Source of the DNA: Bacillota bacterium
Lineage (GTDB): Bacteria; Bacillota; Clostridia; RUG12999
Length of the DNA: 35,772 bases
Direction of reading: 5' to 3'
Assembly (NCBI GenBank): GCA_030705675.1
Contig: JAUZPZ010000005.1
Location: 1-35,772 of the forward strand
Below the pieces are notes generated by a model. It saw only the letters and a program-made list of their open reading frames with translations, was not told the origin of the DNA and searched no databases. Both the position numbers and the translations under genes were made by a program. Positions 1 to 35,772 of the stretch are shown one piece after another (the stretch's first letter is position 1; every line of letters begins with the position of its first letter).

Positions 1-587
1 AATTCTTTTATGTACGGCAATCTAAGACGTATCCCGTCCAAATTGCCGCCATAAAAATCGTTGTTAAGGATTCGTCCGTTTTCATCCGGCAGAAACCTCG
101 GAATGTCATTTGTATTATCATGCAAAGTAAAAGGCTCAAGTTTTCCGGCTAATGAACACCGTTTTCCTATTGAAAAACGGTCGGGAAAAATTTGATACAT
201 TACCCTTCCCTTGAATTCTTCGGGAGTATCATAATTTTCATCATAACAAGTAATTTGCCATAAGTCTCCTGCTTCAATATTTGTATCACTGCCTTGTTTA
301 TACAAAGAGAAATTGCTTTCCTCTGTCTCTATCTTAAAATAATAAAAATACAAACCCGTATGAAAAAGAGCAAACTCCGTTTTATAAAATTCATATCCTT
401 CCGAACAGCCAACTTTATAAAAGGGCATAAGCATCCGAAAGCCGATTTCATCAAATATGCACAGCCTTACGGAGGAGGTTTTGCAGCTTTGAGGAATATC
501 TATGCTAAGCACGCACTTTTCTCCGCGTCTGATACATCCGAACGGCGACTTATATTTTTCCTTTCTGCTGTCAAATAAAATTCTCAT
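1..587 (-). CDS. GH13 alpha-amylase/neopullulanase-like glycosidase, 5' part only (runs off the window start)
   Basis: My reverse-strand translation from the ATG at 587: MRILFDSRKEKYKSPFGCIRRGEKCVLSIDIPQSCKTSS...GRVMYQIFPDRFSIGKR. VMYQIFPDRF is typical of GH13. Not in the supplied ORF track because it has no stop inside the window. Confidence 0.82.
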   Translation of the reverse strand, partial: MRILFDSRKEKYKSPFGCIRRGEKCVLSIDIPQSCKTSSVRLCIFDEIGFRMLMPFYKVGCSEGYEFYKTEFALFHTGLYFYYFKIETEESNFSLYKQGSDTNIEAGDLWQITCYDENYDTPEEFKGRVMYQIFPDRFSIGKRCSLAGKLEPFTLHDNTNDIPRFLPDENGRILNNDFYGGNLDGIRLRLPYIKE

Positions 588-599
588 TGCACTTCCCCA

Positions 600-3218
600 T
601 TATCTCATGTTCCAGATTTCCTCAGCATATTGCTTAACGGCTCTGTCTGACGAGAATATACCCGCCTTTGCAATATTAACAAGCGACATCCGGGTAAATT
701 TTTCCGTGTCCTTATATGTCATTGAAACCTCATTCTGCGCTCTCACATAGTCGTTAAAGTCCGCGAGGATCATATAAGCATCCGCCACTCCGTAATTATT
801 TGTAAGAAGCGAACGTACAACATCGTCAAAACGCGTGCCCAATTTGCCCGACGTCAACATTTCAAGCACCGCTTTTAATTCGGGATTATTATTACAATAA
901 TCCATAGGGTTGTAACCTTTCTGCCATAATGCTTCAACCTCATTTGCGTGAAGACCGAACAAAAACATGTTTTCGTCTCCGACTTGCTCATTTATTTCCA
1001 CATTGGCACCGTCGAGGGTTCCCAAAGTTATCGCGCCGTTAATCATAAGTTTCATATTGCCCGTACCTGAAGCTTCTTTTCCGGCAATCGAGATTTGTTC
1101 GGAAATTTCAGCTGCCGGAATTATGATCTCGGCAAGAGAAACCTTATAATCTTCTACAAATATCACTTTTATTTTATCCCTTGTCTGCGGATCCGAATTT
1201 ATCATATCCGAAACCGCAACAATAAGCCTAATAATCTGTTTTGCCATTACATATCCGGCAGAAGCTTTAGCGGCAAATATAAACGTTCTGGGTATAAAAT
1301 CAGCATCTGGATTAGCTTTTATTCTATTATACATATAAAGAATTTGCAGTACATTAAGAAGCTGCCGCTTATACTCATGCAAACGCTTTACCTGAACATC
1401 GAATAAAGAGGAAGGATCGACCTTCACACCGTTAGCATGTGATATATAATTTGCAAGATTTACCTTATTTTCATATTTTATTTTTACAAGGTTCTCTAAA
1501 ACCTCTTCATTATCACGATAAGTCATAAGTTTTTCTAATTCCATGCTGTCGTGTTTAAAACCATCTCCGATAATTTCTGTCAGAAAAGCGGTAAGTTTTG
1601 GGTTTGCTTGACACAGCCAACGGCGGTATGCAATACCATTTGTCACATTTGTAAAGCGTTCAGGGGTAATGTTGTAATAATCTTTGAAAATGCCGTTTTT
1701 AAGAATATTGGTATGAAGCTGTGATACTCCGTTTACCTTATGGCATGCGGCAAGACAAAGGTTTGCCATTCTTATCTCGCCATGTGCTATTACCGCCATA
1801 TATTCAATTTTTGCAACATCTCCGGGATAAATTACGTTGAGCTGGGCTATAAGCCTACGGTTAATTTCGGCAGCAATCTGATAAATTCTTGGCAGCTGCT
1901 CTTTAAAAAGCTGTTCGTTCCAGCGTTCAAGTGCCTCGCTCATTACCGTATGGTTTGTATATGTCAGGGTGTCGCAAGCAATTTTCCAGGCATCATCCCA
2001 TCCATATTCATGGTCGTCAACAAGAATGCGCATAAGTTCAGGCACGCACAGTGCGGGGTGAGTATCGTTGATATGAATTGCTACTTTTTCTGCAAGGTTA
2101 TCCAAAGTTGCATAGCGTTCAAAATGATTTGCAATAATACTTTGCAAAGAGGCTGAAACAAGAAGGTACTGCTGTTTAAGCCGCAGTATTTTTCCGGCAA
2201 TATGATCGTCCGCCGGGTAAAGTACCTTTGAAATTACTTCCGCCATTGTATTTTGTTCAAGCGATTTCGCGTACTCTCCTCTTGAAAAAGCAGTCATATC
2301 AAAGCTTTTAGGAGACTTTGCACTCCACAAAACAAGTTTGTTCACAGCACCTGTATCATAGCCTGAAATGTACATATCGTAAGGAATTGCTATAACCGAA
2401 TTGTAGTTTGTATGAGTAACCCTGTATTTGCCGTTATCATCCCAGCCGGTTACATCACCGCCGAATTTTACTTCAAATGCTTCATCTTCCCGAGGCTGAA
2501 GCCATACATCGCCAAGACTAAGCCAGTCATCGGGAAATTCCATTTGCCATCCATCCACAATCTTTTGTCTGAAAATACCGAATTCATAACGAATGGAAAA
2601 TCCCGTGCCAGGAAGAGCCAGCGTCGTCATTGAATCAAGATAACACGAAGCAAGCCTGCCCAAGCCGCCGTTTCCCAAACCCGCATCAGGTTCGATACTG
2701 TATAATTCTTCTATCTCAAAGCCGCATTTTTTTACTGCGTTAGCAACTTTTTCTTCTATACCGAGATTATATAAATTGTTGTGCAGTGACCGCCCCACCA
2801 GAAATTCCATAGACATATAATAGACTTGTTTGTCATCGTTTGCCCTATAGCTCTCGTGAAACTCTTTTCTTTTTTTGACCATAAGATCTCTTACAACACT
2901 GCACACGGCTTTAAACATTTGCTGATGTGTTACTTCCTTGACATCACAGCCAAAAAGCCTTATCGCCGCCTCATTAAGCATACGAAGAACCTTATCGGTT
3001 TCATTTTTTTCCTTTTGAGCTTTTCTGACTGCCGGTGATTTAACAGTTCTCTTTTTTATTTTTTTAATTTCAACCGGGCTTTCCGCTTCAGTTTGAACCT
3101 TTTGTTCCTCTTGCGCTTTTGTTTTAGGCGGTTTAGTTTCTTTTTCTTGTGATTTGTCCTGTGATTTCAATTTTTCAAGCTCCCATCTTTTTAGAACATT
3201 TAATTTGTCGAAATTCAA
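600..3218 (-). CDS. glgP: Glycogen/starch alpha-glucan phosphorylase
   Basis: 872 aa; EPDAGLGNGGLGRLASCYLDS, VKRLHEYKRQLLN and KASGTGNMKLMINGA-type PLP-phosphorylase motifs (EASGTGNMKLMINGAITLGTLDGANVEI). ATGA overlap with glgA. Confidence 0.97.
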   Translation of the reverse strand: MNFDKLNVLKRWELEKLKSQDKSQEKETKPPKTKAQEEQKVQTEAESPVEIKKIKKRTVKSPAVRKAQKEKNETDKVLRMLNEAAIRLFGCDVKEVTHQQMFKAVCSVVRDLMVKKRKEFHESYRANDDKQVYYMSMEFLVGRSLHNNLYNLGIEEKVANAVKKCGFEIEELYSIEPDAGLGNGGLGRLASCYLDSMTTLALPGTGFSIRYEFGIFRQKIVDGWQMEFPDDWLSLGDVWLQPREDEAFEVKFGGDVTGWDDNGKYRVTHTNYNSVIAIPYDMYISGYDTGAVNKLVLWSAKSPKSFDMTAFSRGEYAKSLEQNTMAEVISKVLYPADDHIAGKILRLKQQYLLVSASLQSIIANHFERYATLDNLAEKVAIHINDTHPALCVPELMRILVDDHEYGWDDAWKIACDTLTYTNHTVMSEALERWNEQLFKEQLPRIYQIAAEINRRLIAQLNVIYPGDVAKIEYMAVIAHGEIRMANLCLAACHKVNGVSQLHTNILKNGIFKDYYNITPERFTNVTNGIAYRRWLCQANPKLTAFLTEIIGDGFKHDSMELEKLMTYRDNEEVLENLVKIKYENKVNLANYISHANGVKVDPSSLFDVQVKRLHEYKRQLLNVLQILYMYNRIKANPDADFIPRTFIFAAKASAGYVMAKQIIRLIVAVSDMINSDPQTRDKIKVIFVEDYKVSLAEIIIPAAEISEQISIAGKEASGTGNMKLMINGAITLGTLDGANVEINEQVGDENMFLFGLHANEVEALWQKGYNPMDYCNNNPELKAVLEMLTSGKLGTRFDDVVRSLLTNNYGVADAYMILADFNDYVRAQNEVSMTYKDTEKFTRMSLVNIAKAGIFSSDRAVKQYAEEIWNMR

Positions 3219-4648
3219 CCCATCAGCTCGTTATATATCCTTAAATATTCTGTGACAGGCTGCTTCCAACTACTATTATATTTTATTAAATTTTTAACGT
3301 GTTTACTCCACTTTTGTTTATCATAAAAAAAGCTTATGCATCTGTCCATTGCTCCAAGCATATCATGAGCATTATAAACCTTGAATGTAAACCCTTTTCC
3401 CTCAAGTGTTTCAATATTAAGGGGTTGAACCGTATCCCATAAACCTCCTGTTTCACGCACTATAGGCACTGTACCGTACCTCATCGCGATAAGCTGGGCA
3501 AGACCGCACGGCTCACTCTTTGACGGCATAAGAAGCATATCTGCCCCCGCATATATCTGATTTGCCAGTACGGGATCAAATGTGATATTTGCCGACAATT
3601 TATCCCTGTTGCAGTATGAATTGAACTTGAACATATCCTCATACTTTGTGTCTCCCCTGCCAAGCACAATGAACTGTATGTCACGATTCATTATTTCGCT
3701 CATAACAAAATCCACAAGCTCCAGTCCCTTATGGGAAACAAGCCTTGAAATCATAGCAATCACAGGGACATCCGCTCTTACGGGCAAACCCAATTTTTCC
3801 TGAATATAAGCTTTATCCGCCGCCTTGCCGGTCAAATTCTTTTCGGAAAAATTCTGTTCAATGTCTGGATCGGTTCTGGGATTGTAAACCGTTGTATTTA
3901 TACCGTTTACTATACCTTCTATTTTATATGCATTTTCATTAAGTATATCTTCGAGATCATGCGCAAAATACGCATGGCGTATTTCATAAGAATATGTTTT
4001 AGAAACGGTTGTTATTTTATCTGCCGTTTCTAAAGCACTCTTCATAAAGTTTAAACAATCGCCATGTGTAAGTAAACTTTTCCATGAATCATTAAGTCCC
4101 AATACATTTGTTAGAAACTCTTTTGGAGTTTTACCTTGATATTCTATGTTATGGATTGTAAATACAGTTCTTATTCTGTCATATTCGGGCTGTCCCCCGA
4201 ATTTGGCTTTTTTTAAAGTAGGTATAAGAGCTGTCTGCCAGTCATTGCAATGAATAATATCCGGATAATATTCTATTTCATGCAGTGTTTCGAGAACTGC
4301 CATACTAAAATACGCAAAGCGTTCGCCGTCATCATAATCGCCGTAAAGCGAGTCACGATAAAAATAATATTCATTATCTATAAAATAATAGCTAAGCTTC
4401 TTACTGCGGCTTACAGCTTTAAAAACTCCCACGTATGTGTTTCGCCATGAAAGATTAGTGGTAAAACTTTTTACAAATTCCACTTTGAAATCGGGATTAT
4501 CTTTTATTTTCTTATAGTATGGCAAAAAAACACATACCTCAACCTCTTTATTTTTCACCAGTTCCTGAGGCAATGCCTGTGCAACATCGCCGAGACCACC
4601 CGTTTTTATGTACGGAGCCGCCTCACTGGCCGCAAATAATATTTTCAT
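3215..4648 (-). CDS. glgA: Glycogen synthase (GT5, ADP-glucose)
   Basis: MKILFAASEAAPYIKTGGLGDVAQALP (KTGGL motif); PSKSEPCGLAQLIAMRYGTVPIVRETGGL. Confidence 0.97.
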   Translation of the reverse strand: MKILFAASEAAPYIKTGGLGDVAQALPQELVKNKEVEVCVFLPYYKKIKDNPDFKVEFVKSFTTNLSWRNTYVGVFKAVSRSKKLSYYFIDNEYYFYRDSLYGDYDDGERFAYFSMAVLETLHEIEYYPDIIHCNDWQTALIPTLKKAKFGGQPEYDRIRTVFTIHNIEYQGKTPKEFLTNVLGLNDSWKSLLTHGDCLNFMKSALETADKITTVSKTYSYEIRHAYFAHDLEDILNENAYKIEGIVNGINTTVYNPRTDPDIEQNFSEKNLTGKAADKAYIQEKLGLPVRADVPVIAMISRLVSHKGLELVDFVMSEIMNRDIQFIVLGRGDTKYEDMFKFNSYCNRDKLSANITFDPVLANQIYAGADMLLMPSKSEPCGLAQLIAMRYGTVPIVRETGGLWDTVQPLNIETLEGKGFTFKVYNAHDMLGAMDRCISFFYDKQKWSKHVKNLIKYNSSWKQPVTEYLRIYNELMG

Positions 4649-5757
4649 ATAGTTTCACCTTTCTTTACAATTTGCGGACTTGTGACCGCCCCTATCAATC
4701 TGGTTTCATCTGTTACAGTTACGTTTTTATCCAGAATTACATTTTCCAAATATACATTCTTGCCTATTTTAGCGCCCTGCATTATAACAGAGTTTTTTAT
4801 TAAGGCCCCATTTTTGATTTTTACATCACGGAATAAAACAGAATTTTCCACTTTTCCTTCTATAACACAGCCATCGGCAATTATGCATTCACTTACAACA
4901 GCATCTTCACCGTAATAAGTAGGGATTTCATCACGCACTTTTGTGTATATCGGCGCACCCTGTTCAAATATGCCATTTCTTACTTTTTCATTGAGAAGCG
5001 CCAGATTATTGCGGAAATATGTGGGAATATTTTTATTTCTTAGCACAATTCCGTCAAACTTATAAAGGTTTACAGATAGTTCTCCTTCATTAAAACGTTT
5101 TTGAAGAAAATCCTTTTCAAAATGATAATACCCTTCCGCAACCGCCTCTTCAACTTCTTTTATTAAAATTTCCCTGTCCATTATGAACATTCCCATTCCT
5201 ATAAGAGATTTGTCGCCGGCAGGATAGTTTACTGTTATTTTCTTTACGGAATTATCTCTTCCCTTTTCAAGAACTATTACATTTGATTCGGTATAGTTTG
5301 CCGGTTTTGTCGCTATAACAGTAATATCTTTTTTAGACTTTATGTGGGCCTCAAGCACTTTTCTGTAATCAATATTACATATTGTTGTGGTATCAGAAAG
5401 TACAACATATTCAGCCGTTTGGGCCTTCAAAAAGGAAATTGCCGTATGGAGAGCCTCAAGTTTGCCACGGTAAACTTGAGATCTTCCGGTAGAAAATGGA
5501 GGAATTATATAAAGTCCGCCGTTTTTACGGTTTAAATCCCACTCCTGACATGACCCCAAATGGTCCATAAGTGACTCATAATTGTATTTTGTAACTACTC
5601 CTATATTTACTATGTTTGAGTTTACCATGCTTGACAAAACAAAATCTATTTGCCTATATCTTCCGCCAAAAGGAAGGGAAGCAACCGTTCTTTTGGTTGT
5701 AAGCTCTCCAAGTGAATTATCATGTATGTTAGAAAAAATTATCGCTGCCATCTTCAT
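4645..5757 (-). CDS. glgD: Glucose-1-phosphate adenylyltransferase, GlgD subunit
   Basis: Nucleotidyltransferase fold with degenerate N-terminus (MAAIIFSNIHDNSLGELTTKRTVASLPFGGRYRQIDFVLS) and C-terminal left-handed beta-helix repeats; adjacent to glgC. Confidence 0.93.
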   Translation of the reverse strand: MKMAAIIFSNIHDNSLGELTTKRTVASLPFGGRYRQIDFVLSSMVNSNIVNIGVVTKYNYESLMDHLGSCQEWDLNRKNGGLYIIPPFSTGRSQVYRGKLEALHTAISFLKAQTAEYVVLSDTTTICNIDYRKVLEAHIKSKKDITVIATKPANYTESNVIVLEKGRDNSVKKITVNYPAGDKSLIGMGMFIMDREILIKEVEEAVAEGYYHFEKDFLQKRFNEGELSVNLYKFDGIVLRNKNIPTYFRNNLALLNEKVRNGIFEQGAPIYTKVRDEIPTYYGEDAVVSECIIADGCVIEGKVENSVLFRDVKIKNGALIKNSVIMQGAKIGKNVYLENVILDKNVTVTDETRLIGAVTSPQIVKKGETI

Positions 5758-5774
5758 AATCGGTCACATTCCTT

Positions 5775-6959
5775 TCATATTACTTCCTTAGGCTTGATCA
5801 CACTGTTTTTTTCCACAATTTCACCTTTTCCCACAACGCTAATTCCCCAGTCTTTTTTATCATAATATTCCGGCTTGTCGCCTATTCTTACATTCGGTTC
5901 AACAACTACGCCTTCGCCCACTATTGCATATTTAATTATAGCGCCTTCTTTTATTACCGCGTCAGGCATAATAACACTGTCGTAAATTTCCGCGTTCTGT
6001 TCAACAGTGCATCCCATCGAAACTACCGAATGTTCAACACGCCCTTTTACAGAGCAGCCTTCAGCAATAAAAGAATTTTTTATCTTTGATGTCTTTGATG
6101 TATAGGTAGATGGTTTTGCATAGTTTCTTGCATATATTTTAAATCTTTTGTCGCGTAAATCGAAAATTCCGTCAAGTATATCCATATTTGCTTCCCAAAG
6201 ACTGGTGATGGTACCGACATCTTTCCAGTAGCCGCTGAATGTATAAGCAAAAAGCCTTCTTTTATCACGAAGCAGCGCCGGTATCACATTCTTCCCAAAA
6301 TCGTTTTCCGAATTCGGGTCAGCCTCGTCCGCTATAAGGTAATCACGCAGTATTTCCCATTTAAAAACATACACGCCCATTGAAGCGTGATTGCTCTTTG
6401 GCTGTTTCGGTTTTTCTTCAAACTGATATATAGAGCCATCCGGATTTGTGTTCATTATGCCAAAACGGCTGGCTTCTTCGATTGGAACATCACGCACCGC
6501 TATAGTGCACTCTGCTTTATTGTCAATATGATATTTGATCAGCTCAGAATAATCCATTTTATAAATGTGGTCGCCTGATAAAATTATTACATTATCAGGG
6601 TTGTATGATTCAACAAAAGACAGATTTTGATAGATTGCATTTGCCGTTCCCTTATACCATTCCATTTTTCCCGTTCTCGCATAGGGTGGCAAAATGTGCG
6701 CTCCTCCATAATTTCGGTTTAAACCCCAGGGCTGACCATTTCCTACATAATCATTAAGTTCAAGAGGCTGATATTGGGTCAATATTCCAACTGTATCAAT
6801 TGCCGAATTTACACAATTTGATAAAGGAAAATCAATAATCCTGTATTTACCGCCGAACGGAACGGCAGGTTTTGCCGTTTTCTCTGTGAGAACAAGCAGT
6901 CTGCTTCCCTGTCCTCCGGCAAGTAACATTGCGATACATTCTTTTTTTCTGTCTAACAT
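5775..6959 (-). CDS. glgC: Glucose-1-phosphate adenylyltransferase
   Basis: [43 protein letters not shown]; catalytic-type GlgC. Confidence 0.97.
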
Positions 6960-6974
6960 AAAAATATAGCCCCC

Positions 6975-8870
6975 TTAAATTTTATCATTTTTGATATAAT
7001 ATACTGTTGAAATCGGCGGTAATTTTATTTCGATAGATTGTTTATAACCATGCATTTCACATTCTTTTGATTTTGCTTTTCTAAGCCTTGTTCCCTTTCC
7101 TCCGTATTTTGCACTGTCACTTGAAAATACGGGTTTATATTCACCCGGCGAAGGAACCCCTATTTTATAATGTTCCCTTAAGACAGGGCAGAAATTGCAA
7201 ACAATAATTATTTCATTTCCCTTTTCATCTCTCCTCAGAAAAGATATTACGCTCTGATCGCTGTCGTCGTTAGATATCCATTGAAATCCACTCCAATCAA
7301 TATCATTTTCCCAAAAAGGCTTATGTTCGAGATAAAATTGATTGAGCTCCCGAACATATCTTTGCATTTGACTGTGACGTTCATAATCGAGCAAAAACCA
7401 TTCCAGTTCCTTCGAATAATCCCATTCGATAAACTGTGCAAATTCATTTCCCATAAAATTAATCTTTTTACCGGGATGTGACATCATAAAGCCATAAAGT
7501 GCCCTTAGATTGTCAAATTTATCATCATATTCACCCGGCATCTTACCTATCATTGAGCCTTTTCCGTGTACAACCTCATCGTGTGAAAGAGGCAGAACAA
7601 AATTTTCGGAAAACGCATAAGTAAGCGAAAAGGTCAAATCATTATGTCTTCCTTTTCTGAAAAGCGGATCGGCAGACATATACCCAAGTATATCATTCAT
7701 CCAACCCATGTTCCATTTAAGATTAAATCCAAGTCCTCCATCATATCCGGGTTTTGTAACCATCGGAAATGCTGTGGATTCTTCAGCTATCATAAGCACG
7801 GCGGGGTCAAATCTGAATGCCGCGCTGTTCATCTCGCGCAAAAAATTTATTGCTTCCAGATTATAGTTTCCTCCGTATTTATTCCGGCGCCAGCTGCCGT
7901 TCTTTCTGCCGTAATCTAAATACAGCATTGAAGCCACGGCGTCCACCCTTATTCCGTCAATATGAAACTTATCAAGCCAATAAACCACATTGGAAATAAG
8001 AAAGGATTTAACCTCATTTTTTGAATAATTAAAAATCCTCGTATTCCAGTCCGGATGCTCATTCATAAGTTTATCAGGCGACTCATACAAACATGTCCCG
8101 TCAAACTCATACAATCCGTTCTCATCCTTCGGAAAATGTGCTCCTACCCAATCCAAAATAACTCCTATGCCCGCTTCGTGCAATTTGTTAACAAATTTCA
8201 TGAAGTCATTAGGAGAGCCAAATCTTGACGTGGGGGCAAAATAACCTGTTACCTGATATCCCCATGATGGATCATAAGGATATTCACTGACCGGCAGAAG
8301 TTCAATATGTGTATATTTCATATTCTTAACATATTTTGCGAGATTATCCGCCATTTCTGCATAGGAAAAATAATCACCGTTCTCATGTTTTTTCCATGAA
8401 CCCAAATGTACCTCATAAATATTTATCGGTTGCTTTAACTGATCAACGTTACTCTTTGCCTTTTTATAATCACTATCGGTCCATTTAAAGCCGTCTATAT
8501 CATATACTTTTGAAGAATTTTCCGGACGTGTGCACGCGTGAAACGCGTAAGGATCGCTTTTATAGACACATCCTCCGGAATATTTGCCTATGCAGTATTT
8601 GTATTCATCGTAAATTTTTGCATTCTTTACGCTTATTTCCCAAATTCCCCACCCTACATTTTTCATAGGAGCGGCGTCTTTATTCCAGTCGTTAAAAGAC
8701 CCAACAAGGTTTACACTTGCGGCATTAGGCGCCCACACTCTGAAAGTATATCCTTCATCTGATTTATGACATCCCATAAATTCATATGCATTTGTACTTT
8801 TTCCATAGCTGAATTCCGACATACACGCATTTATATCTTTTATTTTTGATTTCGGCAACAATGGCTTCAC
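6975..8870 (-). CDS. glgB: 1,4-alpha-glucan branching enzyme
   Basis: CBM48 + GH13: YEVHLGSWKKHENG, DGIRVDAVASMLYLDYGR, LPLSHDEVVHGKGSMIGKMPG, INFMGNEFAQFIEWDY. Confidence 0.97.
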   Translation of the reverse strand: MKPLLPKSKIKDINACMSEFSYGKSTNAYEFMGCHKSDEGYTFRVWAPNAASVNLVGSFNDWNKDAAPMKNVGWGIWEISVKNAKIYDEYKYCIGKYSGGCVYKSDPYAFHACTRPENSSKVYDIDGFKWTDSDYKKAKSNVDQLKQPINIYEVHLGSWKKHENGDYFSYAEMADNLAKYVKNMKYTHIELLPVSEYPYDPSWGYQVTGYFAPTSRFGSPNDFMKFVNKLHEAGIGVILDWVGAHFPKDENGLYEFDGTCLYESPDKLMNEHPDWNTRIFNYSKNEVKSFLISNVVYWLDKFHIDGIRVDAVASMLYLDYGRKNGSWRRNKYGGNYNLEAINFLREMNSAAFRFDPAVLMIAEESTAFPMVTKPGYDGGLGFNLKWNMGWMNDILGYMSADPLFRKGRHNDLTFSLTYAFSENFVLPLSHDEVVHGKGSMIGKMPGEYDDKFDNLRALYGFMMSHPGKKINFMGNEFAQFIEWDYSKELEWFLLDYERHSQMQRYVRELNQFYLEHKPFWENDIDWSGFQWISNDDSDQSVISFLRRDEKGNEIIIVCNFCPVLREHYKIGVPSPGEYKPVFSSDSAKYGGKGTRLRKAKSKECEMHGYKQSIEIKLPPISTVYYIKNDKI

Positions 8871-8919
8871 CTCTTTATATCAAATTGTTATCTGTTTTTA
8901 GTAAATATTTCCTAATTTT

Positions 8920-8948
8920 ATTATACATTAAACATCTGTATTTGTCAA
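8920..8948 (-). promoter_or_regulatory. Sigma-A-type promoter for glgB-glgC-glgD-glgA-glgP operon
   Basis: On the minus strand TTGACA (8948-8943), 17 nt, TATAAT (8925-8920): both hexamers match consensus. Confidence 0.85.
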
Positions 8949-9013
8949 GGAACGGGCATATAATACTAAAGTAAGACGTTTGCCGAGTTTTAATGAATTT
9001 TAAATTATATTTA

Positions 9014-9022
9014 TGTTATAAT
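9014..9022 (+). promoter_or_regulatory. Extended -10 promoter candidate for malQ (TGTTATAAT)
   Basis: TGnTATAAT about 38 bp upstream of the malQ ATG; weak -35. Confidence 0.5.
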
Positions 9023-9059
9023 GATATTTGTAACTAATTATTCGTTGGAGGTTTTAAAA

Positions 9060-10493
9060 ATGGAAAGAAAAAGCGGTGTGCTGATGCATATTTCTTCTCT
9101 TAACGGAGATTATTCTATAGGCAGTTTCGGGGATGAGGCAAAATATTTCATAGATTTTCTTAAAGAATGCGGGTTCGGTTACTGGCAAGTACTTCCTTTC
9201 TGCCCTATTGATACCTGTAATTCGCCCTATAAATCCACCTCTACTTTTGGAGGCAACCTTTATTTTGTCAATCTTGACAAACTTTTTCAGAAAGGTCTTC
9301 TTACAAAAAATGAACTTCTGGCACAGCGTCAGCAAAATCCTTATACTTGCGAATTTGTTCGACTTTTCCATACAAGAATTGCCGTCCTTCTTACAGCTTC
9401 AAAGCGGATAAAAGACCGCCAAAAAATTGAGCAATTCATTTCAGAAAATCCTTACCTTGAGCGCTTTTGCGAATTTATGGCGCTTAAAGTCAGTAACAAT
9501 TATAAACCATGGTATCAATGGGATACCATGGAGTTTGACCAAAATATACTTTTTATGTGGAAATTTATTCAATACGAATTTTTTTCACAATGGTCAGAAA
9601 TAAAGAAATATGCAAATAAGAGCGGTATAAAAATAATAGGTGATATTCCTATTTATGTCGATCTCGACAGCTGCGACGTATGGTCAAATAAAGAGCTTTT
9701 TAAGTTAGATAAGCAAGACATCCCTACAAGTGTAGCAGGTGTTCCTCCCGATTATTTCTGTGCTGACGGTCAATTGTGGGGTAATCCCATATATGATTGG
9801 AAGGTCATGAAAGAAGACAATTACAAATGGTGGCGTGACCGTATAAATCATATGACAGGTATTTTTGACGGTGTACGCATTGATCATTTTCGTGGAATAG
9901 AATCTTTTTGGGAAATTCCCGCCGGCGCGGCTACGGCAAAGGAAGGCAAATGGTCAAAAGGTCCCGGAATGGAACTTGTAGATGCAATCAAAGAGGAATG
10001 CGGCGATGCTCTTATAATTGCGGAAGACCTCGGGGATATTACCCCCTCTGTTCGGAAACTGCTTAAAAAAAGTGAATTTCCGGGAATGCGCGTATTTCAG
10101 TTTGCCTTTCTTGGCGACGCTCTGTCCCCCCATCTTCCGCATAACTACACAAGCAACTGCATTGCTTATACAGGCACTCACGATAACAATACCTTACTTG
10201 GTTATATTTGGGAACTCAGCGAAAGCAACAGAAAATATATGCTGGAATACTGCGGACACAAAAACGAGGATTGGAGAAACGGCAGTGAAAGTATTATACG
10301 CACTATGTTTGCAAGCCATGCTGGAATTGTTATAATGCCTATCCAAGATTTGCTCGGATATGGTTCAGACACTCGCCTAAACATTCCCGGAAAACCGGAA
10401 GGAAACTGGCAATACCGTATAACTCAGCAGCAGCTTGACAGTATTGATCGAAAAAGATTCAGACGTCTTAATGAATTATATTCCAGAATTTAA
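9060..10493 (+). CDS. malQ: 4-alpha-glucanotransferase (GH77)
   Basis: MERKSGVLMHISSLNGDYSIGSFGDEA; GVRIDHFRGIESFWEIP; YTGTHDNNTLLGY. RBS ggagg at about 9047 supports the ATG at 9060 rather than the longer ORF start at 9021. Confidence 0.96.
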   Translation: MERKSGVLMHISSLNGDYSIGSFGDEAKYFIDFLKECGFGYWQVLPFCPIDTCNSPYKSTSTFGGNLYFVNLDKLFQKGLLTKNELLAQRQQNPYTCEFVRLFHTRIAVLLTASKRIKDRQKIEQFISENPYLERFCEFMALKVSNNYKPWYQWDTMEFDQNILFMWKFIQYEFFSQWSEIKKYANKSGIKIIGDIPIYVDLDSCDVWSNKELFKLDKQDIPTSVAGVPPDYFCADGQLWGNPIYDWKVMKEDNYKWWRDRINHMTGIFDGVRIDHFRGIESFWEIPAGAATAKEGKWSKGPGMELVDAIKEECGDALIIAEDLGDITPSVRKLLKKSEFPGMRVFQFAFLGDALSPHLPHNYTSNCIAYTGTHDNNTLLGYIWELSESNRKYMLEYCGHKNEDWRNGSESIIRTMFASHAGIVIMPIQDLLGYGSDTRLNIPGKPEGNWQYRITQQQLDSIDRKRFRRLNELYSRI

Positions 10494-10505
10494 TCATTTA
10501 ATATT

Positions 10506-10655
10506 GATTTCAAATAAAAAGGTGACTTCAAAAACACAGGATTTTTTTGTCAGGAAAGAAGGAAGGTTTCGACAATACTTGATATATAAACGGATTCTTT
10601 CCTCGCCTCATGGCGAAAAAAGACAAGTTTTTATTTTACACTTTTATTTGAAATC
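10506..10655. repeat. MITE-like / long imperfect hairpin element A
   Basis: Perfect ends GATTTCAAATAAAA (10506-10519) and its inverse TTTTATTTGAAATC (10642-10655); imperfect complementarity continues inward (GTG/CAC, AAAAAC/GTTTTT, AGGAAAGAA/TTCTTTCCT). Confidence 0.55.
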
Positions 10656-10657
10656 GT

Positions 10658-10821
10658 TAGACCTCTTGCAAAATTAATTTGTGGCAAGCAAAAACGGTCT
10701 TTTTAGCGGCTGTCAAGGTTGTCAGAACCCGCAACAAACAAATTATTGCCGGAACCTACCGCCCCTGACAGACACAAAATTTCTCATTCATCCTCTTGTG
10801 ATTAATTTTGCAAGAGGTCTA
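10658..10821. mobile_element. MITE-like non-coding element B with 19-bp perfect terminal inverted repeats
   Basis: TA-GACCTCTTGCAAAATTAAT (10658-10678) ... ATTAATTTTGCAAGAGGTC-TA (10801-10821); possible TA target duplication; no ORF inside. Confidence 0.65.
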
Positions 10822-10833
10822 TTATAAACATAT

Positions 10834-10866
10834 GAAAAGGGTTGTACTTTAAGTACAACCCTTTTC
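10834..10866. terminator. Bidirectional-type hairpin terminator between convergent malQ and the pentapeptide gene
   Basis: GAAAAGGGTTGTACTT T AAGTACAACCCTTTTC, perfect 16-bp inverted repeat. Confidence 0.75.
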
Positions 10867-10869
10867 CAT

Positions 10870-11508
10870 TTACTTTATTTTTACACCAAGAAATTTTGAA
10901 AGTTCCATAAGTTGAGTAGCGTCAACAATTGCGCCCTCAAGTTCAAATCCGTGCATAAGAATTCCTCTTATATTGCATGTGGATATATCGATTCCGTCTA
11001 ATTTTGCTCTGCCAAAATTACTCTCGCTTAAATTACAGAAGTCAAACTTTATATTCTGAAAATTACATCCGTACATACCCGCGCTTGTCATATCACAATT
11101 TTCAAACACTGTATTTCTCATTCCCGAATCGCTGAAGTTTGCAAAATCCATTCTGCAATTTTCAAAAGAGCTGTTTCCCACAAACATCCGAGTCATCTTT
11201 ATTCCCGTACATTTACTGTCGGTCATCTTTACCCTTTGAAAAGCCGCATTGTCAAAATGTACATTTGAAACATCACAATCAATAAAATTGCAATCCGTAA
11301 ACTGCGTGTTATCAAAATTACAATTTATAAAACGGCAACCTTCAAACTCGCAGAATACAAACTCGGTTTTTTCGCCAACAAGCTCTTCGACGGTCAGATT
11401 TTTAAAATGCTTATGCTTTATGTTCCGCCGCAACTTTTTACTTTCTTCAAGAAGCTGTTTTAAATCTGTTTCCTTTGTTACGGGTTGGGATTCACTTACA
11501 TATTTCAT
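10870..11508 (-). CDS. Pentapeptide repeat protein
   Basis: Repeated A/C-(D/N)-(L/F/M)-x-x pattern: CEFEGCRFINCNFDNTQFTDCNFIDCDVSNVHFDNAAF...; single beta-helix-type protein. Confidence 0.9.
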   Translation of the reverse strand: MKYVSESQPVTKETDLKQLLEESKKLRRNIKHKHFKNLTVEELVGEKTEFVFCEFEGCRFINCNFDNTQFTDCNFIDCDVSNVHFDNAAFQRVKMTDSKCTGIKMTRMFVGNSSFENCRMDFANFSDSGMRNTVFENCDMTSAGMYGCNFQNIKFDFCNLSESNFGRAKLDGIDISTCNIRGILMHGFELEGAIVDATQLMELSKFLGVKIK

Positions 11509-11576
11509 GGTAATATCCTCTCCAAAACCTTTACAAATTTTTCATCTATTTAATAGGCAGAGTTTTAAATGCTATT

Positions 11577-13313
11577 TTAAATATATTGCTTTCTTGCTTG
11601 ATAATGTGTGTGAAGAAGCTCATGTGCCTTATGACTTCCGGGTTTTTCAAAATATTCGTCATAAATCTTCTTGATAGCCGGATTTTCATGAGACTTACGT
11701 ACCGAAAGAATAGTGTCTTCCTTGTAAAGTCCCTTAGCGCGTACAGCCCTTACATCGACCTCGGAATAAACCTTAGAACTTACTATGGGTTGTCCTCCAC
11801 CTGTTACACATCCGCCGGGGCAAGCCATAATTTCAATAAAATGATACTCGGCTTTACCTGCTTTAATATCGTCAAGCAGCTTTCTTGCATTTGCAAGACC
11901 GCTCGCAACCGCAACATTTATATCCATTCCGCCAATATTTACAGTTGCCGTTTTTATTCCCTTTGTTCCTCTGACAACCTCAAAATCAATATTGTCAAGC
12001 GGTTTGTTTTCAACAATTTCCTTAACTGTACGAAGCGCCGCTTCCATAACACCGCCTGTTGCGCCAAAAATAACGCCGGCACCGGAGCCTATACCAAAGA
12101 TATCGTCAAAATCTTCATCAGCAATATTCACAAAATCAATACCAGCAGTTTTGATCATTGAAGCAAGTTCTCTTGTTGTGATAACCGCATCAACATCACG
12201 CTCTCCGCCAACTTCCATTTCGTCTCTGCCGCATTCAAACTTCTTAGCTGTACATGGCATTATAGACACCGTAAAGATTTTTTTGGGGTCAATACCCTTC
12301 TTTTCGGCATAATAAGTCTTCATAACAGCCCCAAACATTTGATGTGGTGATTTACATGACGAAAGATTTGGAATAAATTCAGGGTAAAAATGCTCACAGA
12401 ATTTAATCCAACCGGGTGAACAGGATGTAATGAGCGGGAACGGACCGCCGTTTTTAATTCTTTCAAGAAGCTCTGTTCCTTCTTCCATAATTGTAAGGTC
12501 GGCACTGAAGTCTGTATCCAAAACCTCATCAAAGCCAAGTCTTCTCATAGCGGCTGCCATTTTTCCTGTTACGCACTTACCCATTTCCATGCCGAATTCT
12601 TCGCCAAGAGCCGCTCTTACGGCAGGAGCCGCCTGAATTACAACATGTTTTTCTGGATCTGCAAGAGCGTCCCATACTACCTGTGTGGAATTCTTTTCAT
12701 ACAGAGCGCCAACCGGACAAGCAGCTATACACTGACCGCAGTTTACACACGGAGTATCGGCAAGTTTCATATCAAATGCGGAACCTATTCTTGTATTAAT
12801 TCCACGATATGCAACATCAATAACCCCTACTGTCTGAACGTTTTTACAAACGCTTACACAGCGGCGGCAAAGTATGCATTTATTGTTATTGCGAACTACG
12901 GAGGGAGAAGCATCATCTATTTCAGCTTCTTTTTTGTTGCCTTCGTACGGAATTTCCGTTATTCCCAAATCATCTGCAAGTTTCTGCAGCTCACAATTTC
13001 TGTTTCTTGGGCAGGTAAGACAGTTCCTGTCATGGTCGGAAAGAATAAGCTCCACTGTAGATTTCCTCGCTCTTCTTACAGACGGAGAGTTTGTAAATAC
13101 TTCCAGACCTTCGGCAACAGGATATACGCATGCGGCCTGAAGGGCCCTTGCTCCTTTAATTTCAACAATACATACCCGGCAGGCACCAATCTGGTTAATG
13201 TCCTTAAGGTAGCAAAGTGTCGGTATATTTATATTAACTTTTTTTGCAGCTTCCAGCACTGTTGTCCCTTCGGGCACAGATACCGCTTTGCCGTCTATCG
13301 TTAAATTTACCAT
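11577..13313 (-). CDS. hndD: [FeFe] hydrogenase catalytic subunit, NAD(P)-linked bifurcating type (HndD/HydA-like)
   Basis: N-terminal 2Fe-2S (CYLKDINQIGACRVC), CxxxH/4Fe-4S domains, H-cluster motifs TSCSPGW, MPCTAKKFE, EIMACPGGCVTGGGQP; C-terminal small-subunit domain. Confidence 0.95.
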   Translation of the reverse strand: MVNLTIDGKAVSVPEGTTVLEAAKKVNINIPTLCYLKDINQIGACRVCIVEIKGARALQAACVYPVAEGLEVFTNSPSVRRARKSTVELILSDHDRNCLTCPRNRNCELQKLADDLGITEIPYEGNKKEAEIDDASPSVVRNNNKCILCRRCVSVCKNVQTVGVIDVAYRGINTRIGSAFDMKLADTPCVNCGQCIAACPVGALYEKNSTQVVWDALADPEKHVVIQAAPAVRAALGEEFGMEMGKCVTGKMAAAMRRLGFDEVLDTDFSADLTIMEEGTELLERIKNGGPFPLITSCSPGWIKFCEHFYPEFIPNLSSCKSPHQMFGAVMKTYYAEKKGIDPKKIFTVSIMPCTAKKFECGRDEMEVGGERDVDAVITTRELASMIKTAGIDFVNIADEDFDDIFGIGSGAGVIFGATGGVMEAALRTVKEIVENKPLDNIDFEVVRGTKGIKTATVNIGGMDINVAVASGLANARKLLDDIKAGKAEYHFIEIMACPGGCVTGGGQPIVSSKVYSEVDVRAVRAKGLYKEDTILSVRKSHENPAIKKIYDEYFEKPGSHKAHELLHTHYQARKQYI

Positions 13314-13327
13314 GATAATCCTCCTTT

Positions 13328-15121
13328 TTATTTCTTATAAATTGCATCAAACTTACAGTTTTCCATACAAACGCCGCACTTAATGCATTTATTTGTATCA
13401 ATAACGTACGGGCTCTTTATCTGCCCCGAAATAGCACCAGCGGGACATTTTTTGGAGCAAAGGCTGCAACCCTTACATTTTTCAGGGTTAATAATATAGT
13501 TTACAAGTGCCTTACATACGCCGGCAGGACATTTTTTATCCTTTATGTGTGCTATATATTCATCTTTAAAATATCTTAAAGTACTAAGCACAGGGTTTGG
13601 CGCCGTCTGACCGAGTCCGCACAGTGCGGAAGACTTGATAGAATAACAAAGTTCTTCAAGTTTGTCCAAATCCGCCATCTCTGCTTTTCCACTTGTAATT
13701 TTTTCAAGCATTTCAAGCAGTCTTTTTGTACCAATACGGCAAGGTGCGCATTTACCACATGACTCATCAACTGTAAATTCAAGAAAGAATTTAGCAATAT
13801 CCACCATACAGTTATCTTCATCCATTACTATAAGACCGCCGGAGCCCATCATCGAGCCTATTCTGATAAGCGAATCGTAATCGATTTCAGTATCGATAAG
13901 GCTTGCGGGTATACATCCTCCTGAAGGACCTCCTGTTTGAGCAGCTTTAAACTTCTTGCCGTTCGGAATGCCGCCGCCTATTTCCTCAACGATTTCGCGC
14001 AAAGTTGTACCCATGGGAACTTCAACAAGACCTGTATTGTTGATTTTTCCGCCCAGCGCGAATACCTTTGTTCCTTTACTTTTTTCTGTGCCTATGCTTG
14101 CAAACCAATCTGCCCCTTTATTTATAATAACCGGAATGTTTGCATATGTTTCAACATTATTAAGAATTGTCGGTTTCGCAAACAGTCCTTTTACAGCAGG
14201 GAAAGGAGGGCGTGGTCTGGGTTCTCCTCGATTTCCTTCGATTGAATTCATAAGAGCGGTTTCCTCACCGCATACGAAAGCACCTGCTCCAAGACGGATT
14301 TCAAGATCAAAATCAAAGCTGGTACCCAAAATACCTTTACCCAAAAGACCGTATTCCTTAGCCTGGTCAATTGCGATCTGAAGACGTTTTACAGCAATGG
14401 GATATTCGGCACGTATATAAATATAACCTTGATTTGCACCAATTGCATAACCGGCAATTGCCATAGCTTCAATTACAGTGTGCGGGTCGCCTTCAAGTAC
14501 GGACCTGTCCATAAATGCACCCGGGTCGCCTTCGTCGGCGTTACAACAGACATATTTCTGATCATTCTTTGACGCCGCCGCAAATTTCCATTTCAAACCT
14601 GTAGGGAAACCTGCACCTCCGCGTCCGCGAAGACCGGAAGCAAGCATTACTTCTATAACCTGTTCTGGTGTCATTTCCGTAAGAACCTTGCCAAGCGCCT
14701 GGTATGCGTCCACAGCGATTGCTTCTTTGATATTTTCCGGGTCTATAACACCGCAATTACGCAATGCGACACGCATCTGCTTTTTATAGAAATCCACTTC
14801 ACTAAGCGGCTTTATTTCATCTTTTTCGGAAGCTTCTTTATAAAGACATCTGTCAACTATACGTCCTTTAAGAAGATGTTCCTCAACAATTTCGGAAACA
14901 TCCTCTATCTTAACCATACTATAAAAGGATCCTTCCGGATAAACAATAACAACCGGACCCAGGGCGCACAGACCAAAACAACCTGTCTGAACTACTTTAA
15001 CTTCTTTTTCAAGCCCTTTTTCAGCAATTTGCTTTTCAAACTCGTCATGTATTTTAACGGAGCCGGATGATGTGCACCCTGTTCCTCCGCATATAAGTAC
15101 ATGTGCTCTGTAAATATTCAT
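13328..15121 (-). CDS. hndC: NADH-binding NuoF-like hydrogenase subunit (HndC/HydB-like)
   Basis: GLRGRGGAGFPTGLKW, NADEGDPGAFMDRSVLEGDPH, LGAGAFVCGEETALMNSIEGNRGEPRPRPPFP; N-terminal 2Fe-2S thioredoxin-like and C-terminal 2x[4Fe-4S]. Confidence 0.95.
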   Translation of the reverse strand: MNIYRAHVLICGGTGCTSSGSVKIHDEFEKQIAEKGLEKEVKVVQTGCFGLCALGPVVIVYPEGSFYSMVKIEDVSEIVEEHLLKGRIVDRCLYKEASEKDEIKPLSEVDFYKKQMRVALRNCGVIDPENIKEAIAVDAYQALGKVLTEMTPEQVIEVMLASGLRGRGGAGFPTGLKWKFAAASKNDQKYVCCNADEGDPGAFMDRSVLEGDPHTVIEAMAIAGYAIGANQGYIYIRAEYPIAVKRLQIAIDQAKEYGLLGKGILGTSFDFDLEIRLGAGAFVCGEETALMNSIEGNRGEPRPRPPFPAVKGLFAKPTILNNVETYANIPVIINKGADWFASIGTEKSKGTKVFALGGKINNTGLVEVPMGTTLREIVEEIGGGIPNGKKFKAAQTGGPSGGCIPASLIDTEIDYDSLIRIGSMMGSGGLIVMDEDNCMVDIAKFFLEFTVDESCGKCAPCRIGTKRLLEMLEKITSGKAEMADLDKLEELCYSIKSSALCGLGQTAPNPVLSTLRYFKDEYIAHIKDKKCPAGVCKALVNYIINPEKCKGCSLCSKKCPAGAISGQIKSPYVIDTNKCIKCGVCMENCKFDAIYKK

Positions 15122-15148
15122 TTCTTTTCCCCCTTAAGTCTTAAGTCT

Positions 15149-15520
15149 TTAGTCTTTAGCCGCACCGATTGTATACTCGGTAACGGGCTGTTTGTTAATA
15201 ATATGCTCTGCAACAATGCGAGCAACCTTATTTTCAGTCATGTGAACATATGTCACTTTTTCTTTGCCCGGCATAAAAACCTCAACGATGGGTTCCATGC
15301 GGCACATGCCTATACAACCTGTTTGTGTTACAGTAACATCAGAAAGTCCGCGTTTTGATACCTCTTTCAAAAACGCATTCATAACAGGTCTTGCGCCTGC
15401 CGCAATACCGCATGTAGCCATACCGATTACAACACGAACTCCCTCTTTATGTTCCTTTCGTAAATCAATCTGACCTTGTACTTCTTCACGCAGCTGCTTT
15501 AATTCTGCTAAACTCTTCAT
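15149..15520 (-). CDS. hndB: (2Fe-2S) ferredoxin / HndB-like subunit
   Basis: GMATCGIAAGARPVMNAFLKE...TQTGCIGMCRMEPIVEV: four-Cys thioredoxin-like ferredoxin pattern; next to NuoF-like gene. Confidence 0.9.
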   Translation of the reverse strand: MKSLAELKQLREEVQGQIDLRKEHKEGVRVVIGMATCGIAAGARPVMNAFLKEVSKRGLSDVTVTQTGCIGMCRMEPIVEVFMPGKEKVTYVHMTENKVARIVAEHIINKQPVTEYTIGAAKD

Positions 15521-15558
15521 AGTATCCTCCTTAAATTATAAAATCATTCTTAACATAT

Positions 15559-16101
15559 TTATATATTTGCATCTGCAAGACCCTCCGTAATATATTCAGA
15601 AATCCAGCTAAGAATTTCCGGAGTATTAAGCGGAACTTCCCCAAGAGCCTGCCTTATTTCTCTTGTATTTAAGACAAACTCTCTTTCCAGCTTGCGGTGC
15701 TTATACACATAATTTATATTGGGTGCCCCCGATATCAAAGTGACCATAGTTTCAGCCATATTCCCTATTGGGGCGCGATCAATGCTATCATATTCAAAAT
15801 ATGCCGAAAGCTTTGTGCCAACGCCTTGCTTTGAGTCAATATCGAGATGCCCCCCGCATTGAAGCGTGGCTGCCTCGAAAAGCGAAATTCCCATTCCTAC
15901 TTTTCTCGTAGTACGTGTAGTGGCAAAAGGATCTTTTACCCTCTTTAAAAACTCTTCGCTCATCCCGCAGCCATTATCGGATATAACAATTGAAAGAATA
16001 TTTGTTTCGGGATTTTCATCTATTGTTATGCAAATTTCGGTGGCTTCTGCCTTAATGGAATTTTGTACTATATCCAATATATGCAAAGATAATTCCTTCA
16101 C
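15559..16101 (-). CDS. Stand-alone HATPase (histidine-kinase-like ATP-binding) protein
   Basis: IVQNSIKAEAT (N box), ISDNGCGMSEE, KVGMGISLFEAATLQCGGHLDIDSKQGVGT; no DHp/His phosphoacceptor region. GTG start at 16101 (RBS GGTGG), ORF start 16140 is less likely because it overlaps the PHP gene. Confidence 0.85.
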   Translation of the reverse strand: MKELSLHILDIVQNSIKAEATEICITIDENPETNILSIVISDNGCGMSEEFLKRVKDPFATTRTTRKVGMGISLFEAATLQCGGHLDIDSKQGVGTKLSAYFEYDSIDRAPIGNMAETMVTLISGAPNINYVYKHRKLEREFVLNTREIRQALGEVPLNTPEILSWISEYITEGLADANI

Positions 16102-16105
16102 TTTT

Positions 16106-16798
16106 TCACCACCTGAACAATTCTTCCAGTTCACATTCAAGTATATTTTCCCTTGATGCTATATTTTTAAGATAATGAGCGTCCGAATTCTGAAGTATTT
16201 TATATTTTGCAAGATCCGTCCTGTTTAAAATATACTCACTTGTGTCGTCTACAAGATAGGACATTTCTATCCATTTTGCGTTAAGTTCTTCAGGTATAAA
16301 GCCAAGATTTGTAAGAATGCTGTATGAATGCCTGTCTACATGTGCCGGCATTGCAATTCCCCCTACGCTTTTTACCATTTTAAACAGTTTTTCAATAGGG
16401 ATAGTTGTCGGCGAAATAAGTAATTTCTCTTCTTCGCCTATAATATTATCATTCTCATCCATCAAAATCTGGCTTCCAAAAATTCTCGGATTATTTTTTA
16501 TCATGGGCAGATTTTTATACACAATATCCGCTATTTCCCGCGCACTTTCAATATCACGATAAAGCGTAAGCACATGCACTTCTTCCGCTGTTTCTATTTC
16601 CATACCCGGAATTACCGTGACCCCCAGCCTCTCTCCAACAATTTGTGCAGAACGTACATTGCCTATCGTATTGTGATCTGTAATGGCAATGGCGTTTACC
16701 CCTGCTATGTGTGCCATATTTACTATATTGTTAGGTGTCATTTCTTCATCTGCGCACGGAGACAAAACCGTGTGCAAATGAAAATCATATTTAATCAT
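16106..16798 (-). CDS. PHP domain phosphoesterase
   Basis: YDFHLHTVLSPCADEEMTPNNIV, AIAITDHNTIGN, MPAHVDRHSYS, NSDAHYLKNI: PHP metal-binding motifs. Confidence 0.9.
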   Translation of the reverse strand: MIKYDFHLHTVLSPCADEEMTPNNIVNMAHIAGVNAIAITDHNTIGNVRSAQIVGERLGVTVIPGMEIETAEEVHVLTLYRDIESAREIADIVYKNLPMIKNNPRIFGSQILMDENDNIIGEEEKLLISPTTIPIEKLFKMVKSVGGIAMPAHVDRHSYSILTNLGFIPEELNAKWIEMSYLVDDTSEYILNRTDLAKYKILQNSDAHYLKNIASRENILECELEELFRW

Positions 16799-17133
16799 AA
16801 TTCTATTACAGTGTGCAATTCTTTTGCAAGCTCATAGCTTGTTTTCTGCGAAGCAAGCACTACCACTCCTTGAAGATTTGCTTTTTTTATAACATTTTCG
16901 TCAGGAACGACCCCTTCAGTGAGCAATATACACGCTACGTCCGTAAGAGACGCAACCGCAACGATATTAATATTGCTCATAATAGTAATCCACACATTAC
17001 CGGGCTGAGCTTTACCCATGACCCAACTGAGCAGATCACCAATATATACGCCTGTTATTTCCTTGTCCTCATAATCCTCATCTGTCAACAGATTAAGATC
17101 AAGGTTTTTAATAAGTTCCGATATAACAACCAT
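16795..17133 (-). CDS. DRTGG-domain protein (paralogue 2)
   Basis: 112 aa; ITGVYIGDLLSWVMGKAQPGNVWITIMSNINIVAVASLTDVACILLTEGVVPDENVI: DRTGG-like fold as in small hydrogenase-linked proteins; similar to 19027..19395. Confidence 0.75.
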   Translation of the reverse strand: MVVISELIKNLDLNLLTDEDYEDKEITGVYIGDLLSWVMGKAQPGNVWITIMSNINIVAVASLTDVACILLTEGVVPDENVIKKANLQGVVVLASQKTSYELAKELHTVIEL

Positions 17134-17158
17134 ACGCTAATATCTCTCCATTCTATTT

Positions 17159-17310
17159 ATAAGAATTGAATTTGCAGTCATTTTAGTTCAAGCTCGTACA
17201 ATTCCATAAGAATTGAATTTACAGTCATTTTATTGACGCTCCTCAAGCTCATACAATTCTATAGATATTTCTTCCGAGCGTTCCAGCTCTCTTGCAGTCA
17301 TCTTACTTCC
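17159..17310 (-). repeat. Degenerate tandem triplication at the 3' end of the second hydrogenase gene
   Basis: On the minus strand three copies starting AARATGACTGYAA..., two carrying ATHTATRGAATTGTAYGAGCTTGA-type ends: 'AAGATGACTGCAAGAG...ATAGAATTGTATGAGCTTGA', 'AAAATGACTGTAAATTCAATTCTTATGGAATTGTACGAGCTTGA', 'AAAATGACTGCAAATTCAATTCTTAT'. Confidence 0.8.
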
Positions 17311-18609
17311 GTCTTTTTTATGACGCTCCGCTATCTCGTAAAGCTCCCTTGTAAGCTCCTTGACGTGTTCTCTTCTTTTAAATATGCAGTCGTATTCATT
17401 TGCAAAGCCGAGCACAATATCTTCTGAAAGTGCCCTGCACGTAGGCGCTCCACAAGAGCCGCAATCAAGATGTGGCAGAGTTTCACACATACGCTCAATC
17501 TGCTCCATTTTTTCAACGGCGCGTGCAAGGTCGGTGTCAAGATTCATTACATCGGACGAGTACAATTTCTTTTCCCACTTTACAATCTCCGGATCCACAT
17601 CGTTCACCGGTTCGGACTCTCCCGCCGCGGAGGCAATATTTTTAATATTATTTATACAAACATATGAATTTGTTACGTTTAAAGCCCCACCTACACATCC
17701 GCCGGGACATGCAAGCAATTCAGCAAACTTCACATCGGTAAGCTTTTCATCTTCAATGGCACTTAAAATATTTATTACATTTTGTATGCCATCAACCACG
17801 ATATAATTTTGAATACCGGTGCCATAGCTTTCGCCGCCCCTTCTTGCCCATGAAATGCCGGCAAAGCCCGCTTTAGCAAGATGTTTCGGTTCAATGTGTT
17901 TCATAACCGCAAGCAGTTTAGCATAGATGTCATTTACCGAAATTGCGCCGCTTACAGCTGATCTGTCAAGCAATCCAGACGCCTTTATGCTGGTCATCTT
18001 GGCAGGACAGGGGGTTATAAAAAATACCCCTATTTTTTCATCAGGTAAACCTGTTTTTTCTATTGCTTCTTTTCTTGCCATTTTTGCGGCAATTTCCATT
18101 GGAGAAAGAAGGTTTATCACATGATCTATCAGCCCCGGAAACCTGACGCTGATAAGTCTTATTACCGCAGGACACGCCGAACTGATTATGGGTTCTGGAA
18201 TTTTCCCTTCATCAAGTATTTTTTTGGTAGCAGAACTTACATATTCCGCGGCACGTGCAACCTCAAATACATTATCAAACCCTATTTCAAGCAAACCCGT
18301 CAAAACTTTATCAGCAGTTATACTGCTTCCAAACTGTCCGTAAAGCGCGGGAGCAGGCAGTGCAATATTATACTCATAATCATTAAGTATATCAAAAGAA
18401 TCGGTAACGGCGCGTTTGGCTCTGTAAGGGCATACCCTTATACATTCACCGCAGTCGATACATCTTTCCTTTATTATTTTTGCCTTTCCGCCCCTGACTC
18501 TTATAGCTTCCGTAGGACAATGCTGCAAACAATTCGTGCAGCCGCGACATCTTTCTTTATCCAATGTAACGGAGTGATAGTATGCCACTATGCCACACCT
18601 CGCTTTCAA
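17230..18609 (-). CDS. Divergent [FeFe] hydrogenase large-subunit domain protein, putative sensory type (HydS-like)
   Basis: N-terminal 2x[4Fe-4S] (CRGCTNCLQHCP, CIDCGECIRVCP), H-cluster region with SSACPAV, TPCPAK, ELLACPGGCVGG, then C-terminal [4Fe-4S] (LPHLDCGSCGAPTCRALSEDIV). Start may be the internal region MxxYHSVTLDKERC; kept as ORF start. Confidence 0.88.
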   Translation of the reverse strand: MKARCGIVAYYHSVTLDKERCRGCTNCLQHCPTEAIRVRGGKAKIIKERCIDCGECIRVCPYRAKRAVTDSFDILNDYEYNIALPAPALYGQFGSSITADKVLTGLLEIGFDNVFEVARAAEYVSSATKKILDEGKIPEPIISSACPAVIRLISVRFPGLIDHVINLLSPMEIAAKMARKEAIEKTGLPDEKIGVFFITPCPAKMTSIKASGLLDRSAVSGAISVNDIYAKLLAVMKHIEPKHLAKAGFAGISWARRGGESYGTGIQNYIVVDGIQNVINILSAIEDEKLTDVKFAELLACPGGCVGGALNVTNSYVCINNIKNIASAAGESEPVNDVDPEIVKWEKKLYSSDVMNLDTDLARAVEKMEQIERMCETLPHLDCGSCGAPTCRALSEDIVLGFANEYDCIFKRREHVKELTRELYEIAERHKKDGSKMTARELERSEEISIELYELEERQ

Positions 18610-18632
18610 TTACACAGTCTTTATAAAACTGT

Positions 18633-19043
18633 CTAAAGGTTCACGGTAAGTGTTACAGTTGTTCCCTTACCGACTTCAGTATCTATTTTCATACTATCCG
18701 TATATTTCTTTATATTAGGTAATCCCATTCCGGCACCAAAGCCGAGTTCCCTTATAGTTTCACTCGCCGTTGAATATCCTTCCTGCATTGCAAGCTCTAC
18801 ATTGGCAATTCCAGGTCCATGGTCAGTGAAAACTATTTTTACGCAGTTATCCAACACCTCGGCGTCACACTCTCCGCCTCTGCCGTGAACAACCGTATTT
18901 ATTTCCGCCTCATACATTGCAATTGCAACTTTTCTTACAATATCAGGCTTTATTCCAAGTTTTTTAAGAAGCGTCTTAAAATCACTTGACGCCTCTCCGG
19001 CGACAGAAAAGTCGGTACCTGAAATATTATAGTGTTTCCGCAC
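18633..19043 (-). CDS. RsbW/RsbT-type ATP-binding protein (anti-sigma-factor-like kinase)
   Basis: VRKVAIAMYEAEINTVVHGRGGECDAEVLDNCVKIVFTDHGPGIANVELAMQEGYSTASETIRELGFGAGMGLPNIKKYTDSM: GHKL ATPase motifs. GTG at 19043 with upstream GGGGGA favoured over ORF start 19070. Confidence 0.88.
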   Translation of the reverse strand: MRKHYNISGTDFSVAGEASSDFKTLLKKLGIKPDIVRKVAIAMYEAEINTVVHGRGGECDAEVLDNCVKIVFTDHGPGIANVELAMQEGYSTASETIRELGFGAGMGLPNIKKYTDSMKIDTEVGKGTTVTLTVNL

Positions 19044-19395
19044 AGCCTCTTCCCCCAAGTCCCTTTTCATACAGCATTCCGCATGCCATATAAAGCGGAT
19101 AATTCGTTGTAATAAGAGTTATTCCCCTATCAACGGCAAGATCAATTACTTCTCTTGGAGGAACCTTTCCTCTTACAAAGCATATTGCAACAATATCCAT
19201 CATTTCAGCTGTACGAATCACCTGAGGATTAATAAGTCCCGTGAGCAAAAGAGTCTGATCTTTTACAAAAGCAAGCACATCGCTCATCAGGTCACACCCA
19301 CAGGCGGTAAATATATCAATTTCATCTAGCACACTCTCTGTTTCTCCGGTGAGAACTTCCGCACCGAGTGTAGCCTTAACATGAGATAATTTCAT
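19027..19395 (-). CDS. DRTGG-domain protein (paralogue 1)
   Basis: 122 aa; VFTACGCDLMSDVLAFVKDQTLLLTGLINPQVIRTAEMMDIVAICFVRGKVPPREVIDLAVDRGITLITTNYPLYMACGMLYEKGL. Confidence 0.75.
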   Translation of the reverse strand: MKLSHVKATLGAEVLTGETESVLDEIDIFTACGCDLMSDVLAFVKDQTLLLTGLINPQVIRTAEMMDIVAICFVRGKVPPREVIDLAVDRGITLITTNYPLYMACGMLYEKGLGGRGCAETL

Positions 19396-19422
19396 AAGTT
19401 TTCTGTCCCTTCCCGGAATTTA

Positions 19423-19923
19423 TTATGCGGATATATATTTCTCTAAAATTGAAGCGACGTCATTTGCGACAAGTTTTCCGTAAACTTCATCGTTAACCGT
19501 CATTACGGGCGCAAGTCCGCATGCTCCGATACAACGTGTTGCATCGAGAGAAAACTTGCCGTCTTCCGTACATTTACCAACCTCTATTTTAAGTTTTTTC
19601 TTGATTTCCTCAAGTATTTTTCCAGAACCTTTTACATAACACGCCGTACCAAGGCAGACTCCAACTGCATATTCGCCCTTAGGATACAGTGTAAACTGCG
19701 CATAAAAAGTTACAACGCCGTAAACTTCTGTAAGCGAAAGACCAAGGCTGTCCGCAATAACTTTCTGAACTTCAATTGGAAGATAACCGTAAATATTTTG
19801 TGCCTGATGAAGAATAGGAATCAGCGCACCCGGGACATCTTTGTTTTTTGCAATAGCTTCATTTAGCTTTTCTTCCTGCTCTTTTGTCCCCTTAAATTCA
19901 ATAGTACTTTTCAAGCTCATTTC
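19423..19923 (-). CDS. hndA: NuoE-like 2Fe-2S hydrogenase subunit (HndA/HydC-like)
   Basis: GALIPILHQAQNIYGYLPIEVQKVIADSLGLSLTEVYGVVTFYAQF, VCLGTACYVKGSGKILEEI, RCIGACGLAPVMTVNDEVYG. RBS aggagg supports start at 19923 (MSLKSTIEFKG). Confidence 0.95.
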   Translation of the reverse strand, partial: EMSLKSTIEFKGTKEQEEKLNEAIAKNKDVPGALIPILHQAQNIYGYLPIEVQKVIADSLGLSLTEVYGVVTFYAQFTLYPKGEYAVGVCLGTACYVKGSGKILEEIKKKLKIEVGKCTEDGKFSLDATRCIGACGLAPVMTVNDEVYGKLVANDVASILEKYISA

Positions 19924-19952
19924 TATAATACCTCCTAATAAGTGCCGAAACT

Positions 19953-19970
19953 TTGTTATTTTTTTAACAT
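19953..19970. promoter_or_regulatory. Rex-like operator candidate in the leader of the hydrogenase operon
   Basis: TTGTTA-N6-TAACAT, one mismatch from the perfect inverted repeat TTGTTA-N6-TAACAA; lies between the promoter and hndA start. Confidence 0.45.
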
Positions 19971-20014
19971 TTGTAAGCATATATTTCATTTATATGAACT
20001 TATACTTCTTTTAT

Positions 20015-20043
20015 ATTATACAACATTTACATCAAAAAGTCTA
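20015..20043 (-). promoter_or_regulatory. Promoter candidate of the hydrogenase operon
   Basis: Minus strand TAGACT (20043-20038), 17 nt, TATAAT (20020-20015). Confidence 0.65.
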
Positions 20044-20191
20044 TATAAATAATATCATTTGCAAATTTTACCTTGTAGAAAATGTTGAGTGATTTTTGTC
20101 GATTTTTTGTGCAATATTCACAATGCAATAGCAATTATATTTTTTCGGCATATATTAATATTGTATTTTAAAACACAGAGGTGGTTTTGTT

Positions 20192-20695
20192 ATGCCTGAT
20201 AATGGTTACGACCGTATTGCCGCAGTAGAATATGCTCGAAAATGGGCATTCAGCCGCAACCCTGATTATATAGATTTTCACGGTCTCGGCGGAGATTGTA
20301 CAAACTTTGTTTCGCAATGCCTTTATGCCGGAGGTGGGGTCATGAATTTTACTCCGATTTTCGGATGGTATTATATTTCTTCATACAACCGCACTGCATC
20401 ATGGACGGGTGTGGAATATTTCTATAATTTTATGGTAAATAACGAAGGTGCCGGTCCTTATGCTACAGAAACCGATCAATATGGTATGGAAATAGGAGAT
20501 GTAATTCAGCTTGAGGGGGAAGGTTTAGATATTTTTACACATACATTGCTTGTTACCCGTGTAGTCGAAACGCCCGAAATACATATTCTGGTAAGTGCTC
20601 ATACCAATGACGCTTTTATGCGGCCGCTTTCCAGCTATTCTTATGATAATATAAGATATTTGCATATTGAAGGAGTACGGCCAAACGTAGTATAA
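20192..20695 (+). CDS. Amidase-domain (Amidase_6-like) protein, no signal peptide
   Basis: RIAAVEYARKWAFSRNPDYIDFHGLGGDCTNFVSQCLYAGGGVMNF; conserved Cys (GDCTNFVSQ) and His (THTLLVTRV); RBS gaggtgg. Confidence 0.88.
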   Translation: MPDNGYDRIAAVEYARKWAFSRNPDYIDFHGLGGDCTNFVSQCLYAGGGVMNFTPIFGWYYISSYNRTASWTGVEYFYNFMVNNEGAGPYATETDQYGMEIGDVIQLEGEGLDIFTHTLLVTRVVETPEIHILVSAHTNDAFMRPLSSYSYDNIRYLHIEGVRPNVV

Positions 20696-20730
20696 ATTAT
20701 TTATTGGTATAAACTTTTACCCATAACTCC

Positions 20731-20773
20731 AAACTGCCCCGGTTTATGTTATACGCACAAACCAGGGCAGTTT
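20731..20773 (+). terminator. Rho-independent terminator downstream of the amidase-domain gene
   Basis: AAACTGCCCcGGTTT ... AAACCaGGGCAGTTT followed by ATTTATATTTT. Confidence 0.8.
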
Positions 20774-20967
20774 ATTTATATTTTATAATTATGTTATAAA
20801 TATCAATGCTATGGTGAAAAAAGCAAATTTTATAAAACCACACTAATAAAAATAAACCCCCCATGAAAATAGCTCCTGAAATATTTTATTATTTCAAGTG
20901 TTGCCTTCACGGGGATTAATTTTCTGTTTTAAAAAAGTTTTAAAGCCATTTTTCACTTCTTGTCTTT

Positions 20968-21807
20968 TTATTGAAGAACTCTGCAAAGCTTGCATCCATC
21001 ACATTTCCCTACTCTGCCTTCAAATATTTTTTCGACAGTCTGAGCAATTTCATGTTTCATAAACTGTCTGTTGTGAATTATTATTTTCCGCGGATTTTTT
21101 GTTATAAGTATGCTTACAAGCAAATCCTCGCTTTCATAGCCTGCTCCGAATTCCTCCGCCGCTTCCATCTCAAATTCTCCTTTAAGCGGCTTCTCTCTGC
21201 TATCATAATAAATATACTCTCTGTTCTCGGTAACCACAATATTCAAGACATCAATTTCATGAGGCTGAACGCTTACATATGCTTTAAGCAGTTCGATAAA
21301 CTCATCATATTCTTTTCGCATAAGGAAATTATCGGCGCTGTAATCTATTAAATCCTCCAGCTCCTTGCTGTAGTCTTGAAGCCTGAAAGGAAGGAACCCG
21401 TCAAGGTTAAGCACCCTTTTTTCATCAAAATAATTGTCAATAACCGTTTCTATTATTCTGTTTCTCCTTAAAACAAAAAGCTTGTCATGAATATCTTCTT
21501 CATTGTGTATTGAGTTGCGTATACTTTCCGTAAGTCTACGCTTTTCGTCGCCATTAAAGAAAGTGTATCCTTCCGCAATTATACGAACTATTTCACGTTC
21601 CTCAAAATTATCCACAATGTAACCGCGTGCGGTCTCGCTTATTGCTCGACGCGCATTTCTTTCTTCTGTTTCATTAAAAACACACTCCACGCCACCGCCG
21701 GTTTCCTTTACTTTTGCAGACGCGTTTTTGCTTTCCAGTGCGCCGCAAAGTTTTTTAAACAGCTCTGATGTGTCGCCGCTTGTGTGCAACACCACTTTGG
21801 TCTGCAA
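20968..21807 (-). CDS. ytxC: YtxC-like putative sporulation protein
   Basis: 279 aa; ESEDLLVSILITKNPRKIIIHNRQFMKHEIAQTVEKIFEGRVGKCDGCKLC resembles the YtxC C-terminal region from memory. Confidence 0.7.
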   Translation of the reverse strand: MQTKVVLHTSGDTSELFKKLCGALESKNASAKVKETGGGVECVFNETEERNARRAISETARGYIVDNFEEREIVRIIAEGYTFFNGDEKRRLTESIRNSIHNEEDIHDKLFVLRRNRIIETVIDNYFDEKRVLNLDGFLPFRLQDYSKELEDLIDYSADNFLMRKEYDEFIELLKAYVSVQPHEIDVLNIVVTENREYIYYDSREKPLKGEFEMEAAEEFGAGYESEDLLVSILITKNPRKIIIHNRQFMKHEIAQTVEKIFEGRVGKCDGCKLCRVLQ

Positions 21808-21819
21808 TTAAAATCACCC

Positions 21820-22506
21820 TTAAATTACAATAATACTGCCAATGTCGGCTAACTTATCATTGGATAAGCATACAATTTCTATACATTTATTTTTACAGAA
21901 ATTTTTTATTTTTTCAAAATCCGAATGCATTGTAACATCTCCGGTAAAATAAAGTTTGCCGTCAAAATACCCGCTTGCGCCACCTATAAACCCATATTCT
22001 TTACCAAAAAGAGTAATTTCACCTTCTGAAATGCGAAGCACGTCTATCCCCGTTTTTTCCACAGCTGTGGCTATTCCTTTGTCTGAAGTTATTATCCCAT
22101 CCGGAAGCGTACACACCGAACATTTGGAATAGCCCTGGTGTACATTTATTTGCGTATATTTCCCACCCATTGCCCTGATAATTTCAAAATCCGTAAATTT
22201 GAAATTATGTATGGCGGCGCTTGCTGTCATTGCTACATTATATGCAATATATTTTGGGTATTTACCTTGTACCCGCGTCTTTCCGCAAATAAAGTTGACG
22301 CCTGAAAATGCCTTTTTATAATGTTTTTCGCTTCCCGGATTTACTATTATTTCCTCTCCCACTTTAAGTATCTGCATATCTGGATGCCCTGCAACAGAAG
22401 GGTCAATATCATTTATAAAATCCGCTTCTATTACCTTAAACCCGGCTTTTTCAAGACCGTAAATTATTTTTTTATCCGCCCTCGGATCAAGTATCACATA
22501 GCGCAT
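21820..22506 (-). CDS. Conserved hypothetical protein (possibly DUF6873 family)
   Basis: MRYVILDPRADKKIIYGLEKAGFKVIEA...HPDMQILKVGEEIIVNPGS...NVHQGYSKCSVCTLPDGIITSDKGIA; RBS GAAGG before ATG at 22506. Family name from memory only. Confidence 0.6.
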   Translation of the reverse strand: MRYVILDPRADKKIIYGLEKAGFKVIEADFINDIDPSVAGHPDMQILKVGEEIIVNPGSEKHYKKAFSGVNFICGKTRVQGKYPKYIAYNVAMTASAAIHNFKFTDFEIIRAMGGKYTQINVHQGYSKCSVCTLPDGIITSDKGIATAVEKTGIDVLRISEGEITLFGKEYGFIGGASGYFDGKLYFTGDVTMHSDFEKIKNFCKNKCIEIVCLSNDKLADIGSIIVI

Positions 22507-22554
22507 AAGTTTCACCTTCGTTTCATTTATACTTTTATTTTAACTTATATAAGC

Positions 22555-22584
22555 AAAAAAGGCAAGCTTAAAAAAGCCTGCCTT
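22555..22584 (-). terminator. Rho-independent terminator of the RraA-end operon
   Basis: Minus strand AAGGCAGGC-loop-GCTTGCCTTTTTT. Confidence 0.8.
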
Positions 22585-22715
22585 AATTTTTATTTATATA
22601 AAATTATATAAATATGTTCAAGATTAAACTCACCGTCTTAAAATAACCTTTATTTTAAGTTGGTGCGCTTTCTCCACAAAAGCCGTCAAATCAGCCGTAT
22701 ATTTTCTCGTATATC

Positions 22716-23618
22716 TTACAGAGCGCTTTGGGTATCATTCGGGTCGCCGTTTATTGCAAGATCATACTCGGTTGACCAGTCAAGTCCACGATACTGTTCC
22801 GCTCTGTCATCTTTTTCAATAAATTCAATAAGCATATCCAACATTTCAACCGACCATGTATTTCTGTCAATTTGGGCTGTGCTGAATCTATTCAAAGTTA
22901 TCATTTCAAAACCGAACATATCCTTTACCTGTGTTTTTGCCGCATTTCCTACAACCTCCGCAACCAAATGTGAAGGTATGAACAGTACTCCGCCGCCTGC
23001 TCCGAACACAACATCTCCCGGAAGGACAACGGCGTTGCCTATTTTTGTCGCCGTATTAAATCCCGTTATCACAAATTCACGTATCGGCGTGGGGTCAATG
23101 CCGCGGTAATATACCTGTACGCCTTCAACTTTTTTCATTTGTTCAACGTCTCTTACCCCACCCCAGATAACCGCGCCTCCTGTTTTTGTCTTGTTTTTCA
23201 ACGCGGTTGTAAGGTTTCCACCGAGAAATGTACCTTTGTATATTTTATCATACATATCAACAACCAGTGCGTCTCCTTCTGTAAGGCTGTCCACAACCCA
23301 CTGATTATATGTGCCAGTGCGCCCTTCCTTTTTCCCTATTTCTCTAACTACCTCATCCAGATCCGGACGGGTAGGCATATATGAAGCTGTTACGGCACGT
23401 CCCACAAGCTTTCTTCCATCGTCGTGAAGAGTGTGCAGTCTACCTTCAAACTGGCTTTCATATCCCAGTACAAATATAGGTTTCCATACTTCCTCAAGGG
23501 TAAGTGTATGAAGGGCTTTTAAATATTTGTCCTCTACTTTAGGACGCCCGTCGGGAAGACGTTCGCCTTTCCAAAGTGGAGTAAGTTCAATTATTTCTTC
23601 TCTGTTATTAAAATGCAT
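22716..23618 (-). CDS. RraA family protein (aldolase/dimethylmenaquinone-methyltransferase-like fold)
   Basis: KLVGRAVTASYMPTRPD, DALVVDMYDKIYKGTFLGGNLTTALKNKTKTGGAVIWGGVRDVEQM, GNAVVLPGDVVFGAGGGVLFIPSHLVAEV. Confidence 0.88.
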   Translation of the reverse strand: MHFNNREEIIELTPLWKGERLPDGRPKVEDKYLKALHTLTLEEVWKPIFVLGYESQFEGRLHTLHDDGRKLVGRAVTASYMPTRPDLDEVVREIGKKEGRTGTYNQWVVDSLTEGDALVVDMYDKIYKGTFLGGNLTTALKNKTKTGGAVIWGGVRDVEQMKKVEGVQVYYRGIDPTPIREFVITGFNTATKIGNAVVLPGDVVFGAGGGVLFIPSHLVAEVVGNAAKTQVKDMFGFEMITLNRFSTAQIDRNTWSVEMLDMLIEFIEKDDRAEQYRGLDWSTEYDLAINGDPNDTQSAL

Positions 23619-23635
23619 TGTAATTCACCTTTCGC

Positions 23636-24364
23636 TTAAAGATGCATACCGCCATCTATTATTAAATCGCTACCAGTTATATATCTTCCTTCCTCCGAGC
23701 AAAGAAGTAAAACTCCCCCCGCACAGTCTTCCGCTGTTCCGGCATAACCCGCAGGTATTTTAGAATATATAACTTTTGAGTATTCTTCGTCAGCCAAAGC
23801 CGCATCATTTCTAGGAGTAGCGATTACTCCCGGAGACATATTATTTACCGTAATTCCAAATTGGGCAAGTTGAGCTGCAAGATTGTTTACAAGGCTCATC
23901 TGAGCGCATTTTGACGCAGCATAAACCGCCATATGGGTATGGGGTTTGTATTGCTGTACGCTGCCTACTGTAACAATTCTGCCCCAGCCTTGCTTTTTCA
24001 TGTTTGGAACATACTTTTGCATAAGCTCAAGGCTACTTTTTAAATTAACCTGTATTTGAGTATCAAACTCATCCGAGGTTATCTCATCCCATGCTTTTCT
24101 GTACTGAACAGAAGCGTTAAGCACTAAAATGTCAATATCACCTGTCTGTGCATATATTTCATCGGCGCACCCCTCATGTGATAAATCCACTTTCACCGGT
24201 ATCGAACCCGGTATTTTATCACTTGCCGCTTTGCATTTTTCCATACTCGAGGCACCGTTTACAAAAACCTTTGCACCGCGCTGTGCAAGACATAATGCAA
24301 TTGCAAAACCTATACCTTGAGTAGATCCTGTTACAAGCGCTTTTTTACCTGTTAAATCAAACAT
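23636..24364 (-). CDS. SDR family oxidoreductase
   Basis: TGxxxGxG-type motif (KALVTGSTQGIGFAIALCLAQRGA), NASVQ, S-YxxxK (VYAASKCAQ), GSDLIIDGGMHL. Confidence 0.96.
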   Translation of the reverse strand: MFDLTGKKALVTGSTQGIGFAIALCLAQRGAKVFVNGASSMEKCKAASDKIPGSIPVKVDLSHEGCADEIYAQTGDIDILVLNASVQYRKAWDEITSDEFDTQIQVNLKSSLELMQKYVPNMKKQGWGRIVTVGSVQQYKPHTHMAVYAASKCAQMSLVNNLAAQLAQFGITVNNMSPGVIATPRNDAALADEEYSKVIYSKIPAGYAGTAEDCAGGVLLLCSEEGRYITGSDLIIDGGMHL

Positions 24365-24376
24365 AATACCATTTCC

Positions 24377-25735
24377 TTAAAGCTCAATTTTTATTCTGTT
24401 GTAATTTACGTTACTTGTACCTTTTTTACTTAACTTTATTTTTTTCTCTACCGTCTTTCCGTTTTCGCCTGTTACCTTTATCTCATAATCTCCGTAAAAG
24501 CCTTTAAATTCAGCCATGCCGTCACCGTTTGTAGTTGTGGTTTCTTCAGTATGCCACTCTTTATTGAACATGTTTTTTATTACTTCAAAGGCAGGTTTCG
24601 GCGTCATGTCAAAATGTATCAATCCGCCGTAAAAACGGTTTTCTCCCGCTGTCATATCTCCTGGTTTTGCCCTTGCAGCGTATCCATCTGGTAAATTCCA
24701 ATAAATAATCGCTTCCATTGCCTTATGGCTGAACCACATATGGTAAAGATTATAAACAATCTCTGCCTGCAATTCTTCGTCCTCCGGTTCATTGCTGCAA
24801 GAAGGAATGGTAATTTCCGTTACTTGAAGAGGTTTTCCCAGTGTAGCATAATCATCCATAGTCGCAAAAATCTTTCTAGGGTTAAGCATATAATTCGCTA
24901 ACTCAGGATAATTTTTTGGATCCAGTACAACCATGTGATACTGACATCCGATACTATCAATTCGCGCACCGTTTCTTAACGCACGCTCATTCAGCAGATA
25001 ATACGCGCTTCTGGTAGACATATATGTTTTCCATATGAAGTCTTGGGCTTCATTCATAATAAGCTCATTTGCTGGGAAATATTTTTCAGCCAATTTAAAA
25101 CTCCACTCAACAATGTCAGGCTCTGCGAAAAATGGCATACTGTCAGTGTGAGGGTCACCAAAGCACAGGGTTTCGTTTATAACCTCCCATGAAGGAATAC
25201 GGCTTGCAAAACGCTCTGATAGTTCTTTGAATCTCTTTTCAAGCATTTTTTTTACTTCATAAACATTATCTTGGTCCAGCCACTTTGGGGAATAATACGG
25301 ATATGTAAGACAGTGAGCTTTAGGTTCTATTCCGTTTTCCTCACAATATTTCAGACAAAGCTCCGGATTGGGGCGTCTGTATACTTTGGGACTGTCAATA
25401 TCATATCTGGGTTTACCCTGTTCAGGCTCCAAATCTCCCCAATAGAATGGCAGCGTTGCAAGGTTAAACGCTTCTTTGAAAAGCTTCCTATATGCTTCGT
25501 TTTTTTCGGGCATTTCAAACTCATCCAGCATAAATATATTTGCGCCATGTTTAAACTCATGGTTTTTTTGTACAGCCTCTATTTTTACACCTTTTAAAGG
25601 TTTACCCTCACTATCGGTAACTAAAAAGCTTGCATAACCTTTGCGGTTGTATTCAATACCATGACTCACTCTATCTTCCATATAGGCGCGGTTTTCGTTT
25701 ATTTTTCTAAGTACAGCTTTTGCATTAACACTCAT
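24377..25735 (-). CDS. GH10 endo-1,4-beta-xylanase-like protein without signal peptide
   Basis: FKHGANIF, ATLPFYWGDLEPEQGK, SWEVINETL (acid/base Glu), LQVTEITIPS (nucleophile Glu), AIIYWNLPDG; N-terminus MSVNAKAVLRKINENRAYMEDR is not a signal sequence. Confidence 0.88.
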   Translation of the reverse strand: MSVNAKAVLRKINENRAYMEDRVSHGIEYNRKGYASFLVTDSEGKPLKGVKIEAVQKNHEFKHGANIFMLDEFEMPEKNEAYRKLFKEAFNLATLPFYWGDLEPEQGKPRYDIDSPKVYRRPNPELCLKYCEENGIEPKAHCLTYPYYSPKWLDQDNVYEVKKMLEKRFKELSERFASRIPSWEVINETLCFGDPHTDSMPFFAEPDIVEWSFKLAEKYFPANELIMNEAQDFIWKTYMSTRSAYYLLNERALRNGARIDSIGCQYHMVVLDPKNYPELANYMLNPRKIFATMDDYATLGKPLQVTEITIPSCSNEPEDEELQAEIVYNLYHMWFSHKAMEAIIYWNLPDGYAARAKPGDMTAGENRFYGGLIHFDMTPKPAFEVIKNMFNKEWHTEETTTTNGDGMAEFKGFYGDYEIKVTGENGKTVEKKIKLSKKGTSNVNYNRIKIEL

Positions 25736-25754
25736 TTTGTTCTACTCCTTTTTG

Positions 25755-27150
25755 TTAACTCCATATTCTGTCGTTTGCCCATTCGTTATCCCACTGCTCC
25801 GTAGATTCCCATACTCCGTTATATTTTTTGTGGATATGCTCCGCAATAGCTTCCTCATTAAGTTCACTGATACCAAGACCCGGAGTATTAGGTACATCTA
25901 TAAATCCGTTTTTAATCAGAGGTTTGTCTATTCCGATTGCAATATCATTCCACCAAGGTGTATCTGACGAATGGAACTCAACCGCTAACACATTCTGAAC
26001 AGCCGCTGCCGCATGAACAGCCGCCATGCAAGCAATGGGACTTTCTGCCATATGTATAGCCATGGCAATTCCGTATTTTTCGCACATATCGCCCAATTTT
26101 TTCATTTCCATAGCTCCGCCTACCGTAAGAATATCCGGATGAACTACCGAAACACCTCCACACGCCATAAGAGGTTCAAAATTTTCAGCCAGGAAAATAT
26201 CTTCACCTGTACAAATCGGTATATTACAGCTGTGTGATATTTTTTTCAAACTGCTTTGTGTAATGCCAAGGAGCAACATCTTCTATCCAGGCTATATTGT
26301 ATTTTGCAAGACGTCTTGCAAACACTATTATATCTTCGGGGCATACATGCCCGATGTGATCTATTGCAAGCGGAATTTCATATCCGATAACATCACGCAC
26401 CTGCTTTACGTAATTCTCAAGATAGTCCATGCCTTTTTCTGTTATATGTATCCCAGTGGCATGATGCGGTATTGTAAACACCTCATAGTTTTTACCCATC
26501 ATCATATCTCTATCTATAGATCCGCTCTGATGGTTTATTGCCTTTGCGGAGTATTTTTTTATATCTTCGAGAAATCCAACGGGCGCATTTAAACAACCTG
26601 GTTCATCCAACAGAAGTTCTATTCCCAGATCCATTTTTGCCATGGTAAATCCCATTTTTACGCGTTTTAAAATTGCGTTTCCCATATCCGTTCCAGTATG
26701 TTTGCCATCTACGTCAGTATCTGCATACATTCTGACTTTGTCACGGAATTTTCCGCCCAGCATTTGCCACAGCGGCACACCCCATGCTTTGCCGGCCAGA
26801 TCCCATAGGGCAATTTCCAAGCCCGACACTCCGCCACCTTGTCTTGAGTGCCCACCAAACTGTTTAATTCTTCTGAAAATTTTATCCACGTTGCATGGAT
26901 TTTCACCTATCAACCTTGACTTAAGCATAAGCGCATAAGTTGCGCTAGAGGCGTCTCTTACCTCACCGTACCCCACAATGCCCTGGTTAGTATATACTTT
27001 GATAAGAGGACAGTGTTTTGGTGCGCCATCAATATTTGCTACGCGAATATCCGTTATTTTTAACTGTGATGGTCCGCTGTTTGTATTGACAGTTTCCTGA
27101 ATTGATTCGAGAGTATTTTTTTCCATAATATTTTTCCTCCTTATTGACAA
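25755..27150 (-). pseudogene. Mandelate racemase/muconate lactonizing (enolase superfamily) sugar-acid dehydratase, frameshifted
   Basis: Two overlapping ORFs (26224..27150 and 25755..26279) encode N- and C-terminal parts: ...IAWIEDVAPWHYTKQFEK | ISHSCNIPICTGEDIFLAENFEPLMACGGVSVVHPDILTVGG... Frames join if one T is removed from T7 at 26240-26246. Confidence 0.88.
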
Positions 27151-27172
27151 ACTTTCCTTCGTGTATTATTAT
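27144..27172 (+). promoter_or_regulatory. Promoter candidate for the AraC-family gene
   Basis: TTGACA (27144-27149), 17 nt, TATTAT (27167-27172). Confidence 0.75.
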
Positions 27173-27246
27173 ATATTAAAGACGCAGTTGTATCATCAAC
27201 TATATTTTTATATTTATCCACTATATTTTAATTTTGAGGTGATCTT

Positions 27247-28107
27247 ATGAGGTTTAACATTTATAATTCGTCTGAATCTAAGATAAAGCTTTTCCATTCA
27301 ACAAACACTCCCGGCCCGCGCAAAATGCGTGCGCACCACCATACGGAATTTGAAATTTCCTCATGCATTTCAGGCAGCGGAGTTTATTCTGTTGACGGCA
27401 ACAAGTATTTTTTCAAAGCCGGCGATATATTTGTTTTCAGCTGTGACGAAATACATTGTATAACGCAAATAGATGGCGTGGAAAACCTTGAACTTATAAA
27501 TATTCAGTTTGAGCCCCGCTTTTTATGGTCGTCCAGTGGTCTTGCCGACTACAACTTGCTGAAAATATTTTTTCACAGAAACAGCAATTTTCAAAACAGA
27601 TTTGAAGGTTCCCTGCCCGCGACTAAAAATATTTTTTCCATGATATACGATATGGAGAAGGAATTTTCTTCAAAAAAATACGAATTTGAGCTTATGGTTA
27701 AAATTTATCTTATCGATATTCTTATTTCATTTATGCGTGATTTTGATTATGTTGATTTTACTGACAACCTGTCACGTTACGAGGAAACTTTAAGACAGCT
27801 TGAAAAGGCTATCAATTATATTGACCTCCACCTTGAAGACGACCTTACTCTTGATGAGATTGCCGCAATTTCCGCCATGAGCCGCGCGTATTTCTGCACT
27901 TTGTTCAGAAAATTCAACGGTATTTCCCCATGGGATTACATTACTATTAAACGTGTTGAAAAAGCAATTGGTATTTTAAAATCATCTTCCGATACAAAAC
28001 TGGGTGTGGCTTCAATGTGTGGTTTCAACAGCTCTTCTAATTTTTACAAAGCATTTAAAAAAGTAACCGGCAAAACGCCCAGCGATTATACAAAACAGGA
28101 TTTGTAG
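27247..28107 (+). CDS. AraC family transcriptional regulator (cupin + HTH)
   Basis: N-terminal cupin (MRAHHHTEFEISSCISGSGVYSVDGNKYFFKAGDIFVFS) and C-terminal HTH (LTLDEIAAISAMSRAYFCTLFRKFNGISPWDYITIKRVEKAIGILKSS... GFNSSSNFYKAFKKVTGKTPSDYT). Confidence 0.96.
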   Translation: MRFNIYNSSESKIKLFHSTNTPGPRKMRAHHHTEFEISSCISGSGVYSVDGNKYFFKAGDIFVFSCDEIHCITQIDGVENLELINIQFEPRFLWSSSGLADYNLLKIFFHRNSNFQNRFEGSLPATKNIFSMIYDMEKEFSSKKYEFELMVKIYLIDILISFMRDFDYVDFTDNLSRYEETLRQLEKAINYIDLHLEDDLTLDEIAAISAMSRAYFCTLFRKFNGISPWDYITIKRVEKAIGILKSSSDTKLGVASMCGFNSSSNFYKAFKKVTGKTPSDYTKQDL

Positions 28108-28136
28108 CAAAATGGGTCTACGGAAAAATATTGCAC

Positions 28137-28181
28137 AAAACCCTCTTGATTTCAGCTTTGCACTAAATCAAGAGGGGTTTT
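28137..28181 (+). terminator. Rho-independent terminator after the AraC gene
   Basis: AAAACCCTCTTGATTT ... AAATCAAGAGGGGTTTT. Confidence 0.82.
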
Positions 28182-28253
28182 GTTGTTAGAACGTATTTTT
28201 ATTTGCTATCTGAAAGTTGTTTTGATAAATTTAAAAAATATTTTACCCGTATC

Positions 28254-28287
28254 ATAAAAAACCGACTGCACACAAATGCAATCGGTT
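28254..28287 (-). terminator. Rho-independent terminator after gatB
   Basis: Minus strand AACCGATTGCA-TTTGTG-TGCAGTCGGTTTTTT. Confidence 0.85.
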
Positions 28288-28296
28288 AAATGTTTT

Positions 28297-29712
28297 TTAA
28301 TTTTTTATCTTTTTAATTATCATTTCCTCAACGGTTTTTGCATCTGCTTTTCCCTTCGAGGCTTTCATTACTTTACCGATAATTGCAAAAATCGCCTTTT
28401 CCTTACCCGCAAGGTAATCCTGCACAGCCGCCGCACTTTCTGCAATAGCGGCATCAACAAAACTCTCTGTTTCACTTTCGTCCGCCATGGAGAAATCACT
28501 GATTTTAAACAGTTCGGCGAAAGGTTTCTGTTTTTCTAGCATTTCGTCAAGAATTTTCTTAATAAAGTTATTGCTTATTTTGCCTTCATTTACTAATTTA
28601 AGTACCTCTCCGATATATTCGGCAGGTATAGGCAAAGAAGCATTTTCCTTTGCTTCCTCATCTTCAAGCACCCGAAAAAGCTGGGTAATAAGCAAATTTG
28701 CTGCAAGCTTCGGCGCACCCGATACATCAACCATTTTCTCGTAATACAGAGCGAGCTTCGTATAACGTATAATCTGCATACTGTCACCGTCGGACAGACC
28801 ATATTCACGCATATATCTTACCTGCTTTTGGTCAGGCAGTTCCGGCATTGACGCGCGCAGCTGTTCCACTTCTTCAGGAGATATATACACTATGGGAAGG
28901 TCAGGATCACCGAAATATCGGTAATCATTCGAGTCCTCTTTGCCACGCATACTCTCGGTTTCCCCCGTGCTTTCATTAAAACGGCGGGTTTCCTGAATGA
29001 TTTGCTCACCGCATTCAAGCGCGTCCACCTGCCTGTTATACTCGGATTCAATAGCTTTTGATATAAAGGAAAGAGAGTTCATGTTTTTGATTTCCGTGCG
29101 TGTTCCCAGCTTTTTATCACCCGTGCGTCTTATGGAAATATTGACATCACAGCGCATAGAACCTTCCTGCATTTTGCAATCCGACACATCAAGCGTTTTC
29201 ATTATAAGGCGAAGATTTTCTAAATATTCTCTTACCTGCTGCGCCGAATGAAAATCCGGCTCCGTAACAATTTCTATGAGCGGAACGCCTCCGCGGTTAT
29301 AATCAACATTTGTGTCGTTACCGCTATGCACGAGCTTACCTGCGTCCTCTTCTATATGAATTCTGTTAAGTCTTATGGTCTGCCCGTCCGACAAAGTCAT
29401 ATGACCGTTTTTACAAAGAGGATAGTCAAGCTGTGAAATCTGGTACGCTTTTGAAAGATCGGGATAAACATAGTTTTTCCTATCCATTTTAGAGGTATAG
29501 CCAATTTCGCAGTTTGTCGCAAGACCTGCCTTGACTGCATATTCAACAACAGCTCTGTTAAGCTTTGGCAAAGAGCCCGGCAGTCCTATACATACAGGAC
29601 AGCAATGGGTATTTGGATCTCCGCCGAATTCGGTCGTGCAGGAGCAGAAAATCTTTGTTTTCGTGCTAAGTTCAACGTGTGTTTCAAGACCTATAGTCAT
29701 CTCATAACCCAA
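28297..29712 (-). CDS. gatB: Asp-tRNA(Asn)/Glu-tRNA(Gln) amidotransferase subunit B
   Basis: YEMTIGLETHVELSTKTKIFCSC...NTHCCPVCIGLPGSLPKLN; GGVPLIEIVTEPD; C-terminal GatB/Yqey domain. Start is uncertain: TTG 29712 or ATG 29700; the ORF start 29868 would lie deep inside gatA. Confidence 0.95.
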   Translation of the reverse strand: MGYEMTIGLETHVELSTKTKIFCSCTTEFGGDPNTHCCPVCIGLPGSLPKLNRAVVEYAVKAGLATNCEIGYTSKMDRKNYVYPDLSKAYQISQLDYPLCKNGHMTLSDGQTIRLNRIHIEEDAGKLVHSGNDTNVDYNRGGVPLIEIVTEPDFHSAQQVREYLENLRLIMKTLDVSDCKMQEGSMRCDVNISIRRTGDKKLGTRTEIKNMNSLSFISKAIESEYNRQVDALECGEQIIQETRRFNESTGETESMRGKEDSNDYRYFGDPDLPIVYISPEEVEQLRASMPELPDQKQVRYMREYGLSDGDSMQIIRYTKLALYYEKMVDVSGAPKLAANLLITQLFRVLEDEEAKENASLPIPAEYIGEVLKLVNEGKISNNFIKKILDEMLEKQKPFAELFKISDFSMADESETESFVDAAIAESAAAVQDYLAGKEKAIFAIIGKVMKASKGKADAKTVEEMIIKKIKN

Positions 29713-31183
29713 TGCACTCACCTCCAACAAGCGGTTTTCTGTACATATTTTCATGTTCTTTTTCTTCATATTTATATGCGGCATTAAGCAGCCTACCCTC
29801 GGTAAATTTATCACCGATAAGCTGCATTCCCACAGGCAGTCCGTTTTGGTCATATCCGCATGGCACACTTATCGCGGGCAATCCGCAAATGTTTACAGGT
29901 ACTGTGCACATATCCGTCAAATACATTTCAACCGGGTCTTTTGTCATATCTCCCAGTTTAAACGCAGTAGATGCAACCGTGGGACAAAGAAGCATATCAA
30001 CCTCTTTAAACGCCTGTGTAAAACTTTTTGAAATTTCACCGCGCATTATCTGGGCTTTTTTATAATACGCATCATAATATCCGGAGCTAAGCACATAGTT
30101 GCCCAGCATAATCCTTCTTTTAACCTCTATTCCAAAGCCTTCATTGCGTGTTTTGCAAATCATTTCTTCTCTGTCTATATAGTTTTCTGCGCGGTATCCG
30201 TAACGCACTCCATCGTACCTTGCAAGGTTGGAGGACGCCTCGGCGCACGCAAGTATATAATAAACCGGCAAGGACAGGTCAAATTGATCAATGGAAATTT
30301 CTACAATTTCCGCGCCTATGCTTTTATAAACCTCAACCGCCTTCATTATGGCATCATTTATCTCACTGCCAAGACCGTCAAACAGATTTTTAATAACCCC
30401 TATTTTCATGCCCTTAATATCATTTTCCAGCATTTCCAATGCGGGTTTTCTGTCATAATCCACACAAGTAGCGTCTTTATCATCATATTTTGCAATCTCA
30501 TCAAACACAATAGCAGCATCTTCAACGCTTCCGGCAAGAACGCCTATTTGGTCAAGACTGGAGGCATAGGCTATAAGTCCCCATCTTGAAACCGCTCCGT
30601 AAGTTGGTTTAAGACCTATCTGTCCGCAGAAACTCGCCGGCTGGCGCACAGAGCCGCCGGTATCGCTGCCCAGAGCATAAACTGCCATATCCGAACATAC
30701 AATTGCCGCGCTTCCTCCGCTGCTGCCCCCCGGAACACGCTGCGTGTCGTAAGGGTTTTTTGTCGCGCCATAATATGAAGTTTCGCAAGTAGAACCCATT
30801 GCAAACTCATCCATATTGGCTTTTCCCAGCATTACTCCGCCCGCTTTTTTAAGCTGTTCATACGCAAAAGCGTCATAGACAGGCGAATAGTTATAAAGAA
30901 TTTTAGACGCACAGCTTGTTACTGCGCCTTTTGTTGAAATATTATCTTTAATTGCCATAGGAATTCCCGCGAGAAGCGGTATTTCTTTTCCTGCCGCAAT
31001 ATCGGCGTCTACCTTTTGCGCCGCCGCAATGGCAATTTCCTTTGTAAATGATGTATATCCGTTTATCTTTTCATTATGTTCATCAATATACCGGTAATAT
31101 TTATTTGTAAGCTCGACCGCGCTTATTTCCTTATTTACCAGCATGGAATGCAATCTTTTAATTTTTCCTTCCACTTTATACAT
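29702..31183 (-). CDS. gatA: Asp-tRNA(Asn)/Glu-tRNA(Gln) amidotransferase subunit A
   Basis: Amidase signature VPGGSSGGSAAIVCSDMAVYALGSDTGGSVRQPASFCG; start MYKVEGKIKRLHSML at 31183. Confidence 0.97.
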   Translation of the reverse strand: MYKVEGKIKRLHSMLVNKEISAVELTNKYYRYIDEHNEKINGYTSFTKEIAIAAAQKVDADIAAGKEIPLLAGIPMAIKDNISTKGAVTSCASKILYNYSPVYDAFAYEQLKKAGGVMLGKANMDEFAMGSTCETSYYGATKNPYDTQRVPGGSSGGSAAIVCSDMAVYALGSDTGGSVRQPASFCGQIGLKPTYGAVSRWGLIAYASSLDQIGVLAGSVEDAAIVFDEIAKYDDKDATCVDYDRKPALEMLENDIKGMKIGVIKNLFDGLGSEINDAIMKAVEVYKSIGAEIVEISIDQFDLSLPVYYILACAEASSNLARYDGVRYGYRAENYIDREEMICKTRNEGFGIEVKRRIMLGNYVLSSGYYDAYYKKAQIMRGEISKSFTQAFKEVDMLLCPTVASTAFKLGDMTKDPVEMYLTDMCTVPVNICGLPAISVPCGYDQNGLPVGMQLIGDKFTEGRLLNAAYKYEEKEHENMYRKPLVGGECIGL

Positions 31184-31460
31184 TCCTCCTTGGCAGTACA
31201 AAATAGCCCCCATCCTTTTCAGGGGCGTTTGCAAGCACATCTTCCTGTGAAATAGATTTTTTAACGACATCTGGACGAAGTGGCGGAGCGCTTTCGACAT
31301 GGAGCACTTCCGCCTCCTTGCAATTAGCCTTATTTATCATATCAGCAAAGGAAATTATAGACTGCATGTCCTCTTGAAACTTTTCTATTTCTTCATCAGT
31401 AAACGTAAGCTTTGAAAGTTTGGCAAGTTTCAATATCTCATCTTTTTCAACTGTTGCCAT
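31176..31460 (-). CDS. gatC: Asp-tRNA(Asn)/Glu-tRNA(Gln) amidotransferase subunit C
   Basis: EILKLAKLSKLTFTDEEIEKFQEDMQSIISFADMIN; LRPDVV; NAPEKDGGYFVLPRRNV. Confidence 0.95.
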   Translation of the reverse strand: MATVEKDEILKLAKLSKLTFTDEEIEKFQEDMQSIISFADMINKANCKEAEVLHVESAPPLRPDVVKKSISQEDVLANAPEKDGGYFVLPRRNV

Positions 31461-31474
31461 AATATTCTTTCTCC

Positions 31475-33229
31475 TTATCTGATTTTTATATGAACCTCAC
31501 GAAGCTGTTGCTCAGTAACTTCAGACGGAGCTCCAAGCAACATATCCTGCGCCGCTCCGTTCATAGGAAACGCTATTACCTCACGAATGCTTTTTTCTTC
31601 AGTCAGCAGCATTACCATTCTGTCCACGCCCGGTGCCATTCCCGCATGTGGCGGTGCGCCATAGTGGAAAGCGGTGTAGAGGGAGGTAAATTTAGATTTT
31701 ACGTCTTCCTCGGTGTATCCCGCTATTTCAAAAGCTTTTACCATTATTTCAGGAACATGGTTTCTCACAGCTCCGGAAGACAGCTCAACGCCATTTACAA
31801 CAATATCATACTGGTAAGCAAGCACCTCTAACGGATCTTTGTTAAGAAGCGCGTCCATACCGCCCTGAGGCATTGAAAATGGGTTGTGGGTAAATATAAT
31901 TTTCCCCGTTTCTTCATCTCTTTCATACATAGGAAAATCGACAATGAAACAGAATTTATACTGGGTTTCATCTATAAGACCTAGTCGGTTTGCAAGTTCT
32001 GTTCTTATCTCCCCTGCGTATTTTTCAACTTTTCCCGGAGCATCCGAAATAAAATACAGAATATCTCCCGGTTTGATTTCAGATTTTTCTATAAGTTCTT
32101 CTTGTTCAGGACGTGGCATAAACTTTGCAATAGGTCCAGCAAGGCTCATATCTTCTTCTACCTTTACATATCCCAAACCCTTCATTCCTATACCTGTTGC
32201 AAAATCAAGCATTTTCTCAAAAAAGCCTTTGGACTGTTTTGCACCGTCCGGCATTCTTATTGCCCGCACAATTTTCCCCTTAAAAGGTCCGAACTCACAG
32301 CGGGTAAATATATCCGAAACGTCAATAATAAACAGCGGATTTCTAAGATCCGGCTTATCAGTGCCGTATTTAAGCATAGCTTCGCGGTAAGAAATTCTCA
32401 CAAACGGAGCTTTATCCACAACCGCGCCTGCTGGCGCGAATTTTTCAAATGTCTCGGACAGAACTTCTTCTGCCACAGCAAATACATCTTCCTGAGAAGC
32501 AAAAGCCATTTCAAAATCAAGCTGATAGAACTCTCCGGGAGATCTGTCTGCCCTTGCGTCCTCATCACGGAAACAAGGCGCAATCTGAAAATATTTGTCT
32601 ATCCCCGACACCATAAGCAATTGCTTAAACTGTTGAGGAGCTTGCGGAAGCGCATAAAACTGCCCCTTATACTTTCTGCTTGGCACAAGATAATCCCTTG
32701 CGCCCTCCGGAGAAGATGCTGAAAGGATAGGAGTCTGAATTTCCGTAAAGTTCAATTCCTCCATTTTATTTCTTAAAAAAGCTATAATCTTTGATCTTTT
32801 AAGTATATTGCCGTACACTTTTTCATTTCTCAAATCAAGAAATCTGTATTTAAGCCTTATATCCTCTTTTGTTTCCCTTGAGGTCTGGATCTCAAAAGGA
32901 AGCTGATTATATATTCCGCCAAGCAGGGTAATTTCCGCCGACGTGATTTCAACTTCGCCGGTTGCAATCTTAGGGTTATAAGTTTCCGGATCCCTCTCCG
33001 AAACTATGCCCTGGGCAGAGACAACCGCCTCTTTAGATATTTGAGAAAGGATACTGTCATCACCCACAACAACCTGAGTAACTCCGTATTGATCGCGCAG
33101 GTCAAGAAAAATGACACCCCCATGGTCCCTTATATTCGCAATCCAGCCCGCAATTTTAACCTTTTCACCGATATTATTTCGGTTAAGTCCCCCACAGGTA
33201 TGCGTTCTGAGACTTGTTGAATAATCCAT
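31475..33229 (-). CDS. aspS: Aspartyl-tRNA synthetase, bacterial type
   Basis: RTHTCGGLNRNNIGEKVKIAGWIANIRDHGGVIFLDLRDQYG; QSPQQFKQLLM-type motif (LPQAPQQFKQLLMVSGIDKYFQIAPCFRDEDARADRSPGEFYQLDFEMAF). Start 33229 preceded by GGAGGAAAG. Confidence 0.97.
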   Translation of the reverse strand: MDYSTSLRTHTCGGLNRNNIGEKVKIAGWIANIRDHGGVIFLDLRDQYGVTQVVVGDDSILSQISKEAVVSAQGIVSERDPETYNPKIATGEVEITSAEITLLGGIYNQLPFEIQTSRETKEDIRLKYRFLDLRNEKVYGNILKRSKIIAFLRNKMEELNFTEIQTPILSASSPEGARDYLVPSRKYKGQFYALPQAPQQFKQLLMVSGIDKYFQIAPCFRDEDARADRSPGEFYQLDFEMAFASQEDVFAVAEEVLSETFEKFAPAGAVVDKAPFVRISYREAMLKYGTDKPDLRNPLFIIDVSDIFTRCEFGPFKGKIVRAIRMPDGAKQSKGFFEKMLDFATGIGMKGLGYVKVEEDMSLAGPIAKFMPRPEQEELIEKSEIKPGDILYFISDAPGKVEKYAGEIRTELANRLGLIDETQYKFCFIVDFPMYERDEETGKIIFTHNPFSMPQGGMDALLNKDPLEVLAYQYDIVVNGVELSSGAVRNHVPEIMVKAFEIAGYTEEDVKSKFTSLYTAFHYGAPPHAGMAPGVDRMVMLLTEEKSIREVIAFPMNGAAQDMLLGAPSEVTEQQLREVHIKIR

Positions 33230-33310
33230 TTTTCTTTCCTCCATTTTCTAAATTTTCAGCGGCAATTTTCGCCGCATTATAATATATTTCATGTAATAAT
33301 ACATTTTTCT

Positions 33311-33339
33311 ATTATACTACTTTTACCGATTTTTGTCAA
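33311..33339 (-). promoter_or_regulatory. Promoter of the aspS-gatCAB operon
   Basis: Minus strand TTGACA (33339-33334), 17 nt, TATAAT (33316-33311), both consensus. Confidence 0.87.
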
Positions 33340-33498
33340 CGGCTTTTTCTATAATATGCACCAAAAATTTTACCAAAAACATCCTCTTAGGAGGCAATTT
33401 TTATATAAATTTTAAGAAATATCAATTATTTGTAGAATTTTTTCCACTTTTGTGGTAAAATGATAATGTATAGATTTTTTATTTTCAGGAGTGATTTT

Positions 33499-34347
33499 AT
33501 GAAAACCGGTCTTGTTCTTGAAGGCGGCGGTATGCGCGGCTTTTTTACCATAGGTGTTCTTGACGGATTTATGGACTGCGGTCTTAGTTTTGACTATATT
33601 GTAGGCGTATCTGCAGGAGCTGCCCATGCTCTTTCGTATATTTCAGGTCAATACGGCCGCGGTTTGCGGGCAAATCTGGATTATATATCCGACCCGCGGT
33701 ATTTAAGTATGCATAACCTTTTACGTGATAGATCTATTTTCGGTATGGACTTTATTTTCCGCGAACTTCCGTCAGAAATAGATCCACTTGATTATGACAC
33801 CCTCGCCTCTTCAACAGTAGAATATAAAGTGGGCGCAACAAATATAGAAACAGGTAAGATCAGATATTTTTCAAAAGAGGAGCTCGGAGATGATTTTCTT
33901 GCGTTACGGGCATCAACTTCACTTCCTTTTGTGGCACAACCGGTAGAAATAGACGGGAAAAAGTACATGGATGGAGGTATCGGAGACCCTATTCCCGTAC
34001 GGCGTGCCTTGCTTGACGGCTGTGACAAAATAGTAGTTGTTCTTACCCGAAGCGTAGGCTACAAGAAAAAGCCCCAATCCTTCCGCCGCGCTTACACCTC
34101 ATATTACAGAAAATATCCGGCTTATGTAAAATTAATGGATTGCCGCCATAAAGTCTATTCCGCTCAACAAAAGCTTGTATCCGCTCTTGAAAAAGAGGGG
34201 AAAGCTGTTGTAATAGCTCCTTCTGCCTCCAACACAAATACAAACCATTTTGAAAAGCGGCGTGATGTTTTACTAAAACTTTATGAGCACGGTTATAACA
34301 CTGCCTGTGAAAAATTCAAGGAAATAACCGCCCTTTTCAAAGAATAA
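33499..34347 (+). CDS. Patatin-like phospholipase family protein
   Basis: GLVLEGGGMRGFFTIGVLDGF, GVSAGA (GxSxG), MDGGIGDPIPVRRAL (DGG). ATG at 33499 with upstream aggag. Confidence 0.94.
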   Translation: MKTGLVLEGGGMRGFFTIGVLDGFMDCGLSFDYIVGVSAGAAHALSYISGQYGRGLRANLDYISDPRYLSMHNLLRDRSIFGMDFIFRELPSEIDPLDYDTLASSTVEYKVGATNIETGKIRYFSKEELGDDFLALRASTSLPFVAQPVEIDGKKYMDGGIGDPIPVRRALLDGCDKIVVVLTRSVGYKKKPQSFRRAYTSYYRKYPAYVKLMDCRHKVYSAQQKLVSALEKEGKAVVIAPSASNTNTNHFEKRRDVLLKLYEHGYNTACEKFKEITALFKE

Positions 34348-34945
34348 TTATTTCGGGGGTAATTTCCCCTTCAGAGCAAACGGCAAGAACATAGCCGTCA
34401 ATCCTCAACATATAATAATTAAGACCGCCGCTGACAGTATCCCCTTGCAGTACGGCGGTTAAATTTTTGCCTTTCAAAAACTCTCCCAATCCTGCGCCAC
34501 TTGTTTTGCAAAGTGCCTCTTTTAGTGCCCAAAGGCATGTGAAAATTACGTCTTTATTTTCCGACTTTTCGATATAATTTATTTCTTCATCGCAACAAAA
34601 TTTTCCCGCGACACGTTTTTTATAAGTGACTGTTTTCTGAATATCTATTCCAACCGGTTTTTCACTCGCCGCCGCGACAACCAAACTGCCGCTATGGCTT
34701 AAATTATATTCTGCGCCGCTGACATACGGTTTTCCGTTGTCCGCGTATTTTATTTTTCCCTCCTCGGCGCCATACTGCTCAAGAGCGATACGTGCCAGAA
34801 AAAAACCAACGGCAATTTCCGCCTTTCGTCTTTGGCTTTTCGCTTTTAACGCTTTATTACGTATAACTTCAGGAAGCTGCTCTATATATTTCGAAAGTTT
34901 ATTTTCATTTTTTAACCAGTCGATATTTTGCATAAAAATTTTCAA
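34337..34945 (-). CDS. 4'-phosphopantetheinyl transferase superfamily (Sfp-like)
   Basis: YNLSHSGSLVVAAASEKPVGIDIQKT ... FTCLWALKEALCKTSGAGL: GIDxx and W-KEA-K motifs. Confidence 0.9.
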   Translation of the reverse strand: MKIFMQNIDWLKNENKLSKYIEQLPEVIRNKALKAKSQRRKAEIAVGFFLARIALEQYGAEEGKIKYADNGKPYVSGAEYNLSHSGSLVVAAASEKPVGIDIQKTVTYKKRVAGKFCCDEEINYIEKSENKDVIFTCLWALKEALCKTSGAGLGEFLKGKNLTAVLQGDTVSGGLNYYMLRIDGYVLAVCSEGEITPEIIIL

Positions 34946-35135
34946 TGCATTTATCCCCTTATAATTTGATATTTTTTATTTTATCTTATTTTTTCGTTTT
35001 TTTCAAGTTAAACTTTTCTTTTGTTTAAAGCACACAAAATTTATATATTTTTTTGTCTGAATTGTCAATATTGATATTTTTTTTGGTGAAAAATTTGTCA
35101 ATATACATGAATATAGGAAAAGTTATTTAAATCTC

Positions 35136-35164
35136 TTGCATTTTTTTTCCTTTTAGTGTAAAAT
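35136..35164 (+). promoter_or_regulatory. Promoter candidate for pgk
   Basis: TTGCAT (35136-35141), 17 nt, TAAAAT (35159-35164). Confidence 0.6.
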
Positions 35165-35248
35165 AATATGTGTTGTATAATATTATTTTGGTATATTTTT
35201 TATATACAGAAATGAATACGTTTAAAATTTTATTTACGGGGTGTTATT

Positions 35249-35772
35249 ATGTTAAACAAAAAGACAGTCGAGGATATCAATGTTACTGGAAAAAAAGTTC
35301 TTGTAAGATGTGATTTTAACGTTCCTTTGGACGCCGAAGGAAACATTACGGATGAAAACCGTATTGTAGGCGCTCTTCCCACAATCCGCTACCTAATAAA
35401 AAATAATGCAAAAGTTATTCTTTGTTCTCACCTCGGCAGACCAAAAGGTGAATTTAATATGAAATACAGCCTGGCTCCTGTGGCGAAATGCCTTTCCGAA
35501 AAACTCGGTCAGGAAGTTAAGCTTGCAAAAGATGTCATAGGCGATAGTGCAAAGGAACTTGTTTCCAATCTTAAAGAGGGAGAAGTTATTCTTCTTGAAA
35601 ATGTTCGTTTCCACGCAGAAGAGGAGAAAAACGATCCCACTTTCGCAAAAGCTTTGGCTTCCTTTGCTGATATTTTTGTAAATGACGCGTTTGGCACCGC
35701 TCACAGAGCGCACGCTTCAACTGCCGGCGTTGCAGATTATCTTCCCGCAGTATCCGGTTATCTTATCAAAAA
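35249..35772 (+). CDS. pgk: Phosphoglycerate kinase, 5' part (runs off the window end)
   Basis: My translation: [67 protein letters not shown]... [42 protein letters not shown]. Not in the ORF track because it is open at the end. Confidence 0.97.

Follow-up and report, generated by a model that had tools for sequence, protein, structure and literature searches.

TamHydS from Thermoanaerobacter mathranii has a relatively low Km for H2 turnover and sensor-like properties (PMC8163306). PMC13104023 reports that H2 alters its secondary structure, and gives a sensory role as unproven for any member of group D. At the M2e loci Cthe_0335 + Cthe_0340-0342, Athe_1292 + Athe_1297-1299 and TTE0887 + TTE0892-0894, a sensory hydrogenase lies upstream of a trimeric bifurcating one and a kinase is encoded in the interval (PMC3561251). 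Regulatory coupling to the bifurcating hydrogenase was proposed by 2012 (PMC3561251, PMC3492117) and again later (PMC3608648, PMC8163306); the same idea, put forward in an earlier note on the DNA analyzed here, finds partial support but is not new. In Clostridium thermocellum, HydABC protein levels were unchanged (PMC3492117) and the expression of Cthe_0335 (HydS) and Cthe_0340-0342 was not parallel (PMC3478167), each under the conditions tested, and the five-gene hydrogenase operon was bound by Rex in DAP-seq (PMC8457756).

A hydrogenase operon with an embedded gene block

The window, by which we mean the whole stretch of Bacillota DNA analyzed (35,772 nucleotides), contains a run of ten genes, all on the minus strand, which ORF calls and domain searches place in the order NuoE-DRT1-RsbW-HydS-DRT2-PHP-HATPase-Trx-NuoF-HydA, as the earlier note had it. 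The hydrogenase genes are those of NuoE/HndA, the [2Fe-2S] subunit (19423..19923; PF01257, 173.9 bits; ribosome-binding site aggagg before the ATG at 19923); Trx/HndB, a thioredoxin-like [2Fe-2S] protein with invariant cysteines (15149..15520; PF01257, 21.4 bits, below the cut-off of 24.8); NuoF/HndC, the FMN/NAD subunit (13328..15121; PF01512 and PF10589; TIGR01959 509 bits, cut-off 559; NF010120 403 bits, cut-off 389); and HydA/HndD, a group A6 NADH-dependent [FeFe] hydrogenase (11577..13313; NF040763, 932.5 bits, cut-off 765). The closest solved relatives of HydA, 7q4v and 8a6t, are HydA1 subunits of multi-subunit hydrogenases, the latter named electron-bifurcating. With the A6 catalytic subunit and its NuoE and NuoF partners all present (NF040763, PF01257, PF01512, PF10589), the window encodes a complete group A6 HydABC/HndABCD hydrogenase that is predicted to be electron-bifurcating.

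The stand-alone GHKL ATPase (HATP, 15559..16101, conserved start GTG 16101; PF02518, 58.4 bits; model pLDDT 87) has a C-terminal alpha/beta extension. It had been counted among the embedded genes, but in nearly all relatives it sits inside a NuoE-HATPase-Trx-NuoF-HydA operon, so the embedded block has five genes. Gaps within the run are short or overlapping, except for the ∼97 bp between HydS and DRT2, which hold a 47-bp-spaced tandem duplication (17159..17232, unstranded; 27-nt copies, 96% identical). Comparison with homologues places the conserved HydS start at GTG 18588, and the TTG at 18609 in the ORF list is probably too long. Next comes, again as described earlier, a pentapeptide-repeat gene (10870..11508, minus strand; PF13599, 77.7 bits). 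A 15-bp intrinsic-terminator-like hairpin found by sequence scan follows (10834..10866, minus strand). The pentapeptide gene lies outside the module, and in the locus survey it was downstream of the run only in the window and in L004.

Two separable blocks that travel together

Across ∼140 loci, the genes resolved into two five-gene blocks, DRT1-RsbW-HydS-DRT2-PHP and NuoE-HATPase-Trx-NuoF-HydA, the order of the former being nearly universal. The arrangement of the blocks varied (tandem, divergent or apart): in 92 of 107 loci, from dozens of families, they were neighbors, either in tandem or, in 12 loci, divergent, and in 15 they were apart. In a sample of 300 genomes, DRT1 was present in 117/120 HydS-bearing genomes versus 10/180 without HydS, the HATPase in 114/120 versus 11/180 and HydA6 in 110/120 versus 97/180, with the proviso that the sequences are related and Fisher p-values thus overstate independence. 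The gene arrangement is beyond chance. That block and hydrogenase are merely adjacent in the window's genome would fit the loci where they are apart or divergent, but it clashes with the HydA6 counts, with the adjacency in 92 loci and with a layout kept in all loci read of the window's family, and we give it almost no credence.

The claim of a conserved, linked module, centered on a sensory-type hydrogenase and tied to the bifurcating one, is borne out. Co-transcription, which had been suggested alongside co-conservation, fared less well: the module is co-conserved with the hydrogenase, but the blocks are separable and seem to have had ancestrally separate promoters, and Cthe_0335 and Cthe_0340-0342 are not expressed in parallel (PMC3478167). 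Judging from the sequences, the split operon, found in every locus read of the window's family, is one rearrangement of that single lineage. It puts the sensory block downstream of the nuoE promoter and its Rex-type site.

Module content and surroundings also varied. PHP was lacking in several loci, and next to HydS of family f112 neither DRT1 nor PHP was present; a complete relay of six proteins is thus not a requirement. NuoF was missing from the fetched flank in ∼15 of 107 loci; the target therefore need not be the neighboring enzyme. Moreover, the sensory block lay beside a selenocysteine formate dehydrogenase in seven loci, Rnf in seven and Nfn in two, which speaks against a device for HndABCD alone, as had been supposed, and Rex genes recurred next to the module. 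Where HydS neighbors a formate dehydrogenase, a general redox sensor is at least as good an explanation as one for H2.

A group D hydrogenase as putative sensor

HydS (17230..18588, minus strand) combines an [FeFe] hydrogenase domain (PF02906, 113.8 bits) with two N-terminal 4Fe-4S motifs (PF13237/PF00037) and a C-terminal FeS domain (PF04060) whose Cx2Cx4Cx16C motif comprises C383, C386, C391 and C408. The H-cluster ligands C146, C201, C301 and C305 were present in the window and in 79/79 relatives, and all four were kept in every HydS checked (79 + 11 proteins). The two N-terminal [4Fe-4S] clusters and the C-terminal cluster were likewise always kept among the proteins checked. PMC8163306 defines group D by a non-conserved C299 and Ser/Thr at the M353 position; the corresponding residues are A145 in the window (A in 78 and S in one of the 79) and T199 (T in 48, S in 31). 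In our tree, HydS fell into its own clade with support of 100/99, apart from groups A6 and C and with T. wiegelii inside, although long branches meet there and we do not claim the deeper branching order. Assignment to the PAS-type sensory hydrogenases of group C (M2f) was rejected on account of this separate clade and the lack of a PAS domain, for which the Pfam scan gave no match; the ORF stops ∼50 aa past the FeS domain. By motifs, domain set and clade, HydS is a group D (M2e) putative sensory [FeFe] hydrogenase, a known kind, and the earlier description as sensory-type holds in this sense.

The conserved clusters invite the reading that HydS equilibrates with ferredoxin, or with H2 only indirectly. 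The module would then signal the state of the low-potential electron pool to any bifurcating enzyme present. Its adjacency to formate dehydrogenase, Rnf and Nfn besides the hydrogenase, and the recurrent Rex genes, agree with this. A pure ferredoxin sensor, however, would not need the four H-cluster ligands kept in 79 + 11 HydS proteins, and TamHydS does turn over H2, its Km being relatively low (PMC8163306). We regard this reading as a serious but improbable contender.

Kinase-like, DRTGG and PHP proteins

The RsbW/SpoIIAB-like GHKL protein (18633..19070, minus strand; PF13581, 40.6 bits), a putative Ser/Thr kinase, aligns to SpoIIAB (1til) and keeps its ATP-site and general-base residues (E54, N58, D83, G85, G87, G112, G114, G116), with E54, N58 and the G1/G2 glycines at least 97% conserved among homologues. 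It scored 55.5 bits against the anti-sigma F model TIGR01925 (cut-off 135) and 24.3 bits against a second SpoIIAB/RsbW equivalog model (cut-off 145). Neither this protein nor HATP, which begins ∼5 residues before its first helix, has a DHp domain or room for one. Both are too short, in agreement with the earlier view of two kinase-like proteins lacking DHp; classical two-component histidine kinases were rejected as candidates, since a DHp domain with its phospho-accepting histidine is lacking in both.

DRT2 (16795..17133, minus strand) passes the Pfam DRTGG cut-off of 25.2 with 39.3 bits. DRT1 (19027..19395, minus strand), the first gene of the sensory block, reaches 16.8 bits; despite this sub-threshold score it is a DRTGG protein by fold (Foldseek: 2ioj, TM 0.79, also 3l31/3l2b) and by homology to DRT2 (hhalign E 1e-19). 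S38 and D39 of DRT1 were found in 135/135 homologues and D33, S36 and N56 of DRT2 in 148/148, which includes one invariant serine per protein at the same aligned place. The PHP-family metal-dependent phosphoesterase (16106..16798, minus strand; PF02811, 35.5 bits, cut-off 26.4) retains all metal ligands (H7, H9, D41, H42, E67, H75, H153, D206, H208; HxH, DH, E, H, H, DxH), each at least 97% conserved, consistent with the PHP enzyme proposed before.

Natural fusions join several of these proteins. RsbW-HydS fusion frames of 601-637 aa occurred in 14/14 genomes of family f112 (five genera); both domains were read in 11, and all ATP-site and H-cluster ligand residues are kept. DRT1-RsbW fusions were found in three families, HydS-DRT2 fusions in two genera belonging to a single family and PHP-HATPase fusions in one family; in L096, RsbW is joined to tandem CBS domains. 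These fusions point to functional association, not signal direction, and favor direct coupling of HydS and RsbW. They also name candidate partners sought by biochemists working on the group D sensor.

The same proteins could serve no signalling at all, HydS being a slow valve hydrogenase and DRTGG, PHP and GHKL proteins acting in assembly, repair or nucleotide housekeeping of the flavo-iron-sulfur complex. GHKL includes MutL/Hsp90-type ATPases, the HATPase model resembles MutL about as well as kinases in structure comparison, and PHP proteins are often nucleases or small-molecule phosphatases. Yet RsbW carries the ATP site of SpoIIAB and occurs fused to HydS, the HydS block also occurs without NuoF nearby and as a conserved sensor-plus-GHKL pair, and TamHydS has sensor-like properties (PMC8163306). 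This explanation strikes us as very unlikely.

Rex-type sites and transcription

Upstream of nuoE, a Rex-operator-like site (ATGTTAAAAAAATAACAA; 19953..19970, minus strand) matches 12/14 positions of TTGTTAANNNNTTAACAA ∼46 nt before the start, and was the only match in the window with two mismatches. Sites with 12-13/14 positions occupied the same place in relatives L004/L157, L005/L159, L158 and L160; none was found at the corresponding place in genus g221 (L154, L156). Overall, 21 of 96 loci carried at least 12/14 positions, compared with 0.9% in shuffles. A single Rex gene occurs in the window's genome, on a different contig. Rex probably sets expression of the hydrogenase block, the window site being a predicted operator. 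Less can be said for the 'one clear promoter' noted earlier: a putative sigma-70-type promoter, TAGACT-17-TATAAT (20015..20043, minus strand), does match at 10/12 positions, with its location before nuoE as the only other support, but the region has about as many such matches as chance would give (28 found, 25 expected).

Transcription is central to a rival account in which HydS releases the RsbW-like protein, here an anti-sigma factor/kinase, and H2 thereby alters transcription of the hydrogenase operon. Besides the RsbW/SpoIIAB similarity (55 bits to anti-sigma F), it can point to published proposals of transcriptional control of the two-component or regulatory-hydrogenase type (PMC3561251, PMC3492117, PMC8163306) and to a STAS protein in 34 of 38 module-bearing genomes. 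Those 55 bits, however, are far under the equivalog cut-off of 135. STAS proteins (PF01740) were not found in the window's own genome, a 225-contig assembly in which absence is not absolute, nor in the HydS-bearing genomes G308, G167 and G266, and no sigma factor, anti-anti-sigma factor or response regulator recurred beside the block in the neighborhood survey. Rex-type sites at the hydrogenase block, Rex binding in C. thermocellum (PMC8457756) and the non-parallel expression of HydS and HydABC (PMC3478167) also count against it, and we judge it unlikely. Of the control of 'activity or expression' suggested earlier, module-driven expression is the less likely, since Rex is the probable regulator of the hydrogenase block's expression.

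A proposed kinase switch

We see an even chance that the block is an H2- or redox-gated GHKL kinase switch whose output falls mainly on the activity of nearby NAD(P)H/ferredoxin flavoenzymes, with transcription left to Rex. Here we infer kinase activity, substrate and target alike. H2 or the ferredoxin redox state would change the conformation of HydS, and this would determine how active the attached RsbW-like kinase is. The DRTGG proteins may be regulators or substrates of the kinase, replacing the usual STAS partner, and PHP and the HATPase may contribute opposing or relaying phospho-chemistry. The output would act mainly on the activity of HydABC, formate dehydrogenase, Rnf or Nfn, and Rex would control transcription of the same flavoenzymes according to NADH. 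Such a switch probably does not work via transcription, nor via a classical two-component or STAS pathway. More tentatively, the block may represent an undescribed gas- or redox-gated protein-kinase system in which a group D hydrogenase feeds directly, as input domain, into an RsbW-type serine kinase (the two forming one polypeptide in family f112), DRTGG proteins replace STAS as phospho-switch and PHP-HATPase supplies the counter-activity; it would control electron-bifurcating and ferredoxin:NAD enzymes generally.

Comparison with known systems

By motif and tree, TamHydS (PMC8163306, PMC13104023) belongs to the same subclass as the window's HydS. Both lack PAS, have a residue other than Cys at the C299 position, Ser/Thr at M353, Leu at M497 and the Cx2Cx4Cx16C C-terminus, and both genes have those of a heterotrimeric bifurcating hydrogenase and of a histidine-kinase-like ATPase as neighbors. 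We found no description of the DRTGG, PHP or RsbW partners in the available text of these two papers. In the congener T. wiegelii (L006) the run DRT1-RsbW-HydS-DRT2-PHP-NuoE-HATPase-Trx-NuoF-HydA is complete; the window's HydS is 54% identical to the T. wiegelii protein, and the window's block has been relocated into the hydrogenase operon, downstream of nuoE. The locus-tag spacing of the Cthe, Athe and TTE loci would accommodate DRT2, PHP, NuoE and HATPase in between, exactly the intervening order of an Acetivibrio relative (L019). Clo1313_1885-1881 and Athe_1295-1299 form a separate five-gene Rex operon (PMC8457756), whereas in the window nuoE and a Rex-type site precede the sensory block.

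The group C (M2f) proteins TmHydS, R. albus HydS and HfsB (PMC10055695, PMC11837493) resemble the window's HydS in having no proton-relay cysteine, in their C-terminal FeS domain and in gene neighborhoods with kinases or phosphatases and bifurcating hydrogenases; unlike them, it ends after the FeS domain, has no PAS and falls in a separate clade. The RsbW-like protein shares GHKL architecture and N-box/G1/G2 residues with the SpoIIAB/RsbW anti-sigma serine kinases, but scores below the NCBI equivalog cut-offs, has no detectable STAS partner and has a hydrogenase as its genetic partner. The DRT1 model shares its fold with the DRTGG domain of CBS-pyrophosphatase (3l31/3l2b) and with AF1212 (2ioj), and the CBS-RsbW fusion in L096 echoes the CBS-DRTGG pairing of CBS-pyrophosphatases. 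Unlike the solved DRTGG proteins, however, those of the module stand alone and carry an invariant D-x-x-S in their N-terminal half, for which sequence searches gave no match to solved DRTGG proteins. Taken as a whole, the window represents a known kind in rearranged form, and its signalling cassette is widespread.

Operon layout and recurrence of its two blocks

Eleven minus-strand genes, encoding NuoE, DRT1, RsbW, HydS, DRT2, PHP, HATPase, Trx, NuoF, HydA and a pentapeptide-repeat protein, lie between a promoter-like site (20043–20015, minus strand) and a 15-bp terminator hairpin (10866–10834, minus strand). DRT1 and DRT2 are DRTGG-fold proteins, RsbW is an RsbW/SpoIIAB-like GHKL protein, HATPase a stand-alone GHKL ATPase and HydS the second hydrogenase. 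ORF and domain calls fully agreed with the order and strand of ten genes, followed by the pentapeptide gene, that an earlier note had described. HydA (11577–13313, minus strand) is a group A6 NADH-dependent [FeFe] hydrogenase (932 bits against the NCBI curated model, cut-off 765). Its residues 296–302 read TSCSPGW, as opposed to TSCCPGW in CpI; the solved relative 7q4v shares TSCSPGW, which is therefore normal for group A6. For HydS and HATPase, homologue starts and purine-rich stretches upstream indicate that translation probably begins at GTG 18588 and GTG 16101, respectively, the starts in the mechanical ORF list being too early. The HydS–DRT2 gap carries a ∼47-bp tandem duplication (17159–17232), and a related 18-nt unit is also present at 17292–17309, within the end of HydS. 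The pentapeptide gene (10870–11508, minus strand), 3′ of hydA, occupies this position only in the window and L004 among the surveyed loci. Glycogen/starch genes are found at 4645–10493 (two GlgC/D-type nucleotidyltransferases, branching enzyme and 4-alpha-glucanotransferase, plus strand), and genes for an Amidase_6 protein (plus strand), a YtxC-like protein, DUF6873, an RraA-like protein, a short-chain dehydrogenase and a GH10 enzyme lie upstream of the operon (20192–25735). An Rfam scan of the window gave no match. The window is an entire contig of a 1.92 Mb assembly in 225 contigs.

We surveyed 80 close loci, found by scanning the GTDB genome collection, and 60 further regions from a 300-genome phylum sample. 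In this neighbourhood survey, which the earlier note had proposed, the module order recurred in nearly all loci, with DRT1-RsbW-HydS-DRT2-PHP forming one block (sensory block) and NuoE-HATPase-Trx-NuoF-catalytic subunit another (hydrogenase block). Where flanks were sufficient (107 loci), the blocks were arranged in tandem in 80 and divergently in 12, and 15 had no NuoF in the fetched flank. The proposed operon split by an embedded module is thus a real layout in the window, but it consists of two separable blocks, and the NuoE-first order occurs only in the window's family, in 7 of 7 family loci read (L154–L160, three genera). The window groups with L004 and L005 in a single clade (support 99/98), and a single rearrangement is the simplest explanation for the layout. 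The stand-alone HATPase, previously counted among the embedded genes, sits between nuoE and trx in most loci, for which we rejected it as a sensory-block member; since it groups with NuoE, Trx and NuoF in nearly all loci, it belongs to the hydrogenase block. In the loci that lack the hydrogenase (L094, L096, L104, L128–L130), HATPase remains with the sensory block. The full module and hydrogenase were also present in L053, from a MAG labelled Candidatus Sumerlaeota, and a further locus (L038) in Coprothermobacter; these reflect either transfer between phyla or mislabelled bins.

Globally, HydS was found in 120 of the 300 sampled genomes. The module is co-conserved: in raw counts that ignore kinship among the genomes, DRT1 was present in 117/120 HydS genomes versus 10/180 others, HATPase in 114/120 versus 11/180 and A6 HydA in 110/120 versus 97/180.

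Assignment of the second hydrogenase

HydS carries an H domain, preceded by two N-terminal 4Fe-4S motifs and followed by PF04060 at the C-terminus. A domain scan found no PAS domain in HydS, which rules out a group C (PAS-type) identity. An Ala aligns to the proton-relay cysteine, with Thr at M353 and Leu at M497, and the tail has the Cx2Cx4Cx16C pattern of subclass M2e, group D, according to the motif criteria of PMC8163306. In a phylogeny that also contained A6 and PAS-type proteins, HydS fell into a clade of 27 block-associated sequences (support 100/99) that includes HydS of Thermoanaerobacter wiegelii, a congener of the source of TamHydS, the characterised group D hydrogenase of T. mathranii. 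Because of these diagnostic motifs and the clade shared with T. wiegelii, HydS is, as judged from its sequence, of subclass M2e, group D, an already known type. A second, longer HydS-like protein of a non-D clade was encoded no more than 10 kb from the group D block in L095, L108, L127 and L138, and in the same genome as the block in the case of L143. The window's own genome has a third [FeFe] hydrogenase, by appearance of the monomeric group B type (L002 1387–2856, minus strand).

Natural fusions of module proteins

DRT1 and RsbW form one protein in L105, L118 and L138, and matching open frames of 270–314 aa exist in families f44, f96 and f74; apparent fusions in L078/L079 were over-extended starts in another frame and were left out of the count. 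HydS and DRT2 are fused in L095, and genome G112 has a frame of the same length; PHP and HATPase are fused in L086 and L137, and further f19 genomes have frames of 425–441 aa. The most informative case is family f112, where RsbW-HydS is a single frame of 601–637 aa in 14/14 genomes from five genera, of which 11 were read domain by domain (L144–L153 and L123; e.g. L145 922–2832); every ATP-site residue checked is conserved, as is every ligand of the iron-sulfur clusters and the H-cluster. This fusion is followed by DRT2, NuoE and HATPase, and neither DRT1 nor PHP was seen beside it. These fusions, together with the lack of DRT1 and PHP next to that of f112, identify RsbW, HydS and DRT2 (plus HATPase) as the predicted module core. 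The predicted group D interaction partners by fusion are the RsbW-type GHKL protein, DRT1, DRT2 and the PHP-HATPase pair.

Rex-type sites and other enzyme neighbours

The PHP–nuoE gap in tandem loci has a median of 146 nt. Matches to at least 12 of the 14 clostridial Rex operator positions occurred before nuoE in 21/96 loci, versus 0.9% in shuffles, and before DRT1 in 7/122. In the window, a Rex-operator-like site lies at 19953–19970, between the promoter and nuoE, and most family relatives have a similar one: a Rex-type site (12–13/14) was detected 45–61 nt before nuoE in five genomes of the family, including the window's, which also has a Rex gene, and was absent there in two genomes of genus g221. 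Independently, DAP-seq in C. thermocellum located Rex at a hydrogenase operon of five genes, Clo1313_1885-1881, the orthologue of Athe_1295-1299 (PMC8457756). The number of genes and the locus tags of this operon agree with NuoE-HATPase-Trx-NuoF-HydA; HydS is Athe_1292, outside it (PMC3561251). The Rex-type sites and the DAP-seq data indicate that the hydrogenase operon was probably under Rex ancestrally, and in the window's family the sensory block is now behind the Rex-type nuoE promoter. With this arrangement there is less need for the module to control transcription, and we infer that its output is more likely to be post-translational. Of the suggestion that the module sets HndABCD activity or expression, the activity half therefore gains and the expression half loses ground. 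Cthe_0340-0342 were unresponsive where other hydrogenases responded, and Cthe_0335 behaved unlike other FeFe hydrogenases (PMC3478167, PMC3492117), which disfavours simple co-regulation of the M2e and bifurcating hydrogenases.

No recurrent conserved output gene was found beside the block in close loci, where the flanking families (groEL and prfC-like GTPases, for example) reflect lineage. The wider sample, taken after the close-locus survey, linked the module to Rex, Rnf, Nfn and formate dehydrogenase. In seven loci (L100, L101, L109, L131, L140, L086, L137), NuoF is followed by a NuoG-N and molybdopterin oxidoreductase with an in-frame TGA, not by a hydrogenase; this NuoEF-linked enzyme is probably a selenocysteine formate dehydrogenase. 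An Rnf complex follows the module in seven loci (L093, L096, L119, L089, L091, L103, L105), three of them without NuoF; it comes directly after DRT2 in L093 and directly after PHP in L119. NfnAB-type genes are close by in L113 and L132, and Rex genes recur adjoining the block. L113 and L132 also carry RseC-type and Rex genes and, judging by the look of the sequence alone, a gene for formate-THF ligase. The formate dehydrogenase, Rnf and Nfn loci thus place the module alongside the ferredoxin/NAD(P)H node as a whole, and a reading confined to H2 loses support.

A putative kinase switch

RsbW retains the general base of SpoIIAB as well as its N-box and G1/G2 residues. No STAS protein was found at E 0.01 in the window's 225-contig genome or in three further genomes with HydS; these four thus seem to lack the standard anti-anti-sigma partner. 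A classical two-component system, already doubted in the earlier note, was rejected on both lines of checking, as there is neither a DHp domain nor a response regulator recurring beside the block. DRT1 and DRT2 are homologous and share the DRTGG fold (DRT1 model: pLDDT 88; TM 0.79 to 2ioj), with an invariant D-x-x-S at the same position in their alignment (DRT1 S38 in 135/135, DRT2 S36 in 148/148). This segment is a candidate site of phosphorylation or ligand binding. In PHP the full set of metal ligands is conserved, and the protein pairs with HATPase. Given the retained RsbW residues, the missing STAS partner, the invariant serine and the PHP ligands and HATPase pairing, we favour a switch that would act directly on the redox enzymes, with H2 or redox state gating a putative RsbW-type kinase partnered by DRTGG proteins; its kinase activity, the direction of signalling, its substrate and its target are all putative.

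Discussion

Work on purified group D sensory hydrogenases goes back years, and we know of no signalling partner. A 2026 study closes by calling the identification of interaction partners critical (PMC13104023), and the fusions supply such partners in sequence. This family-level evidence makes the open question of group D partners directly testable, and the f112 RsbW-HydS fusion offers a single recombinant protein for an H2-dependent kinase assay. If the switch is confirmed, fermentative production of H2 and formate would come under a hydrogen or redox checkpoint in 120/300 phylum genomes, with bearing on the gut and rumen hydrogen economy and on biohydrogen and ethanol engineering.

The earlier caution that the neighbourhood may not be new was justified: an M2e hydrogenase upstream of a bifurcating hydrogenase, with a kinase between and possible regulation, has been published (PMC3561251, PMC3608648, PMC3492117, PMC8163306). 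A search for DRTGG, FeFe and hydrogenase found no paper within a limited literature coverage. What is new, as far as the literature searched shows, is the complete composition and separability of the module, together with its fusions, its non-hydrogenase clients and the rearrangement of the operon. One further fusion, of tandem CBS domains to RsbW (L096 10673–11581, minus strand), suggests an adenine-nucleotide input to this protein and is similar to the CBS-DRTGG pairing of regulated pyrophosphatases.
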